From assembly GCF_003052265.1 (NCBI RefSeq), contig NZ_QANS01000001.1, positions 620,001-684,000 of the forward strand: 64,000 nucleotides of DNA, given 5' to 3'. The translations under genes were made by a program, and so were the position numbers. Positions 1 to 64,000 of this stretch are shown here, in pieces. How positions within the stretch are numbered: position 1 is the stretch's first letter; each line of letters starts with the position of its first letter. The notes below the pieces were generated by a model, which was given only the letters and a program-made list of their open reading frames with translations, was not told the DNA's origin and did not search any database. This stretch comes from Stenotrophobium rhamnosiphilum (GTDB lineage Bacteria > Pseudomonadota > Gammaproteobacteria > Nevskiales > Nevskiaceae).

Positions 1-1255
1 CGGGCAGTAGCGTGAGGCTGGTGAACAAGCCAATCAAAATGCCGGTGCCTGCAATCACGCCGAGTTCGGCAACACCGCGATAGCTGGTTGGAATAAAGGC
101 GTAGAAACCGACGAGTGTTGCTAGTGCGCACAGCACGAGGGCTTCACCAAACTTGCCGCCTGTTTCTGTCAGCGCGTTGTGACTGGAGAGACCACCCGCA
201 ACCAACTCGCGATAACGCATACCGAATTGCACGCCGTAGTCGATGGCGATGCCGATGTAGAGCGTGGCGAATGCAATCGAGATGAGATTGAGGCGGCCAA
301 CACCAATCACTGCAAAACCTGCGGTGAGTATCAGGCCGCTGATCAATGCGACAAGGCAAGACAACACCAGATTGAGCGAGCGCAAACCGGCGTAGAGAAA
401 ACCGGCGACGAGAATGAGCGAGGCGAGGCCGGACAGGATTGCGCCATCGAAGGCTGCATCCATTTCATCCAACCACATCGGAATTGAGCCGGTGAGGCGT
501 ACGCGCACACCGTGTGCGGCGTCGAGTTGCAGGCTGGCAATCGTGCTGCGAACTTTGAGTACGGCTGCGCGATCTTCGATTTTGTCGCTCGGCTTGATCA
601 TCAAGAAGCGTTTGCCGCCAGACAGGTCCACTGGCATCACCAAGGATTGCCAGGACAGGGGCAGGTTTTGGCCTGCGTCTGCAGCGTTGACGGTTTTAGA
701 GATCGGATCGGTGATTGTTGATAGTTCAAATGGTAGCGATGCGCCCGGCTGCGTCATCGCTTGCTGCAGCAAGCCAAACAAGCCAGCGAGACTTGGGTCT
801 GCAGTGAGGCGACCCAAGAAGGGCTGTGCGGTTTCGAGCGCAGTGCTTAGACCATCAAGTTGTTCAGCGTCGAGGTACAGCAGCGCGTTGCGCTCGAAAA
901 ACTCACCGCTGCCAAGTGAGAAAACTTTTGCGAACTCAGGCTGTGCGGCGAGCGTGGCACTAAGGCGTTGTAGCGCGTCGTCGGCTTGTTCTGGCGCTGC
1001 CTCAATAACGGCAACGATTGTCTTATCGGAATCAGGAAATGCCTTGCTATAGGCCGCTTCGGCTTTGCGCCAAGGCAGATCGGGTGAGAGCAGGGATGAA
1101 GGATCCGCATCAACTTGCAGATGCGTTGCCGCATACCAACCGGCCCCACCAGTCAGCACTGCGAAAGCGATGACGACGGCCCCCGCGTTGCGCTGAACAG
1201 CGAGCGTCCAGGCGGTGAGGACGCGGGTGACAATGGCGGCTGTGTGCGAGCTCAT
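1..1255 (-). CDS. MMPL/RND-type exporter, HpnN-like (C-terminal end outside window)
   Basis: This is an open frame with no stop before the window edge; 418 residues are visible from the ATG at 1255. A first membrane segment (about residues 25-42) is followed by a large periplasmic domain that begins with a HLQVDADPSSLL-type stretch. A block of membrane helices follows (about 275-418), including the conserved IAIDYGVQFGMRYRE and the ETGGKFGEALVLCALATLVGF stretch. This layout is that of MMPL-superfamily exporters, and the wording resembles HpnN, which moves hopanoids to the outer membrane; the hopanoid role is inferred only. The protein should be about twice the visible length. No strong ribosome binding site is seen. 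It lies 107 bp downstream of clpB on the same strand, separated from it by a hairpin, so it is probably a separate unit. Confidence 0.8.
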   Translation of the reverse strand, partial: MSSHTAAIVTRVLTAWTLAVQRNAGAVVIAFAVLTGGAGWYAATHLQVDADPSSLLSPDLPWRKAEAAYSKAFPDSDKTIVAVIEAAPEQADDALQRLSATLAAQPEFAKVFSLGSGEFFERNALLYLDAEQLDGLSTALETAQPFLGRLTADPSLAGLFGLLQQAMTQPGASLPFELSTITDPISKTVNAADAGQNLPLSWQSLVMPVDLSGGKRFLMIKPSDKIEDRAAVLKVRSTIASLQLDAAHGVRVRLTGSIPMWLDEMDAAFDGAILSGLASLILVAGFLYAGLRSLNLVLSCLVALISGLILTAGFAVIGVGRLNLISIAFATLYIGIAIDYGVQFGMRYRELVAGGLSSHNALTETGGKFGEALVLCALATLVGFYAFIPTSYRGVAELGVIAGTGILIGLFTSLTLLP

Positions 1256-1329
1256 GGGCGGGCGGTTCGAAAGAATGCCGCGCATTCTAAAGGACTGCGC
1301 CCGGGCTGGGGCTTTAGGGGCACTTTTAC

Positions 1330-1354
1330 CCCCTCCCACCGTTTGTGGGAGGGG
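1330..1354 (-). terminator. Hairpin after clpB
   Basis: A perfect 10-bp inverted repeat CCCCTCCCAC / GTGGGAGGGG with a 5-nt loop lies 8 bp past the clpB stop. No proper T-run follows on either strand, so it is a stable hairpin that may end or stabilise the clpB transcript rather than a textbook terminator. Confidence 0.5.
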
Positions 1355-1362
1355 ATTAAGGC

Positions 1363-3960
1363 TTAGTTTTTACGCTTAAATTGCAACAGCCCATCCACAG
1401 CTTCAACCAGCACGTGATCGCCATTGGCGAACTGGCCATCGAGCACGCTGCGGGCGAGTGGGTTCTCGACCAAGGTCTGCACCGAGCGCTTGAGTGGGCG
1501 CGCCCCGTAGACCGGATCAAAGCCCGCTTCCGCAAGCAGATCCAATGCCGCTTCGCTGAACTCGATACCAATGCCGCGCTCGGCCAAACGTTTGACCACA
1601 CGCTGCACTTGAATCGCGGCGATGCTGCGAATCTGCGCGCTGCCGAGTGGATGGAACACCACGGCTTCGTCGATGCGATTGATGAACTCGGGGCGGAAGT
1701 GACTGCCGACAATGCCCATCACCGCTTCTTTGATCGCCGCATAATCGCCGCGCGTGGTTTGGTTGCTCATCATTTCTTGAATGACTTGCGAGCCGAGATT
1801 GGAGGTCATCACCACAACGGTGTTACGGAAGTCGACAGTGCGGCCTTGGCCGTCGGTGAGACGACCATCGTCCAGCACTTGAAGCAGTACGTTGAAGACA
1901 TCGTGATGCGCCTTCTCGACTTCATCTAGCAGGATCACGGAGTAGGGGCGACGACGCACAGCTTCAGTGAGCATGCCGCCTTCTTCATAACCGACATAGC
2001 CCGGCGGCGCGCCGATCAAGCGCGCAACGCTGTGGCGCTCCATGAACTCGCTCATGTCGATGCGCACCATCGCGTCCTCGGTATCGAACATGAAGTTCGC
2101 CAAGGCTTTGCACAACTCGGTTTTACCAACGCCGGTAGGGCCGAGGAACATAAAGGAACCAATCGGGCGATTGGGATCGCTCAAGCCTGCGCGCGAGCGA
2201 CGGATGGCATTTGACACCGCAATAACGGCTTCGTCTTGACCGATGACGCGCGTATGCAGCGCATCTTCCATGCGCAGCAATTTATCGCGTTCGCCTTCGA
2301 GGAGTTTGCTGACGGGGATGCCGGTCCAGCGTGCAACAACGTCGGCAATTTCTTCGTCGCCCACGCTGGTGCGCAGCAACTCGAATTTCTTCGGCGCGCT
2401 GCCGGTAGCACTGGCCGCAGCTAAGCGCTTTTCCAGCTCTGGAATTTTTCCGTACTGCAATTCAGCCGCGCGCTGCAGATCACCAGCACGACGTGCGGTG
2501 TCCATGTCCATGCGTGCGCGCTCAAGTTCTTCTTTGGCGCCTGCGTTGCCAGCAACAGACGCTTTCTCGGCTTTCCATTTTTCTTCGAGATCGGAGGCTT
2601 CGCGTTCAAGTTTCTTGATGTCTTCTTCAAGCGCAGCGAGTGAACGCTTGGCGCCGTCGTCATCTTCTTTCTTCAGCGCTTCGCGCTCGATCTTGAGCTG
2701 AATCAGGCGACGGTCGAGACGATCCAGCACTTCCGGCTTGGAGTCGATCTCAATGCGAATGCGTGATGCGGCTTCATCTATCAAGTCGATAGCCTTGTCC
2801 GGCAGATTGCGATCGGTGATGTAGCGATGCGACAGCTTTGCAGCAGCGATCAAGGCGCCGTCGGTTATGTCGACCTTGTGATGAACTTCGTAACGTTCCT
2901 TGAGGCCACGCAAAATCGCGATGGTGTCTTCCACGCTTGGTTCGCCCACGAGCACTTTCTGGAAGCGACGTTCCAGCGCAGCATCTTTCTCGATGTATTT
3001 TCGGTATTCGTCCAGCGTCGTCGCGCCCACGCAATGCAGTTCACCGCGTGCGAGCGCGGGCTTGAGCATATTGCCCGCATCCATTGCGCCTTCGGCTTTG
3101 CCTGCGCCGACCAGCGTGTGGATTTCGTCAATGAACAGAATGACCTTGCCTTCCTGCTTGGCCAGGTCGCTGAGCACGGCTTTCAAGCGCTCTTCAAACT
3201 CGCCACGGAATTTGGCGCCTGCGATGAGGCTACCCAGATCAAGCGTGAGTACGCGTTTGTTCTTCAGCGACTCGGGCACTTCGCTATTAATGATGCGCTG
3301 TGCAAGGCCTTCGACGATGGCGGTTTTACCCACGCCCGGTTCGCCGATCAACACCGGATTGTTCTTGGTGCGGCGACTCAGCACTTGAATGACGCGGCGG
3401 ATTTCTTCGTCGCGACCAATCACGGGATCGAGCTTGCCCGAAGCAGCACGTGCTGTGAGATCGATGGTGTATTTGTCGAGTGACTGACGCTGATCTTCTG
3501 CGCCAGCAGAGTCCGCTTTCTGACCGCCGCGGACTTGATTGATAGCTTCTTCCAGCATTGGCTTGCGTGCGCCAGCGGCTTTCAGCGCTTCGCCCACGCC
3601 GGTTTTGTCGTCGAGTGCGGCTAGCACGAACAACTCAGTCGTCGTGAACTGATCGCCTCGCTGTTGTGCAGCTTTTTCAGCCAGATTGAGCAAGCGACCT
3701 AAATCGCCGCCGACATTGATCTGACCGTTGTTGTCGCCCAAGCGGGGTTGGCGCTCAAGCACCTGCGTTAGCTTGCTGCGCAGCAAGTCCACTTTAACGC
3801 CCGCATTCTGTAGCAAGGGCAGGGTGGAGCCATCGCCCTGATCCAGCAGTGCCTGCATCAAATGCACCGGCTCAATCGCTGGATTATCGCGGCCCACGGC
3901 GAGGCTCTGCGCTTCTGACAGCGCTTGCTGAAAACGACTCGTGAGTTTGTCCATACGCAT
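1363..3960 (-). CDS. clpB: ATP-dependent disaggregase ClpB
   Basis: An 865-residue Hsp100 disaggregase, close to the usual length of about 857. It has the double Clp-N domain (about 1-145), first AAA+ module with Walker A GEPGVGKT (about 200), Walker [10 protein letters not shown], the long coiled-coil middle domain (about 400-520), and second AAA+ module with GPTGVGKT (about 600) and the GYVGYEEGG pore loop. It works with DnaK/DnaJ to extract polypeptides from aggregates in the cytoplasm. The frame extends seven codons further upstream, but family members begin MRMDKLTS, so the start at 3960 is preferred. A sigma-32-like promoter lies just upstream, as expected for a heat-shock gene. It is transcribed divergently from the VWA lipoprotein gene. 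Confidence 0.98.
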
Positions 3961-3992
3961 AAAAGTCATCCAATCCGTCAATCTTGATGCTT

Positions 3993-4023
3993 ATAAAGTG
4001 CGGCTGGTGGCCAGAATTTCAAG
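3993..4023 (-). promoter_or_regulatory. Putative sigma-32 promoter of clpB
   Basis: Read toward clpB, a -35 CTTGAAA (4017-4023) is followed after 13 bp by CCGCACTTTAT (3993-4003), resembling the sigma-32 pattern CTTGAAA-N13-17-CCCCATNT. Its position 33 bp before the chosen clpB start fits. The -10 element is only a partial match. Confidence 0.45.
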
Positions 4024-4124
4024 TCGGTTCAGGCGCCAAAGCCGCCGCCAAAATATATTTCCAACAACTTAACCCCATTCGGCCGCGAGCGCCGTTTATG
4101 GATAGACCAACCCCGGAGCTATCC

Positions 4125-5912
4125 ATGAAGAACCCTCAAAACCTGCCTCGTTTCCGCCTGACCTTAATGGCCGCTGCCATTGTTTTTGCTGCCGCCTGTG
4201 GCACCACCGCGCCGACTTCCAAGGAAGATTCGGCGACTGTTGTGCCTAAACCTGCGCCGCCGCCAGTGACCAATGTGGTCGTGGAAAGCGAAATCAAGAA
4301 TGAACCGCAGTTTGCGCCATCACTGTTGGCTGGCGCACAAGACGCGGTGATGCAGCGAGAGCGTCGCGACTATGCAGCCAAGGCCGCTGCGCCATCGATG
4401 GCGATGGGCATGATGACGCGTGAGGCCTATGTGATGCCGATGCCTCAGCCGCAGGATCGCGAGGCTTATGCGCATTTGAGCGATAACCCCATCCATCGCG
4501 CAGCCGAGCAACCGGTGTCGACGTTTAGCATTGATGTGGATACGGGCAGCTACGCGAATGTTCGCCGCTTCTTGAATGAAGGTCGTTTGCCGCCAACGGA
4601 TGCCGTGCGTGTTGAAGAGTTGATCAATTACTTCGATCTGGCAGGCGCAGCGCCGAACAACCGCGAAACACCGTTCTCAGTGCAGACCGAATTGGCTCCA
4701 ACACCATGGAATACCAAAACCAAACTGCTGCGCGTTGGTATCAAAGGGTATCTGCCGCAGGGCCCGTTGCCCCCATCTAACTTGGTGTTCCTGGTCGATG
4801 TTTCTGGCTCGATGCAAGACAGCAACAAACTTCCGCTGGTGAAATCCGCGCTGAAGTTGCTGACGCGTCAGCTCAAAGCAAATGACCGCATCAGCCTTGT
4901 GACCTACGCGGGCAATACCGCTGTGGTGCTGGAGCCAACCTCTGGCGATCAGAAATCCACCATCGAGCAAGCAATTGATCGTCTCGATGCCGGTGGTTCT
5001 ACCAATGGTGCTGGCGGCATTCAGCTGGCTTACCAGCAGGCTGAAAAAGCATTTATCAAAAATGGTAACAACCGCATTCTGCTGGCGACCGACGGCGACT
5101 TTAATGTCGGTGTTACGCGCTTTGAATCGTTGATCGACATGGTCAAAGAAAAACGGAAGACTGGTGTTGCGCTCACGACGCTGGGCTTTGGCACAGGCAA
5201 CTACAACGATCAGTTGATGGAGCAGGTGGCGGATGCAGGTGATGGCAACTACAGCTATATCGACAGTCTGCAAGAAGCGCAGAAAGTGTTAGTGGCGCAG
5301 AGCGCTGCAACGCTGTTGACGATTGCCAAGGACGTGAAGATTCAAGTCGAGTTCAATCCTGCGCAGGTTTCTGAATATCGTTTGATTGGCTACGAAAACC
5401 GCGCGCTGAAGCGTGAAGACTTCAACAACGACAAGGTCGATGCTGGTGAAATTGGCGCAGGCCATGCAGTGACAGCGCTTTACGAAATCTTGTTGAGCGG
5501 CGAAGGCGGCGACAGCGTTGATCCTCTGCGCTATAGCAAGAAGTCCAGCTTTGCAGCGCCGGGTGTTGGTCAGTCTGGTGAAGTCGCATTTGTGCGCCTG
5601 CGTTACAAGCGCCCGAATGAATCGACCAGCCGTTTGATCGAAGAGCCGGTGCGTCGCGAACAAGCGCGCAACAGTATCGCAGCGGCAAGTGAGTCACTGC
5701 GCCTTGGTGCTGCGGTTGCAGCCTTTGGCCAAAAGCTCAAAGGCGGCACGTACACCGGCAACTACGGCTATAACGAAATTGCGACCTTGGCCAAAGGCGC
5801 GCAGGCCGTTGATAACAGCAACTCTGTTGGTGAATTCGTGCGCTTGGTCGGTTTGGCGCAGAGCCTGAGTGCGCAGGTGAGCGTTGCGCCAACACCGCAA
5901 ATGATCGAGTGA
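4125..5912 (+). CDS. VWA-domain lipoprotein, YfbK-like
   Basis: A 595-residue exported protein. The frame is open further upstream, but the ATG at 4125 follows CCGGAG and gives a lipoprotein signal (hydrophobic stretch 12-24, Cys25). After a disordered Pro/Ala region comes the von Willebrand N-terminal domain (FSIDVDTGSYANVRRFL, about residue 130). A VWA domain follows with a complete MIDAS DVSGS at 225-229 and TNGAGGI, then a C-terminal DUF3520-type domain. Such proteins are periplasm-facing lipoproteins of unproven function, with metal-dependent ligand binding implied by MIDAS. It sits directly before an ECF sigma and an anti-sigma-like gene in the same orientation, so it may be part of that signalling unit. 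Confidence 0.88.
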   Translation: MKNPQNLPRFRLTLMAAAIVFAAACGTTAPTSKEDSATVVPKPAPPPVTNVVVESEIKNEPQFAPSLLAGAQDAVMQRERRDYAAKAAAPSMAMGMMTREAYVMPMPQPQDREAYAHLSDNPIHRAAEQPVSTFSIDVDTGSYANVRRFLNEGRLPPTDAVRVEELINYFDLAGAAPNNRETPFSVQTELAPTPWNTKTKLLRVGIKGYLPQGPLPPSNLVFLVDVSGSMQDSNKLPLVKSALKLLTRQLKANDRISLVTYAGNTAVVLEPTSGDQKSTIEQAIDRLDAGGSTNGAGGIQLAYQQAEKAFIKNGNNRILLATDGDFNVGVTRFESLIDMVKEKRKTGVALTTLGFGTGNYNDQLMEQVADAGDGNYSYIDSLQEAQKVLVAQSAATLLTIAKDVKIQVEFNPAQVSEYRLIGYENRALKREDFNNDKVDAGEIGAGHAVTALYEILLSGEGGDSVDPLRYSKKSSFAAPGVGQSGEVAFVRLRYKRPNESTSRLIEEPVRREQARNSIAAASESLRLGAAVAAFGQKLKGGTYTGNYGYNEIATLAKGAQAVDNSNSVGEFVRLVGLAQSLSAQVSVAPTPQMIE

Positions 5913-5967
5913 GCTAAAAGTATTTAGGAATATATGTGTTGCAGGCTCTAGCCGTAAGCTGCAGAGT

Positions 5968-6006
5968 TGTGGATCATCGGGGAATGTCTGTCCCCGATGA
6001 TCCACA
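5968..6006. promoter_or_regulatory. 16-bp perfect inverted repeat enclosing the ECF sigma start codon
   Basis: TGTGGATCATCGGGGA (5968-5983) is repeated exactly in reverse complement at 5991-6006, with the 7-nt loop ATGTCTG between. The loop begins with the proposed sigma-factor ATG (5984), and the GGGGA ribosome-binding sequence lies in the 5' arm. In RNA this would hide the ribosome binding site and present the start codon in a loop. It could equally be a dyad operator on DNA. It is seen directly; the function is inferred. Confidence 0.7.
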
Positions 6007-6541
6007 CACTGACGAAAGCTTGATGCTGCGATACGCAGCAGGCGAGGCGTCTGCGTTCGCGACTTTGTATGCGCGACACAAGGATGGTGTTTGGCGTTAT
6101 CTGTTGCGTGGCTGTCGCAACGAAGCGCTCGCTGCAGAGTTGTCGCAAGAGGTTTGGGCCAGCGTGATCAAGGTGCGCAACATCTATGAGCCGCGCGCGC
6201 GTTTTGCTACTTGGCTTTATCGTCTGGCGCACAATCGTTTGGTGGATCACTGGCGCGCTGAGCGTCCGCAAGAAGAGTTGGATGTTGCTGCCGAAGTGGC
6301 TGCGCCGGAACATCACACGCCCGCAGCTCGTGCGACGCAAGCCGAGCAGGGCAGTCGCTTGATGCAAGCGCTGGATGCTTTGTCGATTGAGCAGCGCGAA
6401 GCATTTTTATTGCAGGCCGAAGGTGGCTTGTCGCTGGAAGAAATTGCTAGCACTCAAGGTGTAGGTCGCGAAACCGTTAAGTCGCGCTTGCGTTATGCGC
6501 TCGCCAAACTCAGAGGAGAACTTGCTGATGTCTGGCCCTGA
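5984..6541 (+). CDS. ECF-type RNA polymerase sigma factor
   Basis: A 185-residue sigma-70-family protein. Region 2 is at about 15-85 (LYARHKDGVWRYLLR, then FATWLYRLAHNRLVDHWR). Region 4 is at about 130-180 (SIEQREAFLLQAEGG, helix-turn-helix LEEIASTQGVGRETVKSRL). Regions 1 and 3 are absent, as in ECF sigmas. The start at 5984 sits in the loop of a strong inverted repeat. An internal ATG at 6023 (MLRYAAGE) is an alternative that would leave the hairpin as pure leader. The gene overlaps the next one by 14 bp, which suggests translational coupling with its likely antagonist. The direct neighbour upstream is a VWA lipoprotein gene ending 71 bp earlier. Confidence 0.9.
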   Translation: MSVPDDPHTDESLMLRYAAGEASAFATLYARHKDGVWRYLLRGCRNEALAAELSQEVWASVIKVRNIYEPRARFATWLYRLAHNRLVDHWRAERPQEELDVAAEVAAPEHHTPAARATQAEQGSRLMQALDALSIEQREAFLLQAEGGLSLEEIASTQGVGRETVKSRLRYALAKLRGELADVWP

Positions 6542-7538
6542 ACAAACCCCGCAAAAACCCGACGATCGCGAGCTGGAAGATTTTCTCGCCGGTCGCGGCA
6601 AGGTGCGCGAGGTGTATCGCGCCAACGCACAAGAACAATCGCCTACGGCTGTGGACGAAGCCATTCTGCGGATGAGTGAACAAGCGCTTGCAGCGCCTGT
6701 TGTTGTTGTTGCCAAAAAACCACGTGCGTTGCGGCCTTGGAACACTTCACTCGCTGCAGCGGCGGTGTTGGTGCTGTCCTTGGGCGTGTTTCTGCAAGTG
6801 CGCCAGGATCCTGTTGCTGAGCGCGCTGTTTTTGCGCCAGCTGCCAATGAAGCGACGCAAGATCTTGCTGCTGCTCAGCCAGAACTTGCTCCGACGCAAG
6901 CACAACCGCAGTCGCCAGCCGCAACCCAAATGGCGCAGGCACGTGCCAAAGCGGATCAAGCACAGCGGCAAAGAAGTGAGATGAAGAGTGAGATGAAAAA
7001 AGAAATGGCAGCAGCCAGTGCTGCCATCGCGATGGCTGCGCCTGCAGCAGAACCGATAATCGCCGCAGCGCCGGAGGTTCAAGCAGATGTGGCGCCGCCA
7101 TCAAGACGTGATGCGGAGTTGGCATCAAAGTCATCAGCAGAATCCGAAGCGCAAAATTTCGTACTGCAAGATGCAGCGCCAGCTAAACCTGCGCCTGCAC
7201 CAGCGCCACCTCCGATGGCGATGTCCAAGGCTGTGCGATCCGCGCCAGAAGGGCGCATGGCAGCGGCGGGGGCATCCATTGCGCCAGCGACTGCAGAGAC
7301 GCAAATCGATCACTGGCTGCAAAGCTGTTCCAGCGATTTGGCGCTGAGCCGCGACGATAGCGGCATGTTCAAAACGCCGCAGCAGTGGCATGGCTTATCT
7401 GTGATCGGCTTGAGTGATGGCGCGCTGATCTTTGCGCCCGGTGTGTCACGAGAAGCAATTCTTGCTCAGCACGGCAAGGCGGAATGCCTCAGCGCTCCTC
7501 AAAAAGACCAGGGATTGCGCCTGCGTTGCGGCTGCTAA
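6528..7538 (+). CDS. Membrane anti-sigma-like protein
   Basis: A 336-residue protein starting at an ATG behind AGAGGAGAA, 14 bp inside the end of the sigma gene. Residues 1-70 are polar and could contact the sigma factor. One membrane segment (about 74-91, LAAAAVLVLSLGVFLQV) follows. Then comes a long Ala/Gln/Pro/Lys-rich periplasmic linker and a compact C-terminal domain (about 250-336, beginning QIDHWLQSCSSDLALSRDD and ending LRCGC). I recognise no zinc-binding HxxxCxxC anti-sigma motif, so the anti-sigma assignment rests on gene order, overlap and membrane topology. The C-terminal domain could be the signal sensor. Confidence 0.65.
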   Translation: MSGPEQTPQKPDDRELEDFLAGRGKVREVYRANAQEQSPTAVDEAILRMSEQALAAPVVVVAKKPRALRPWNTSLAAAAVLVLSLGVFLQVRQDPVAERAVFAPAANEATQDLAAAQPELAPTQAQPQSPAATQMAQARAKADQAQRQRSEMKSEMKKEMAAASAAIAMAAPAAEPIIAAAPEVQADVAPPSRRDAELASKSSAESEAQNFVLQDAAPAKPAPAPAPPPMAMSKAVRSAPEGRMAAAGASIAPATAETQIDHWLQSCSSDLALSRDDSGMFKTPQQWHGLSVIGLSDGALIFAPGVSREAILAQHGKAECLSAPQKDQGLRLRCGC

Positions 7539-7775
7539 TCGGGGCTCATTTCCCCGCGTTCGGCCGCACGCTTTGGATTTCCGGAGTATTGTTCGCTGGT
7601 CAAAAAATGACCGGCAAGCTTTTGGGGCTCGATTTAATGGTCCATCGAAACTTGCCTTGTTTGAAGTTTGAGTATAGTTTTCACATTAGTTAAATATTTA
7701 TCACATACCATGCTACTGAAGATGGCCTTGCGGGAGGCGTTAAAAACCCGCTGAATTTTGAAGTGAGAAGGAGTT

Positions 7776-8360
7776 ATGGAGAGCATTCCTGCAATTCTGA
7801 AACTCGATGCCGGTGGTCTACCGGTTTCCTGGATCCGCTGGCAAACAGCGGTCACTCTTTACAGCCGCGAGCGTGTTCGCTGGGTGGCGGGTGAAGGGCG
7901 CTTTACGATCTACGGCGGCATTTGTGCTCGCACGGGTGAACGCAGCTCTATCGAAATCGGCTCGATCATCGCCGTCGCTGACAAATCCAAACGGTATGAA
8001 CGCAGCACGCCGCTGCTGACCAATCGCACGCTGTTCCAGCGCGATCGCAATCTCTGCCTCTATTGCGGCTCATCGTTCCCGATCTCACAGCTGACGCGTG
8101 ACCATGTGTATCCCGCTTCGCGCGGTGGCCAGAGCGTTTGGGAAAACTGCGTGAGTGCCTGTCGCGAATGCAATCAACGCAAGGACGATCGCACGCCAGA
8201 AGAATCCGGCATGAAACTCTTGGCGGTGCCGTACACGCCCAATCTTGCGGAATATCTGATTTTGCAGAACCGTCGCATCCTCGCTGACCAAATGGAATTT
8301 TTGCAGGCGTATGCACGTAAGCACCCCAAACAGGGGCGCGCCAGACTGCGTTCGGCTTAG
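7776..8360 (+). CDS. HNH endonuclease family protein
   Basis: A 194-residue protein beginning after AAGGAG. The C-terminal half has a canonical HNH/McrA-like zinc finger: CLYCG (about 94-98), the catalytic RDHVYPASRGG (about 108-118), WENCVSACRECNQRK with the second Cys pair, and the DRTPEE tail. The N-terminal 80 residues (ARTGERSSIEIGSIIAVADK) are not a domain I know. Single-gene HNH proteins of this type are common housekeeping-like genes with unproven substrates, possibly in DNA repair. No methylase or phage packaging gene is near, so restriction or phage roles are not supported. The 237 bp upstream hold an AT-rich promoter-like stretch and no gene. Confidence 0.88.
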   Translation: MESIPAILKLDAGGLPVSWIRWQTAVTLYSRERVRWVAGEGRFTIYGGICARTGERSSIEIGSIIAVADKSKRYERSTPLLTNRTLFQRDRNLCLYCGSSFPISQLTRDHVYPASRGGQSVWENCVSACRECNQRKDDRTPEESGMKLLAVPYTPNLAEYLILQNRRILADQMEFLQAYARKHPKQGRARLRSA

Positions 8361-8375
8361 GCAAAAAAACTCCTA

Positions 8376-8405
8376 GGTAGCAGCCGTTTTTACACGGCTT
8401 CTACC
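8376..8405 (+). terminator. Hairpin downstream of HNH gene
   Basis: GGTAGCAGCCGT and ACGGCTTCTACC form a 12-bp stem with one mismatch and a 6-nt loop, 15 bp after the HNH stop. There is no T-run afterward, so termination is probable but not textbook. Confidence 0.45.
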
Positions 8406-8477
8406 TGTGTATAGAATCGTTGTTGCTTCAACTATTAAAACTACGATTCAACGCTAAATCTTGGGAGTGGGTCTTCG

Positions 8478-9290
8478 ATGTTTATCAAACTGAGCAATGC
8501 GATTGCTTTGGCTGTGGCCATTGCACTAGCGGGTGGCTGTGCCACCAACGATGGTTACCATAAAGCGTTTGCGGCTGAGTCTGCGATCAAGGGCAACCAT
8601 CAAACTTTTGCAGCGCCTCTAGATCAAACTTTCCGTGCAGTAAAAATAACGCTGATTCGTCAGGGTTTCACGATGGAAAGCGCGGATCCCAGTTCCGGCT
8701 TGATCAAAGCGACCCGCAATTTTCAGGATCCTGTGGAAAAAGACGTGTCGTACAACATCGTCGCCACGGCTGATGTGAACGCAGAAGACGAGAACAGCAT
8801 CGTGACCATCGCCGCGAGCCAGCAGACTATTCTGCATCGCGAATGGCACACCTGGTGGAAGTTGCTCTGGATTATTCCGATCTTCCCTACGGGTACGGAG
8901 TATCAGACTGTTGTGACGAAAGAGGGCAACGTCACCGATGCTGCCTTCTATAAGGATTTCTTTGCTTCTGTAAGCACGGCAGTGGATGCGAGTATTGCTG
9001 CGGCAAAGGCCAAGGCCTTGAAGCTTGCTGCGGAGAAGGCAGAAGCCGATGCGGCCGCCGCCGCAGCTGTTAAAGCAGCAGCAGAAGCAAAAGCAGTTGC
9101 AGAGGCAGCAGCTAAGGCAGCAGCAGAATCCGCAGCAGAATCCGCAGCAGAGCCAGTGGCTCCCACAAGTGATGCAACGCAGCCTGTAGCGCCTGTAGTT
9201 GAAGGCGTCAGTGCTTCACCCGTTGTGACACCGGCGCAAGTTGATTCGACCCCGGCAGCGAGTGCTCCTGCTCCTGCGGCAGCACCCTAA
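8478..9290 (+). CDS. Lipoprotein with Ala-rich helical tail
   Basis: A 270-residue lipoprotein of unknown function. The signal peptide ends in LAGGC (Cys21). Residues 30-155 form a small globular domain (LDQTFRAVKITLIRQGFTMESADPSSG, then the Trp-rich WHTWWKLLWIIPIFPTGTEYQ), a pattern seen in outer-membrane-associated lipoproteins. The rest is a long Ala/Lys/Glu-rich segment like a coiled rod (about 175-225) ending in a Pro/Ala/Val-rich tail. Within it a 12-bp unit GCAGCAGAATCC is tandemly repeated (about 9118-9145), encoding AAES repeats that may vary in number. It has a strong hairpin behind it and is probably monocistronic. Confidence 0.7.
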   Translation: MFIKLSNAIALAVAIALAGGCATNDGYHKAFAAESAIKGNHQTFAAPLDQTFRAVKITLIRQGFTMESADPSSGLIKATRNFQDPVEKDVSYNIVATADVNAEDENSIVTIAASQQTILHREWHTWWKLLWIIPIFPTGTEYQTVVTKEGNVTDAAFYKDFFASVSTAVDASIAAAKAKALKLAAEKAEADAAAAAAVKAAAEAKAVAEAAAKAAAESAAESAAEPVAPTSDATQPVAPVVEGVSASPVVTPAQVDSTPAASAPAPAAAP

Positions 9291-9296
9291 ATCAAT

Positions 9297-9327
9297 CGGA
9301 GGCTGTTTCTGATCGAAACAGCCTCCG
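9297..9327 (+). terminator. Intrinsic terminator between convergent genes
   Basis: The 13-bp perfect stem CGGAGGCTGTTTC / GAAACAGCCTCCG with loop TGATC starts 7 bp after the lipoprotein stop and is followed by GTTTATT. It separates that gene from the convergent glycosyltransferase gene. Confidence 0.75.
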
Positions 9328-9397
9328 GTTTATTGGGAAGAAGCAAACGTCGTTTGCGCGCTTAAGTAAGCTGATCTAAAAAATCAGCTCGGTTTGA

Positions 9398-10483
9398 TTA
9401 GGTGGTTTTTTCTTTGGCAACGTCGCGTTGAATGTCGACTATCGCCGTTAACAAGGCAGATTCAATTTCCATCGCAATCTGCTCGGGCATATATCGCTGC
9501 AAACCAACATAAGCGGCTTCTCGGATTTTGCCGATTTGATCGCGCTGCCTGTAAGTTTTTAAGAGCGCTTCGGCAAGCGATTCGGGATCATCGCTACGAA
9601 ACAGAACGCCGTTGACGCCATCAGTAATCATCTCTGCTAAGCCGCCAACCGCTGACGCGATTACCGGCACGCCATATGCAAACCCCTCCAAGGCAACCAG
9701 CCCAAAAGGTTCGTCGCGAGATGGAATGCATATCCAATCAACATCAGCATAGAAAGTGCTGGAGTCTGAGACCCAGCCAGCAAAGCTAACGTGTGCATCT
9801 AGCTTTAGTGAATGACAAAGCTTTTGGAGATCTGCTCTCAGAGGGCCATCGCCACCGATGATGGCTTCTGCTTGTAGTCCGCGATCGAGTGCGATACGGA
9901 AGCCGCGCAGAAATATATCAACCCCTTTTTTGCTGACTAAGCGGGATAGCGTGCCGATTCTTAAAATTCGGTCGGTCGTGGTTTGCTGGCGTTGCGGTAC
10001 GTTGGATGCGCACAAGGGCAAGCAATTGGGAATGACGTGCATGTTCGCTGGAGAGAATCCGCGCGCTGCAAATAACTTGCGTAAATGTTCGCAGAGCACA
10101 ATCAAATGTGTCGCCTTCATTAGCCGCGGGCTTTCGTTGTGCGTGACTGCGACTAATGGCACTTGTTGCGGGCGTAGTTGACTGAGTCGACTGGTGACCT
10201 TGGCACCGTGCGCAACGATAATATCTGGGCCGATCTGCTTGACTAGTCGGCGCAGTGCCCACGGAAATAGCATGCGATGCAAGCCGCTGGCAGGGCAAAT
10301 ATGCAAGATGATCGTGCCATTGCTCTGTGCCGCCAGCTTGTTCAATTCTTCAGCGTAGCCAGCGTGATCAAGGATGACGCAATGAACAATATGCCCGCGA
10401 CGCGCAAGCAATTCAGCGTGATCGAAGAAGACTCGTTCGAGTCCGCCACGGCCACGCGAAAACATGACTTGCATGATTTTCAA
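9398..10483 (-). CDS. Glycosyltransferase family 4
   Basis: A 361-residue GT-B-fold glycosyltransferase. The N-terminal donor-side signature is FSRGRGGLERVFFDHAELLARRGH. The C-terminal domain carries RIGTLSRLVSKKGVDIFLRGF, IIGGDGPL and the nucleotide-sugar-binding EPFGLVALEGFAYGVPVIAS with the EX7E glutamates. Such enzymes transfer a hexose from a nucleotide-sugar to lipopolysaccharide or another glycan in the cytoplasm; the acceptor cannot be told. The start is TTG at 10483 with GGGAG upstream; an ATG three codons in (10474) is possible. It stands alone: no other envelope-sugar gene is adjacent. Confidence 0.88.
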   Translation of the reverse strand: MKIMQVMFSRGRGGLERVFFDHAELLARRGHIVHCVILDHAGYAEELNKLAAQSNGTIILHICPASGLHRMLFPWALRRLVKQIGPDIIVAHGAKVTSRLSQLRPQQVPLVAVTHNESPRLMKATHLIVLCEHLRKLFAARGFSPANMHVIPNCLPLCASNVPQRQQTTTDRILRIGTLSRLVSKKGVDIFLRGFRIALDRGLQAEAIIGGDGPLRADLQKLCHSLKLDAHVSFAGWVSDSSTFYADVDWICIPSRDEPFGLVALEGFAYGVPVIASAVGGLAEMITDGVNGVLFRSDDPESLAEALLKTYRQRDQIGKIREAAYVGLQRYMPEQIAMEIESALLTAIVDIQRDVAKEKTT

Positions 10484-10581
10484 TGGTCCAACTCCCTCGT
10501 GAAAAGCACTCTCTAGCTACCTGATGCTTTGGCAATTTTTATCTGCTCTTATTCTAGAGGCTATTCGGGCCAGAGACGCAG

Positions 10582-10608
10582 AAAAAACGCACTAGCGCGC
10601 GAGTGCGT
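10582..10608 (-). terminator. Intrinsic terminator of the WS/DGAT gene
   Basis: On the minus strand ACGCACT - CGCGCGCT - AGTGCGT is followed directly by TTTTTTC, a classic stem with a T-run, 36 bp past the stop of the WS/DGAT gene. Confidence 0.85.
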
Positions 10609-10643
10609 GTGCAGGATGGCCCGCTGTACAGCTAGAGCAGTTT

Positions 10644-12053
10644 CTAGGCGCGCTTCTTCTTTGGCACTTCAATCACTTCTGGTGCCAGCGTCGTTTCAAG
10701 CTCCACAATCGCCTCTTCGATATAACCCAGCAGCTTCTGCACGCGCGGCAGGTTTTTGCGGCAGGCAATGATGCCGAAGTCGATGAAATCGTGACGGCTG
10801 ATCAACGTGATGTTGAGCGCAAAATCGTCGAGCACGAGTGAAGCGGGATAGATGCCATCTAGCTTGCAGCCCTGCCAATACAAGGGCCGACGCGGGCCCG
10901 GTACGTGCGAGATCACGGTGTTGGCAATGGTGTATTTGCGATCCAGCCCCGTCAGCCAAGCCAGAGCGCCCGGCGTGATCAGTGCGGCGCTGTAGGCCAA
11001 CACTTGTGACGGCGTCATCTGACGGAAGCGCTCTTTGGTGTAATCCATCGAGGCTTTAACCGCGCGCAGACGATCCGCTGGATCCACGACATCGGTGGCA
11101 AGACTGGCGAGTGCGAACGCAATTTCATTGCCGCTCTCGCTATCGTCATGACGCGTGGAGACCGGCACCAAGGCGATCAATGGACGATCAGGTAGCTCGT
11201 TGAGCTCCATCAGGTAACGACGCAGCGCCGAGCCGCACAGCGCGAGTACGACATCGTTAGCAGTGGCATTGAAAGCTTTAGCGATGGCTTTTACGCGTGG
11301 CGTGGAATACGACTGCGCGGCAAAGCGACGTGAGCCGCTGACTTTCTGGTTGAGAATGCAACGTGGTGCTTGCAGGCTGGTAATGGCCTCTGGATGTTTG
11401 TTGCGCGAGTCACTCAAAGTTTGGCGCAACTGTCGCACCACAGCGGGCACAGATTTGTAGCCGGAACCTGCAAGTCGTGTCAGCGCGCTAAACGTGCCTG
11501 CGCCGGGTGTAGGAATGGGCAGCGCAGCGTGCTGCGTTTTGCGTGTGCGCACACCCCAAGGGGCAGGCATCAGGAGTGAATCTTCGACGTCGATCGACAT
11601 CGATTTCATCATCAGTCGGATGCCGGCTATACCGTCCACCAATGAGTGATGAATCTTGAAATAGAGTGCGATGCGGCCGTCTTCTAGCCCTTCGATCAAA
11701 TAAGCGCGCCACAGTGGATAAGCGCGATCCAGATGCTGGCTATGCACGCGCGAGACCATCGCTAATAGCTCGCGGATGCGACCGGGCTTGGGCAAGGCTA
11801 AGTGCACAAAATGGTGGGCGATATCGAAGTCTTCGTCTTCTGACCAAAACTTGATGGCTCCGCCGCCGGTCAATCGACGGTTAAAGGGCGATGCGGCGGT
11901 GGTGCAGTGTCGCAGGCGTTCAGCGAGTTGGTTGGCAAAGTCAGGTGGTGCGCCCGGCGGCGGAGTGCACAGGATCAGCGCGCCCACATGTAGGGGCTGT
12001 TGCCGCTTTTCCATCAGCAAAAAAGCGGTATCAATGGGGGTGAGTCGCTTCAT
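10644..12053 (-). CDS. Wax ester synthase / diacylglycerol acyltransferase (WS/DGAT)
   Basis: A 469-residue protein of normal family length. It begins with the family signature RLTPIDTAFLLMEKRQQPLHVGAL and holds the catalytic HHSLVDG at 135-141 (general-base His136, Asp140). It also has the PLIALVPVSTR and NTVISHVPGPRRPLYWQG motifs of the C-terminal half. It joins acyl-CoA to long alcohols or diacylglycerol to make storage wax or triacylglycerol at the inner membrane. An acyl-CoA ligase and GMC alcohol-type oxidoreductase 10 kb away suggest the cell handles long-chain lipids. It is divergent from the LOG-family gene. Confidence 0.93.
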   Translation of the reverse strand: MKRLTPIDTAFLLMEKRQQPLHVGALILCTPPPGAPPDFANQLAERLRHCTTAASPFNRRLTGGGAIKFWSEDEDFDIAHHFVHLALPKPGRIRELLAMVSRVHSQHLDRAYPLWRAYLIEGLEDGRIALYFKIHHSLVDGIAGIRLMMKSMSIDVEDSLLMPAPWGVRTRKTQHAALPIPTPGAGTFSALTRLAGSGYKSVPAVVRQLRQTLSDSRNKHPEAITSLQAPRCILNQKVSGSRRFAAQSYSTPRVKAIAKAFNATANDVVLALCGSALRRYLMELNELPDRPLIALVPVSTRHDDSESGNEIAFALASLATDVVDPADRLRAVKASMDYTKERFRQMTPSQVLAYSAALITPGALAWLTGLDRKYTIANTVISHVPGPRRPLYWQGCKLDGIYPASLVLDDFALNITLISRHDFIDFGIIACRKNLPRVQKLLGYIEEAIVELETTLAPEVIEVPKKKRA

Positions 12054-12246
12054 GTCATTTCCTTCATGGTCAGCGTCTTCTTTTGTTAAGACTCCTAGTC
12101 CGACCCGCTATGTGCGGCTCGGTTCCGCTCTTTGTCACAGTATCGACCTCAAACATGACAAGAACTTGGCAGGTATTGTTGGTATAAGGAACGACCAAAA
12201 TGACATGCCAGCCCCGTCATTCCTGACCAAAGCAAGAAGCAGGCCA

Positions 12247-13065
12247 ATGAAAAAAAATAGTAAAACGCTTAAGGCTTACGACAACACGGAATTTCTGCAC
12301 AGCGACGGCGCCCGCATGCTGCGCATCCAGACCGAATACATGGAGCCGGACCAGCGCCTGCTGCGCAAAGGCATCAAGCACACAGTAATCTTCTTTGGCT
12401 CGGCGCGTATCCAGCCGGGCGACAAACCGGGTTATTACGCTGCTGCCGCAGGCTTAGCGGAGAAACTGGCAGCCTGGACCACGCAAGAGCATGCGCCGAC
12501 CGAGCGTTACCACATCTGCACCGGTGGTGGCCCCGGCATCATGCAGGCCGCCCACGAGGGCGCTGCACGTGTCGATATGAAGCTCAATGTCGGTTTGAAT
12601 ATTTCCTTGCCGTTTGAGCAGCACATCAATCCGAGCGTGCTGCCGGATCATGCTTTTGAGTTCCATTACTTCTTTATGCGCAAGTTCTGGTTTGTGAACT
12701 TGTCAGCGGCCGCGGTGATTTTCCCTGGCGGCTTTGGAACGTTTGATGAGTTGTTTGAGTTGCTGACGCTGACCCAGACCGGCAAATCTGCGCCGATGCC
12801 AATCGTGCTTTATGGCAAGGCGTTCTGGACCAAGGCGGTGAATTTCAAGGCGCTGGCGGATGCTGGCCTTATTTCGCGGGAAGATCTGAAGCTGTTCAAG
12901 ATCGTCGATAGCATCGACGAAGCTTTCAAGATTGTCAGCAAGGGTTTGGGCAGCTCACATTCTGAACGCGCGCGTTCCGGACAGAAAGATGCTTGGCCCA
13001 CAGTGAAAAAGGAAAAGGCGCTGCCGAAGAAATCGACAGCGTCTCGCGTCAAGAAGCGGGTTTAG
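12247..13065 (+). CDS. LOG-family protein (TIGR00730-like)
   Basis: A 272-residue Rossmann-fold protein with the diagnostic motifs GGGPGIMQAAHEGA (about residue 97) and PGGFGTFDE (about 160). LOG proteins release cytokinin-type bases from riboside 5'-monophosphates; in most bacteria the true substrate is an AMP-like nucleotide or is unknown. The frame is open far upstream, over the WS/DGAT promoter region, but ATG at 12247 behind AAGCAGG gives the usual MKKxxKTLKAY start; ATG 12205 is a weaker alternative. The C-terminus carries a Lys-rich tail. Its last bases overlap the end of a convergent small gene by 4 bp. Confidence 0.9.
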   Translation: MKKNSKTLKAYDNTEFLHSDGARMLRIQTEYMEPDQRLLRKGIKHTVIFFGSARIQPGDKPGYYAAAAGLAEKLAAWTTQEHAPTERYHICTGGGPGIMQAAHEGAARVDMKLNVGLNISLPFEQHINPSVLPDHAFEFHYFFMRKFWFVNLSAAAVIFPGGFGTFDELFELLTLTQTGKSAPMPIVLYGKAFWTKAVNFKALADAGLISREDLKLFKIVDSIDEAFKIVSKGLGSSHSERARSGQKDAWPTVKKEKALPKKSTASRVKKRV

Positions 13066-13307
13066 CTGCGTCGCCCTGCGCGGCCGATGAGATCGTCGAG
13101 GAGATCGAGATCGTCGTCGACGTTGCGACGCAAATCTCGCTCTTCTTTGAGCTTCTCAACGTCGCGCCAGTCGCGAAGCTTGGCCTGAGGAACGACTGGT
13201 TCAACGATCACGACTTCTTCTTCGAGACCATCGAGGTCGTCAGAGAATTCATCGACGTTGGTTTTCGCCGGTTCTGGTTTCAGCTGTACTTTCGGTTTTC
13301 TCGCCAT
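13062..13307 (-). CDS. Small acidic protein, function unknown
   Basis: An 81-residue protein whose ATG at 13307 follows TAGGAA at good spacing. It has a basic N-terminus (MARKPKVQLKPEP), an acidic middle (DEFSDDLDGLEEEVV), then LRDWRDVEKLKEERDLRRNVDDDLDLLDDLI. The last part resembles small gammaproteobacterial proteins with a W/R-D-x-E-x-x-x-E-x-R-x-L-R helix (PA3496-like), but I cannot confirm this. No signal peptide or membrane helix is present. It converges on the LOG-family gene with a 4-bp stop-to-stop overlap. Confidence 0.6.
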   Translation of the reverse strand: MARKPKVQLKPEPAKTNVDEFSDDLDGLEEEVVIVEPVVPQAKLRDWRDVEKLKEERDLRRNVDDDLDLLDDLIGRAGRRS

Positions 13308-13421
13308 TGCATTCCTACAACGAAGAAGATTCAAAACGCTTTTTTGCTATTTAGCAGGCTTTTAGAACCCTGTGAAGTGGGCGACGAAAATTCCTTGTGT
13401 AAGCTTCGTTTGAGCGGGTGT

Positions 13422-16400
13422 TTAAGCGTGAGTCCTGCGCAAACGCGCGGCCTTGCGTTCTGCGCGGTGTTCGCGCCACATCAGCAAGGCTGGCGTCAGA
13501 ATTAGTGTAATCGGCGTGGCGAAGGCGAGGCCGCCTGCAACAGCCGAAGCGAGCGGTATCCACCACATTGCCGACGGCGCGTTGTGCGTGACCAAGCGAT
13601 GGATGATGTCGATGTTTAGCGCAAACGCCATCGGCAGCAAGCCCAGAATCGCCGTGCCTGCCGTCAGCAGCACCGGACGCAGACGCATCACGCCCGTACG
13701 CAAGATCGCTTCACGTGGCGGCAGGCCATTGCCGTCTGCGCGCAGATGGTTGTAGGTGTCGATCAGGATGATGTTGTTGTTGACGATAATGCCCGCCAGC
13801 GAAATCACACCCAAGCCGCTCATGACGATGCCAAACGGCTCGCGCAGCAGCATCAGGCCCAGCATCACCGCAGCCGTTGAGAACAGGGCTGCCGAGAGAA
13901 TCAGCACGGTCTGATAGAAGCTGTTGAACTGCGTGACGAGGATGGCAATCATCAGGATGATTGCGAGCGTAAATGCATTGCCGAGAAACGCGGCCGCTTC
14001 AGCTTGTTCTTCCTGTTCGCCTTGAAAGCGTATGCGCACTGTGCCGTCGTTGAATCCGGCGTAAGGGTGCTTTACAAAATACTGTGTCAGCGCTTTGACT
14101 TGGCTGTCTGCCAGAACGTTGGACGCAACGTTAGCTTCAACTTTCATCACACGCCGTCCATCGACGCGACGAATCGCGTTAACCAGCGGTGCAGCGCTAC
14201 GTTCGACAAAGTTAGAAGCAGGGATCAGCCCACTTGCGGTCTGGATACGTAGATTCGAGAGCTGCTGCAGATTGCGATAAGGCTCGGTGTAACGAGCACG
14301 AATATCGATTTCATCGTCCGCATCTTCAGGGCGATATTTGCCGAGCAGTACGCCATTGGTGACCAGCTGCACGGTGTTGCCGACCAGCATCACGTCAGCG
14401 CCGTACTTCGCGGCTTCAGCGCGATCAACCACCAAATGCCACTCAATGCCTGCGAGTGGGCGCGTGTCTTCGATATCGGTAAAGCCGCCAATCTTTTCCA
14501 TCGCGGAGCGAATGGCGAGCGTGGCATTGCCGAGACGTTCGTTGGATTCGTTCAGTGACTCCGGCACAGGCGAGGACAATTCGATCTGAATCGGTTTGCC
14601 TTGGCTCGGGCCATTTTGTTCTTGAATAACTTCAATCACGACGCCTGGCATGCCTGCGGTGCGTTGACGTACTTCTTCAACGATTTTGTTGGCCCTGCGT
14701 CGATCTTTCCAATCTTTGAGTTCCAGCTGAATCACGCCGATGTTGTCCGCAGCAGCTTCGTGACCACCGCCGCCACCGGTGCGTGCATAGACGCTTTTGA
14801 ATTCAGTCATCGGCAGCAGACGTTTTTCTGTCTCGCGCATCACTGTATCTTTTTCGTAGATCGAGAGATCGCCGCGTGCATGCACGTTGACCATGATGCT
14901 GTTCGGTTCGCTGGCCGGGAAGTACTCCACGCCAGAGCCCAAGAAGCTATACGAAGAGAAAATAACGATCAGCATCGCAATCGCGATCCAGAAAGTTTTG
15001 ACGGGACGATCCACTGCCCAGGTCAGTGCGCGCAGGTAAGAACCCGTGCCGCCGCTGAGCTCACTCAGATCGCCGGTCTCGGCGATCGCGATGTGTTTCT
15101 GTTCTGCTTCCGAATGTGAATCCTTGCGGCCCCAGCGCGCGCCGAGTGCCGGGATAAAGATCAGCGCCATCACCAGCGAGGCGGTCAATGTCGCCAATAA
15201 GGTGATAGGCAAGTAGCGCATGAAACCGCCGAGCATTCCCGGCCAGAACAGCAGCGGGAAGAAAGCGGCGAGGCGCGTAGCCGTCGATGAAATGATTGGC
15301 CATGCCATGCGTTTGGTGGCGTCGCGATAAGCGGCCTCAGGCGAAAAGCCTTCGCACATTCTTCGATCGGCATATTCCGAGACGACGATGGCGTCATCCA
15401 CGAGCATGCCCACTGCCATGATCAAGCTGAAGAGCACGATGATGTTGACGGTAAGACCCATGCCAGCCAGCACGAGGATGCCGATCAGGAATGAGCCCGG
15501 CACTGCAATCGCGACGAGGGACGCGGTGCGCCAGCCGAGATAACCGATGAGTACGCAGACGACGAGAATGACGGCAGTGAGTACGCCGTTCTGCAGATCG
15601 TTCAGGCCTTCTTTGATTTCCGCGGACGCGTCTTGCGAGTAATCAACCTTGATCGTTTCGGGCCAGAGCTTTTGATGTTGAGCGACCGAATCACGAACGC
15701 GCTGAATCGTTTCAATGACGTTTTCGCCGATACGCTTTTTCACTTCCAGCGTGATGGCAGTTTCGCCATTGCGACGTGCAAAGCCTTGAGGATCTTTGAA
15801 TGCGCGAGTAATCGTGGCGATGTCAGAGAATTTAACAACGCGATCGCCAGAAACTTTCACCGGCAGATTCTGTACGTCTTCAACACTTTCAAGTACGCCC
15901 GGCAATTTCACTGCGAACTGGCCGTTGCTGGTTTGTAGCGTGCCTGCAGCAATCAGACGATTGTTGCGTGAAAACAGACTGAACAGTTCATTCTGTGAAA
16001 TGCCATAACTGTCCATCTTCAATGGATCAATCGAAATCTCGACCATCTCTTCACGATTGCCGCCGATGTCGACTTCCAGAACACCTTTGACGCTGGCGAG
16101 ATCGTCTTTGAGATTGCGTGCGACTTGCAGCAGCGTGCGCTCTGGTACAGGACCAGACAAGGTCACAACCAGAACAGGAAACAGCGCAATGTTTACTTCG
16201 TTGACGATGGGTTCTTCACTGTCGGCAGGCAGTTTTGATTTCACTTCATCGACTTTGCGGCGAACATCACGCATGGCTTTTTCTGGATTGAAGCCTGCTT
16301 CAAATTCCAAAGTGGCAGAGCCAAAACCTTGCGCCGCTTTGCCCGTCATTTTTTTCACGCCTTCAATGGAGCGCAATGCTTGCTCCAGTGGACGTGTCAG

Positions 16401-16589
16401 TAAGCGTTCAGCATCTTCTGGTGAGATGCCTTCGTGCATCACGGCGGTGTAGATGTAAGGAATCGGAACGTCAGGGCTCGATTCTTTAGGGATGTAGGCG
16501 TACGTAATCGCGCCAGCAACAAAAATAATTGCCAGCAACAGCAAAACTATGCGGCCGCGGTCTAGAGCGGCATCAAGAAGGGCTTTCAT
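13422..16589 (-). CDS. RND efflux transporter permease
   Basis: A 1055-residue inner-membrane proton-driven pump of the AcrB/HAE type. TM1 (residues 14-33) is followed by the usual SSPDVPIPYIYTAVMHEGISPEDAERLLTRPLE porter sequence. The central helices include FSLIMAVGMLVDDAIVVSEYADRR with the proton-relay Asp pair, and a second porter domain precedes the last helices with GLGVISLAGIIVNNNIILIDTYN. It forms a trimer and expels substrates through an adaptor and an outer-membrane channel. The adaptor gene lies 24 bp upstream on the same strand; no outer-membrane factor gene is present, so a TolC-type partner from elsewhere is needed. The substrate is unknown. Confidence 0.95.
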   Translation of the reverse strand: MKALLDAALDRGRIVLLLLAIIFVAGAITYAYIPKESSPDVPIPYIYTAVMHEGISPEDAERLLTRPLEQALRSIEGVKKMTGKAAQGFGSATLEFEAGFNPEKAMRDVRRKVDEVKSKLPADSEEPIVNEVNIALFPVLVVTLSGPVPERTLLQVARNLKDDLASVKGVLEVDIGGNREEMVEISIDPLKMDSYGISQNELFSLFSRNNRLIAAGTLQTSNGQFAVKLPGVLESVEDVQNLPVKVSGDRVVKFSDIATITRAFKDPQGFARRNGETAITLEVKKRIGENVIETIQRVRDSVAQHQKLWPETIKVDYSQDASAEIKEGLNDLQNGVLTAVILVVCVLIGYLGWRTASLVAIAVPGSFLIGILVLAGMGLTVNIIVLFSLIMAVGMLVDDAIVVSEYADRRMCEGFSPEAAYRDATKRMAWPIISSTATRLAAFFPLLFWPGMLGGFMRYLPITLLATLTASLVMALIFIPALGARWGRKDSHSEAEQKHIAIAETGDLSELSGGTGSYLRALTWAVDRPVKTFWIAIAMLIVIFSSYSFLGSGVEYFPASEPNSIMVNVHARGDLSIYEKDTVMRETEKRLLPMTEFKSVYARTGGGGGHEAAADNIGVIQLELKDWKDRRRANKIVEEVRQRTAGMPGVVIEVIQEQNGPSQGKPIQIELSSPVPESLNESNERLGNATLAIRSAMEKIGGFTDIEDTRPLAGIEWHLVVDRAEAAKYGADVMLVGNTVQLVTNGVLLGKYRPEDADDEIDIRARYTEPYRNLQQLSNLRIQTASGLIPASNFVERSAAPLVNAIRRVDGRRVMKVEANVASNVLADSQVKALTQYFVKHPYAGFNDGTVRIRFQGEQEEQAEAAAFLGNAFTLAIILMIAILVTQFNSFYQTVLILSAALFSTAAVMLGLMLLREPFGIVMSGLGVISLAGIIVNNNIILIDTYNHLRADGNGLPPREAILRTGVMRLRPVLLTAGTAILGLLPMAFALNIDIIHRLVTHNAPSAMWWIPLASAVAGGLAFATPITLILTPALLMWREHRAERKAARLRRTHA

Positions 16590-16613
16590 AAGTGCGAGCG
16601 GCTCTGGCGCAAC

Positions 16614-17717
16614 TTACTTGGCAGCAGCAGCGGGCGCTGCTTCAGCTTCTACATCGACACTCTCGCCAGCGGCAACAAAACCTTGGCCACGAGTAATGAG
16701 TGAAATGGTTGAGGGCACGCCGGTAATCCAAACTGCATCGCCATTCGATCGAACGATGTCCGCTTTGGTGAATACAACCTTGCCGTCAACGACATGCTTA
16801 ACGCCGATAGCGCCGTTATCGGACAAAGTCAGCAGCGATGAAGGAATTTTCTGTGCGGCAATGTTTTGCACAGACAGGCGAATACGTGCCGACAGGCCAG
16901 CCGGGATTTCACCGCGTGGATTGTCTACAGCGATATCGACCGTGAAGGTGCGAGTCTTGTCATCTGCGAGTGAAGAAACAAATTTAACGCGGCCCTTGAG
17001 CTGGCGGCCGAGAATTTCTGCTTCTGCAGAATCGCCAACCTTGATGTAGCGGATATCGTTTTCGCCAACGCCACCAGAAACAATCAATGGATCAATCTTG
17101 ATCAGCTTGCCAACCGGCTCGCCAATTTTTACGTAGCTGCCGACTTCAATGTTCTGCTGTTCGAGCACGCCAGATACTGGCGCGAGGATGCTGAGGTTTT
17201 TCAGATGCAGATCAATTTCTTTAATGTCGGTGCGTGCCACTTCCAGCGCAGCTTGGCGTGAGGCTACTTCAGATTCGGTGACGTAGCCGGTTTCGCGCAG
17301 ACGTCGTGCGCCTTCAAATTCAAGTTCGCGCTGTTTGAATATTGCGACAGCACGGGTTTTACGTTGTTCGGAATCGCGTGGATCAACGCGCGCAAGCAAT
17401 GCGCCCTGGTTAACGCGTGCGCCTTTGCGTGCGCCGATGGCGGTGACTTGACCTTCGATCTGCGATGCGATGACAACAATCTGATCTGGCGTGGTGTCGC
17501 CGTTTAAGGTGACTTCGCGTTGAACGGTTTCTGCGTTCTGCGAGCGAACTGAAACCTTGAAGCGTTTCAGCGCTTTTTCAGCAACAGGTTTGTTTTGATC
17601 TTCGGATTTATGTGAGCTACCAAAAATGAGACCCGAGATCATCCAGATCACAAGAACGCCGATGATTGCCGCAGCGATGCTCCAGGTACGTGCTGCGCCC
17701 GTTTGTCTTTTTTTCAT
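16614..17717 (-). CDS. RND periplasmic adaptor (membrane fusion protein)
   Basis: A 367-residue adaptor with an N-terminal membrane anchor (about 12-32, WSIAAAIIGVLVIWMISGLIFG). It also has the lipoyl-like half-motif GQVTAIGARKGARVNQGALLARVDPRD, a short alpha-hairpin, the second half-motif LAPVSGVLEQQNIEVGSYVKIGEPVGKL, and beta-barrel and membrane-proximal domains. The ATG at 17717 is chosen over an upstream TTG at 17726. It bridges the adjacent RND pump to an outer-membrane channel and forms a two-gene operon with it. No local regulator gene is next to the pair. Confidence 0.93.
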   Translation of the reverse strand: MKKRQTGAARTWSIAAAIIGVLVIWMISGLIFGSSHKSEDQNKPVAEKALKRFKVSVRSQNAETVQREVTLNGDTTPDQIVVIASQIEGQVTAIGARKGARVNQGALLARVDPRDSEQRKTRAVAIFKQRELEFEGARRLRETGYVTESEVASRQAALEVARTDIKEIDLHLKNLSILAPVSGVLEQQNIEVGSYVKIGEPVGKLIKIDPLIVSGGVGENDIRYIKVGDSAEAEILGRQLKGRVKFVSSLADDKTRTFTVDIAVDNPRGEIPAGLSARIRLSVQNIAAQKIPSSLLTLSDNGAIGVKHVVDGKVVFTKADIVRSNGDAVWITGVPSTISLITRGQGFVAAGESVDVEAEAAPAAAAK

Positions 17718-18005
17718 GGTTTCCAACTAAGGTGCGGCGCTTGGCCGTTCCAAATGGTCAATTTCATATGCTGAAACCGACGGTGATTGACTGAATAATG
17801 ATGCTGTAAATGCTAACACGCGTAATCGTCCATCCGCGTGATAGCTCAATGCTTTAGGGGACTTTACATATGCGTCGATCGGTCGGTTTGGCATGAGCTG
17901 ACAGGGTTGTGGGATAAATTCTTGCCAAAGCGGCAGACAGCATCATTTTTTACGTTAAGCACTACAATTTCGGTCAGTGATCAAACAAATGATTGGAGAT
18001 TTCAG

Positions 18006-18272
18006 ATGGACCTAGCTCAACAGGCTGCTCAACAGACGGATATCGAAGCCGCAGCATTCAGACGCCTGCTTGCCCACCTTGATGCTCATAAAGAGGTTCA
18101 AAACATTGACCTGATGAACCTCGCCGGGTTTTGCCGCAACTGTCTGGCCAAGTGGTACGCAGAAGCCGCAAAAGAGCGCGGCCTTGAGGTGAGTTACGAT
18201 GCTGCACGCGAGCGTGTTTACGGCATGCCATACGCGGAATGGAAGTCGCAGTATCAAACAGAAGCTAAATAA
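18006..18272 (+). CDS. DUF1244 family protein
   Basis: An 88-residue cytoplasmic protein that matches the DUF1244 family along its whole length: FRRLLAHLDAHKEVQNIDLMNLAGFCRNCLAKWY, then the YGMPYAEWKSQYQ end. The conserved CRNC pair could bind metal or form a disulfide. The family is widespread in proteobacteria and its function is unknown. The open frame runs 56 codons further upstream, but ATG 18006 behind GGAG gives the family length. It precedes modB by 100 bp, but a ModE box lies between, so the two are likely separate transcription units. Confidence 0.9.
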   Translation: MDLAQQAAQQTDIEAAAFRRLLAHLDAHKEVQNIDLMNLAGFCRNCLAKWYAEAAKERGLEVSYDAARERVYGMPYAEWKSQYQTEAK

Positions 18273-18331
18273 GCGGCCCCTGCGTTTTGGGAGGGGGTTG
18301 GTTCTGGTGTGACTTATTCAGCCCAGACTTA

Positions 18332-18355
18332 CGCTATATACTTCTATACATATCG
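18332..18355 (+). promoter_or_regulatory. ModE-binding site and promoter of modBC
   Basis: CGCTATATA - CTTCTA - TACATATCG matches the ModE box (CGNTATATA-N6-TATATAACG) perfectly in the left half and at 7 of 9 positions in the right. A -10 TATACT (18337-18342) lies inside it. The modB start is 17 bp past the box, so bound molybdate-ModE would block the promoter, as in other bacteria. Confidence 0.8.
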
Positions 18356-18372
18356 AAGCGGATGTTGATTCG

Positions 18373-19080
18373 TTGCTGACCCCCGAAGAAATTCAAGCCT
18401 TATACCTCTCTGCCAAGGTTGCACTGTGGGCGACTGCACTGTGCCTGCCGGCCGGTATCGCATTGAGCTGGGTAATGGCGCGTTATGAGTTTCGCGGCAA
18501 GTTGTTACTCGATGTATTGATCCAACTGCCGATGGTGTTGCCGCCGGTTGTGCCGGGATATTTATTGCTGTTGTTGCTGGGAACGCAGGGGCCTGTTGGC
18601 GCTTGGTTGTTGGCGCAATTTGGCATCGTGATTGCCTTTACTTGGAAGGGCGCAGTTCTGGCTTCTGCGGTGATGGCGTTTCCCTTGATGGTGCAGCCGG
18701 TAAGACTCGCGTTCCGCATGATTGATCCGCGCCTTGAACAGGCCGCGACCACGCTGGGCGCAACACCTTGGCGTGCCTTCTTCACCATCACAATTCCACT
18801 CGCATTGCCGGGCATTATTGCGGGCAGCGTGTTGTGCTTCTCACGCAGCCTCGGCGAATTCGGCGCGACGATGGCGTTCGTTGGAAACATTCCTGGCGAA
18901 ACGCGAACCTTGCCGCTCGCCATCTATAGCTACACCCACGTGCCGGGCGGCGAATCGCCAGCTATGCGTTTGGTCTATCTCTCGGTTGCTTTGGCGATGG
19001 TGGCTTTATTCGCCAGCCACATCATTAGTCGACGCGCTGAACGCCAGTTGGGTTACGCGAGCGACCGGAGCTTGCGTTGA
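18373..19080 (+). CDS. modB: Molybdate ABC transporter permease ModB
   Basis: A 235-residue inner-membrane permease with five or six helices and the binding-protein-dependent transport signature EQAATTLGATPWRAFFTITIPLALPG, which docks on the ATPase. The LxPEExxALxLSxKVA start and the SRSLGEFGATMAFVGNIPGETRTLPLAIY stretch are typical of ModB. Translation starts at TTG 18373. A ModE box sits directly upstream and modC overlaps downstream. Unusually, no modA gene for the periplasmic molybdate-binding protein precedes it; modA must be elsewhere or another binding protein serves. Confidence 0.93.
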   Translation: MLTPEEIQALYLSAKVALWATALCLPAGIALSWVMARYEFRGKLLLDVLIQLPMVLPPVVPGYLLLLLLGTQGPVGAWLLAQFGIVIAFTWKGAVLASAVMAFPLMVQPVRLAFRMIDPRLEQAATTLGATPWRAFFTITIPLALPGIIAGSVLCFSRSLGEFGATMAFVGNIPGETRTLPLAIYSYTHVPGGESPAMRLVYLSVALAMVALFASHIISRRAERQLGYASDRSLR

Positions 19081-19712
19081 AAGTTGATCTGACTTTTAAG
19101 CGCGGTGAGTTCCAGCTTGCGGCGCAAGTGGAGCTGAACGGCGGCGTCACCGGTATTTGTGGTCCTTCAGGTGTGGGCAAGAGCACTTTCCTCGCTTTAT
19201 TGGCGGGACTGCTACGCCCGAATACAGGCACGCTGAATTTTTCTGGCGTTGATCTGATCGACACGCAACGCGACATCTTTGTGCCAGCGTGGAAGCGCCA
19301 TTTTGGTTTGGTGTTTCAAAACGGAATGTTATTTCCGCATCTATCGGTGCGTGACAATCTGCTTTATGGGTTCAATCGACTGAATCCGAATGAGCGTCAC
19401 TTGGATCTCAAAACCGTGACTGCTTTACTTGAGATCGAACCGCTATTGCAGCGTCGACCGGATCAACTCTCCGGCGGCGAACGCCAGCGTGTGGCGCTAG
19501 GGCGAGCGCTGTTGTATTCGCCACGTTTGTTGTTGCTGGATGAACCGCTATCGTCGCTGGATGATCGACTCAAGCAGCAGATTCTTCCGTTCCTGAAACG
19601 AGTGAAAGAAGAAACACGCATCCCGATGATCTACGTCACGCACGCGCAAGCGGAAGTCGATTACCTGGCGGATCGCGTTCTTAAGATGGAAGACGGTCGC
19701 TTGGGCGAGTAA
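19077..19712 (+). CDS. modC: Molybdate ABC transporter ATPase ModC, short form
   Basis: A 211-residue ABC ATPase with Walker A GPSGVGKST (29-37), signature LSGGERQRVALGRALL and Walker B LLLLDEPLSSLD. It starts at TTG overlapping the modB stop by 4 bp, so translation is coupled. Standard ModC is about 350 residues with a C-terminal Mop/TOBE domain that binds molybdate and can inhibit the pump. Here the protein stops right after the ATPase core (KMEDGRLGE), so that regulatory domain is absent. The stop lies 3 bp from the convergent modE stop, so the short form could be natural or could follow an inversion at this point. Confidence 0.9.
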   Translation: MKVDLTFKRGEFQLAAQVELNGGVTGICGPSGVGKSTFLALLAGLLRPNTGTLNFSGVDLIDTQRDIFVPAWKRHFGLVFQNGMLFPHLSVRDNLLYGFNRLNPNERHLDLKTVTALLEIEPLLQRRPDQLSGGERQRVALGRALLYSPRLLLLDEPLSSLDDRLKQQILPFLKRVKEETRIPMIYVTHAQAEVDYLADRVLKMEDGRLGE

Positions 19713-19715
19713 GCC

Positions 19716-20528
19716 TTAAGCCGCTACGCCCAGAATCACACTGGATGCTTTGAAGATTGCGTAAGCTGCTTTGCCTTCAGACAGCTTCATCGATTTCGCA
19801 GCTGTATTGGTGATGATGGCAGCTACGGAGTTGTCGCCTTTAAGCCCAATAACAACTTCAGTGTTCACCGCGCCAGGCGTCATGCGCGTGATCTTGCCAT
19901 TGAGTCGATTGCGCGCCGACAGTTTTAATTCCTGCTCGCCATCGTCAACGCCAACAATCACCCACGATGCTTTGATCAAGGCAATCGCTTCAGAGCCTAC
20001 TTTCAGTCCCAGTGATTCCGTGCTCTCACAGGTGATGACCGAAACCACGCGCTCACCACCTGACAGCTTCAATTCAATTTCATCATTGACGCTGCCTTTT
20101 TTAATGCGGGTAACTTTTCCGGAAAAGTGATTTCGTGCACTGGTCAACATGGTCATCCTTCCGAGAATTTGCAGATCTCTACCAAAATTTTTGATTCGTC
20201 CATTCAGCACTTCGAGAAAGCGATTGTTCTCGATTTCTACGGCTCTGAATGTTTCTACGAGCTGACGCCCTCGTGGCGTGAGCGTGGTTCCGCCGCCGCC
20301 TTTGCCGCCTTTGCTGCGTAAGACCAGCGGTTTTTCCGACAAATTATTCATTGCCTCGACTGCATCCCAAGCGGCCTTGTAGCTCAGGCCAATGGCTTTG
20401 GCCGCGGCCGAAATCGACTGCGTCGTCTCGATGTTTTCGAGCAAGGCCATCCAGCGTTGTCCGGCAAAAGATTCGCCGCCCGCTTCAAGCGTTAAAGCAC
20501 TGCGGATCCGGAGTGAGGCGGATTTCAT
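19716..20528 (-). CDS. modE: Molybdate-responsive regulator ModE
   Basis: A 270-residue regulator. The N-terminal winged helix (about 20-100) has the ModE signature ISAAAKAIGLSYKAAWDAVEAMNN and LVLRSKGGKGGGGTTLTPRGRQLV. Two tandem Mop domains follow, starting SARNHFSGKVTRIKKG (about 130) and SARNRLNGKITRMTPG (about 200). Each has the conserved S-A-R-N molybdate-binding loop. It represses modBC when molybdate is plentiful and can activate molybdoenzyme genes. It converges on modC with a 3-bp gap, and a matching operator lies upstream of modB. Confidence 0.96.
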   Translation of the reverse strand: MKSASLRIRSALTLEAGGESFAGQRWMALLENIETTQSISAAAKAIGLSYKAAWDAVEAMNNLSEKPLVLRSKGGKGGGGTTLTPRGRQLVETFRAVEIENNRFLEVLNGRIKNFGRDLQILGRMTMLTSARNHFSGKVTRIKKGSVNDEIELKLSGGERVVSVITCESTESLGLKVGSEAIALIKASWVIVGVDDGEQELKLSARNRLNGKITRMTPGAVNTEVVIGLKGDNSVAAIITNTAAKSMKLSEGKAAYAIFKASSVILGVAA

Positions 20529-20609
20529 GTCTGACCTTAAATATATGAGTGCGTCTCAAGCGTAAGCGCCTGAAACTCGAGGCGGCTGAGTATAAAGCTG
20601 GGGCTTGGC

Positions 20610-20640
20610 TTGACTTACAAATGATAGGCATTATCATTTG
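20610..20640 (+). promoter_or_regulatory. Sigma-70 promoter overlapped by a Fur-like palindrome
   Basis: TTGACT (20610-20615) and TATCAT (20632-20637) are spaced 16 bp. The region between and over the -10 is a perfect 9-bp inverted repeat CAAATGATA-GGCAT-TATCATTTG (20618-20640). Its core TGATAGGCATTATCA matches the Fur consensus TGATAATNATTATCA at all but two positions outside the centre. A Fur or Zur-type repressor would block the polymerase here. It lies upstream of the HAD-like gene. Confidence 0.55.
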
Positions 20641-20753
20641 GATAACAGTGAAGGCAGGCATTTGATGGTGCCAACACTTCAATACAAAGCACCCAGCCAA
20701 GCCTTTTGAGCCAAGCCACGGTCAGCGAAATCGCACCGCGCGCGAGGAAAGGC

Positions 20754-21524
20754 ATGAACCTGCAATCTGATTTTGTTCCGCTATTGGCGGAACCAACCCC
20801 GGTCATTAAAAGTGACGCGCGGATTCAGCTGATCTTCGATGTTGAAACGCTGCTGCTCGATCCGATGCCCGGCATCGCCGATAGTGTCGGTTGGGCCATG
20901 ATCGAACAGGGTCTCGCGCCAACCATCGACGAGATGGAGGAGGCCGGCATCGGCCGTCGGCCGATCAGCCAAGTGTTATCGACACTGCTCGGCACCGAAG
21001 ACACACGCGTCATCGCCGATGCTACTGCGCGCTATCACAGCTACTTTAATGACAGTGGACGTTTCCGCTGCCGCATACGCGAAAGTGGTGTGCGATTGGC
21101 GCAAGTGCTTGCGCGGGATTCGCGTTTTGAACTGCACTATCTGACGCATATCGGCTCACGCAATACACACAAAATTCTGCACCACTACGGTCTGTCGCAG
21201 ATGACCCTCAGTGTCGTCACGCTGGAGCACGCCACCTGTCCCGGCATTCGCTCACCGCTGATGAAAATCATGGTCGAGCAGAGCGCCAGCGCGGCGCGTA
21301 ACTGGGTACTGTTGACGGACCATCCATGGGAATTAATGGCGGCTCATCAAATCGGTATGCGCAGCATCGGCTTGGCCTATGGCCGTTCCGATGTCGCCAG
21401 CCTTTGTGCATTGGAACCCGATGCCATCGCCACTGACCCGGCAGAAATCCATGACTTGTTGAGATGCATGCTGCCGATATCGCTTGAGCCGATGACCTTG
21501 CTCAGAAGTCTGGCTGTGCATTGA
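20754..21524 (+). CDS. HAD-superfamily-like protein with altered active site
   Basis: A 256-residue protein starting at ATG 20754 behind AGGAAA. It reads like a phosphoglycolate-phosphatase-type HAD: the first motif is LIFDVETLLLDPMPGIADSVGWAM, where the usual DxDGT is replaced by DVETL. The nucleophile Asp is kept but the acid/base Asp is Glu. The late part has LLTDHPWELMAAHQIGMRSIGLAYGRSD, which matches the GDSPxDxxAAxxAGM motif in a degraded form. It may therefore be an inactive or altered phosphatase. Its promoter carries a Fur-like palindrome, so metal-dependent expression is possible. It is not clearly linked to the divergent modE gene. Confidence 0.65.
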   Translation: MNLQSDFVPLLAEPTPVIKSDARIQLIFDVETLLLDPMPGIADSVGWAMIEQGLAPTIDEMEEAGIGRRPISQVLSTLLGTEDTRVIADATARYHSYFNDSGRFRCRIRESGVRLAQVLARDSRFELHYLTHIGSRNTHKILHHYGLSQMTLSVVTLEHATCPGIRSPLMKIMVEQSASAARNWVLLTDHPWELMAAHQIGMRSIGLAYGRSDVASLCALEPDAIATDPAEIHDLLRCMLPISLEPMTLLRSLAVH

Positions 21525-21641
21525 TCGAATAAATCTACAAAATATATAAGTATCAATAGTTTGAATTGATTCTCTCGACCGCTTTGGTCGCTGTAAGCGC
21601 GGCCGCCTTTGTTGCGGTGCAGCATCGGTTGTTGGCAAAAC

Positions 21642-21657
21642 CCTAACTTTTGTTAGG
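21642..21657 (+). other. Small inverted repeat upstream of the GerE-fadD unit
   Basis: CCTAAC-TTTT-GTTAGG lies 70 bp before the regulator start at 21728. It could be a terminator for the HAD-like gene (weak, no T-run) or a regulator site. The rest of 21525-21727 is AT-rich with no gene. Confidence 0.3.
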
Positions 21658-21727
21658 CGTTTGTTGGCGGCTGGGCTGGTCAAATCTCCCCACAGAACTA
21701 TTCGTCCAATCATCTGGAGAGAGAGAT

Positions 21728-22093
21728 ATGGAAGCTGGTCATGTTGTGGTGCGTGTTGATTTTTCCAAGCACAAAGCGGGCGAGCATCAATTAGGCAAAC
21801 CTAATATCGCATCCAGTACCGCATGGTCAGGCACAGCCGGTGATTACCGTTTGATTGAACCGCTGACGGAACGCGAGCTAAGTTTTCTCGATTGTTTAGC
21901 TCACGGTGTTTCCAACAAGGAAATCGCGCGCAGCCTTTGCGTGTCAGAAAACACCGTTAAGTTTCATCTCAAAAATGTTTACTCCAAGTTTTCAGTTCGT
22001 ACACGACTGCAGGCGATTAAAGCCGCCTATGAACTTGGCGTGCTGACGCCTCCGGCCAATGCGCAACCCGCAATGACCGGGGCCATGTCATGA
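21728..22093 (+). CDS. Orphan GerE/LuxR-type DNA-binding protein
   Basis: A 121-residue protein whose ATG follows GGAGAGAGAGAT. Residues 1-45 are not a known sensor domain. The C-terminal half is a complete LuxR helix-turn-helix (LTERELSFLDCLAHGVSNKEIARSLCVSENTVKFHLKNVYSKFSVRTRLQAIKAA). It lacks a receiver or autoinducer domain. It overlaps the acyl-CoA ligase gene by 4 bp (ATGA), so it is probably the local regulator of the ligase and GMC oxidoreductase genes. Confidence 0.85.
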   Translation: MEAGHVVVRVDFSKHKAGEHQLGKPNIASSTAWSGTAGDYRLIEPLTERELSFLDCLAHGVSNKEIARSLCVSENTVKFHLKNVYSKFSVRTRLQAIKAAYELGVLTPPANAQPAMTGAMS

Positions 22094-23697
22094 AAAAAAA
22101 TTGGCTCTCAAGTTATCCCGTCGGTGTGCCAGAAAATATTTCTACGCTCCGCCATAACAGCTTGGGCGAACTCATCGCAGAAGCTTGCCGTGCTTTCTCC
22201 GAGCACACGGCTTTTGTACAAGAGGCCAACACGCTGAGTTATGCGCAGCTCGATGCGCTGAGCGAACGCCTTGCCGCTTTCTTCGCAGTCGATTTGAGTT
22301 TGGCTGTTGGTGAGCGCGTGGCTTTGATGATGCCGAACATTCTGGCGTATCCGCTCGCTGTTAGCGGTGTGTTGCGCGCAGGCTGCGTGGTTGTAAACGT
22401 TAACCCAATGTACACGCCACGCGAGCTCAAACATCAGCTGCGTGATTCTGGAGCCCGCGCGATCATTGTTGCCGAGCCATTTGTAGCGACTGTGAACGAA
22501 GTGTTGGCCGAAACATCGGTAGACACGGTTATCGTCGTGCCAATGGCTGGCATGCCGCAGTCAGGTAGCGCCACGTATGACCACTCTGGCGCGACTGTTT
22601 TGAACACAGCGCTGTCCACAAACAGTGTGATGAGCGCGCGTGAGTTACGTCATTCGGATACTGCGCTGCTGCAATACACCGGCGGCACCACCGGTCCGTC
22701 GAAGGGCGCAGAGCTGACGCACGGCAATATGCTTTCCAACATTGAGCAGTTCGGCACTTGGCTAGGTGACACGCTCAAGCCGGGTCGCGAAGTGATCATC
22801 ACGGCGCTGCCGATTTATCACATCTTTGCTTTGATGGTGAACACGCTGAGCTTCCTGCGTCTGGGTGGCAAGAACGTGTTGATCACCAATCCGCGCGATA
22901 TGCCGGGCCTCGTTGCGACGATGAAGCTTGAAGGTTGCACCGCCATCACTGGCGTTAATACTTTTTTTAACGGCTTGCTCAACACGCCGGGCTTTGATGC
23001 ACTGAATTTCTCCACACTCCATCTCTCCATGGGTGGTGGTTCAGCAGTGCAGCCTGCGGTGGCGCGTCGTTGGGCAGAAGTTACGGGCAAGAAATTAGTA
23101 GAAGGCTATGGCCTCTCCGAAACCTCGCCAGTGCTGACCGTTAATCGCACCGACATTCCAGAGTTCCGCGCAGGAATTGGTTTGCCTTTGCCATCGACTG
23201 AAATCTCTATCCGTGACGACGATGGTAAGGAAGTGAAGCAAGGCGAGGCAGGCGAACTCTGTGCTCGCGGCCCGCAGGTCATGCGTGGTTACTGGAACAA
23301 GCCAGAAGAAAATGCCAAAGCGTTTACTGAAGATGGTTTCTTCCGCACTGGCGATATGGCGATGCAAGATGAAGACGGCTATTTCCATATCGTTGATCGT
23401 AAGAAAGACATGGTGTTGGTCTCTGGCTTCAATGTTTATCCCAATGAAATTGAAGCCGTGTGTGCAGAACACCCGGGCGTGCTGGAATCTGCATGCATCG
23501 GCGTGCCTGATGAAAAGACCGGTGAAGCAGTGAAGGTGTTTGTGGTGAAGCGTGATGGTGCTCTGACTGAACAGGTGCTGATTGATCACTGCCGCAAAAA
23601 TCTCACGGCTTACAAAGTGCCGCGTCAGATCCAGTTCCTAACCGAACTGCCTAAATCTCCTGTAGGGAAAATTCTCCGTCGCGAACTGCGCGGTTAA
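22090..23697 (+). CDS. Long-chain fatty acid-CoA ligase (FadD-like)
   Basis: A 535-residue adenylate-forming enzyme. The P-loop-like motif YTGGTTGPSKGAELTHGN is at about 196-213, followed by GYGLSETSPV. The late motifs are GELCARGPQVMRGYW, DGFFRTGDMAMQDEDGYFHIVDRKKDM and the catalytic-lysine region LPKSPVGKILRREL. It activates a carboxylic acid with ATP and joins it to CoA; the closest family is the long-chain FadD group. It is translationally coupled to the preceding GerE regulator and lies 16 bp before the GMC oxidoreductase, which suggests an oxidation path from alcohol or sterol to acyl-CoA. Confidence 0.92.
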   Translation: MKKNWLSSYPVGVPENISTLRHNSLGELIAEACRAFSEHTAFVQEANTLSYAQLDALSERLAAFFAVDLSLAVGERVALMMPNILAYPLAVSGVLRAGCVVVNVNPMYTPRELKHQLRDSGARAIIVAEPFVATVNEVLAETSVDTVIVVPMAGMPQSGSATYDHSGATVLNTALSTNSVMSARELRHSDTALLQYTGGTTGPSKGAELTHGNMLSNIEQFGTWLGDTLKPGREVIITALPIYHIFALMVNTLSFLRLGGKNVLITNPRDMPGLVATMKLEGCTAITGVNTFFNGLLNTPGFDALNFSTLHLSMGGGSAVQPAVARRWAEVTGKKLVEGYGLSETSPVLTVNRTDIPEFRAGIGLPLPSTEISIRDDDGKEVKQGEAGELCARGPQVMRGYWNKPEENAKAFTEDGFFRTGDMAMQDEDGYFHIVDRKKDMVLVSGFNVYPNEIEAVCAEHPGVLESACIGVPDEKTGEAVKVFVVKRDGALTEQVLIDHCRKNLTAYKVPRQIQFLTELPKSPVGKILRRELRG

Positions 23698-23713
23698 TGA
23701 ACTGAGTACCCAA

Positions 23714-25330
23714 ATGAAATACGACTACGATTACCTGATCGTTGGATCAGGCTTTGGCGGAAGCGTGTCCGCGCTGCGCCTTACAGAAAAGGGCTACACC
23801 GTCGGCGTGATGGAAATGGGCCGTCGCTGGACGCCCGAGAACATGCCGAAGACCAATTGGAATATTGCCAATTTCTTGTGGATGCCTTTTGTGGGGCTGC
23901 GTGGTTTTTTGAGCATGCGTTTTTTTAAGCATGTGGTGATCATGCATGGCAACGCGGTGGGCGGTGGCTCAATCGGTTACGCGCAAACATTGCTGGTGCC
24001 GCCGGATAGCGTATGGGCCGATGGCTCATGGGCTGGCTTAGATGAATGGCAGAAAGTGATGCCCGGCCATTACGCCACCGCCAAGCGCATGCTCGGCGTC
24101 GCGCGCAATCCGATTCTTGGCAACGCTGATTTGATGTTGCAGAAGATGGCCGTCGCCGCAGGCGTTGGTGATACTTTTTATCCAACTGATGTGGGTGTGT
24201 TCTTCGGCAAAGAAGGCGATCGCCCCGGAACGACTTATGCCGATCCGTTTTTTGGCGGCGCAGGCCCTGATCGTAAATCTTGCATCGGCTGCGGCTCTTG
24301 CATGGTCGGTTGCCGGCACGATGCCAAGAACACGCTCGACAAAAATTATCTTTATCTGGCTGAAAAGAACGGCGCAAAAGTTCACGCCGAAACCAAGGTG
24401 CTCGACGTGCGCCCGGTAAACGGCAAGGCCGACGGCAGCGATGGTTATGAAGTCACTGTCACGCCGACGTTTGGTCCGCCCAGCGACAAGCGCACCTACC
24501 TCGCGCGCAATATTATTTTCTCCGCATCGTCTCTTGGCACGCAGGAATTATTGTTCCGTTTGAAGCAGGGCGGCTCACTGCCCAACATTTCTGACGATCT
24601 CGGCAATCGCGTTCGCACCAACTCAGAGTCTCTGCTCTCGGTTCGTTATCCCGGCGCTGGCATTGATATGTCTAAGGGCATTGGTATTGGCTCCGGCATT
24701 TACGTTGATGAGCACACGCATATCGAAGCCGTTCGATATCCCGCGGGCTCCGACATGATGAGCAGCTTGTTCACCGTGCTGACAGACGGCAAGCCAGGCT
24801 GGTCGCGCCCGATCTCATGGCTGGGAGCGATGTTCAAGTTGCTGATCGCTAATCCGGTTAAAGGGCTGCGTTCGCTGCTGCCATTCGGATTTGCTGAGCA
24901 GACAGTCATCTTCCTCTGCATGCAGACGGTCGATGGTCATATCAACATGCGCTACAAGCGTCCTTGGTACTGGCCGTTCCGCGAAAAGCTGGTGACGGAA
25001 GGCGATCCAATTCCAACCTTTATTCCTTCTGCTAACGAATTCGCGCGCAAAGGTGCACTGGCGACCGGTGGTATTGCACAAAGCTCGATGAGCGAAATCT
25101 TCATGAACGTGCCGATGACCGCGCATTGCATGGGTGGTTGTGCGATGGCTGATACGGCTGAGCGCGGTGTTATCGACTCGCAGAATCGCGTGTTTAACTA
25201 CAAAAACATGATGGTTGTCGATGGCTCCATGCTGGGCGCGAATCTCGGCGTTAATCCGAGTTTGACGATCACGGCACTGGCCGAGCGTGCGATGTCGTTT
25301 ATTCCGCAAGCGCAGAAGGCTGCAACGTAA
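23714..25330 (+). CDS. GMC-family oxidoreductase (cholesterol-oxidase-like)
   Basis: A 538-residue flavoprotein with the FAD-binding [26 protein letters not shown] (11-36) and a C-terminal [41 protein letters not shown] flavin-binding block typical of GMC enzymes of the cholesterol oxidase/ChoD group. It oxidises a hydroxyl group. A Cys-rich insert [20 protein letters not shown] (about 193-212) has four cysteines spaced like an iron-sulfur or zinc site, seen in some relatives. It sits in the ligase operon, so a long-chain or sterol alcohol is a reasonable substrate guess. Confidence 0.85.
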   Translation: [538 protein letters not shown]

Positions 25331-25342
25331 AGTAACGATCAC

Positions 25343-25378
25343 TCACGTGTCTGGTGGTGCCAGGCACGTGAAGTTTTA
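25343..25378 (+). terminator. Intrinsic terminator after GMC oxidoreductase
   Basis: A 12-bp stem TCACGTGTCTGG / CCAGGCACGTGA (one mismatch, loop TGGTG) is followed by AGTTTTATG, 13 bp after the stop. It ends the regulator-ligase-oxidoreductase operon. Confidence 0.75.
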
Positions 25379-25453
25379 TGCAGGATTGGCACGCGACCCA
25401 GATCGCGGATAGGATTTCGCTCTACAAATAGAACAGAGCGGAAATCATCACCA

Positions 25454-28192
25454 ATGCCGACCCCACGGGTGCGGACAGCTAGTGTCGTAGAAGCCAAGCT
25501 TTATCCCGGCGTCGGTACTGGTCAGCTATTAGCGCGGCCCAAGCTTGATCCTCCTCGTGAGTTGATCGACGGCGTGGCCAGCGTGGCTGTGATCTGTGCA
25601 CCGGCGGGTTATGGTAAATCCACAATGATGGCGCGCTGGCACGAAGTTCTACGCTCGCCAGATGTTGCTTGTGCATGGCTGTCGGTGGACGAAGAAGACA
25701 ACGATCCGGCGCGCTTCCTTCGCCACTTGGTTGCCGCTTTCCAAAGTATTCGCCGCGAAATTGGTCGCGACGTGCTGGCGCAGTTGGTCGGCGCACCCAC
25801 TGGCGGCATCAAACCTTTGCTGGAATCGCTGGCCGCAGACTTGGGCCGCGTCGAAACAAGAACCGTGTTGTTTCTTGATGATCTGCATTCCGTCACGCAC
25901 CCAGAAGTTCTAGAGATCGTTCACTGGCTGATCAACTACTCGCCGCGTCTCTTTCAATACGTGCTCGGTAGTCGTTTGGCGCTCAATTTGCCGCTCAGTG
26001 GTTTGCGTGTTCGTCGCAAACTGATTGAAATTGGCGTGCGTGAGTTGGAATTTAGTCTGGACGAAGCTTCACAGTTTTTGGCGATTCGCTTGGGCGATTC
26101 GCTAGACCCTGCAGAAGTGCAGCAGCTAATGGATAAGACCGAGGGCTGGGCCGCTGCGCTTGAACTCGTTGCTGCGGCATTGAGTAGCCAGACACATCGC
26201 GATGAATTGATCGCGCGCTTCACCGGTACTGATCGCAGCATGGTCGATTACTTGGGCGAGGTGGTGTTGAGCGGCCTCAATGAGCGCATGCGTGGTTTCG
26301 TTGAACGCATCGCGCAGTTTGATCGCGTCAATGCAGCACTCGCCGCTAAAGTCACCGGCGTTACCGACGCCACGCGATTGCTCGAAGAGCTACAAGCGCG
26401 CAATCTATTTTTAATTCCCTTGGATCGCCACGGCGAGTGGTTTCGCTTTCATCACTTGGTGGGTCACTTCTTCCGTGAACACTTCCGGCGAAATGAGCCA
26501 GAGCGCTGTCGCGAAATTCAAATTGAAGGCGCACGTTGGTTTTACGAGCAGGGTCATGTCGAAGAAGCCATCAACGGCGCCATCCGCGCCCGTGACTGGG
26601 AAGACGCCACTGAGTGGGTCGCTCAGTCTGTTGAAGAACTGATCTATCGCCGCGGCTATCACCAAACTTTGATGCACTGGATGCAAGAGTTGCCGGAAGA
26701 ATGGGTTGATCGCTTTCCAACTATCCGTATCAACTACGCTTTTGCGTTAGCGTTTTATCCTCGACAGGCAGAGGTTGAAGCCCAGCTGCACCGCCTTAGA
26801 AAAATTCTTGCACGCTTGGAGAAAGCACCGCAGCCGGATCAAGAGGCGATTGATGGCATACGCAGCGCCACTGAACTGCAGGTGGCCATTTCGCACGGTC
26901 TGCGTGATGAAGGCATTGCGGCGCGAGACGCGGCATTGGCGTGGATTAAACGCTGGCCCGATGCGCCTGCCGTGCAGAAAGGCCACATCTCCAATGTCTT
27001 GGCGTTTGGATATAAGACAACGAGTGATATTCCCGCTGGATTGGCGATAGCCGCTCAAGGTCGTCGCTGGCACGAGCAGGGCGAGGGACATTACGGGCTG
27101 GCTTGGGGCATCTATGTTGAAGCGCTGCTGCATTTAAAACGCGGCGCTTATCGCGAAGCAAGACAGGTTTGTTTGGCGGGTTTGGAGCTGATTGATCAGC
27201 ATCTCAATGGTCATCGCGCGCATTCCAGCTTGTTGCACACCATCTTGGCCGCGGTGGCCTATGAGTTTGATGAAGCCGATCAGGCGCAAACACATATCGA
27301 ACAATCCATGCGCAGCGTGCAGGACTACGGACCTGCCGATGCGATGATCCTGGCGTATTTGACGCAAGCAAGATTGAAATTCTTAAGTCGCGATTACGCC
27401 TCCGCTTATGCCATTTTGCATGAGGGTCAAGCCCTCGGTGCGCGTCGTGAGCTACAACGTGTTGTGATCACTTTGGCGACCGAAGAGTGCACTTGGTTGG
27501 GCCGCGAAGAGCGTTACGAAGAAGCGCAAGAGCTGGCGATGAGCCGGGGCATTCTGTTGCCGACGACGGCTGACCCTGTATCCGGTTTAATCACCGACAA
27601 GGCATCGCGTGTCGCTTTGCGTATCAATGTCCGCAAAGACCCGGCAAAGGTTTTAGAGGCACTGGAGCCCGCGATACAACATTCCGCGGAGCTCGGTCTT
27701 TATCACCGGTGGGCGGAGCTGCTGGGCCTCAAAGCGGTTGCCTACAAGCTCAATAATGAAATGCCCAAGGCGCTCAGCTGCATGAACGAAGCGCTACAAA
27801 TCGCAGCGCCGCGCCAATATCTGCGGACCTATCTTGATGAGAGCCGAGAGCTTGGCGTGGTCCTGGAGATGATGAGCAGGGCAGAAGCGGACTATCCGGA
27901 AACGATGCCAATCGTCCGCCGCCTGCTGCGTTCAATCAACAAAACCGCACAGGCCACGGCCAAGGTGGCCGAGGTTTCGAGCTCGGCCGGAGCCGAGTTT
28001 GGCGAGCTGACCCGGCGTGAGATCAACATTCTCAAGCGCCTGGAATCTGGCATGAGCAATAAGGAAATCGCCGAGTCCATCTTTATCTCGGAAGGCACCC
28101 TGCGCTGGCATTTACACAATATTTACGGGAAGTTGGGCGCCAAAAACCGCTCCGGGGCCTTGGTCAAAGCGCGTGATCTGCGCTTGATTTGA
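25454..28192 (+). CDS. MalT/LAL-type LuxR regulator
   Basis: A 912-residue ATP-dependent LuxR regulator. Residues 40-350 form a STAND-type NTPase with Walker A PAGYGKST (50-57) and Walker B RTVLFLDDLHSV. The middle (about 360-800) is an array of TPR-like helices that senses a ligand. The C-terminal GerE domain (about 848-912) reads LTRREINILKRLESGMSNKEIAESIFISEGTLRWHLHNIYGKLGAKNR. AlkS-like members control alkane and alcohol oxidation genes. Its place directly downstream of the ligase and GMC genes fits regulation of lipid or alcohol use, but the ligand is unknown. Confidence 0.88.
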   Translation: MPTPRVRTASVVEAKLYPGVGTGQLLARPKLDPPRELIDGVASVAVICAPAGYGKSTMMARWHEVLRSPDVACAWLSVDEEDNDPARFLRHLVAAFQSIRREIGRDVLAQLVGAPTGGIKPLLESLAADLGRVETRTVLFLDDLHSVTHPEVLEIVHWLINYSPRLFQYVLGSRLALNLPLSGLRVRRKLIEIGVRELEFSLDEASQFLAIRLGDSLDPAEVQQLMDKTEGWAAALELVAAALSSQTHRDELIARFTGTDRSMVDYLGEVVLSGLNERMRGFVERIAQFDRVNAALAAKVTGVTDATRLLEELQARNLFLIPLDRHGEWFRFHHLVGHFFREHFRRNEPERCREIQIEGARWFYEQGHVEEAINGAIRARDWEDATEWVAQSVEELIYRRGYHQTLMHWMQELPEEWVDRFPTIRINYAFALAFYPRQAEVEAQLHRLRKILARLEKAPQPDQEAIDGIRSATELQVAISHGLRDEGIAARDAALAWIKRWPDAPAVQKGHISNVLAFGYKTTSDIPAGLAIAAQGRRWHEQGEGHYGLAWGIYVEALLHLKRGAYREARQVCLAGLELIDQHLNGHRAHSSLLHTILAAVAYEFDEADQAQTHIEQSMRSVQDYGPADAMILAYLTQARLKFLSRDYASAYAILHEGQALGARRELQRVVITLATEECTWLGREERYEEAQELAMSRGILLPTTADPVSGLITDKASRVALRINVRKDPAKVLEALEPAIQHSAELGLYHRWAELLGLKAVAYKLNNEMPKALSCMNEALQIAAPRQYLRTYLDESRELGVVLEMMSRAEADYPETMPIVRRLLRSINKTAQATAKVAEVSSSAGAEFGELTRREINILKRLESGMSNKEIAESIFISEGTLRWHLHNIYGKLGAKNRSGALVKARDLRLI

Positions 28193-28652
28193 GTTTTGGA
28201 GCCTTGCCCCGGCTCTTACGTACGCGGGAGCGCCGCTTAGAAGTCCGGCTTAATGTATAATTACTGACCGCGTGACCTTCTCATCGACTCACGCAATCTT
28301 CGCTTGAACTTCGGCGTAGAACCCACAGATTAACCCTAGCGGCACACGATGAGTGTCGCGCCCAGCTTTTCCACCGACCGTAGCGCCCTGTCGAGCTGTT
28401 TGTCTCGGCTCCATGCATCACGCGCACTCGCGCTAACCAAGTCGGAAAACCAGACCGCAACGATTCTGGGCCAGTGTCAATGTCGAGCAGCGCCCTATAG
28501 GTGCGTCGTCACTATTGTTTGTGAGGGGCCCGTGTTTATCCGGCCCTTCGCCAGTTGAAGATATTTTCTTACGCCTGAGAGCTCAGTTCACAGAGCTTTT
28601 AAGGATGTCAGTGGCCGTACCGCAGTGTTTAAGAATGCACGAGAGATAGTCG
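28193..28652 (+). other. rpoD leader / intergenic region
   Basis: These 460 bp hold no gene I can support; a 69-codon frame at 28349 has no good ribosome binding site or recognisable product. A perfect -10 TATAAT at 28256-28261 with no clear -35 could be an rpoD promoter with a long leader. rpoD translation begins behind GAGAGATAG. Confidence 0.4.
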
Positions 28653-30488
28653 ATGAATGTTTCCGATCAGCAGTCCAAAATCAAAACCCTAATTGCTTTA
28701 GGCAAGGACAAGAATTTTCTGACCTATGCCGAGGTCGCTGACCACCTGCCCGAAATCGTCGATTCCGAGCAGATCGAAGACATCATCGGCATGATCCACG
28801 CGATGGGCATTCCGGTTCACGAAGAAGCCCCGACCAACGAAGAAGCCCAGTTTTTTGCTGAGCCTGCTGTAGTCGCCTCCGCGGAAGAAGAAGAAGAAGC
28901 CGCCGAAGAAGTCGTCGCCAATGCGACGGTTAACGACAAGTTCGGCCGTACGACCGATCCTGTGCGTATCTACATGCGCGAAATGGGCGGTGCTGAACTG
29001 CTCAATCGCGAGGGCGAAATCCGCATCGCCAAGCGCATCGAAGAAGGCCTCAGCGAAGCCATGTACGCAATGGCGCTGTACCCAGAAACGATTGCCATCC
29101 TGCTCGAATCTTTCGAGGCCTACAAAGCGGGCAAGAAAGGTGTTGCCGAAATCATTACCGGCTTCCTCGACCTCAACGCCGAGATCGCACTGCCTGCGCC
29201 AGCTCCTGAGCCAGTCAATGAAGCCGAAATAAGTGATGACGCCGCCGACGTCGTCGAAGAAGTCGCCGACACCGGTCCTGATCTGGTTCTGATCGGAGAG
29301 AAATTTGCTGAGCTGCAGTCGCTTTATGACGAAGCTTGCGATGCCCTGTTGAAGCTCGGCAGCGCCAACAAGAAGACACAGCAGAAGCGTGCCGCCGTTT
29401 GCGAACTGGTCATCACGTTCAAACTGTCGCCAAAGATGGTCGACGAGATCACCAAGAACTTGCGCGGCAAGGCGACTGAAATCCGCGAAACCGAAAAGGC
29501 GATCATGCACATCTGCTTGGTCGACGCAGGCATGGCGCGCGACGAATTTCTGCGCATGTACAAAGAGGGCGGGGCGACCGACGAAGAGTGGGTGATGAAA
29601 GCCATCCGCGGCAAGCGTAAGTATTCCTCCGAGTTGAACATGCGCAAGGAAGAAATCTTTGCGCTCCAGGCGACGCTGCGTCAGAAGGAAAGCGATAGCC
29701 TGCTGCATCTCGATGAGATCAAGGACATCAATCGCCGCATGAATGTGGGCGAAGCCAAGGCTCGCCGCGCGAAGAAGGAAATGGTGGAAGCCAACCTTCG
29801 TCTCGTGATTTCGATTGCGAAGAAGTACACCAACCGTGGTCTGCAGTTCCTCGATCTGATTCAGGAAGGCAATATCGGTTTGATGAAAGCGGCCGACAAA
29901 TTTGAATATCGTCGCGGCTTCAAATTCTCGACGTACGCCACGTGGTGGATCCGTCAGGCCATCACGCGTTCGATTGCCGATCAGGCACGTACGATCCGTA
30001 TTCCTGTGCACATGATCGAAACGATCAACAAGCTCAACCGCATTTCGCGCCAGATGCTGCAGGAAGTGGGCCGCGAACCAACGTTGGAAGAGCTGGCCGT
30101 GAAGATGGAGCTTTCAGAAGAGAAAGTTTTCCAGGTGCTGAAAATCGCCAAGGAACCTATCTCGCTGGAAACACCAGTTGGTAACGAAGGCGATTCACAG
30201 GTCGGCGATTTTGTTGCTGACGAATTATCGGAATCCCCACAGGAAACCGCGATTCTGCAATCGTTGTCTGAAGCGACCAACCAGATTCTCGCAAGCCTGA
30301 CGCCGCGTGAGGCGCAAGTGCTGCGTATGCGTTTTGGTATTGATATGAATACTGAGCACACGCTGGAAGAAGTTGGAAAACAATTCCAGGTCACCCGTGA
30401 GCGCATTCGTCAGATCGAGAGCAAAGCGCTCCGCAAACTGCGTCACCCATTGCGCGCGACACACTTGCGTTCGTTCCTCGACGAATGA
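28653..30488 (+). CDS. rpoD: Primary sigma factor RpoD (sigma-70)
   Basis: A 611-residue housekeeping sigma factor, near the E. coli length. It has region 1.1 ([27 protein letters not shown]), the 1.2 segment [12 protein letters not shown], and the long non-conserved insert (about 130-370) typical of gammaproteobacteria. Region 2 includes [60 protein letters not shown], and region 4 reads [31 protein letters not shown]. It directs transcription of most genes. It is not next to dnaG or rpsU here. Its stop overlaps the start of a spermidine-synthase-like gene by 4 bp. Confidence 0.98.
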
Positions 30489-31423
30489 GCGATAGCGTTT
30501 CGTGGGCCAGTGACAGCAATGCTCCAAATCATTGCTTGCCATGGTCTGCGAAACTCGAAGAAGCTGCGGTCAACAATAAAGACACCTGGTGCTCAATCCC
30601 AGGTGATCTTGTTGACCAGCACGGCGTTATTTGGCTGAAAGAACCGGCATCTGCAGATCGCAATGATCTGGTGAAACGATTGCTGGGTGGAAACTACGCC
30701 AAGCCATTTGTCGTTGACGATGGCATCACAAGACGTCTTCATTTCGATTTTCGCTTTGCACAAAGCGAAATGAATATGGACAAGCCGAATGAACTCATCT
30801 CTGCGTATGCACGCAAGATGATGGCTTTCCTTTTATTCTCCGCCAAGCCCAGACACATCATCATCGTTGGATTGGGTGGCGGGGGACTGACTAAGTTTGC
30901 TTACCGGCAATTGCCATCTACACGCATCACCACGGTTGAAGTGAATGCGGATGTAATTGCCTTAAGTGATTTGTTCGGACTGCCTCGGCAGGATTCGCGA
31001 ATGAACGTTGTGCATGCAGACGCCGCTGATTACTTCGCGACAGAAGACGCTTACGCGGATGTCGTCTTGCTTGATGGCTGCGACAAAATTGGTATTGCAC
31101 CAACGTTTAAGTGCACTTCCTTCTATCAAAACCTGTACGCAAGACTTCGCCCTCATGGCGTGCTGGCTTTAAACCTGATTGGCAAAGGCGATCAGCTGGC
31201 CGCGCACTTGGCGCTTCTTGCTGAGGTGTTTTCTAACAAGCTCCTGGTTGCGGATGTTAACGGCAGCGCCAATCGAGTTGTGTTCGCGTTTAAGGACGCA
31301 GATTTTTCTCCTGACTGGGACAAGATCCGGTCGCGCGCGAACCAGCTTCAAATAGAACATGGACTCGATTTCCCTCGATTCGCGCGTCTGTTGCAGCGGA
31401 GTCAGAAGCGACAGAAATATTAG
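30485..31423 (+). CDS. Spermidine-synthase-like methyltransferase-fold protein
   Basis: A 312-residue protein with the SAM-binding motif [19 protein letters not shown] (126-144), the acidic loop [18 protein letters not shown] and motif [22 protein letters not shown], in the order of polyamine aminopropyltransferases. The family includes both spermidine synthases and SAM-dependent methyltransferase relatives of unknown role. It begins at an ATG overlapping the rpoD stop (ATGA), which implies translational coupling to the main sigma factor, an uncommon arrangement. Confidence 0.75.
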
Positions 31424-31556
31424 GGAATCCCGAGGTTTTAGACGCTCGTCTCAGTAGATCGCCCCGGTATAAAGCCACTCCCCACATAGGTTTTTCTGCA
31501 TTTTTCCCACTGAATATCTAAAAAATAACGAAGCCAGTGTTTAATATTGGCCTGTG

Positions 31557-31580
31557 GTTTTCTGGTGTTTCCTTGGATAG
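31557..31580 (+). promoter_or_regulatory. Candidate D-amino-acid regulon site upstream of TonB receptor
   Basis: TTCTGGTGTTTCCTTGG resembles the CAATTCCGGTGTTTTCTTGG motif found upstream of genes in the 44-60 kb island (for example 59711-59732), in the same orientation relative to the gene. It lies about 100 bp before the receptor start. It is one of the weaker matches. Confidence 0.4.
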
Positions 31581-31672
31581 TGGATTCCAGCCCTGATAGA
31601 TACATTCAAATCTCGCAGTGAGTTCGCTGCTCCGGGTAACACCGGGGATTCACGACACTAGGGGAATGCGCG

Positions 31673-34312
31673 GTGCTAGGGAAAATTGTATTCACGTCTA
31701 TGAGTGTGGCCTGTTTGTTAACAGCCGCAGCCGCTTCGGCTCAGCAGCCATCATCTGCCGAGCCCACGCCAGCGACCTCGTCGCCGGCCGATGCTTCAAC
31801 TCCAGCTCCTGCGGCACCATCGTCGACAGACAGCTCAAGTATCGATATGGACCTCGACGCGCTACTGGCAACTCAGTCAGCAGAGCCCGCATCAGCTCCC
31901 GCAGCTGCTTCTACTGATGCCACGCCAGCAGCCTCGTCAGAGACCAATACCGCTAGTGATACTCCAGCTGCGGCAACACCTGCATCATCGACAGACAATG
32001 CTGCAATCAACGCTGGAGCCGAGTCGCCATCAGCAACGCCAGCAGACGCTGCACCAAATTCGGACGCGAGCTACGCACTGATTCCGGTCGCATTCAAGAA
32101 AGAAGAATCGGGGGCCGAGACGCAAGCCATCCGTGAAGCGCCAACGCACCTTGAAGAAATCGTGGTGACTGCAACCAAGCGCCCACAATTGGTGCGAGAA
32201 ATTCCCGCCAGCATCGCTGTACTGACCGGCGATAAGTTGGAAGAGATGGGTGCGCACGAACTCAAAGACTTTATCCAATCCGTGCCCGGCATCAACAGCC
32301 AAGACGAAATCGCGGGCATTCAAAGAAAGCTCAGCGTTCGCGGCGTAGGCCCAGATACCGGAACCAACCAGACCGTCGGCATTGTCTATGGCGACGTGCC
32401 GATGTCCGATCCTTATGGTTCGTACACGATTGCGGATCCAGATCCATGGGATCTGAGCACCGTAGAAGTATTGAAAGGTCCGCAGGGCACCTTGTTCGGC
32501 GCGACTTCATTGGCTGGCTTGATTCGCTATGTGCCCAACAGTCCTGAGCTAGGTCGTTGGGGTGGGCGAGTTTCTGCTGACTGGGTACACGTGACTGACG
32601 GCGGCACTGAACCCAGCTTTGCTGGCGTACTGAATATTCCGGTCGGCGAAAAGGTCGCCATGCGCTTTGCCGGTACATGGCAGCACAAGCCCGGCCTGCT
32701 CGACATCGACAATCCGGCTTACAAGAAAGTTGATGCCGATGATGGCTATACACGCACCGGTCGCGCCATGGCTTTGTGGCAGCCGACCGAAGATCTCGCA
32801 GTCAATCTCTGGTACGTAAGAGGGCAGCGCAATGCGGATGAGTTGGGTTACATCACCAACGACAAAGGCGTCTTCGTACGTGATGACGCTGTTGCTCCGT
32901 CGCTGGTTCGCAATGGCTACAGCCTTGCCAACCTCGATGTGCGCTACAACTTCGACTGGGCCACGTTGGTATCGATTACGAGCTACCAGACCAAGAACAG
33001 TTTCAACGACGCGGACACCTCTTATCTTGTGCTGCCGCTAGCGCAGGCGGGTATACGCACTCTGCATGCGACGAGAGATGTTAAAACCAGCGGATATCTG
33101 CAGGAACTCAGATTGGTGTCGCCAGGCGACGGCCCATGGACTTGGATGGGTGGCGTGTTTTACAGCACCTACAAAGCGGATATGGACACGATCCTCTACG
33201 CATATCCCGCGCTCCCGCTCATCGCAAATTTGCTCAATCTTGTTCCGCCAGAGCTGCTGGCAGGTCTCTATACCCCGAACGGCATCATCGCAACCAAAGC
33301 CGGTTTCCACCCAATCAAAGCGAGCGAGAAAGCTGTATTCGGCGAAGTGTCACGTAAGGTCGGTGATGACTGGACCTTCACCCTTGGTGCAAGAGTTTAT
33401 GAAGCTGGCGTCTCGGGCACCGCCGTAAAGACAGGCTTACTTTCTGTGGTCGGTGGCCTTAACGGGGAATCGGGTAGTTCGCAAACGCTTGAGTCAGTCG
33501 GCAAGGGCTTTAGTCCAAAGGTTGCTGCAACCTGGCACTTCACCGATGACATCATGTTTTACGGCACCGTGTCGCGAGGATTCCAGTACGGCGGCTTTAA
33601 CGTCGGCACGCTTGGCTCGGTCCCGCCGAAATTTAAATCAAGCACGCTTTGGAATCATGAATTGGGTGTGCGCACCGATTGGATGGACAGCACGCTCCGT
33701 TTCGATTTCACCGCGCTCTACGTGATCTGGAAAAATCCGCAGGTCAATCAGGTTAAGAATGAAACGAGTGGTTATACCGACAACGTCGGTGGCGCTCGCA
33801 ACATCGGTGGCGAAACCACTATCACTTATCTCACGCCAATTTCTGGGCTAAAGCTGGAATCGGCCGCGTCGTATATCGTCAGCGAGACTTCGAAGCCCTT
33901 TACGGATGTGAGCGGTACTGTGGTTCAGCCGGGCACCGCGTTGCCGAGCTCACCCAAAATCCAAGCTTCGAATACGATCAGCTATGGCTTTGGCATAGGC
34001 GAGTGGCAAACGCAGACTGCACTGCAGCACACCTATCAAGGTAAGGCTTGGAACAACATTGTTCACGACGTTGAAGTGGGCGGCTATAACTTGTTGAACC
34101 TCAGCTTTTCTGTGACCCGCGCTGATCTTTCCTTCGTTCCCAGCATGAGCCTTTCAATCAACAATCTGACCGGCACCAGTGCAGCCACTTCCGCACTCGG
34201 CGGTTCAGGCACGGTTCCTGGCAGCCCAGAGTTGTCGGCCATCGTCACGCCGCGTCCGTATGTATTCACACAGCCGCGTAGTTTCCGACTGAACCTTTCT
34301 GCGAAATTTTAA
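31673..34312 (+). CDS. TonB-dependent outer-membrane receptor
   Basis: An 879-residue receptor. GTG at 31673 behind AGGGGA gives a signal peptide cleaved after ASA (about residue 23). Residues 24-150 are an unusual Ser/Ala/Pro/Thr-rich linker. The plug domain starts at EEIVVTATKRPQLVREIPASIAVL (about 165) with SVRGVG and the VEVLKGPQGTLFGATSLAGLI block. The rest is a 22-strand barrel of the type seen in sphingomonad-like TonB receptors, ending in FRLNLSAKF with the terminal Phe. It takes up a substrate using TonB energy. An alpha/beta hydrolase gene follows after 3 bp, and a candidate regulon site precedes it, suggesting import of an oligomer that is then hydrolysed. Confidence 0.92.
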   Translation: MLGKIVFTSMSVACLLTAAAASAQQPSSAEPTPATSSPADASTPAPAAPSSTDSSSIDMDLDALLATQSAEPASAPAAASTDATPAASSETNTASDTPAAATPASSTDNAAINAGAESPSATPADAAPNSDASYALIPVAFKKEESGAETQAIREAPTHLEEIVVTATKRPQLVREIPASIAVLTGDKLEEMGAHELKDFIQSVPGINSQDEIAGIQRKLSVRGVGPDTGTNQTVGIVYGDVPMSDPYGSYTIADPDPWDLSTVEVLKGPQGTLFGATSLAGLIRYVPNSPELGRWGGRVSADWVHVTDGGTEPSFAGVLNIPVGEKVAMRFAGTWQHKPGLLDIDNPAYKKVDADDGYTRTGRAMALWQPTEDLAVNLWYVRGQRNADELGYITNDKGVFVRDDAVAPSLVRNGYSLANLDVRYNFDWATLVSITSYQTKNSFNDADTSYLVLPLAQAGIRTLHATRDVKTSGYLQELRLVSPGDGPWTWMGGVFYSTYKADMDTILYAYPALPLIANLLNLVPPELLAGLYTPNGIIATKAGFHPIKASEKAVFGEVSRKVGDDWTFTLGARVYEAGVSGTAVKTGLLSVVGGLNGESGSSQTLESVGKGFSPKVAATWHFTDDIMFYGTVSRGFQYGGFNVGTLGSVPPKFKSSTLWNHELGVRTDWMDSTLRFDFTALYVIWKNPQVNQVKNETSGYTDNVGGARNIGGETTITYLTPISGLKLESAASYIVSETSKPFTDVSGTVVQPGTALPSSPKIQASNTISYGFGIGEWQTQTALQHTYQGKAWNNIVHDVEVGGYNLLNLSFSVTRADLSFVPSMSLSINNLTGTSAATSALGGSGTVPGSPELSAIVTPRPYVFTQPRSFRLNLSAKF

Positions 34313-34315
34313 GCC

Positions 34316-35185
34316 ATGTCCTCACCCGCAATTCACGAAGAAATCGTCAATCTTGGTCAGAGCTCCTTGCACTACAGAAGTGCCGGAACCGCAGGAGAAT
34401 TACCTGATGTGTTGATGGAGCATGGTGGTGGTGGCAGTACCGCTGATTGGAGTCTGATTGAGCCGGTGCTTGCCGCGCATGGTCGAGTTTTCACTTACGA
34501 CCGTGCGGGTTCCGGCACGAGTCCGCGCGATGATTTCGGACGTAGTGCAGTCGCCAACACGCAACGCCTAGCCAAACTCGTCGAACAATTGCCAATCAAA
34601 AAACCTTTCGTTCTCGTGGGCTATTCCTTGGGCGGGCTCTATGCGCGTCACTATGCCGCGAAATATCCAGATCAGGTCGCTGGCATCGTTTTGCTGGATG
34701 CCACACCCACGAAGCACGTCATCAAGAAATCAGATTACAACCGCGCGTTTCGCACGATGCATATGTTGCACTGGGCTGCACGTTCTGGATTGGCGAAAGC
34801 GTTTTGGTATCTGAGCGGCAAGAAGATCGAGCGCGAACGCTTCGAGGGTTACATCACAAAATTTTCTTCACCTACATTCATCCCGAATGTGAAGGAAGAG
34901 TTGCTTGCGATTACAACCGTTCAAGCGGATGTTGCAACTCTTGCCGAAGAACTCACGCATCCGAGCTGGGCGATCCTTGCTGGGAGTGCGCCGAAAGCAT
35001 CACAAGCAGCGACGCTCGCAGAAGTGCGAATCCTTCATGATGCGTTGATGGTTAAAGCGCCTGCGCTGAGCGGACAGGTTGTTGTTGCAGGTGCCAATCA
35101 CAGCACCTTGGTCAGTGAAGAGAAGCACGCTGTAACCGTCGCGAATCACATCCTGACTTTCTTACGCAGCTTGGCTTCCCGCTAA
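34316..35185 (+). CDS. Alpha/beta hydrolase
   Basis: A 289-residue cytoplasmic alpha/beta-fold hydrolase. The oxyanion-side motif is MEHGGGGSTADW, the nucleophile elbow GYSLGG has Ser104, an Asp follows at about 220, and His is in GANHSTL (about 267). No signal peptide is seen. The ATG is 3 bp after the receptor stop, so it is in the same transcript. It may cleave an ester or amide bond of the imported compound. The substrate is not known; prolyl aminopeptidases and esterases share this fold. Confidence 0.85.
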   Translation: MSSPAIHEEIVNLGQSSLHYRSAGTAGELPDVLMEHGGGGSTADWSLIEPVLAAHGRVFTYDRAGSGTSPRDDFGRSAVANTQRLAKLVEQLPIKKPFVLVGYSLGGLYARHYAAKYPDQVAGIVLLDATPTKHVIKKSDYNRAFRTMHMLHWAARSGLAKAFWYLSGKKIERERFEGYITKFSSPTFIPNVKEELLAITTVQADVATLAEELTHPSWAILAGSAPKASQAATLAEVRILHDALMVKAPALSGQVVVAGANHSTLVSEEKHAVTVANHILTFLRSLASR

Positions 35186-35207
35186 GGAAACGATGTGAAA
35201 TCGGCCA

Positions 35208-35271
35208 CGTAGCCCGGGTGAAACCCGGGATGCTCTGTCATAAAAAAGCCCCGGGTTGCACCCGGGCTACG
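35208..35271. repeat. REP/BIME-like inverted repeat
   Basis: CGTAGCCCGGGTGAAACCCG (35208 onward) and its near-exact reverse complement (ending GGGCTACG at 35271) form a 22-bp inverted pair with one mismatch, 20 bp apart. The sequence is of the CGTAGCCCGGGT type common as intergenic repeats in many proteobacteria. It lies between convergent genes and may stop transcription or be moved by a RAYT. Confidence 0.8.
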
Positions 35272-35328
35272 GCTAGCGAAATTAAGCGGCCTCATCCCTT
35301 CGATTTATAGCGCTCTCCAATCGAGCGA

Positions 35329-37632
35329 TTAAGCCTTGGCGTTATCCCGCTCGCGGCAGCGACGGAATCTCTGCAGTAGCGGCTGGTATACCGCCTCATC
35401 GACGGGGCCAACACCGATCCACTCGATCTCCATCGCGTCTAATTGCACCGCATCAGTTTTGACGCCTTGGCCCATGTTCTGCACCAAACGTTTTAACTGA
35501 TACTCGCGACGCAACGGTTGATCTTCCGGCGGCGTTGGCATGTCCGTCAGCATTTCAGCCCGGATGCAGAGCAGCTTCAGCGCTTCTTCATTCGCTGCGA
35601 GATCTGCTGAGTGTTCGTTAGCGAGCGCCTTCTTGATCGTGTCGAGTCCGCTCTTTGGCCATTTTTGGACGGATGCAATGTAGCTTTCGGCAGCTGCTTT
35701 CAAAGTGTCGATCTGCTCTGCGTCCACACCGCGAGCCACTGCAAGCTTATAAGCACGCACATGGTTGGCGGCTTCGAACAGATCGCTCCAGCTACGCTCG
35801 GCGTCGCGTACACGTTGGCGCGCGAATGATTTTTCGCAACGTTCCAGACCCTTATCAAATCGGTTGCGCAGCTCACGCGTATTCGCGCGCGGAAACTCGC
35901 CGAGTGCCTCGAAAGAACTCCGCAATGTGGCCAGCGTTGCCGCACTCGCCAACAACTCCGGCCCCTCAAGCGCAGCGATGGTCTCGATCTGCTCACACAG
36001 GGCAATCGCCTGTTTCTGGTTTTCCTCGAGTCCGGCGGTGAAGGCGGCGGACTCCTGCTCGCGCTTCTGGAACACGGCATCGCAATGCTGGCGGAATTCT
36101 GTCCACAGGCGTTGATCAATCTCGCGTGGCAGCGGACCCACGATCTTCCACTTCTGCTGCAAATCCTTGATGGCATCGATGGCCTTGCGACCGTCGTTGC
36201 TGGCGAGCGCCTGACTAGCACGTTCGATCAGCGACTCTTTCGTTTGCTGGTTGCGCGTGTACTCAGCATCCAGTCGACCCTGCAGGCTCGCAGCGAGTGC
36301 ATCAAACTTTTCTTGTTGCTGTTTGCCGGCCTGCCGCTCCACTGGCGAGCAGTTGCGCCATTCCTGTTTCGTCTCGCGTAGGGCCTTGATGACGGACTGC
36401 CAGTCAGGCTGCTCCCAGTTTTGTCCCGCCTCAAACGCAAGCAAGCCGGTAAGCAAGGCATCGCGGCGCTGAAGGTTTTCCTTACGGACAAGCGCCTGAG
36501 CCGCAAAATATTCGCTGCATGGCTCATACGCTTTCTTGGATGCTGCTTGGAAGCGTTGCCAATCTTCTTCCGGCCCTTCGCTGGCGCCCTTGCTGAGAAT
36601 GCGCCACTCATCCTGCAAGCTCTTGATTCTTTCGGCGAGCGCCAGAGGATCGAGCGTCGCCTCGACGAGCAACTCCATTTCCGCGATCAGCTCTGCGCGC
36701 TTCGGCGCGACTGAAAAACTCTTCCAGTCCTTCAACTCGGTGAGCTGCTGGTCAAGTTGTTCTAGCTGGCTGGCCAGATTGGCTGACGCGGGCGGAGCGC
36801 CTGCCAGCTTCTCTTCAATCGTGCGTCGAAGCCCGGATGCGTGAGAGGTGCTACCAGCGCTGAGCGCTTCACGTGCCTTGCGAATCAACCCACCGATTTC
36901 GCGAACGATTTTTTGTTCAGCCTGCTGCTCTTCAGTCAGCACTGGCTTCTGCTGCTCGACAAGCTGTACCGGCTCTGCGACGGCGACGGATGTCTGCGCC
37001 TGCTGTTCTTCGCGCAGGCGCTGTTTTTCTGCAGCCGCATTGGCGACCGCCAGCTCACGTGCAGCCTGCGCCGCCGCTTGGCGCAAAGGTTCTGCACCGA
37101 TCTCGCGTGAGCGGTCGATCCACTGCTGAACTTTGTCGCGCAGCGCTGGATCAGCCTGAGCAGCCAACGCTTCCCAGCGACGCTCGAACTGATCCAGTCG
37201 CCGGCTGTACAAGGCGTCGTAAGCGCGTTGGCTGTGGCGCTCAAGGGCTTCCGCGGCTGCATTGATCTCGACCTGCAACTCCTCCAGCTTGCGGGCCTGC
37301 TCAAGCTGGGCATCGCGCTTGGCCGTCAGAATCTTGTAGACACTTTTGTCATTGCCACCGCGGATATCGCGGATGAGCTGTCGCAGAATTTCCGGATCTT
37401 CGATCGTCCGGGCCGCCGCTTGGCGAACTCGGGTCGATGTCCCCGCAACAACCAGTCGCATCACCGCCTGCATGTCTCCGCCATCAATGGCTGACTGCAA
37501 AGCTCTGTCTTCCTCAACAGCAGCCCTTGCGCGCTCAGCTGCGCTGATTTTTTCAGATGGCGCCGATTGAGGCGTTGGCGCCGGAGTAGGGAGCGATGGC
37601 GTTTTGCGAAAGAGGCGCGAGAACAGTGACAT
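35329..37632 (-). CDS. DUF349 repeat protein
   Basis: A 767-residue cytoplasmic protein. ATG 37632 behind CAGG is preferred over a frame start 18 bp upstream. The N-terminus (FSRLFRKTPSLPTPAP) is basic and Pro-rich. The body is highly helical with repeated W-[RK]-x-[IL] DUF349-type units (for example LQDEWRILSKGASEGPEEDWQRFQAA and LQQKWKIVGPLPREIDQRLWTEFRQHCD) and long coiled-coil stretches rich in Gln and Arg. DUF349 proteins are widespread and poorly understood. It converges on the alpha/beta hydrolase gene across a REP element. Confidence 0.85.
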   Translation of the reverse strand: MSLFSRLFRKTPSLPTPAPTPQSAPSEKISAAERARAAVEEDRALQSAIDGGDMQAVMRLVVAGTSTRVRQAAARTIEDPEILRQLIRDIRGGNDKSVYKILTAKRDAQLEQARKLEELQVEINAAAEALERHSQRAYDALYSRRLDQFERRWEALAAQADPALRDKVQQWIDRSREIGAEPLRQAAAQAARELAVANAAAEKQRLREEQQAQTSVAVAEPVQLVEQQKPVLTEEQQAEQKIVREIGGLIRKAREALSAGSTSHASGLRRTIEEKLAGAPPASANLASQLEQLDQQLTELKDWKSFSVAPKRAELIAEMELLVEATLDPLALAERIKSLQDEWRILSKGASEGPEEDWQRFQAASKKAYEPCSEYFAAQALVRKENLQRRDALLTGLLAFEAGQNWEQPDWQSVIKALRETKQEWRNCSPVERQAGKQQQEKFDALAASLQGRLDAEYTRNQQTKESLIERASQALASNDGRKAIDAIKDLQQKWKIVGPLPREIDQRLWTEFRQHCDAVFQKREQESAAFTAGLEENQKQAIALCEQIETIAALEGPELLASAATLATLRSSFEALGEFPRANTRELRNRFDKGLERCEKSFARQRVRDAERSWSDLFEAANHVRAYKLAVARGVDAEQIDTLKAAAESYIASVQKWPKSGLDTIKKALANEHSADLAANEEALKLLCIRAEMLTDMPTPPEDQPLRREYQLKRLVQNMGQGVKTDAVQLDAMEIEWIGVGPVDEAVYQPLLQRFRRCRERDNAKA

Positions 37633-37650
37633 TATTAACCTGAACAGCAT

Positions 37651-38101
37651 TTAGACCGGGCGAGCATTCTACCTTCGCCGGGAAAGCATGCTCTAACTGT
37701 TTTCACCTACCTTTAAAGTCTCCCCCAAACGACTTCCATTGACACTAACTCGACGACTAGGGCCAGCCCATAGCCGCCGGTCAGGCTTCGCAATTTCATT
37801 TTCAAGAAAGGACATTGAATTTGCGGTCTAATCCGGCGATAGTTCAAAAACAACCATAAGAAATCACGGCTTTAAAAATGATGCCGCTGAATAAATCCGC
37901 CGCAAGGCAGCAATTAATTGCCGTTATTAAATGGAGCTGGAACCAGTTGGCACCGGCTCCAACTATCGAGCGAGCGATCGAGATGATTGATGAAAATCTC
38001 TTAGACAAGGTATTCAGATAACTTGAGCGTTGGGCCTTAAATCTGCATGAAGAAACCACCTGTTTTTGTGGTTTTAGACACAACACGGGAGTAGAAAACA
38101 C
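37651..38101 (+). other. Intergenic region before lipoprotein gene
   Basis: These 451 bp hold no well-supported gene. A small frame (37878-38021) is listed separately. AAACCAC-CTGTTTTT-GTGGTTT (38053-38074) forms a small hairpin just before the lipoprotein start and may act in its leader. The region is more AT-rich than its neighbours. Confidence 0.4.
37878..38021 (+). CDS. Possible small ORF, 47 codons
   Basis: ATG ATG at 37878 opens a 47-codon frame. The product begins MMPLNKSAARQQLIAVIKW and ends IERAIEMIDENLLDKVFR. It is amphipathic with a helical C-terminus and no cysteines. No Shine-Dalgarno sequence is visible, and I recognise no family, so it may be a gene remnant or chance. Confidence 0.2.
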   Translation: MMPLNKSAARQQLIAVIKWSWNQLAPAPTIERAIEMIDENLLDKVFR

Positions 38102-39103
38102 ATGCACTCAAAGTTGCTACGGACCACCGGCCTGCTTGTCGCGTCGATGCTCGGCGCATGTAGTACGCATTACAACGTCAAGCCAGAGATGGTTGCCCGA
38201 TACAAAGCTCCGCCTGCGCCATCGGCCCAAGAAACGCAGCTTTACCTAATCCGCGGCAGCGCGTTTCAAGGCAGCGGGCGTGGTATGTGGGTGGCGGTCA
38301 ACGACCAGGTCGTCGCTGACTTGGCGAGTGGCTCGCATGTGCTGCTCAAAACTAAAGCGGGATTGAACAGTGTCAACTTTGTGCAGGGCAAGGCCGGCTT
38401 TGCATATATGACAGTCGATAATCGGGGCGGCCAGACGGTCTTCGCCGCCGTTGACTATGCGACAGGCGCTCTCAAAGAAGTGCCGCGCGATCTGGGCATC
38501 TCGATGGTGATGGAGACCACCACGAGCGCGCCTCTTAAGGAACCGCGCCCCAACGACGCCTACGATAATCTGCTGCTTAATCCCGAGCTACTGGACCTAG
38601 GGCTGACTGACACCAGCGCCGAACCGTTGCACGTCGATGCGCAGAGCGCTGTGATTACGTTCTACCGGCCGGCCAAGCTGATTGCACAGGTCCCGTTCAC
38701 GATATGGAGCGAGGCCGGCTACGCAGGCAGTCTGCTCGGCAACCAGTACGTGCAGGTGCGGGTTGACCCGGGTACGCACACGTTCATCGGGTTTTCGGAG
38801 CGCCTGTCGGTTCTCAAGGCCACGGTAGAGGCCGGCAAAGAATATGCCGCGGAGTTCGATGTCGGCATGGGCTGGAACCAAGCCCACATAAAGTTGCTGC
38901 CCGTCAACCTGAATTCCGAGGGGGCCAAGGTTGATGCTTGGCGGCAGCAATTGAAGCTCGTCGGCGCAAGCGCAGCGACATTGCAGAAGTCGGAGGTTGC
39001 GCCGCGTGTCGCTGCGGCTTTTGACTACCTCAAGGCACTTAAAGACCAATGGGGCCCGGAGGAAGTAGCGTCACGCTCCCTTAAAGTCAGTGACGGGCGT
39101 TAG
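38102..39103 (+). CDS. Lipoprotein with duplicated DUF2846-like domain
   Basis: A 333-residue lipoprotein with lipobox LGAC (Cys20). It holds two similar beta-domains. One is at about 45-130 (LYLIRGSAFQGSGRGMWVAVNDQVVADLASGSHVLLKTKAGLNSVNF). The other is at about 180-270 (VITFYRPAKLIAQVPFTIWSEAGYAGSLLGNQYVQVRVDPGTHTFIG). Both follow the pattern of DUF2846-type domains, which act as periplasmic ligand or peptide-binding modules of unknown role. The two copies look like an internal duplication. It is probably monocistronic, with a hairpin in its leader. No gene is seen in the 191 bp after it. Confidence 0.7.
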   Translation: MHSKLLRTTGLLVASMLGACSTHYNVKPEMVARYKAPPAPSAQETQLYLIRGSAFQGSGRGMWVAVNDQVVADLASGSHVLLKTKAGLNSVNFVQGKAGFAYMTVDNRGGQTVFAAVDYATGALKEVPRDLGISMVMETTTSAPLKEPRPNDAYDNLLLNPELLDLGLTDTSAEPLHVDAQSAVITFYRPAKLIAQVPFTIWSEAGYAGSLLGNQYVQVRVDPGTHTFIGFSERLSVLKATVEAGKEYAAEFDVGMGWNQAHIKLLPVNLNSEGAKVDAWRQQLKLVGASAATLQKSEVAPRVAAAFDYLKALKDQWGPEEVASRSLKVSDGR

Positions 39104-39294
39104 TACGGTTTTTATCGCCCATTGCGAGGCTTGTTAGGTTTGCGAGGGTAACCAAGAGGCGCTTGTTCATCTGTATTCGCGGTTTCGATCTGTGAACTAA
39201 CCGCATTGGCGCACGTCTGCTCCTGGCACAAATCGGTCTCAATAAATATTTCAGCGAAAGCCGTTTGTATGTTTAACGCTCCACTCACTGCACA

Positions 39295-40956
39295 CTAGCC
39301 GCAACGTTCCAGCCACAGATTGCGCGTACGCAGATTGTTGAGCCAGAGGCCGGTTACTTTTCCAGCCTTGCGTTCAATCGCCAACGTTAGATTTGCTGGC
39401 AAGGGAATGAATGACGTGCCGACTAGGCTGCCGCCTAAGACTTCGTCAGACCATGCTTCAAGTTTGAAGCGGCATTTACCGTAGATCGGCAACAGATCGA
39501 GATAGAACGTGCCGTCTTCCAAAGTGATCGCGACTTCTGTATCGAGTTCGTCGTAGCGATAGCGGCCAATCAAGCCTTTAAAAACTTGCTGTGCATTTGC
39601 GACTTTCTGCGGCAGACGCACGCAACGTTCGCGGTGGCCGCTGTCGCTGAAGTCCAGCGTCTTGAGATTCTTGCTAAGCGTCTTAGGTAAATGCAGTTCT
39701 ACAACGCCGTGGCCCGGGTTGTTGATCGCCAATCGGTTGCCTGATTTCTTCAATACGCCGCTGACGGCATTGTGAATTGACAGTGCCAGTACGGGCTCCG
39801 GATTACCTGCTTGCGGATGCGCTTGCACGCCGAAGACGCGATGCGAACGCGATGAATACCAGTAGCCGTGCAGCGCTTTCCATTTCTTCGCGGGCAGGGG
39901 ATTGTTCGGCGCTTCCAATGCAGATTTATCAAGCACGGCATCAATGACTTTCAACGCCAATGCGGGCGCGCTGCCGTCCATGCGATTGCACATGATGATG
40001 ATGTCGAGTGCGTGCTCGGGCACGGTGAGCATCTGGCAGGTGCCGCCGAGAACAGCGCCAGCGTGATGAATGATTTCAACGCCGCGATAGAACTCACGCG
40101 TGAGACCCAAGCAATAGTCGCCTGTTGCGCCACTGGTGTAGCGCGGCTTTTCAAGCATTTGTTTCCAGCTGCGTTTGCTGCCGACTTTCTTTTCGCCGCG
40201 AAGATGAGCCAGCCACTTCAGCATGTCGTCAATGCTTGAGACCATGCCGCCGGAGCCGAGCAATTCAGCACTCGGATAAATGCCGCGTACATAACTACCG
40301 TCAGGCTGTGGCAAATGAAGCGTCGCGATGCCGGGCGTGATTCGAAGGTCGCTCGGCAACAGTTCCGTATCCGCCATATTGAGCGGATCCAGAATGTGCT
40401 TCTTCAAGAAAACTCCAAGCGATTCACCGCTGACGCGTTCAACTACTTTTGATAGCAGGTGATAACCGTTGTTGCAGTAAACCATGCGCTCGCCCGGCTC
40501 ATAGTTTTTGCTGGTAAAGCGCTGGCTCAATTCCAGCCCCGCGCCATCACTCACCATATGCGGATAGCCGCGGTGCAATAGAAGCGAAGGCAGATCGTAA
40601 GGATCGCGCAGGCCGCTGGTGTGCAACATCATTTCGCGCAGCGTTGCATCGCCTGCTACACCCTTCAGCTCAGGCAAATAGGTTCGCACGGCTGCGTCGA
40701 TATCGAGCTTGCCTTGTTCAGCGAGCAACAGCGCTGCGAGTGAGGTGAAGTGCTTGCTCGTCGAGCCGATACGCATACGCGTCTGCGGCGTGTTGGCGGT
40801 GGCGTGCTCGATGCTGGCAAGACCAAAGCCACGGCGATAAATCGCTTGTCCTTTTGATGCAACGCCAACGATTAATCCTGGCGCATCACTTTTATTCCAG
40901 GGCTGAAAGATTTCGTCCAGACGCTTATTGATGGTGTTGGTTTTCATGCGGCTCAT
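39295..40956 (-). CDS. D-aminopeptidase-like serine hydrolase (family S12), copy 1
   Basis: A 553-residue penicillin-recognising enzyme with the S65-T-S-K68 catalytic pair, Y160-C-N162 and H298-A-G300. This spacing and the HxG in place of KTG match the D-aminopeptidase of Ochrobactrum, as do the two extra beta-barrel domains (about 340-553). That enzyme removes N-terminal D-residues from peptides. There is no signal peptide, so it acts in the cytoplasm. The ATG overlaps the stop of copy 2 by 4 bp, placing it last in an operon with the paralogue and a transporter. It may differ in specificity from copy 2. Confidence 0.82.
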   Translation of the reverse strand: MSRMKTNTINKRLDEIFQPWNKSDAPGLIVGVASKGQAIYRRGFGLASIEHATANTPQTRMRIGSTSKHFTSLAALLLAEQGKLDIDAAVRTYLPELKGVAGDATLREMMLHTSGLRDPYDLPSLLLHRGYPHMVSDGAGLELSQRFTSKNYEPGERMVYCNNGYHLLSKVVERVSGESLGVFLKKHILDPLNMADTELLPSDLRITPGIATLHLPQPDGSYVRGIYPSAELLGSGGMVSSIDDMLKWLAHLRGEKKVGSKRSWKQMLEKPRYTSGATGDYCLGLTREFYRGVEIIHHAGAVLGGTCQMLTVPEHALDIIIMCNRMDGSAPALALKVIDAVLDKSALEAPNNPLPAKKWKALHGYWYSSRSHRVFGVQAHPQAGNPEPVLALSIHNAVSGVLKKSGNRLAINNPGHGVVELHLPKTLSKNLKTLDFSDSGHRERCVRLPQKVANAQQVFKGLIGRYRYDELDTEVAITLEDGTFYLDLLPIYGKCRFKLEAWSDEVLGGSLVGTSFIPLPANLTLAIERKAGKVTGLWLNNLRTRNLWLERCG

Positions 40957-42611
40957 TTGCTACGCGAGAAATATAGATTTCTGGTGCGGGAAGTGCTGAG
41001 GAAAAAGCCGGTCGATTTCTTCCCATCTCTTTCGATAACGATGGTTCCATGAAAAGGACGTCCACCTAATGCCGCTGTGAAAATAAAGGCGTCGCTGGAA
41101 AGTGCTTCGAGAGGCATACGGCAAGGGGCGTAGCGCGAGTGCAGGTCAATATAGAGCTTGCCTTCATCAATGATCACTTCTACTGGCTGATTAAAGTCGG
41201 CCAGTACATAGGTTCCAATCAGATCAGCGGCCAAGTCTTGAGCAGTAGGTGCAACATCAGGAAGGTGAATCAATGTTTCCTTGATGCCGCAGTTTTCGAA
41301 TTCGATCTGTTCAATGCGCTTGCCAGTTTCAGGCAAGTCATAGCGCAACGTGAATTCGCCAGAGGTCGAATCGCTGCCCAGAAGACCGTCACCTTGATCC
41401 TTTAAGAAGCCCTCAGGCGTGCCGATCAATGAGAACGCAAGTTTCTCTTCGTGGGCCTTGATGCCAAAGACCAGTTTCGTTGTTGGGGAACAGTAGTGTC
41501 CTGCGAGTGCTTCGCGTCCGGTGGACTTCGCCGCGACTGTCGGTGCTTGCAGAGCCGAGCCCAACAAACCCTCAGCAATTTTCAAACTGATACCGGCAGG
41601 ATCACTGTCCGAGCGATTGGCCATCACGATGATGTCCAAAGCATGATCGGGAAACGTCATCATCATGCAGGTGGAACCAATGGTGCTGCCTGCGTGATGA
41701 ATAATCTTCACGCCGCGATGCAACTGTCGCTTCAAGCCGAAGCAATAGTTGTGCTCTACGCCATTGTTGAACTTTGGTAAGCGCGCCATCTCTGCCCACA
41801 TGGCAGGAGTGCCAACGCGATCAGGCTTACGCAGATGCACCATCCAACGCAGCATGTCATCGATAGTGGAGACGATGCCGCCACCGCCAGTCAGTTCTTC
41901 ACAGGGATAAATGCCGCGCTTATAAACGCCATTAGGCTGGCGAATATGCGAAGCCGCCAGACCCAGTGAGAGGTCCATATCGTTAGGCACCATCTCTGAA
42001 TCAACCATGCCCAGCGGTGTGAACAGACGCTCTTTGAGGAATGCGGCAAACGAAAGCCCAGAAACTTTTTCAACCACCAACGACAGCATCATGTATCCGT
42101 AGTTGCTGTAGTTCCAGCGTTCGCCGGGTTCAAAATTTGAGCTGGTGAATTCAGACGACCATTTGTGTGTGAGGCCTGCAGGGATTTGCGGGAACAGTCC
42201 TTCGGTGAGGAAGAACGCCGTGCTCTCCAACGCATCACGCACGCCGCTGGTGTGGCCGATCAATTGGCGCAGCGTAGGTTTACCGTTCGGGCCCTTCAGA
42301 TCGGTGAGGTAAGTGCTGACCGGTGCATCAAGATCCAGCTTGCCTTCTTCTACCAGCAACATGATCGACACCGCGGTGAATTGCTTGGTGGTCGAGCCGA
42401 TGCGCATCCGCGTTTCAGGCGTGTTGGCAACAGCGAATTCGAGGCTGGCTAGACCAGTCGCTCTTCTGTAAATCGTTTGATTATCTTTGGCGACGCCGAT
42501 GACATAACCAGGCGCGTCCTTGCTATTCAGCGCTTCAAGCAGCTTGTCGAAAATAGCGATCGCCATGGAGATAGTGTTCGTGATGGAGCTTTCCACATTA
42601 GCCTCGTTCAT
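40953..42611 (-). CDS. D-aminopeptidase-like serine hydrolase (family S12), copy 2
   Basis: A 552-residue paralogue of the next gene in the operon, with S73-T-T-K76, Y168-S-N170 and the IIHHAG triad motif (HxG). It has the same two extra C-terminal domains that in D-aminopeptidase close the active site and bar large substrates. It is likely to hydrolyse N-terminal D-amino acids from short peptides in the cytoplasm. It follows the GPH transporter by 21 bp and overlaps the downstream copy by 4 bp. An internal ATG 15 codons in is an alternative start. Two adjacent copies imply a range of D-residue substrates. Confidence 0.82.
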   Translation of the reverse strand: MNEANVESSITNTISMAIAIFDKLLEALNSKDAPGYVIGVAKDNQTIYRRATGLASLEFAVANTPETRMRIGSTTKQFTAVSIMLLVEEGKLDLDAPVSTYLTDLKGPNGKPTLRQLIGHTSGVRDALESTAFFLTEGLFPQIPAGLTHKWSSEFTSSNFEPGERWNYSNYGYMMLSLVVEKVSGLSFAAFLKERLFTPLGMVDSEMVPNDMDLSLGLAASHIRQPNGVYKRGIYPCEELTGGGGIVSTIDDMLRWMVHLRKPDRVGTPAMWAEMARLPKFNNGVEHNYCFGLKRQLHRGVKIIHHAGSTIGSTCMMMTFPDHALDIIVMANRSDSDPAGISLKIAEGLLGSALQAPTVAAKSTGREALAGHYCSPTTKLVFGIKAHEEKLAFSLIGTPEGFLKDQGDGLLGSDSTSGEFTLRYDLPETGKRIEQIEFENCGIKETLIHLPDVAPTAQDLAADLIGTYVLADFNQPVEVIIDEGKLYIDLHSRYAPCRMPLEALSSDAFIFTAALGGRPFHGTIVIERDGKKSTGFFLSTSRTRNLYFSRSK

Positions 42612-42632
42612 ACAGCTTTTGTAATGGTTCGT

Positions 42633-44009
42633 TCAGACAGCGCTTGCGGCTTTCTCATCAAGTGCTTTTAGGGCTGCTTGAGTCTCCGCTTGCTTTGCGC
42701 GTGTGATCGGAAATGTCCAAATGAGGAAAGCAGAAATTACGGCCCCAAATAAAGGCAGCCACGCAGTGACTAATCTGATTGCGAAAGCGCCTTCTGGGGT
42801 CTGATGTGTGGCCGTGGCATCAAAGCCGATCCAGCCTGCTAGCGCCAAACCTGCTGCTGCGCCAATCCCGTGGATTGATTTAATCATGAAGGAATAAACC
42901 GCGGAATAAATGCCGGACTGATCCTCGCCAGATTGCAGGCGTCCATGGTCTGAGGCATCTCCAATCATGGCCGGAATTGCTACCACGAGGGCCGTGATGC
43001 AGAAAATGCTGATCGGATTCAGGATCATCATCGGGATCAGACCCGTTTCGCCCACTGGAATAAAGCCCATGCCAGCAGAAGCGCAGGCTGTAATTACGAG
43101 TGCAATCGCTGCGACGCGATGGCGCTCAAAACGCAGACACATCCAGCCCCAGAACGGCAGGCTCAGCAATGAGAAGGGCATAACGATCAACATGATCGCC
43201 GCATAGTGCTTGCCGAGGCCGAGATAGCTGGTCACGAAGAGATAAGACGTACTTGCCGACATGCTGGCTACCATCGAGGCAGGGAAGACAGCAAGTAGCA
43301 GTCGCATCAGCGGACCGTTGCGCGCAATCATCATGACCAGCTCGCGCAAGCTTTGGCGTGGCTTCTTGATTTGTGGCGGGGCAGCTTCACCATCGGGCAC
43401 TGTGGCGAGCGCGTAGAGGTTCATCGCAGGAACGCAGACGACGATGACCAGCGCTGTAAACGCTAGCGTCTGAAAGTTGAGTTCGGTGGTTGGCGTTATG
43501 CCCAGACTTTTGGTGATAAACGGCACCAGAAAGAAAACCAATCCGCCGGTTAGCATCGCGATTCCGCGCCACATTTGTATGCGCGCACGTTCTACATAGT
43601 CGCGCGATAAACCAAAGCTCCATGCGATGTACGGAATCTCGGTTAGTTTCCAGCCGACGTAAGTCACTGCCATCCAAATGCCGTAGTAGGTGACGGTAAC
43701 GTTCGCTGGTGGGCGATACAAAAACCACAAGCCAATCACGGTGACGACGGTGCCAGCGAGAATCCAAGGTTTGCGACTACCTGTATTGCGAAACGTTCTG
43801 TCCGTCAGATAACCAATCAATGGATAGGTGAGGCCGTCAAACAGACGCGTTAGCAAAAGCACGGAAGCCAGAGCGACCAGTGATATTCCCGCATGCGCCG
43901 CATAGATGCCTTGCACCTGCGCTTCTGGCGCGTGCGTAAAGCCTTGCATGACTCCTGGGAGTGCAAAGGCCAGCAGGATGCTGCGCTTTAAAGGCTTGTT
44001 GGTATTCAT
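42633..44009 (-). CDS. GPH/MFS-family transporter
   Basis: A 458-residue protein with 12 predicted helices. The loop LLTRLFDGLTYPLIGYLTDRT (with the RxFDxxxDPxxGxxxD-like pattern) is the signature of the GPH cation-symporter family, usually for sugars. ATG at 44009 follows AAGGAG at good spacing. As first gene of an operon with two D-aminopeptidases, it may import small peptides or D-amino acids rather than sugars; this is inference from context. A regulon motif lies 84 bp upstream. Confidence 0.85.
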   Translation of the reverse strand: MNTNKPLKRSILLAFALPGVMQGFTHAPEAQVQGIYAAHAGISLVALASVLLLTRLFDGLTYPLIGYLTDRTFRNTGSRKPWILAGTVVTVIGLWFLYRPPANVTVTYYGIWMAVTYVGWKLTEIPYIAWSFGLSRDYVERARIQMWRGIAMLTGGLVFFLVPFITKSLGITPTTELNFQTLAFTALVIVVCVPAMNLYALATVPDGEAAPPQIKKPRQSLRELVMMIARNGPLMRLLLAVFPASMVASMSASTSYLFVTSYLGLGKHYAAIMLIVMPFSLLSLPFWGWMCLRFERHRVAAIALVITACASAGMGFIPVGETGLIPMMILNPISIFCITALVVAIPAMIGDASDHGRLQSGEDQSGIYSAVYSFMIKSIHGIGAAAGLALAGWIGFDATATHQTPEGAFAIRLVTAWLPLFGAVISAFLIWTFPITRAKQAETQAALKALDEKAASAV

Positions 44010-44086
44010 TTGCTCCTTAATCGCGAACAGAGTCTGCGAATAGCGACTCTAATCCCGAGTGTGCTTTCATATTTTGATATCGACCA

Positions 44087-44112
44087 TACGGGAAAACACC
44101 GGAATGGTGTCT
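44087..44112 (-). promoter_or_regulatory. Candidate regulon site before the transporter-D-aminopeptidase operon
   Basis: Read toward the operon, CATTCCGGTGTTTTCCCGTA is almost the same as the site before ridA (GAAAACACCGGAAT is identical in 44092-44105 and 59717-59730). Inside it ACACC-GGAAT-GGTGT forms a small palindrome. The AAAACACC core lies 84 bp before the transporter start. Confidence 0.6.
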
Positions 44113-44122
44113 GGCTAAGCCA

Positions 44123-45580
44123 TTAGTCCGCAAATGGATTTTCTACCCGTGGCCAGTAATTGAGGCTGCGAATCTTGTAGGGAATTGCCGCCATATTCCG
44201 GTCAGTGGTTCCCGGGGTCATCAGGTAAATAATTTCGCCAGCAATCGGCGCAAAGCCTTGGTGAAAATGTTGATTGGATTTGACCACAATCAACTGCTTC
44301 TTCAAGACATCAATGCCCAGAGACTTGAAGGTCTCGGGAGAAAATACCTGGCCTCGAATGGAGTTCAGAACCAGATCAAGGCCATCGTCTGATTGAACCC
44401 AGACGACCGTTCCCAGCGGCATTCGCATGCCCAATCCCTGTTCAAACTGATTCTCACGAATCGCGCGAACCGTGACTTTCAGATCAACAGGATCACCCGA
44501 CATTGGGCCGCACTTTCCACCGATGCGTAAATTGAGTGTTGCGCCGATGCCTGCGCTTTTGCATAGCTGTATCGCGCCTAAATCCCAGAAATAGCCGAGA
44601 ACCGCATTGCTGATTCCAACGTCCAGCAGGGCGCGCAATACAAACGTGGCATCGCTCATGGCGCCGCCACCGGGGTTGTCACCGGTATCGGCCAAGACCA
44701 CTGGAGTCGCTTTGGATTGATTCGCTTGCTTGAGCACTTCAGACAAGGGCGATGTTTGAGAATCGGTTTCTCGCTGATCCCAAATCTCTTGGCCCAATTG
44801 CGCCGCAAGCTTCGCAGCCTTTTCGACATCACCATCGGCAATTACCCAGAAACGTGCGCCGGAATCTGCGACATCGCCTGCGGGAAATCCATGACCGAAT
44901 GACACCGAAAGAATGCCGTCTTTGCCTTCGAATGATTTCATGCGTGCGACGAACGATTGCATTGGCTCGCTGGTGGTTGCCCACTTTGCGACCATGCGGG
45001 TGTCGTACATCGCCGTTACTGGCGAGATCTTTTTGGCAACGTGATCAAGCATGATTCGATACAGCTCGCGCTCGCGATCGAGAATATCGGTGTGCGGATA
45101 TTCCTTGTAGCAAATGATCGCATCTGCATTGCTCTGCATTTTTTCCGTGTAGTGACAATGCAGATCGAGCTCAACGCCGATGTGGATGCTGGGGCCGGTG
45201 ATTTGGCGTACGCATTCGATTAAGTCACCTTCGCAATCGTCATAGCCTTCAGCAACCATCGCGCCGTGCAGATACAGCTGCACCGCATCAATCGGCATGG
45301 CTTGCTTCAAATCCGCGAGGATTCGTTCACGAAATTCTTCGTAGACTGCGCGCAGTGTTCGTCCAGCCGGTTGTGCAAACGCACAAAGGCTTTCGATGAC
45401 TTCATGGCCGTCAGCCGCTGCCATGCGTTTCAGTTCGGCATGCATGGCGCCAACGCCAGCGGGATCCTTGATGCTGGCGTCATTCAGATGAATGCCGTAG
45501 GTCTCGTAATCAGTGCGTCCGGTCGGCACCACGGCGAAAGTATTGGTCTCGGTAATCAGCGTCGCTGCGAATATCTTCAT
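44123..45580 (-). CDS. M81 family metallopeptidase (MlrC-like), copy 1
   Basis: A 485-residue zinc hydrolase of the M81/DUF1485 family. Visible signature motifs are TETNTF (10-15), LHGAMV (104-109), ELDLHCHYT (137-145), YKEYPHTD (about 158-165) and DNPGGGAMSDATFVL (about 290). The best known member, MlrC, cleaves linearised microcystin and D-Glu-containing peptides. The frame is open to 45655 but that part carries promoter motifs, and the paralogue at 47909 begins at the same MKIFAAT. No signal peptide is seen. It is divergent from dgcN1, sharing a regulatory region. Confidence 0.88.
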   Translation of the reverse strand: MKIFAATLITETNTFAVVPTGRTDYETYGIHLNDASIKDPAGVGAMHAELKRMAAADGHEVIESLCAFAQPAGRTLRAVYEEFRERILADLKQAMPIDAVQLYLHGAMVAEGYDDCEGDLIECVRQITGPSIHIGVELDLHCHYTEKMQSNADAIICYKEYPHTDILDRERELYRIMLDHVAKKISPVTAMYDTRMVAKWATTSEPMQSFVARMKSFEGKDGILSVSFGHGFPAGDVADSGARFWVIADGDVEKAAKLAAQLGQEIWDQRETDSQTSPLSEVLKQANQSKATPVVLADTGDNPGGGAMSDATFVLRALLDVGISNAVLGYFWDLGAIQLCKSAGIGATLNLRIGGKCGPMSGDPVDLKVTVRAIRENQFEQGLGMRMPLGTVVWVQSDDGLDLVLNSIRGQVFSPETFKSLGIDVLKKQLIVVKSNQHFHQGFAPIAGEIIYLMTPGTTDRNMAAIPYKIRSLNYWPRVENPFAD

Positions 45581-45654
45581 GGGCTCAACTCTAGACCAAC
45601 CGGAAACGTTCGGAAATTGCAGCGGGGAGTGTGCGATCAAACGGGGCAGCGCCA

Positions 45655-45676
45655 TACCGAGGAATCACCGGAATTG
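45655..45676 (-). promoter_or_regulatory. Candidate regulon site for M81 copy 1
   Basis: On the minus strand CAATTCCGGTGATTCCTCGG lies 83 bp before the M81 start. It matches the ridA site (59711-59732) at 19 of 22 positions. Confidence 0.6.
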
Positions 45677-45705
45677 GAGAGGGGCCGAGTGGTGCCTTTC
45701 TGCTC

Positions 45706-45794
45706 AAAAGCACCAATTTCCCGTGTTTCTTCTGATGTGAATACCGAGTCCGTGCTGCTTTACTGCCTCGGTCAATTTTCCGAGAGCTATTCAG
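45706..45794 (+). promoter_or_regulatory. dgcN1 promoter region with regulon site
   Basis: CAATTTCCCGTGTTT (45714-45728) is a variant of the shared motif, pointing to dgcN1. From 45706 to the start codon this region aligns without gaps for about 70 bp with the one before dgcN2. Both have CAATTTCCCG, GATG-GA, TACTG (possible -10), GTC and CC-AGAG at the same distances. Confidence 0.65.
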
Positions 45795-46829
45795 ATGAGC
45801 GTTGCCTCCAAATTTGAAACCACGGTGACTCTGCGTACGCCGTACCTGCTTTTCCTCGGCGAGGCGGATTTCGACGCGCGTGCCAAGACTGCGTTCGGTC
45901 TGCGCGACTGGGCGCCGAAACTGTGTCTGGGCCAGATTCGTCTCCCGGCTTGCAAGGTGACCTTGGGCTTGCCTGACATGACGCCTGCCGCCGCTGCGAT
46001 TGCAGGCGCGGGTTCGTTGGTGATCGGCGTTGCGCCTAAGGGCGGGCAGATTGCTGAAAACTGGATTCCTACGCTGCGTCTGGCGATTGATGCGGGTCTG
46101 GATATCGTTAGTGGTATGCACGATTCGCTGGAAGATATTCCCGGCCTCGCTGAAGCAGCCAAAGCGCGCGGCGTTCGTTTGATCAACGTCCGCAACCCGC
46201 CATTGGATTTGCCTACAGGCACCGGCCGCAAACGCACGGGCAAGCGCTTGCTGACAGTGGGAACCGATTGCGCACTCGGCAAAAAATACACCGCGCTGGC
46301 GATTGCCAACGCGATGCGTGCTCAAGGCATTGATGCTGATTTCCGCGCAACCGGCCAGACCGGAATCATGATCGCGGGTCGCGGCTTGCCGATGGATGCC
46401 GTCGTCGCTGATTTCAGCGCTGGTGCAGCAGAATGTTTGTCGCCGGATGCGGCTCCTGATCACTGGGATATCGTTGAAGGGCAGGGTGCACTGTTCCATC
46501 CCGCTTACGCAGGCGTAACGCTTGGTTTGCTGCATGGCTCGCAACCCGATGCGCTGGTGCTGTGCCACGACCCTGCGATCTCAAGAATTAAATCGCTGCC
46601 AGTTTTCCCAACGCCGAGTCTCGAAGTTGCTGCGGCTCGCTATCTCGAAGCAGGCGCACTGACGAACCCTGCGATTCGCTTGGTCGGCGTTAGCCTGATC
46701 ACGGAAAACATGGATGAGGTGACTCGTCAGCGAGTGTTGGGCGATGCCGAACAACGTTTAGGTGTTCCTGCGTTTGATCCTCTGAAGACTTCGCTCCAGC
46801 CGGTAATCGACCGTATGCTTGGTCGATGA
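45795..46829 (+). CDS. dgcN: DgcN-type D-amino acid N-acetyltransferase (DUF1611), copy 1
   Basis: A 344-residue DUF1611 protein. The N-terminal part is a Rossmann-like fold (RTPYLLFLGEADF, KTAFGLRDWAP). The C-terminal part holds the P-loop-like TVGTDCALGKKYT (154-166), RATGQTGIMIAGRGLPMDAVV and FHPAYAGVTLGLLHGSQPD. Characterised members (DgcN) acetylate D-glutamate for racemisation by DgcA. Substrate identity here is not proven. It overlaps dgcA1 by 4 bp. It differs from copy 2 mainly at the N-terminus. Confidence 0.82.
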   Translation: MSVASKFETTVTLRTPYLLFLGEADFDARAKTAFGLRDWAPKLCLGQIRLPACKVTLGLPDMTPAAAAIAGAGSLVIGVAPKGGQIAENWIPTLRLAIDAGLDIVSGMHDSLEDIPGLAEAAKARGVRLINVRNPPLDLPTGTGRKRTGKRLLTVGTDCALGKKYTALAIANAMRAQGIDADFRATGQTGIMIAGRGLPMDAVVADFSAGAAECLSPDAAPDHWDIVEGQGALFHPAYAGVTLGLLHGSQPDALVLCHDPAISRIKSLPVFPTPSLEVAAARYLEAGALTNPAIRLVGVSLITENMDEVTRQRVLGDAEQRLGVPAFDPLKTSLQPVIDRMLGR

Positions 46830-47809
46830 AACGTAAGCTAAAAGTCAGTACTCGCTCTTGGCGGCTCAAAGAGCCGTTTGTCATCGCGCGCGGCAGCCGC
46901 ACAACCGCCAACGTCATTGTTGTTGAGTTGGAAGGTGATGGACATGTGGGGCGTGGCGAAGCCGTTGGCGTGACTTATCGCGGCGAAACGATTGATGAAT
47001 TGATCAAGCAGGTTTCGCAGGCGCAGGGCGTTGTTGAAGCGGGCGCTAGCCGAACAGAGCTTTTGCATTTTCTCCCGGCTGGCGGCGCACGCAATGCAAT
47101 TGATGCGGCGATGTGGGATTTGGAAGCCAAACAGTCCGGCATCCCCGCGTGGAAAAGCGCAAAGATGAAATCGGGTGATAGCGTCGAAACCGCGATCACC
47201 ATCGGCATGCGTTCCGTGGATGCTTATGAAACCGCTGCTCGACAGCTGTCCGGTCATCCATGGATCAAAATCAAAGTCGCGAAGGATGATCCTGTTGCGG
47301 CCGTAGCGGCTGTCCGTAGAGCAGCCCCGAAGTCGCGTCTGATTGTTGATGCCAATCAGGCATGGGAACTGGACGATCTGATTAAGTTTGCGCCTGAGCT
47401 GGAAAAGCTCGGCGTTGCTCTTCTTGAGCAGCCTCTGGCCGTTGGTCGCGACGAAGGCTTGGCAGGCGTGCGATGCCCCATACCTATTTGTGCGGATGAA
47501 TCGGTCAATACGATTGATGACCTAGCGCATCTTGTCGGCCGCTACAGCTTCATCAATATCAAGCTCGACAAGACCGGTGGATTGACCTCTGCGCTGACGC
47601 TTGCTCATGCCGCGCAGGACTGCGGATTCCGACTCATGAGCGGCTGCATGGTGGCGAGTTCGCTCGCCATGGCGCCCGCAATGATTTTGGCGCAGATGTG
47701 CGAGATCAATGATCTGGACGGCCCGATGCTGCTTGCAGAAGATTGGCCCGGCGGAATCCGTTGTGATCTCGGCAAGATGCAGCCCCCTTGGCCGGACTTT
47801 TGGGGCTAG
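46826..47809 (+). CDS. dgcA: DgcA-type N-acetyl-amino acid racemase, copy 1
   Basis: A 327-residue enolase-superfamily enzyme. It has the acid/base pair K148-x-K150 on the second strand, metal ligands D175, E201 and D224, and K246 opposite, the pattern of the dipeptide-epimerase/N-acylamino-acid-racemase branch. DgcA turns N-acetyl-D-glutamate into the L-form, after which a deacetylase frees L-glutamate. The ATG overlaps the dgcN1 stop. The presence of both lysines says 1,1-proton transfer is intact. Downstream, M81 copy 2 starts 100 bp later. Confidence 0.85.
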   Translation: MKRKLKVSTRSWRLKEPFVIARGSRTTANVIVVELEGDGHVGRGEAVGVTYRGETIDELIKQVSQAQGVVEAGASRTELLHFLPAGGARNAIDAAMWDLEAKQSGIPAWKSAKMKSGDSVETAITIGMRSVDAYETAARQLSGHPWIKIKVAKDDPVAAVAAVRRAAPKSRLIVDANQAWELDDLIKFAPELEKLGVALLEQPLAVGRDEGLAGVRCPIPICADESVNTIDDLAHLVGRYSFINIKLDKTGGLTSALTLAHAAQDCGFRLMSGCMVASSLAMAPAMILAQMCEINDLDGPMLLAEDWPGGIRCDLGKMQPPWPDFWG

Positions 47810-47908
47810 GATCGTCGGCAGGCGAACTCCTAGTATTTATACGGATGTGTACGCAGGGCTGACCTGCGAGATTCATATTACAAATCACGCTGTTTGATTA
47901 GGATTTCC

Positions 47909-49363
47909 ATGAAGATTTTTGCCGCTACCTTTGCTACTGAAACCAATACATTTGCGGTTGCGCCGACAGGGCGTATTGATTTTGAAGCGGTTGGCGTCTT
48001 TCACGGTGATGGCAGCGCGCTGAGCCCAACCGGCATCGGCATTTTTCATGCTGAACTACAGAAGCTCGCTGCAGCAGACGGACATCAGCTTGTTGAAAGT
48101 CTCGCAGCGTTTGCACAGCCTTCGGGCCCTACGCTGCGTGCGGTGTATGAAGAATTCCGTCAAACCATTCTTGATGATCTGAAAGCTGCAATGCCGGTGG
48201 ATGCCGTGTTGCTGGTGCTACATGGCGCGATGGTCGCGCAGGGTTATGACGATTGCGAAGGTGATCTCACCCAGCATGTGCGCGAGATTGTCGGCCCCAA
48301 TGTGCCGATTGGCATGGAGTTGGATCTGCACTGCCATTACACGCAACTGATGCGCAAGAGCGCAGACATCATCATTGCTTACAAAGAGTATCCGCATACC
48401 GACGGCCTTGATCGTCTGCGTGAGCTTTACGTACTGACGACCCAGCAGGCCAAGGGCAATATCAAGCCCGTGACCGCTGTGCACGATTGCCGCATGGTCG
48501 GCATCTGGCACACGACGAAGGAGCCGATGATTTCCTTCGTCAAGCGTATGCAATCTTTTGAAGGCAAAGATGGCGTGTTGTCAGTTTCTTTAGGCCACGG
48601 ATTCCCTTGGGGAGACGTTGTAGAAAACGGCGCGATGCTGTGGGTTGTCACCGACAACGATTTGGAAAAAGCCGACGCTCTGGCCAAGCAACTAGGCCGC
48701 GAGTTCTGGGATCTGCGTGCGCAGACTTACGAAGCACCGATGACAATCGCTGCGGCATTGACCGAAGCCAATGCTGAAAAAGCAGGCCCGGTTGTGCTGG
48801 CTGACATTGGCGACAATGCAGGTGGTGGTGCGATGAGTGATAGCACTTTCGTGCTCAAGCAGATGATCGAGATGGGCATCAGCAACGCTGCCATCGGCGC
48901 GTTCTGGGATCTGGGTGCAGTGGCAATCTGCAAAAGCGCCGGCGTGGGTGCAGAAATTAATCTTCGCCTCGGCGGAAAATGTGGCCCGCAGTCTGGTGAT
49001 CCGATTGATGTGCGCGTCACTGTGCGCGCGATTAATGATGAACACAGTCAGCGTGGACTTGGTGCGATCTATCCTTTGGGGACGGGCGTGTGGGTTCAAA
49101 CGCAGAACGGCATCGATATCGTGTTAAACACGCGACGCACGCAAGTGTTCTCACCAGATGCCTTCGAGAACCTTGGCATTTCGATGGAAGACAAGCAGAT
49201 GATCATCGTGAAGTCATCGCAGCATTTTCATGCCCTGTTCGCGCCTATTGCGAAGAAGGTGCTCTACATCGGAACGCCGGGATCAACTTCGCAAACGTTT
49301 GCTGATATTCCGTTCGTTAAGCGCAGCCTGAACTACTGGCCTAAAGTAGAAAATCCATCGTAA
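47909..49363 (+). CDS. M81 family metallopeptidase (MlrC-like), copy 2
   Basis: A 484-residue paralogue of the M81 enzyme at 44123, same length and start (MKIFAATFATETNTF), with LHGAMV, ELDLHCHYT, YKEYPHTD and DNAGGGAMSDSTF. ATG 47909 behind TTAGGA is preferred over an earlier in-frame start. It follows dgcA1 in the same direction. A 6-bp hairpin CGCAGG-GCTGA-CCTGCG (47852-47868) sits in the gap. It may cut a D-residue bond in a peptide, or act as the hydrolase that frees the amino acid from its N-acyl form; the latter is speculation. Confidence 0.88.
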   Translation: MKIFAATFATETNTFAVAPTGRIDFEAVGVFHGDGSALSPTGIGIFHAELQKLAAADGHQLVESLAAFAQPSGPTLRAVYEEFRQTILDDLKAAMPVDAVLLVLHGAMVAQGYDDCEGDLTQHVREIVGPNVPIGMELDLHCHYTQLMRKSADIIIAYKEYPHTDGLDRLRELYVLTTQQAKGNIKPVTAVHDCRMVGIWHTTKEPMISFVKRMQSFEGKDGVLSVSLGHGFPWGDVVENGAMLWVVTDNDLEKADALAKQLGREFWDLRAQTYEAPMTIAAALTEANAEKAGPVVLADIGDNAGGGAMSDSTFVLKQMIEMGISNAAIGAFWDLGAVAICKSAGVGAEINLRLGGKCGPQSGDPIDVRVTVRAINDEHSQRGLGAIYPLGTGVWVQTQNGIDIVLNTRRTQVFSPDAFENLGISMEDKQMIIVKSSQHFHALFAPIAKKVLYIGTPGSTSQTFADIPFVKRSLNYWPKVENPS

Positions 49364-49384
49364 CGGCATCGTGAGAAAAACCTA

Positions 49385-50614
49385 ATGTCGTATGTCCTGC
49401 TAGAAAATGCCCGACTGTTTGATGGCGTATCGCCTACGATCAGAGAAGGCGTGTCGGTACTGATTGACGGCAATCGCATCGTCGAAGTCTCCGAGTCGAA
49501 GATTCAGGTGGAGAACGCCGATCGCATCGATTGCCAAGGCAAAACACTGATGCCGGGCATGATTGATGCTCATGTGCATATTTATGCAGAGTCATTGAAG
49601 TTCGGTTCGCCCGAGCCACCGATCACGTATCGCGCTCAATACGCGCAGAAGTTCATGCGCCACATTCTCGGCTGCGGCTTCACATCGATCCGTGATGTTG
49701 CGGGCGGTGATCACGGCATGGCGATGGCGCTGCGTGACGGATTCTTTGTTGGCCCTCGTTATTACTACGGCGGTTTGTGCTTGTCGCAAACGGGCGGTCA
49801 TGGCGATCTTCGTCAGAACTATGCTTCGGCATCGTTTTGCGATTGCGGTGCAACCCATAACTTCTTGGCCGTGATTGCGGATGGCGTTGATGAGTGCATC
49901 AAGGCTGTACGTGAAGAACTACGCAAAGGCGCCAACCACATCAAGATCATGGCATCGGGTGGCGTGTTGTCGCCGAGCGATCCGCTTGAGCGTTGCCAGT
50001 ATTCCGACGCAGAAATCCGCGCCATCGTTGAAGAGTGCGATCGCCGTGGTGCCTATGTTGCGGCACATTGCCACACGGACAAATCCATTCGTCGCTGTGT
50101 CGAACTCGGTGTTCGCACGATTGAACATGGCACGCTAATTGAAGAAGAAACAGCACAGTTTGTTGCTGAACGTGGAGCTTTTGTCGTGCCGACAATGGCG
50201 ACGATCTTCGCGCTCAAAGATGAGGGCAAGTCCTTCGGCATCGACGCGGTGTCTTACGAAAAGCTGTGTCGCGTTGCAGACTCCGCTATGGATGGCCTTG
50301 CAGTGATGAAAAAGGCTGGCGTCAAAATGGGCTTCGGCAGTGATCTGATCGGGCCGATGCATGTGCGTCAGGGAACAGAGTTCACGCTGCGCCGGAACAT
50401 GTTGTCAGCCTGGGACATCCTGCATTCCGCAACGGTAGTGAATGCAGAAATCATAGGCATGGCCGGACAGCTTGGTGCTGTGATGCGGGGGTATCTGGCA
50501 GATTTGCTACTCGTGGATGACAATCCTCTCGACAACATTGATCTACTGGCAGCCAACGGCGCGCATTTGTCGCTGATCATGGTGGACGGCAAGTTCATCA
50601 AGCGCACTATTTAG
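49385..50614 (+). CDS. Amidohydrolase, metal-dependent (Xaa-Pro dipeptidase-like)
   Basis: A 409-residue TIM-barrel metal-dependent hydrolase with H63-V-H65, the carboxylated Lys in NHIKIMASGG (about 180), His in AAHCHT, EHG, and the final Asp in FGSDL. The best family guess is the imidazolonepropionase/prolidase-like subgroup that includes Xaa-Pro dipeptidases acting on dipeptides and on N-acyl-amino acids. It starts 21 bp after the M81 stop and is in the same operon, so it may cut dipeptides released by the other peptidases or remove acetyl groups from the DgcA product. Confidence 0.8.
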   Translation: MSYVLLENARLFDGVSPTIREGVSVLIDGNRIVEVSESKIQVENADRIDCQGKTLMPGMIDAHVHIYAESLKFGSPEPPITYRAQYAQKFMRHILGCGFTSIRDVAGGDHGMAMALRDGFFVGPRYYYGGLCLSQTGGHGDLRQNYASASFCDCGATHNFLAVIADGVDECIKAVREELRKGANHIKIMASGGVLSPSDPLERCQYSDAEIRAIVEECDRRGAYVAAHCHTDKSIRRCVELGVRTIEHGTLIEEETAQFVAERGAFVVPTMATIFALKDEGKSFGIDAVSYEKLCRVADSAMDGLAVMKKAGVKMGFGSDLIGPMHVRQGTEFTLRRNMLSAWDILHSATVVNAEIIGMAGQLGAVMRGYLADLLLVDDNPLDNIDLLAANGAHLSLIMVDGKFIKRTI

Positions 50615-50696
50615 GTAGGCGCTAAACCGGATCGGCACACACAACAGTCGAAGTGTTTGTTGGCAGAAGGATCACAGCGACACACTTTGAGACGAC

Positions 50697-52058
50697 ATGC
50701 GTACGAGTATTCTTGACCTCTTCAGAATAGGCGTTGGTCCTTCCAGTTCACATACGGTTGGTCCGATGCGTGCAACGCATGCGTTTGCCACATCACTCGC
50801 GACTTATGGGCAGTTGCTGGAAACAAAGCGAATCGAGGTAGAACTGTTTGGATCTCTGGCACTGACCGGAGTAGGGCATGGCACTGATCGCGCAGTCTTG
50901 TTGGGACTCAGCGGCGAGCGTCCAGACACAGTCGATCCGGACTGCATCGAACCGATCATTACTTCGATCAAAACGAATCAGCGCCTGAATTTGCTCGGTC
51001 AGCAGTCGATCGATTTCAACATCAAAACGGATCTGTTGTGGCGTAGAGATTTGACCTTGCCGGGTCATCCCAATGCACTTGCGTGTCGGGCATTCAATGC
51101 TGACGGGAAACTCCTGCAAAGCCGCACCTACTATTCCATCGGTGGTGGTTTCGTATTGCTTGAAGGCGAATCTGCACAGGCTGAGGTTGCGTATGCAGTG
51201 CCGCATCCTTTCTCAAGCGCAAGAGAATTGCTTGATCGCGCGACTGCTGCAAATCTTCCGATTTGGAAAGTAATTCTAGAAAACGAATCAGCGCGTCATG
51301 GCGAAGCGGTGGTGCGCAAGTACGTCGATGACATCTGGGCCGCGATGCGTGCCTGCATGGAACGCGGACTTATCACCTCCGGAATATTGCCGGGTGGTCT
51401 AAACGTAAAACGTCGTGCACCACGCTTGCATGCGCGACTCGCGGAGCAGAGCAGCAACGATCCGATGGTGGGCATGGATTGGATCAATGTTTATGCGATG
51501 GCGGTTAACGAAGAGAACGCTGCCGGAGGTCGTGTAGTTACTGCGCCTACGAATGGCGCAGCTGGCGTCATCCCCGCAGTACTGCGTTACTACGAACGCT
51601 TTGTGCCTGGTGCTGATCAGGACGGAGTGCTGCGTTTCTTTTTAACAGCGGGCGCGATTGGCGTTCTCTACAAGGAAAACGCTTCCATATCTGGCGCAGA
51701 AGTCGGTTGCCAGGGCGAAGTAGGCGTCGCCTGCTCAATGGCCGCGGCGGGTTTCGTTGCTGCTTTAAACGGAAGCAATATCGAAATTGAACATGCCGCT
51801 GAAATCGGCATGGAGCATCACCTGGGCATGACCTGTGATCCGATTGGTGGCTTGGTGCAGATTCCTTGCATCGAGCGAAATGCGATTGGTGCAGTCAAAG
51901 CCATCAACGCATCTCGCATGGCGATGCAAGAAGGATCAGAACACTCAGTCACGCTGGATCAAGTGATCAAGACGATGTTTGAAACCGGACGTGACATGCA
52001 ATCGCGCTACAAAGAAACCTCGTTGGGAGGTTTGGCGGTTAATGTCGTTGAGTGTTAA
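50697..52058 (+). CDS. sdaA: L-serine ammonia-lyase (iron-sulfur)
   Basis: A 453-residue one-chain L-serine dehydratase, the same length as E. coli SdaA. The N-terminal beta domain starts [22 protein letters not shown]. The alpha domain carries [13 protein letters not shown] and the cluster cysteines in [34 protein letters not shown]. It turns L-serine into pyruvate and ammonia through 2-aminoacrylate. It is last in the dgcN1 operon, where it could drain serine made by inversion of D-serine. The gap of 82 bp before it has a weak GTGTTTGTTGG motif. Confidence 0.95.
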
Positions 52059-52067
52059 CGCGACAAG

Positions 52068-52098
52068 ACTCGCACATCAGTTTTAGCTGAGTGCGAGT
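52068..52098. terminator. Hairpin between sdaA and convergent regulator gene
   Basis: ACTCGCAC-A-TCAG / CTGA-GTGCGAGT with loop TTTTAG gives a 12-bp stem with a one-base bulge at the convergent ends of sdaA and the LuxR regulator, extending into the last codons of the latter. No T-run is visible. Confidence 0.4.
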
Positions 52099-53192
52099 AC
52101 CAGCTGCGTGCGGCGGCTGAGGCTCAACTTGCGGTAAATCGAGTTGAGCTGGAATTCAATCGTGCGACGTGAGCGGCACAGGTGCTCGGCAATTTCATCA
52201 TTGCGCAGACCCTTGGCAACTAGAAGAGCAACACGACGTTCAGTTGGCGAGAGCTTCTGTAGCGCGGTCCAAGCTTCGGGTGACGGCTGTGCCGATGCCT
52301 TGCTGTCATCGCTTTCATCGTTGTGTTCATCGGCCAAGGTGACGACGTAGCAAGGACGTTCGCGCAAAGCGGCCGTGTGCAAATTACGTTCTACCGTTGC
52401 CGTCAGCCCTTTGATGTGCGGGTGATGTAGTTTCAGCGTTTTTCCACCCACAGCCTGGGGGCTGCTGGCAAAGAGATGGATCAAATTTTCAGGCAGCGAC
52501 AGTTTGCGTTCGGCCGTTTCACGCAGACCGCGGTTCCAGCGCTCGCTGAGCTTTTTACCTTCTGCGGTGGCGAACAGCTGGTGTCCATCCTGTGCGATCA
52601 ACAAGGTCGCAATCGGCATGCGGTACAAAAGATCTTCGTAGGCGAGGCGACGTGCGCAATCTTGCTCGAGTGCACGAATGCGCCGAAGACTGGCTTCGAT
52701 CATCGGGTGCAGGTACTCGAGGAAGGCACGGTCATCGCTACTGAGCTCTGACTGCTCGGGTGGGCGATGAATACTCAGAACCGCTTCTGGCTGCTCATCG
52801 CGCCAGAAAGCCAGATGGACGAAATCGGTCCATTCCGGATCAGGCTCCTGCTCGACACGCCGACGCATCGCATCCGGATCTTCCGAGACGATCTGCGAAT
52901 AGGTGTAAAGCTGAATCTTGGGGTGACGCTCGAGATACGGACCAGAAATGGTCAGGCTGGTCGCCGGCACATAGTCAGGATTGCGTGAATACTCGACATG
53001 GTGTTTGGCGCTCGTTGGTTCGAAGCCAACGATATTGAACATGAGGCTGCATGAACGATGTGGCAATTGATTCCGGACCAGCTTCAGGCAACTTTTCCAG
53101 ATGCTGTCGAGATCAAGCGCGCTCTGTAGCTCGACGACTGCGGCGTGCGAGTCATCAAGAAGTTTGGCTGGGCGGTTGCGGATGTTTTGCAT
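52083..53192 (-). CDS. LuxR-family regulator of the D-amino acid island
   Basis: A 369-residue regulator. Residues 20-190 look like a GAF/PAS-type sensory domain (AVVELQSALDLDSIWKSCLKLVRNQL), followed by a second region with YRMPIATLLIAQDGHQLFATAEGKKL. The C-terminal GerE helix-turn-helix (about 310-369) is LSPTERRVALLVAKGLRNDEIAEHLCRSRRTIEFQLNSIYRKLSLSRR. It is divergent from the D-amino acid dehydrogenase gene; the intergenic region holds stacked palindromes of the same AACACC/GGTGTT type found before other genes in the island. That makes it the best candidate for the regulator of all of them. Confidence 0.82.
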   Translation of the reverse strand: MQNIRNRPAKLLDDSHAAVVELQSALDLDSIWKSCLKLVRNQLPHRSCSLMFNIVGFEPTSAKHHVEYSRNPDYVPATSLTISGPYLERHPKIQLYTYSQIVSEDPDAMRRRVEQEPDPEWTDFVHLAFWRDEQPEAVLSIHRPPEQSELSSDDRAFLEYLHPMIEASLRRIRALEQDCARRLAYEDLLYRMPIATLLIAQDGHQLFATAEGKKLSERWNRGLRETAERKLSLPENLIHLFASSPQAVGGKTLKLHHPHIKGLTATVERNLHTAALRERPCYVVTLADEHNDESDDSKASAQPSPEAWTALQKLSPTERRVALLVAKGLRNDEIAEHLCRSRRTIEFQLNSIYRKLSLSRRTQLVLALS

Positions 53193-53225
53193 GGATTGAG
53201 TATATCCATAGCACTTTCTTGGGCG

Positions 53226-53265
53226 CTAGGTAAAAACACCTGAAATTAGGTGTTTTACACCTAAG
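53226..53265. promoter_or_regulatory. Stacked palindromic operator between luxR-type and dauA-like genes
   Basis: A perfect 9-bp inverted repeat AAAACACCT-GAAATT-AGGTGTTTT (53233-53256) is overlapped on both sides by AGGTAAAAACACCT and AGGTGTTTTACACCT. It contains the regulon core in both directions, one toward each gene, so it should control both, giving autoregulation. Confidence 0.7.
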
Positions 53266-53342
53266 TCCACCTATGCCTTAGTACGCACTATTCGGTGTAT
53301 TTACTGATGTGATCAACAGGTCTGCCGATTAGGCTGAGTTCC

Positions 53343-54479
53343 ATGATTGATCTGCAAAAATTTGACGTTATCGTCATTGGCGCCGGCATCGTCGGCGCAG
53401 GGGTGGCGGCTGAATTAGGCGCGGGGGTGCGGGCGGCCGTGCTTGAACAAGAAGCGCAGCCTGGTTATCACACCACCGGCCGCTCAGCCGCAGTGTTTGC
53501 TGAGAGCTATGGTGGCGAAACTGTTCGCGCCTTGTCTCGTGCAAGCCGGTCGTTTTTGACTTCTCCGACGGCGGGCTTCACCAATACAACACTGCTGACA
53601 CCGCGTGGATTTCTATTCGTGGCGCGGGAAGACCAACTCAGTGGCTTGGAAACATTCGCTGATCAGGCGGATATGCGACTCACCGCCAAGCGCCTGACGC
53701 TCCCGCAAGCTTTCGAACGTATGCCATTGCTGCGACCTGAATACGTCGCTGGAGCGTTGCTAGACGAAGGTGCGAGCGATATCGAAGTTCATGCTTTGCA
53801 TCAAGGCTATCTGTCGATGCTCAAGCGCAACGGTGGAAAATTATTCTGCAACGCTCGCGCGAACACGATCCAGAAGATCGGCAACGTCTGGCGCGTAAGC
53901 ACTGAAGCGGGTGAGTTCGAAGCGCCCATCTTGGTCAACGCAGCAGGTGCGTGGGCAGAGCAAGTCGGCAACATGGCAGGCGTTAAGGGCATTGGCCTTC
54001 AACCGATGCGACGCACTGCAGCTTTGGTTGATGTGCCCGCCAGCGCAGGCATGGAGCACTGGCCGCTGACGATTGATATCGACGAAGAGTTTTACTTCAA
54101 ACCTGATGCGGGTCGTCTGCTGATTTCACCTGCGGATGAAACTTTGAGCGAACCTTGCGATGCAGTGCCCGATGACATGGATCTGGCGATTGCAGTGGAT
54201 CGCATCGAACGTGCGACCACGCTGGATATCCGGCGTATGCACAGCAGTTGGGCTGGCTTGCGCAGCTTCGTTTCAGACCGCACGCCTGTTGCTGGCTTTG
54301 CATCCGATGCGCCGGGATTTTTCTGGCTCGCAGGACAGGGCGGCTATGGCGTGCAGACTGCACCGGCACTGTCGCGCTTCGCTGCTTCACAGGTACTTGG
54401 ACAGGCATTGCCTGCTGATCTGATCGACGTAGGCCTCAGTCCAGAAAAACTTTCACCAGCACGATTGCAAAACACCTGA
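53343..54479 (+). CDS. DauA-like D-amino acid (D-arginine) dehydrogenase
   Basis: A 378-residue FAD-dependent DadA/DAO-family oxidoreductase with the flavin motif VIVIGAGIVGAGVAAELG (10-27). The QPGYHTTGRSAAVFAESYGGETVRALSRASRSFL stretch and the C-terminal HSSWAGLRSFVSDRTPVAGFASDAPGFFWLAGQGGYGVQTAPA are very like Pseudomonas DauA, which oxidises a broad set of D-amino acids to 2-oxo acids via imines. The electron acceptor is probably a membrane quinone. RidA nearby would hydrolyse the imine product. It opens an operon with dgcN2 (123 bp gap with its own promoter). Confidence 0.85.
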   Translation: MIDLQKFDVIVIGAGIVGAGVAAELGAGVRAAVLEQEAQPGYHTTGRSAAVFAESYGGETVRALSRASRSFLTSPTAGFTNTTLLTPRGFLFVAREDQLSGLETFADQADMRLTAKRLTLPQAFERMPLLRPEYVAGALLDEGASDIEVHALHQGYLSMLKRNGGKLFCNARANTIQKIGNVWRVSTEAGEFEAPILVNAAGAWAEQVGNMAGVKGIGLQPMRRTAALVDVPASAGMEHWPLTIDIDEEFYFKPDAGRLLISPADETLSEPCDAVPDDMDLAIAVDRIERATTLDIRRMHSSWAGLRSFVSDRTPVAGFASDAPGFFWLAGQGGYGVQTAPALSRFAASQVLGQALPADLIDVGLSPEKLSPARLQNT

Positions 54480-54511
54480 TGCAGTGGGGCTCATGCTCGC
54501 TTGTGGTGCGC

Positions 54512-54602
54512 AGGAAGTAGCAATTTCCCGCGTTATTACGGATGCGACGCGCCATCCTCAACTGGTCTACTGACACAGTCGAAATTAACCAAGAGATGAA
54601 TC
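54512..54602 (+). promoter_or_regulatory. dgcN2 promoter region, conserved with dgcN1
   Basis: CAATTTCCCG (54521-54530) followed by CGTTATT lies 73 bp before the TTG start. Both the motif and the downstream TACTG (54568), GTC and CC-AGAG match the dgcN1 leader at the same distances. This suggests the promoter was copied with the gene and kept. Confidence 0.6.
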
Positions 54603-55670
54603 TTGAAACTGCTTTCCACTCAGCCTCAAACCGCTACAGTCGACCACGCCGAAGGCTTCGCCACGACGGTCGTCATCCGTAAGCCATACCTGTTATTCCT
54701 TGGAGAAGCGACGCATTTCTCTCAGGCCAAGACAGCATTTGGACTGCGCGATTGGGCACCAGAATCTTGCGTAGGGCAATGGTCTTTGCCGGGCTGTGCA
54801 GTGACGCTGGAACTCGCTGAGATGAATCCAGCGCAGGCCGCGGCGAAAGGCGCGGGCTCGCTGCTGATTGGTATTGCGCCAGTTGGCGGACGCGTTTCAG
54901 AGAGCTGGATTCCTAGCTTGTTCGCAGGCATCGAAGCCGGTCTAGATATCGTCAGCGGCATGCACACCTCGCTTGCAGATATCCCCGGACTCGCCGATGC
55001 AGCAAAGGCACGTGGCGTGCGCCTGGTTGATGTGCGTCGTCCACCAGAGAATCTGCCTACGGGCACTGGCCGCAAGCGCAGCGGCAAGCGATTGCTGACA
55101 GTGGGCACTGACTGCGCACTCGGCAAAAAATATACGGCGCTCGCTTTGACGAAGGCGCTTCGTGATCGTGGCGTTGATGCAGATTTCCGCGCCAGCGGCC
55201 AGACCGGCATTTTGATTGCAGGCAGCGGCATCCCGATGGATGCAGTTGTTGCTGACTTCACCGCTGGTGCTGCCGAGTGCTTGTCGCCAGATGCAGCGCC
55301 TGCGCACTGGGACATCGTTGAAGGGCAGGGCTCGTTGTTTCATCCCGCCTATGCCGGTGTAACGCTGGGCTTGGTGCATGGTTCGCAGCCTGACGCGATG
55401 GTGCTTTGCCATGACCCGTATCGCACGCACATTATTGCTGCGCCGGATTTTCCGACGCCGTCGCTGAAAGTTGCGATCAAACAGTATGAAGAAGCTGCGC
55501 AGCTGACCAATCCCGATGCACGCGTGGTTGGCATCAGCTTCAACACTTCGGCGCTTAGTGATGCTGAACGTAGCAAGTTGTTTGCTGACACGGAAAGTGA
55601 GCTGGGTTTGCCTTGTTTCGATCCTTTGAAGACATCAATGACCGCTGTCGTCGACCGGATGCTTGCCTAA
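54603..55670 (+). CDS. dgcN: DgcN-type D-amino acid N-acetyltransferase (DUF1611), copy 2
   Basis: A 355-residue DUF1611 protein, clear paralogue of the one at 45795, with TVGTDCALGKKYT, RASGQTGILIAGSGIPMDAVV and FHPAYAGVTLGLVHGSQPD. It starts at TTG 54603, the only start in frame that matches the paralogue by alignment of the AGAG ribosome binding sites; an ATG at 54596 is out of frame. An 11-residue longer N-terminus (QPQTATVDHAEG) is the main difference. The dgcA2 start overlaps its stop by one base. It presumably acts on the same or a related D-amino acid. Confidence 0.82.
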   Translation: MKLLSTQPQTATVDHAEGFATTVVIRKPYLLFLGEATHFSQAKTAFGLRDWAPESCVGQWSLPGCAVTLELAEMNPAQAAAKGAGSLLIGIAPVGGRVSESWIPSLFAGIEAGLDIVSGMHTSLADIPGLADAAKARGVRLVDVRRPPENLPTGTGRKRSGKRLLTVGTDCALGKKYTALALTKALRDRGVDADFRASGQTGILIAGSGIPMDAVVADFTAGAAECLSPDAAPAHWDIVEGQGSLFHPAYAGVTLGLVHGSQPDAMVLCHDPYRTHIIAAPDFPTPSLKVAIKQYEEAAQLTNPDARVVGISFNTSALSDAERSKLFADTESELGLPCFDPLKTSMTAVVDRMLA

Positions 55671-56653
55671 TGAAACGCACACTCAAGGCCTATGTGCGTT
55701 CGTGGCCGATGAACGAACCATTCGTCATTGCACGCGGCGCACAGACTTCGGCGGATGTCGTCGTTGTTGAAATTGGCTACGGCAATCTCGTCGGGCGAGG
55801 CGAGGCTGCGGGCGTTATGTACGCTGGTGAAACGCCAGAGACGATGCTGCAACAGATTCAGCAGGTTCGTGAATCGGTTGAAAACGGCGTTGATCCCGCC
55901 GGTCTTCTGTCGCTATTGCCTGCGGGCGGTGCGCGCAACGCACTTGATGCTGCGTTGTGGGATTTGGAATCAAAAATAACGGGCGTCCGCGCTTGGCGTC
56001 GCGCTGGTCTGGATCGTGGCGATGCGATCACGACGGCGATCACCATTGGTATTCGTGCAATACCTGAATACGAAAAATCTGCACGCGTGTTGGCAAATAA
56101 CGCATGGATCAAGATCAAGGTCGATAAGACCGATCCGCTCGGCGCTGTGCGTGCTGTGCGTCTTGCTGCGCCGAATGCGAAATTGGTTGTCGATGCGAAT
56201 CAGGCTTGGACGGTTGAAGACCTGAAGAATTTTATGCCTGCGTTGCTTGAGCTCCGCGTTGATTTGTTGGAGCAGCCGGTGAAGGTTGGCTTTGATGATG
56301 GCTTGAGCGGATACGAAAGTCCGATCCCGATTTGCGCGGATGAATCCATTAATACCGTTGCAGATCTGCCGAGTCTGGTCGGTCGTTACAGTTTCATCAA
56401 CATCAAGCTCGACAAGACCGGCGGTTTAACCACGGCTCTGGAACTTGCGCGCGAAGCGCAGAAGCTGGGTTTCCGTTTGATGAGCGGCTGCATGTGTGGC
56501 GGCTCTCTGGCGATGGCGCCTGCGATGGTGTTGGCGCAGCTGTGCGAGATCAATGATCTCGACGGCCCGATGCTGCAATCAGAAGACTGGCCCGGTGGCA
56601 TCGTCTACAAGAATGGCGTGATGACGCCGCCATGGCCTGAATTCTGGGGATGA
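55670..56653 (+). CDS. dgcA: DgcA-type N-acetyl-amino acid racemase, copy 2
   Basis: A 327-residue enolase-superfamily enzyme, the paralogue of dgcA1 and of the same length. It has IKIKVDK with the paired lysines, VDANQAW, LLEQPV, ICADES and INIKLDKTGG at corresponding positions. ATG 55670 forms TAATG with the dgcN2 stop, so it is translationally coupled; a longer frame from 55613 overlaps dgcN2 and is not needed. It should racemise an N-acetyl-amino acid. It is 7 bp before an ACT-like small gene and in the same transcript as tdh and kbl, which differs from the serine-linked dgcA1. Confidence 0.85.
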   Translation: MKRTLKAYVRSWPMNEPFVIARGAQTSADVVVVEIGYGNLVGRGEAAGVMYAGETPETMLQQIQQVRESVENGVDPAGLLSLLPAGGARNALDAALWDLESKITGVRAWRRAGLDRGDAITTAITIGIRAIPEYEKSARVLANNAWIKIKVDKTDPLGAVRAVRLAAPNAKLVVDANQAWTVEDLKNFMPALLELRVDLLEQPVKVGFDDGLSGYESPIPICADESINTVADLPSLVGRYSFINIKLDKTGGLTTALELAREAQKLGFRLMSGCMCGGSLAMAPAMVLAQLCEINDLDGPMLQSEDWPGGIVYKNGVMTPPWPEFWG

Positions 56654-56660
56654 AAATCTT

Positions 56661-56951
56661 GTGGTGAAGTGCCGCTTTCAGATTTCTGCGGAAGCAGATC
56701 CGCTGGTTGCGGTGCGTGTTTTTCACCTGATCTCCGTGCGCAATGCAACGCCGGAGAAATTCAGTTTCGAAAAGAACGGCACACAGATTCGCATGACGCT
56801 GGACATGCTTTGCCGCGACGAGCCGACATCGCGTCTGTTGGAGTGCAAGTTCTTGAGTATTCCAACAGTCAATCAAGTGCTGCGAGTGGTGTTCCCCAAA
56901 GTGCTCGCAGGCAATGTTGATGAAACTCCAGCGCCAGCCTTTTGGATTTAA
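56661..56951 (+). CDS. Small ACT-like domain protein
   Basis: A 96-residue protein starting at GTG, 7 bp after dgcA2. The sequence KCRFQISAEADPLVAVRVFHLISV, then GTQIRMTLDMLCRDEPTSRLLECKFLSIPTVNQVLRV, follows the beta-alpha-beta-beta-alpha-beta order of ACT domains such as the small subunit of acetolactate synthase (IlvM). ACT domains bind amino acids to regulate an enzyme. A lone ACT protein in a D-amino acid operon could control DgcN or Tdh, but no partner is shown. The first operon has no counterpart. Confidence 0.6.
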   Translation: MVKCRFQISAEADPLVAVRVFHLISVRNATPEKFSFEKNGTQIRMTLDMLCRDEPTSRLLECKFLSIPTVNQVLRVVFPKVLAGNVDETPAPAFWI

Positions 56952-57019
56952 GCGCTATCTGGTTTGCGTATCAGCCTGAGTAGGCAATCGATTCGCAGCT
57001 TTCAATATGAGATGACACG

Positions 57020-58048
57020 ATGAAAGCACTCGTTAAGCAAGAAGCAAAAACAGGTCTTTGGCTCAAAGATGTTCCAGAGCCTGAGATCGGCATCAACGAT
57101 GTCCTCATTAAAGTGAAGCGCACCGCAATCTGCGGCACCGACATGCACATCTGGAATTGGGATGCGTGGGCGCAGAAAAACATTCCTGTGCCGATGGTCG
57201 TGGGTCACGAGTTCGTCGGTGAGATTGTTGAAGTCGGCTCCAACGTCAACGATTTTCATCCGGGCCAAATCGTTTCTGGCGAAGGCCATGTCGTCTGCGG
57301 TCGTTGCCGAAATTGTATGGCCGGTCGTCGTCATCTGTGTGCGCACACCAGTGGCATCGGCGTTAATCGTCCCGGCTCATTCGCTGAGTACGTGTCGTTG
57401 CCGATGGCGAATATCTGGGTGCATCGCGACGATATCGATCTGGATGTTGCAGCACTGTTTGATCCATTCGGCAACGCAGTTCATACGGCCTTGAGCTTTC
57501 CAGTTCTTGGAGAAGATGTGTTGATTGCGGGCGCTGGCCCCATCGGCATCATGGCAGCTGCGGTATGTCGTCATGCCGGTGCACGCCATGTTGTGATCAC
57601 TGACATCAATCCTGAACGCTTGCGTCTTGCGGTGAAGATGGGTGCGACGCGTGGCGTTGATGTGCGCACGGAAAAGCTTGCTGATGTGCAGAAGGAATTG
57701 GGCATGACAGAAGGCTTTGATGTGGGCCTTGAGATGTCCGGCAATCCATCTGCATTCCGCGATCTGTTGGAAAATCTTTGCCACGGCGCCAAAGTCGCCA
57801 TGCTTGGTATTCCGTCTGGCGAAGTCGCTATCGACTGGAATACGGTGATCTTCAAGATGCTGACGATCAAAGGCATCTATGGTCGTGAGATGTATGACAC
57901 CTGGTACAAGATGTCGACGATGATCGACTCGGGCCTCGATCTGCGCCCGATCATCACGCATCGCTTGCCTTACGCCGAGTTCGCCGATGGCTTCGATGCC
58001 ATGAATAGCGGCAAAGCGGCGAAGGTCATTCTTGATTGGTCGAAGTAG
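57020..58048 (+). CDS. tdh: L-threonine 3-dehydrogenase
   Basis: A 342-residue zinc alcohol dehydrogenase-family enzyme of E. coli Tdh length. The catalytic zinc ligands are C38, H63 and E64; the structural zinc cysteines are C93, C96, C99 and C107; the NAD fold has [10 protein letters not shown]. The C-terminal [23 protein letters not shown] is specific to Tdh. It oxidises L-threonine to 2-amino-3-ketobutyrate, the substrate of the next gene, 13 bp on. Its position after dgcN2-dgcA2 hints that this copy of the pathway feeds threonine catabolism. Confidence 0.97.
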
Positions 58049-58061
58049 GGCGGATTGAACG

Positions 58062-59246
58062 ATGAATACGGCTTACCGCGACCACCTCACATCTGAGCTC
58101 GCCGCAATACGCGCGGCAGGTTTGTACAAAGGCGAGCGCGTCATTGAGACGCCGCAGAATAGTCATGTCGGTGTTTCAGGCAAGCGCCTGATTAATCTTT
58201 GTGCGAATAACTATCTGGGTTTGGCGCAAGACGAAGAAGTGCGTCAGGCGGCCATGCGCGGCTTGGAGACCTGGGGCTATGGCATGGCCTCGGTCCGTTT
58301 TATCTGCGGCACGCAGACGATTCACAAGCAGCTGGAAGCGACGCTATCCAAATTCTTGGGCATGGAGAGCACGATTCTCTATCCATCCTGCTTTGATGCA
58401 AACGGTGGTTTGTTCGAGACGCTGCTCACGGAAGCTGACGCCGTTATCTCTGATGAGTTGAATCACGCCAGCATCATCGACGGTGTTCGCTTGTGCAAAG
58501 CCAAGCGTTATCGCTATAGCAACAACAATATGGCGGACTTGGAGCAGAAGCTTCAGCAGGCGCGCAGTGATGGCGCTCGCTTTGTGCTGATCTCCAGCGA
58601 TGGTGTGTTCTCTATGGATGGGACCATTGCCCGCGTTGACGAGATTTGCGCATTGGCTGAGAAGTATCAAGCGCTGGTGCACATTGATGAAGCGCATGCC
58701 ACCGGATTCGTTGGTAGCAGCGGCAGAGGCACTCACGAATATCGTCAGTGCATCGGCAAGGTCGACATCATCACCGGCACGCTAGGCAAGGCCTTAGGTG
58801 GTGCCAGCGGTGGATTTACTGCCGCCAGCAGCGAAATCGTTGAGATGCTGCGTCAGCGCTCGCGGCCTTATTTATTCTCCAATACCGTTCCGCCCGTCGT
58901 CGTTGCTGGAGCCATCAAGGCATTGGAGATTGCAGAAAGCGCCAATCATCTGCGAGCGGCACTGAAACGAAATGGCGAGCACTTCCGTAAAGGATTGACT
59001 GCTGCCGGATTTGAATTGCTGCCCGGTGAACATCCCATCATCCCGGTGATGCTGCACGACGCTACGCTCGCAGCGAAAGTCGCTGAGGGTTTGTTAGCTG
59101 AGGGCGTTTACGTCACCGCGTTCTCATATCCAGTCGTGCCAAAAGGCAAAGCACGCATCCGCACGCAGATGTCAGCAGCGCACACGCTTGATGAGTTAGA
59201 TCAAGCGATCGCTGCGTTCACCGCGGTGAAAAAGAGATTGATGTAA
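58062..59246 (+). CDS. kbl: 2-amino-3-ketobutyrate CoA ligase (glycine C-acetyltransferase)
   Basis: A 394-residue PLP enzyme of the alpha-oxoamine synthase family. Signature stretches are [42 protein letters not shown] and the PLP lysine K243 in [12 protein letters not shown]. It splits 2-amino-3-ketobutyrate with CoA into glycine and acetyl-CoA. It forms the normal tdh-kbl pair and ends the dgcN2 operon. The next gene, ridA, converges with a 9-bp gap. Confidence 0.97.
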
Positions 59247-59255
59247 GTCGTATGG

Positions 59256-59651
59256 CTACTTCTGTGAAGCGCCCGCATAAGCCGTCGCTTCGATCTCTAC
59301 CTTTGCGCCGGGAATCAGCAAATCACTGACTACCGTTGAGCGAGCGGGTGGGTTGTTCGGGAAGTACTCGCGGTAGGTGTTGTTGAAAGCCGCAAAATCC
59401 GCCTTGTCCGTAATCCACACGCTGACCTTAACAATAGCGTCGAGGCCCACGCCTGCTTGCCCAAGAATGGTGCGAATGCGCTCAATGGCTTGTCGCGTTT
59501 GTGCAGTGATGTCATCGGCGACCAATACACCTTTGTCATCAAGGCCCAACTGGCCCGATGCAAAAACAAAATCCCCAGCGCGAACAGCAGGCGTGAGAGG
59601 CACTGTGCTGCCATTGGCCAGAACCATGGGTTTGCCGATGTATTGGATCAC
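59256..59651 (-). CDS. ridA: RidA-family enamine/imine deaminase
   Basis: A 131-residue RidA/YjgF protein starting at GTG 59651. The conserved parts are FVFASGQLGLDDKG, the DAIVKVSVWITDKADFAAFNNTYREYF segment, the catalytic Arg in PPARSTVV (about 105) and VEIEATAYA. It hydrolyses reactive imines and enamines, such as 2-aminoacrylate from serine dehydratase and imino acids from D-amino acid dehydrogenase, both encoded nearby. It has its own regulon site 67 bp upstream, on the opposite strand from kbl. Confidence 0.93.
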   Translation of the reverse strand: MIQYIGKPMVLANGSTVPLTPAVRAGDFVFASGQLGLDDKGVLVADDITAQTRQAIERIRTILGQAGVGLDAIVKVSVWITDKADFAAFNNTYREYFPNNPPARSTVVSDLLIPGAKVEIEATAYAGASQK

Positions 59652-59710
59652 TGTTTTATCCGTGTATGAATGTCTAAAGCGCAGTGTCGGATAAAAGAGC
59701 TATCGGCAGA

Positions 59711-59732
59711 TACCAAGAAAACACCGGAATTG
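59711..59732 (-). promoter_or_regulatory. Candidate regulon site before ridA
   Basis: On the minus strand CAATTCCGGTGTTTTCTTGG, 67 bp upstream of the GTG start, is the cleanest copy of the shared motif and is used as its reference. It agrees with the site before M81 copy 1 at 19 of 22 positions. Confidence 0.65.
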
Positions 59733-59844
59733 AAAATAAACCTGCGGTACCTGCGCAATGGGTTTGATATTGGCAACGCTATTGCATGAATAAGGTGGAG
59801 CGCAGTGGCCCAAATCGATCCCAATATGCGCACTTTGTTGGCGT

Positions 59845-59864
59845 TACGGGGAAACACCTAATTT
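59845..59864. promoter_or_regulatory. Additional regulon-like half site
   Basis: TACGGGGAAACACCTAATTT shares 13 of 14 bases of its first part with the transporter-operon site at 44087. It lies 92 bp before the orphan GerE gene and about 200 bp before ridA. The 304 bp between these genes (59652-59955) otherwise contain no gene. Confidence 0.45.
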
Positions 59865-59955
59865 TTTCGAAAACCGCAACGTAAAAGTAATATTCGTACA
59901 CAATTTTCCATCGAGAACTTTGCATCTTCTGCTTACCGCACTAATAGGTAGCCTA

Positions 59956-60309
59956 ATGTCATTTTCCAATGAGTCATTTCTGGCACAAACACATGCTCAA
60001 GGTTATGGAGACATGTTCAATGGCTACGGTTCTTTTGTCGTCGTTGTTTCTGATTCCACGCAAGTGCCAGCGGTGCAGGCCTACAAAGCCCCAGCAGCTA
60101 ATACTTCTCTTCTTGGATTTCTGACGCCGCGCGAAATAGAAATTCTCGAGCTACTCGGAACAGGACTATCCGTTAAAGGCGCTGCACGAGAGTTGGCCAT
60201 TTCTCCAGGCACAGTGAAATGGCATGTTAAAAACATTTACTACAAACTCGGCGCAAGCTCTCGCGAAGATGCTTTGTTGAAAGCGCGTCTGCGGAAAATT
60301 ATTGAATAG
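59956..60309 (+). CDS. Orphan GerE/LuxR-type DNA-binding protein
   Basis: A 117-residue protein. The N-terminal 50 residues are unlike any sensor domain I know. The C-terminal helix-turn-helix reads LTPREIEILELLGTGLSVKGAARELAISPGTVKWHVKNIYYKLGASSREDALLKARL and is close to that of the MalT-like regulator at 25454. The usual SNKEIA is SVKGAA. ATG 59956 behind GGTAG is chosen; a TTG at 59920 is possible. It may be a second regulator of the island, or of the next genes, which point the other way. Confidence 0.8.
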   Translation: MSFSNESFLAQTHAQGYGDMFNGYGSFVVVVSDSTQVPAVQAYKAPAANTSLLGFLTPREIEILELLGTGLSVKGAARELAISPGTVKWHVKNIYYKLGASSREDALLKARLRKIIE

Positions 60310-60327
60310 TGGCAGCTATACCTGCTG

Positions 60328-61077
60328 TCAGCGAGAAACAAAATCTCTGATACGAAAAGCAGTTCTTTCTGAAAGGTAAGTTCCAAGCTCACTTATATTT
60401 GAAAAATCGGTTTGAATATCCAGTGGACCGATTTCAGTGTCTCGCCGTATTTCTAATCGGTATGTAGAGCCTTCCCGCGTTATTGTCGCGAATCTTTCCA
60501 ATATGAGATTGCTCTCTTTCGATGCTATTGCGGCTCGAAGAGAGGGCTGACTTTGCATCTTTAAAGCGACTTGCTGCTCCAAGTGACGCTGCCTCTCTGC
60601 GCTACCCCATGCTGGATAAGAATAAATCTGTAGCCCTGCTGGAGGTTCGCTAAGGACATTGATCTTATAGTTGAAGTACAGCGGAGTAAAAAGGAACGTC
60701 CATAGTCCGGAAAACCACGTTGTTTGATCCCGCGAAGACGCGAGTAATTTGTTCATTCGATTTCGAGCCATGAAGCCCCAAGTAAGAAGTGAGATGGTCA
60801 AAATCCAATCTACTACCCCACCTGTATTTTCTATGGCAGCATTCTCTTGAAAGATAAAATGGCCAATGGACAAAGTAATAGAGCTATATGAAAGTAAGAA
60901 GAGCGTTGCGTTAAGGATCGCGGGAATACGTTCCTCTTGCCCCAATCGTTGATTAATAGCCTTGGACTGTTTGGCGCAATAGTGTGCAATGTAAGCGCCA
61001 AATGTGATGCCGCTGAGAAAGAAGAGCAGGGTAGTACTGTGAACTCGAAGTCCTCTGATTAAATCTTCTTGCGGCAT
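60328..61077 (-). CDS. Membrane protein of unknown function
   Basis: A 249-residue protein with about four membrane segments in the first 160 residues (for example TLLFFLSGITFGAYIAHYCA, ILNATLFLLSYSSITLSIGHFIF, WILTISLLTWGFMA, LWTFLFTPLYFNYKINVL). A soluble tail (about 165-249) ends IGPLDIQTDFSNISELGTYLSERTAFRIRDFVSR. I do not recognise a family. Base composition is more AT-rich than in its neighbours, which may mean recent transfer. It converges on the orphan GerE gene and lies 54 bp from the next small gene on the same strand. Confidence 0.6.
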   Translation of the reverse strand: MPQEDLIRGLRVHSTTLLFFLSGITFGAYIAHYCAKQSKAINQRLGQEERIPAILNATLFLLSYSSITLSIGHFIFQENAAIENTGGVVDWILTISLLTWGFMARNRMNKLLASSRDQTTWFSGLWTFLFTPLYFNYKINVLSEPPAGLQIYSYPAWGSAERQRHLEQQVALKMQSQPSLRAAIASKESNLILERFATITREGSTYRLEIRRDTEIGPLDIQTDFSNISELGTYLSERTAFRIRDFVSR

Positions 61078-61131
61078 GAAATCTTCCTGATTAATTGCAC
61101 AGAGTCTAATAAAGATTTCAAATCACTTCTA

Positions 61132-61512
61132 TTACAAATAAACCGAGACCAAAAAGTCACGTACTTCCTGACTGTCGCAGTCCGCTTGATCAAAAATTAT
61201 CTTCTTGAACGTTGATTCAATCCGGTCAACTGCATCCTTATCTGGCGCATTGGTTTCTTTGAGCTTCGCATAAGTCACTTCACCGCTACTGTTTATTGCG
61301 AAGTCGATTTTAAAATCGATAATCCCACGCACTCTTTCTGCGCCACTGATCGCAACGCCGATCACGACCCTGTTGGACTGTACGTCGCGTTTGAGCGCTT
61401 GTTCTGTTCGAGCGACGCAGCCGCCCGCGTGTGCATCACTCAAGAACGTTAGCGCAAAGGCTAAGCAGAGCGTGCTAGCTCGTAAGTAGCGTTTTGAATT
61501 TGACTGAGACAT
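61132..61512 (-). CDS. Small secreted protein, TonB-C/AgmX-like fold
   Basis: A 126-residue exported protein starting MSQSNSKRYLRAS at ATG 61512, with a signal peptide cut near AHA-GGC. The mature part has VVIGVAISGAERVRGIIDFKIDFAINSSGEVTYAKL followed by DAVDRIESTFKKIIFDQADC. This resembles the C-terminal domain of TonB-like or AgmX/PglI proteins, without a TonB stem. Two or three cysteines may pair. It reads in the same direction as the membrane protein gene that follows it. Confidence 0.55.
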   Translation of the reverse strand: MSQSNSKRYLRASTLCLAFALTFLSDAHAGGCVARTEQALKRDVQSNRVVIGVAISGAERVRGIIDFKIDFAINSSGEVTYAKLKETNAPDKDAVDRIESTFKKIIFDQADCDSQEVRDFLVSVYL

Positions 61513-61595
61513 GCGCCGGTTGGACCTGAATTCCAATATATCGATGAAGCGATTTCTGGAAGCGATCCTACCAAAGGCGACAACAAGAATTTTGA

Positions 61596-62834
61596 TTAAG
61601 CGGTTATATCGAAAGCACTACTCTGCGCAATCGGACGCAGATAGTGAAATTGCGCGCGTTCATCGCTGGTGGAGAAGAAGGCGGCGACCACGTCACGTGT
61701 GGGTGAGACGTAGAGCGCTTGGCCATGGAATCCTGCCTTGAACATATCGCCGTCTCGGAAAACGGCGTCCCATTGCCATGAGCAGGCCTCGGGTGATTCG
61801 CCAAACCATTCCGTAAGTGTGGGTCGCTTGGCTGACAGTGGATACAAATTCGGCCGACCGCCGTTCTGGATCATTCGCAGCACTTCTTTCGAGATCACTG
61901 GACGTTGCCGCTGTCCGGTGGGAGTGAAGGCCAAGCCCAGTCGGGCAAGATCGCGCAGGCTTGAAGAAAACATGCCGTGTGCAATCGCGTTTCCTTGAGG
62001 CGCGAGACCCATCATGCCGTTTTGTTCTGCTCCGATTCGCGACCATATGCGCTCGCTAAGCACATCTGCGTAGCGGCGGCCTGTCACTTTTTCGATGATC
62101 AGTCCGAGCATATTGGTATTGGCGGACGAGTATTCAAAGACTTCGCCTGCAGGCCGTTTGCGGGTCATGCTGAGAAGCGCTTCGTTGTGCGTCAGCATTT
62201 CGCGACCATCTTCAGGTTCAAGAATTCGCTCGGCCATGATGAGACGACTTAATTCTGATTGAGGTGAAGCGTAGGAACTGATTTCCAATTCTTCGGCATT
62301 GATTCCGCTGCAATGATCGGCGACGTCTTGAACCGACGTACCTTGCCATCCGCTGGCTGCGAACTCTGGAAGAAAATACTCAACCGGGCGCGTCGGATCT
62401 AACACTCCATCGCAGACCAGCATCGCGGCGAGGGTGCCAGCGAGCACTTTCGCGCTAGACCACCAGAGATGATTGTCTTCAGGACGCATGCCCGGATAGC
62501 GCTCAAAGACGATGCGTCCGCGATGCAACACGATAAAGCCCTGCACACGAGAGCGAGGGTCATTCAGAAGTTGATCAAGCGTCAGTTCGCCCAACGCCGT
62601 GCATGCGCTAACGGCGCCAATGCTGCCCTCAATGTCGATGTCAGCGGCGAGGGGAAGATCCATCACCGCACCCCCTCGCGCAACGACTTGGTGCGGGAAG
62701 AACTGCGGCATGTTGAGATACATGTAAAGCGCCTGCTCGCCAGCGACGGCGATGTTGTTGGCGCGATACTGTCGCTGCAGATCGTAGGCTTCTTCAGCAG
62801 AGAAGCCACGCTTGGCGCGCTCGAATTCGCTCAT
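61596..62834 (-). CDS. Beta-lactamase-fold serine hydrolase (third copy of the class in this window)
   Basis: A 412-residue serine hydrolase with S126-S-A-K129 and the tyrosine of FEYSSANTN (about 232), and HGQ as the third motif. The YSS form, in place of YxN, is like EstB and 6-aminohexanoate-dimer hydrolase. It might cut amides or esters rather than beta-lactams. The ATG at 62834 follows GGAGTTTTG; an open frame reaches 62978 but only overlaps the neighbouring MFS gene. No signal peptide is seen, so it works in the cytoplasm. It follows the MFS transporter gene by 22 bp in one operon. Confidence 0.82.
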   Translation of the reverse strand: MSEFERAKRGFSAEEAYDLQRQYRANNIAVAGEQALYMYLNMPQFFPHQVVARGGAVMDLPLAADIDIEGSIGAVSACTALGELTLDQLLNDPRSRVQGFIVLHRGRIVFERYPGMRPEDNHLWWSSAKVLAGTLAAMLVCDGVLDPTRPVEYFLPEFAASGWQGTSVQDVADHCSGINAEELEISSYASPQSELSRLIMAERILEPEDGREMLTHNEALLSMTRKRPAGEVFEYSSANTNMLGLIIEKVTGRRYADVLSERIWSRIGAEQNGMMGLAPQGNAIAHGMFSSSLRDLARLGLAFTPTGQRQRPVISKEVLRMIQNGGRPNLYPLSAKRPTLTEWFGESPEACSWQWDAVFRDGDMFKAGFHGQALYVSPTRDVVAAFFSTSDERAQFHYLRPIAQSSAFDITA

Positions 62835-62856
62835 CAAAACTCCATTGTCGAATCGT

Positions 62857-64000
62857 CTACAAAGCTGACTTTCGAGCTCGGCGATCCATCTGCACAAGAA
62901 TGCCCACTGAAAGTAGCAAGCAAATGAGATAACAAGACACGCTGACCCAAGCGACATAGCTATAGCCGCCGGAGACAACTGTTGCAGCCATCGCAGGGCC
63001 TAGTGCGGCGCCGCCAGCTTGCAGTGCTCCGCCTGCGCTATTCCAGCGACCCGACGAATCGAGCGTTGCGATAGCGCCTTGCAAATAAGGCAGCCCCAAG
63101 AACCAACCAATCTTGATCAGCACGGCTCCGGCTGCAAATGTCGCGACAGAATTTCCGTGTGCCAATAGCAGCGCTGAACTGATGACGATCAAATAGCTCA
63201 CCGCCTGTGGAATTAATAAACCAGAACGTTGCCCCCACAGCAATGCCAGCGCAGCACCTGCAGCGCCGCCTAATACTGAGATGCCAAGAAGCAGCGCCAC
63301 GCTCTGCTGATCAAGGCCCACGTGCAAGCCGATGCGCTCTTGATAAGTCCACAGCGCTGCGTGTCCGGCGTAAACGAACAACATCGTTAAACCCAATCGG
63401 ATTAGTGCACCGATATTTCCGCTTGCGCTTGGCTGTATTTTTCCGCTGCTTGCATCCGTTTGCGGTGGCATGCGACTTGGCAATCGTCGCGCACTCAAAA
63501 GGCCTGCGGCTGCTAACACGGCGGAAAGCGCCATCAAGCCTGAAGAACCGAAGTCGCGCGCGACCACACCGGACAACATCAGAAGCGCAGCTGCATACAA
63601 CAGCAGGCTCACACCCGCGATTGAGTAATCACGTTGCGGATTGGGTCGCGCGGCCAGTGCGCTATAGAGCACTGCAAGCGTGACGCCGATACCAAGCCCG
63701 GCCAGTATTCGCGCCGCCGCTAATTGCGGATACGAACTCGCCAGAGTGGTCAGCGCGCAGCTGAGAAGAACGGTCCACATTGCAATGGTGGCAACTTGGT
63801 CTCGTTTGAACACGTGGCCATGTAGTGAGAACCACAGTAGCCCAACCATGTACGCGGCTTGCTCCATGGCGAAAACGTAGCCCGCCTGCTGTTCGCTGAT
63901 GCCAAGCCCGTCGATAAATGTTCCGAGCAGAATCGGAGCGATCGTTGTGCTCGACATGCCGGTCATGCCAACCAGCAAGAGCGAGAACAGAAAGCGCCCG
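62857..64000 (-). CDS. MFS transporter (N-terminus outside window)
   Basis: A major facilitator of which about 380 residues are visible. The first TTG inside the window (63978) lies in a hydrophobic stretch that continues open to the edge (FLFSLLLVGMTGMSS), so the start is beyond it. About 11 to 12 membrane helices can be traced, with a Gly-rich ILAGLGIGVTLAVLYSALAARP and a hydrophilic middle loop (SARRLPSRMPPQTD). The substrate is not known. It is followed by the beta-lactamase-fold hydrolase, so the pair may import and cut a peptide or amide. Confidence 0.85.
   Translation of the reverse strand, partial: GRFLFSLLLVGMTGMSSTTIAPILLGTFIDGLGISEQQAGYVFAMEQAAYMVGLLWFSLHGHVFKRDQVATIAMWTVLLSCALTTLASSYPQLAAARILAGLGIGVTLAVLYSALAARPNPQRDYSIAGVSLLLYAAALLMLSGVVARDFGSSGLMALSAVLAAAGLLSARRLPSRMPPQTDASSGKIQPSASGNIGALIRLGLTMLFVYAGHAALWTYQERIGLHVGLDQQSVALLLGISVLGGAAGAALALLWGQRSGLLIPQAVSYLIVISSALLLAHGNSVATFAAGAVLIKIGWFLGLPYLQGAIATLDSSGRWNSAGGALQAGGAALGPAMAATVVSGGYSYVAWVSVSCYLICLLLSVGILVQMDRRARKSAL

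Follow-up and report, generated by a model that had tools for sequence, protein, structure and literature searches.

Gene Content of the Locus

The window, a stretch of 64,000 nucleotides from Stenotrophobium rhamnosiphilum, contains two dgcN–dgcA pairs (45795–47809 and 54603–56653). The first-pass annotation had reported both pairs, placing the first with copy 2 of an M81 metallopeptidase, an amidohydrolase and an L-serine dehydratase, and the second with an ACT-like protein and tdh–kbl. Our Pfam and NCBIfam matches confirm the pairs, and nearly all of these neighbors are as described, with the L-serine dehydratase (667.7 bits), Tdh (584.2 bits) and Kbl (633.5 bits) above their NCBIfam cut-offs. 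The exception is the ACT-like protein: its open reading frame exists and shows short, weak similarity in other loci, but nothing in Pfam matches it at E 0.1. Across the whole genome, we found only these two DUF1611 genes, only two M81 genes (62.5% identical to each other) and a single L-serine dehydratase; tdh has a second copy elsewhere in the genome (83%), and the next best match to Kbl is 34% identical. The gene list (Table 1) further includes a DauA-type dehydrogenase, a LuxR-type regulator between the modules and a RidA-type gene after kbl, which the earlier annotation had not mentioned. A search for plasmids with the locus gave no match.

Table 1. Features of the locus, with positions in the window.
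Feature	Position	Strand	Remarks
TonB-dependent receptor	31673..34312	+	Resembles cassette receptors elsewhere; here two other genes intervene before the cassette
Alpha/beta hydrolase	34316..35185	+	Adjoins the TonB receptor
PF00144 serine hydrolase, D-aminopeptidase-like	39295..40956	-	STSK motif
PF00144 serine hydrolase, D-aminopeptidase-like	40953..42611	-	STTK motif
GPH/MFS_2 transporter	42633..44009	-	
M81 metallopeptidase copy 1	44123..45655	-	
DgcN1	45795..46829	+	DUF1611 N-acetyltransferase-like; Ile in place of both Arg262 and Asn302; P-loop (GTDCALGKKYT) preserved
DgcA1	46826..47809	+	Enolase-superfamily member of the N-acetyl-D-Glu racemase family; start overlaps DgcN1 stop
M81 metallopeptidase copy 2 (MlrC-like)	47894..49363	+	Zinc ligands kept; MlrC E70/W59/F67 not kept
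Amidohydrolase	49385..50614	+	Closest solved relatives 3MKV, 3FEQ/3N2C (names include 'prolidase')
L-serine dehydratase (SdaA)	50697..52058	+	sda_mono
LuxR-type regulator	52083..53192	-	Between the two Dgc modules
DauA-type FAD D-amino-acid dehydrogenase	53343..54479	+	Directly upstream of DgcN2
DgcN2	54603..55670	+	DUF1611 N-acetyltransferase-like; usual Arg and Asn present
DgcA2	55670..56653	+	N-acetyl-D-Glu racemase family; ATG at 55670 overlaps DgcN2 stop
Short 'ACT-like' ORF	56661..56951	+	96 aa, GTG start
L-threonine 3-dehydrogenase (Tdh)	57020..58048	+	NCBIfam
Glycine C-acetyltransferase (Kbl)	58062..59246	+	NCBIfam
RidA-type protein	59256..59651	-	PF01042; after kbl

Family Membership of the DgcN and DgcA Proteins

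The founding paper of the Dgc pathway is reportedly that of Yu et al. 2023 in the ISME J. Both DgcN1 and DgcN2 match PF07755 and PF17396 above the curated cut-offs. The NCBIfam DgcN model (NF041892) also matches both over the full length, but at 442 bits for DgcN1 and 455 bits for DgcN2 against a cut-off of 480; we therefore regard the two proteins as DgcN-like. The N-acetyl-D-Glu racemase model (NF042940, cut-off 400 bits) recognizes both partners, DgcA1 at 417.4 bits and DgcA2 at 402.2 bits, the latter scanned as a longer TTG-initiated open reading frame from 55613. The paralogs share 69% identity between the DgcN proteins and 62% between the DgcA proteins. A structural model of DgcN1 (pLDDT 94.9) superimposes on DgcN-25328 (7XRJ), the nearest solved structure among the matches listed, with a Z of 45.7 and an rmsd of 1.4 over 331 residues at 48% identity. 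Enolase-superfamily racemases carry a motif of the form KxK, D, E, D, K, which DgcA1 presents as K148, K150, D175, E201, D224 and K246, and the same segments occur in DgcA2. As given in excerpts of two papers, the DgcN–DgcA D-glutamate pathway comprises EC 2.3.1.312 and 5.1.1.25 (PMC11747546), and DgcN is described as key in a pathway that handles acidic D-amino acids as well as their amides (PMC12363236).

Divergence of DgcN1

On the evidence of a 91-row tree, DgcN1 and DgcN2 arose through duplication within the family Nevskiaceae: the DgcN1 clade (3 rows; 100/100) and the DgcN2 clade (6 rows; 100/97) join to form a single 9-row clade (97/89) with no other members. Both clades are retained in three genomes, those of S. 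rhamnosiphilum, G027 and G032. Among the literature matches listed, we found no paper on paired or diverged dgcN copies.

Only two of 127 conserved columns, Arg262 and Asn302 (DgcN1 numbering), differ in at least two of the three members that make up our sample of the DgcN1 clade. Arg and Asn occupy these positions in all 88 other rows, DgcN2 included—a uniformity found in the present alignment rather than taken from a published definition—whereas DgcN1 and its two orthologs show I/I/V and I/I/I at the two positions. Both residues are also kept in 12 of 12 further sequences of the class (in one of them once a BLAST gap was undone), and the distant DUF1611 protein 2OBN, which lies outside the 88-row comparison, has Gln at the Arg position. 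In a profile comparison with BioD, the P-loop half of DgcN aligned over 98 columns (E 2.5e-5, probability 75%). At a relaxed threshold, and in a low-confidence stretch of the alignment, Asn302 falls opposite an invariant Asn of BioD (N176 in the first row), which binds adenine in E. coli BioD.

DgcN1 has retained its P-loop and is under purifying selection, as judged from dN/dS values of 0.08, 0.13 and 0.30 across the three DgcN1 pairs, two of which have dS > 1.4, near saturation. Thus, given that both clades are kept in other genomes and that DgcN1 is both altered and constrained, the earlier proposal that the copies have split is supported at the level of sequence, and its companion claim, that the pairs are not redundant, is likely to be right.

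The same data bear on the alternative that both copies catalyze one D-Glu/D-Asp reaction, with dosage or separate regulation accounting for the retention of the second and the changes in DgcN1 being neutral or tuning. In its favor, two or all three of the DgcN1-clade sequences carry the consensus residue at 125 of the 127 conserved columns, the P-loop is retained, as are the catalytic residues of DgcA, partners of the same types surround modules of both clades, and two LuxR regulators lie close by. However, this alternative sits poorly with the retention of both clades in three genomes and with the replacement of polar by hydrophobic residues throughout the DgcN1 clade at positions that are uniform elsewhere, and we consider it unlikely. 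That DgcN1 has lost acetyltransferase activity and now plays a non-catalytic role might be suggested by the loss of two conserved polar residues, but the low dN/dS, the intact P-loop and other conserved columns and the overlap of its frame with an intact DgcA1 make this very doubtful.

Neighbors of dgcN Across Genomes

We surveyed the neighbors of about 80 dgcN loci, all from other genomes. A serine dehydratase was seen at just 1 of 80, Tdh (at least 40% identity) and Kbl at none, and LuxR-type genes like that between the two modules at 10. Kbl was not found at E 1e-100 in 11 relatives, 10 of which have a dgcN-type gene, nor was SdaA at E 1e-60 in 6 of the same 11, and the stretches read around 7 other modules of the family contained none of SdaA, Tdh and Kbl. 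In Stagnimonas, RidA directly follows the pair orthologous to DgcN2, without tdh–kbl, and in two genomes (G019 and G032) SdaA lies about 17 kb from a DgcN2-type module, a loose linkage. What recurs around the family modules of both clades is a varying subset of one set of partners: a TonB receptor, an alpha/beta hydrolase, PF00144 and M81 peptidases, a GPH transporter, a DauA-type dehydrogenase, RidA and LuxR. One locus (L128) has only PF00144 and LuxR, and another (L005) lacks the TonB receptor. SdaA, Tdh and Kbl are therefore conserved partners of neither DgcN clade.

On this lack of conservation we rejected the neighbor argument by which the first-pass annotation had assigned the copies to D-serine and D-threonine. 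Alpha-epimerization of D-Thr yields L-allo-Thr rather than the Tdh substrate L-Thr, which arises only from D-allo-Thr. A division of labor in which pair 1 passes D-Ser to SdaA and pair 2 passes D-Thr to Tdh–Kbl is highly improbable: it could draw on SdaA following DgcN1–DgcA1–M81–amidohydrolase on the same strand with gaps below 90 bases, on Tdh–Kbl following DgcA2 on the same strand and on the two altered positions of DgcN1, but the usual residues occur in the supposed threonine copy, both DgcA proteins have the same catalytic set and these neighbors are not conserved at the other loci surveyed.

Functional Interpretation

We think it probable, from sequence and context, that both pairs are DgcN–DgcA-type modules in a single D-amino-acid peptide locus, with DgcN1 the diverged copy and DgcN2 the usual one. 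The TonB receptor and GPH transporter would import peptides with D-amino acids, the PF00144 and M81 enzymes would hydrolyze them, and the DauA-type dehydrogenase would oxidize most of the free D-residues. According to excerpts of the respective papers, DauA oxidizes D-amino acids other than D-Asp and D-Glu (PMC11193025), and both of these are excluded for PaDADH (PMC11193025, PMC10655190). Since DauA leaves them out, the Dgc modules are best read as the acidic D-residue branch, which would N-acetylate and then racemize the residues that the DauA-type enzyme cannot take, most likely D-Glu and D-Asp. As part of this explanation, SdaA, Tdh and Kbl are probably local L-amino-acid drains and not specificity markers.

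Of the two paralogous modules, DgcN2–DgcA2 appears to have kept the usual site and, presumably, acidic specificity. DgcN1–DgcA1 is the diverged copy, its DgcN having lost two polar residues at the predicted active edge of the P-loop domain. As these residues are uniform in the other sequences compared, their loss would probably entail a change of acyl donor or of the D-amino acid accepted, and DgcN1 is possibly a variant changed in one or the other. We tentatively suggest that DgcN1–DgcA1 is a neofunctionalized Dgc branch that emerged after the duplication in Nevskiaceae and whose DgcN, with Arg262 and Asn302 lost, either draws on another acyl donor or has as its N-acylation substrate a different and less polar D-amino acid, supplied by imported D-peptides. 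If so, N-acylation and racemization would constitute a general means of inverting D-residues, beyond the acidic ones. DgcN1 and DgcN2, with two point reversions, offer a ready enzyme pair to probe the choice of donor and acceptor in DgcN. Further, the locus links Dgc to putative genes for the uptake and hydrolysis of D-peptides, and thus bears on the recycling of resistant bacterial and cyanobacterial D-peptides.

Comparison with Known Systems

Because PF00144, M81 and transporter genes are present, we considered the mlr microcystin cluster (MlrB, MlrC, MlrD). As in that system, PF00144 hydrolases, an M81 protein with the MlrC zinc ligands and a transporter are adjacent: M81 copy 2, which the residue mapping covers, keeps all four ligands (E39, D167, H169 and H191) as well as N41 and F96. 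However, the two M81 proteins score 333.4 and 334 bits against a cut-off of 999 for MlrC (NF041767), and E70, W59 and F67 of MlrC are T, F and L in copy 2, on which grounds we rejected MlrC membership. The PF00144 proteins have an SxxK motif but reach only 141.9 and 164.5 bits against a D-aminopeptidase cut-off of 443 (NF009622).

The DauA-type protein is a full-length homolog of 3NYC (E 4e-98) and, in an alignment read by hand, shares Y53, R222, E246, Y249 and R305 with the D-arginine dehydrogenase DauA (PaDADH). It differs in having Val for H48 and Phe for E87, so its substrate range may differ from that of PaDADH.

A further close parallel is the DgcN–DgcA pathway itself. The same two gene families form an overlapping pair here too, DgcN1 matches DgcN-25328 over its full length, and both DgcA proteins lie above the racemase_DgcA cut-off. 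In contrast to that pathway, neither DgcN protein reaches the NCBIfam cut-off, DgcN1 is without two conserved residues, and the pairs form two paralogous modules within one locus, set amid TonB, PF00144, M81 and DauA-type genes.

Two dgcN–dgcA modules within a single locus

The genes of the locus spanning 39295-59651 include two dgcN–dgcA pairs, each with a stop-to-start overlap (the TAA of DgcN2 overlaps the ATG of DgcA2); both modules of the first-pass annotation are real. DgcN1 and DgcN2, the only two DUF1611 genes found in the genome, are 69% identical, and DgcA1 and DgcA2 62%. Both DgcA proteins score above the N-acetyl-D-Glu racemase cut-off, while both DgcN proteins match the DgcN model at full length with scores of 442 and 455, below its cut-off of 480. 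The predicted structure of DgcN1 (pLDDT 94.9, from a 52-row alignment) matches the solved DgcN-25328 structure, 7XRJ, with a Z of 45.7 and an rmsd of 1.4 over 331 residues at 48% identity. Given the full-length but sub-cut-off profile match and this fold match, we name both proteins DgcN-like.

Genes of the locus and its flank, in order
Feature	Position	Strand	Remark
PF00144 serine hydrolases (two)		-	first genes of 39295-59651
GPH transporter		-	
M81 metallopeptidase, copy 1		-	
DgcN1	45795-46829	+	
DgcA1	46826-47809	+	
M81, copy 2		+	
Amidohydrolase		+	
L-serine dehydratase (SdaA)		+	
LuxR regulator	52083-53192	-	
FAD amino-acid dehydrogenase		+	
DgcN2	54603-55670	+	
DgcA2	55670-56653	+	
96-aa ORF		+	
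Tdh		+	
Kbl		+	
RidA		-	last gene of 39295-59651
Third PF00144 protein, MFS transporter	61596-63978		just past the cluster

Phyletic patterns and divergence

A tree of 91 DgcN rows combines 7XRJ with the 90 distinct locus proteins left from 120 hits after dropping three that were short or had unknown residues and merging near-copies. In it, DgcN1 groups with its orthologues in two relatives' genomes, G027 and G032, at a support of 100/100; DgcN2 joins five further proteins at 100/97, and all nine form one clade (97/89). This single clade points to a duplication inside the lineage of the window's family, which would be the Nevskiaceae if G032 is the Solimonas of loci L006 and L008. Both clades are present in G027 and G032, at separate places. 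With any dgcN match at E 1e-30 in just 13 of the 85 genomes of the order, and none at that threshold in G001, the one genome of the same genus, the modules are patchily distributed.

The other 88 rows have 127 columns with a conservation of 85% or more, and in just two of these do at least two of the three members of the DgcN1 clade depart from the conserved residue. The two are Arg262 and Asn302, each invariant in the 88, which are I/I/V and I/I/I, respectively, in this clade. Both residues are also kept by twelve more class-sample sequences, in the case of L140 once a BLAST gap is undone. The distant 2G0T has R and N at these positions in the printed alignment, and 2OBN has Q and N. The P-loop of DgcN1 is intact, and dN/dS among its orthologues is 0.08, 0.13 and 0.30, with two of the three dS values above 1.4 and near saturation. 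That the copies have diverged, the first being altered at Arg262/Asn302, is well supported at the sequence level.

In the DgcN1 model, position 262 belongs to the loop that follows strand 253-258, and position 302 comes immediately behind strand 295-301, a predicted location at the C-terminal, active edge of the P-loop sheet of a fold whose relatives include dethiobiotin synthetase. In a relaxed profile alignment, of low confidence in that stretch, Asn302 falls on the invariant Asn of BioD, a match that would tentatively point to nucleotide (donor) recognition. Given the position and this match, the change may alter the donor or the acceptor.

The racemase partners

DgcA1 retains the catalytic residues and Arg22, whose counterpart in the B. 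subtilis epimerase binds the Glu side chain. Gln303 is found in 15 of 16 near relatives and is Leu in all three of the DgcA1 group, Leu being common further out. DgcA rows fall into types, although all DgcN rows except those of the DgcN1 clade retain their Arg and Asn. Among 74 DgcA rows (two being PDB chains), 41 have R and 28 have G at the Arg22 position, and 37 have N and 36 have C at the Cys274 position. The racemase may hence be the more variable partner. At L132, L133 and L134 (loci in G032, G027 and G019), the DgcN2-type protein (73-74% identical) has a DgcA partner only 45-48% identical to DgcA2, a mismatch that suggests partner exchange.

Contextual associations

Judging by neighbours, the first-pass annotation had suggested that pair 1 feeds a serine drain and pair 2 a threonine drain, the copies having split to different D-amino acids such as D-serine and D-threonine. 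Among the best 80 of at least 534 confirmed DgcN2 relatives (one-genome-per-species contigs; 59 of the 80 loci at least 18 kb), a DgcA homologue occurs at 61 loci and PF00144 hydrolases at 43 (four at 40% identity or more; a plain count, not an enrichment). Serine dehydratase occurs at one, Tdh of at least 40% identity at none (one 23% match) and Kbl at none. Stretches of 10.9-19.9 kb around seven further modules of the family, two DgcN1-type and five DgcN2-type, likewise have no SdaA, Tdh or Kbl. The partners recurring at these family loci, in differing subsets, are PF00144, M81, the GPH transporter, the DauA-type dehydrogenase, RidA, amidohydrolase, LuxR, a TonB receptor and an alpha/beta hydrolase. 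At the short locus L131 the contig stops close behind the gene pair, and at L128, the DgcN1-type locus in G027, PF00144 and LuxR are the only recurring partners, accompanied by another zinc-type dehydrogenase that the Tdh query does not match. Two more genes lie close by at L128 (11682-12686 and 13803-15350), one transposase-like (HTH_38, rve) and one for a GNAT/FeeM-like protein. In Stagnimonas (L005), RidA directly follows DgcA2; in this one comparison, the 96-aa ORF, tdh and kbl occupy a gap missing there.

Kbl was not found at E 1e-100 in 11 relatives, of which G001 lacks a dgcN-type gene and the other ten carry one; as a positive control, in its own genome the query recovers itself at 1e-262 and, at 1e-62, a homologue of 34% identity. 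SdaA was not found at E 1e-60 in six of these 11, including the Stagnimonas-type G034. In G019 and G032, but not G027, it lies about 17 kb from the DgcN2-type module and so may be a loose member of the island, in which case it would go with the DgcN2 clade, opposite to the earlier pairing. SdaA and Kbl are single copies in the window's genome and a second tdh is located elsewhere, a pattern consistent with general L-amino-acid catabolism. Because these neighbours are unconserved and the usual residues sit in DgcN2, the supposed threonine copy, the serine-versus-threonine split is unsupported and we dropped it.

The second Tdh (83%; L137, G000:C18:103000-118000) has no Kbl match nearby and adjoins a GPH transporter that shares 55% identity with that of the window; next, judged by eye from translations, come a TonB receptor and an FAD monooxygenase-like gene. 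A LuxR-type regulator like that of the window occurs at 10 of the 80 best loci. Stenotrophomonas and Pseudoxanthomonas are among these, and there the regulator gene sits just ahead of dgcN and may control the module.

A putative system for D-peptide use

The locus reads as one for the uptake and breakdown of D-residue peptides. The dehydrogenase encoded ahead of DgcN2 is homologous to DauA over its full length (3NYC, E 4e-98) and keeps Y53, R222, E246, Y249 and R305; as H48 is replaced by Val and E87 by Phe (alignment read by hand, chain number minus 6), its substrate range is only putative. The DauA-type enzyme would take most D-residues and the Dgc route the acidic ones; PMC12363236 describes DgcN as key to a pathway for acidic D-amino acids and the corresponding amides. 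MlrC cleaves the Adda-Glu bond (PMC4810221), and an M81 protein next to a D-Glu enzyme is therefore sensible in kind. A microcystin label for the M81 genes was set aside. Compared with MlrC, by the residues given in PMC9982164, M81 copy 2 shares the zinc ligands but lacks E70, W59 and F67.
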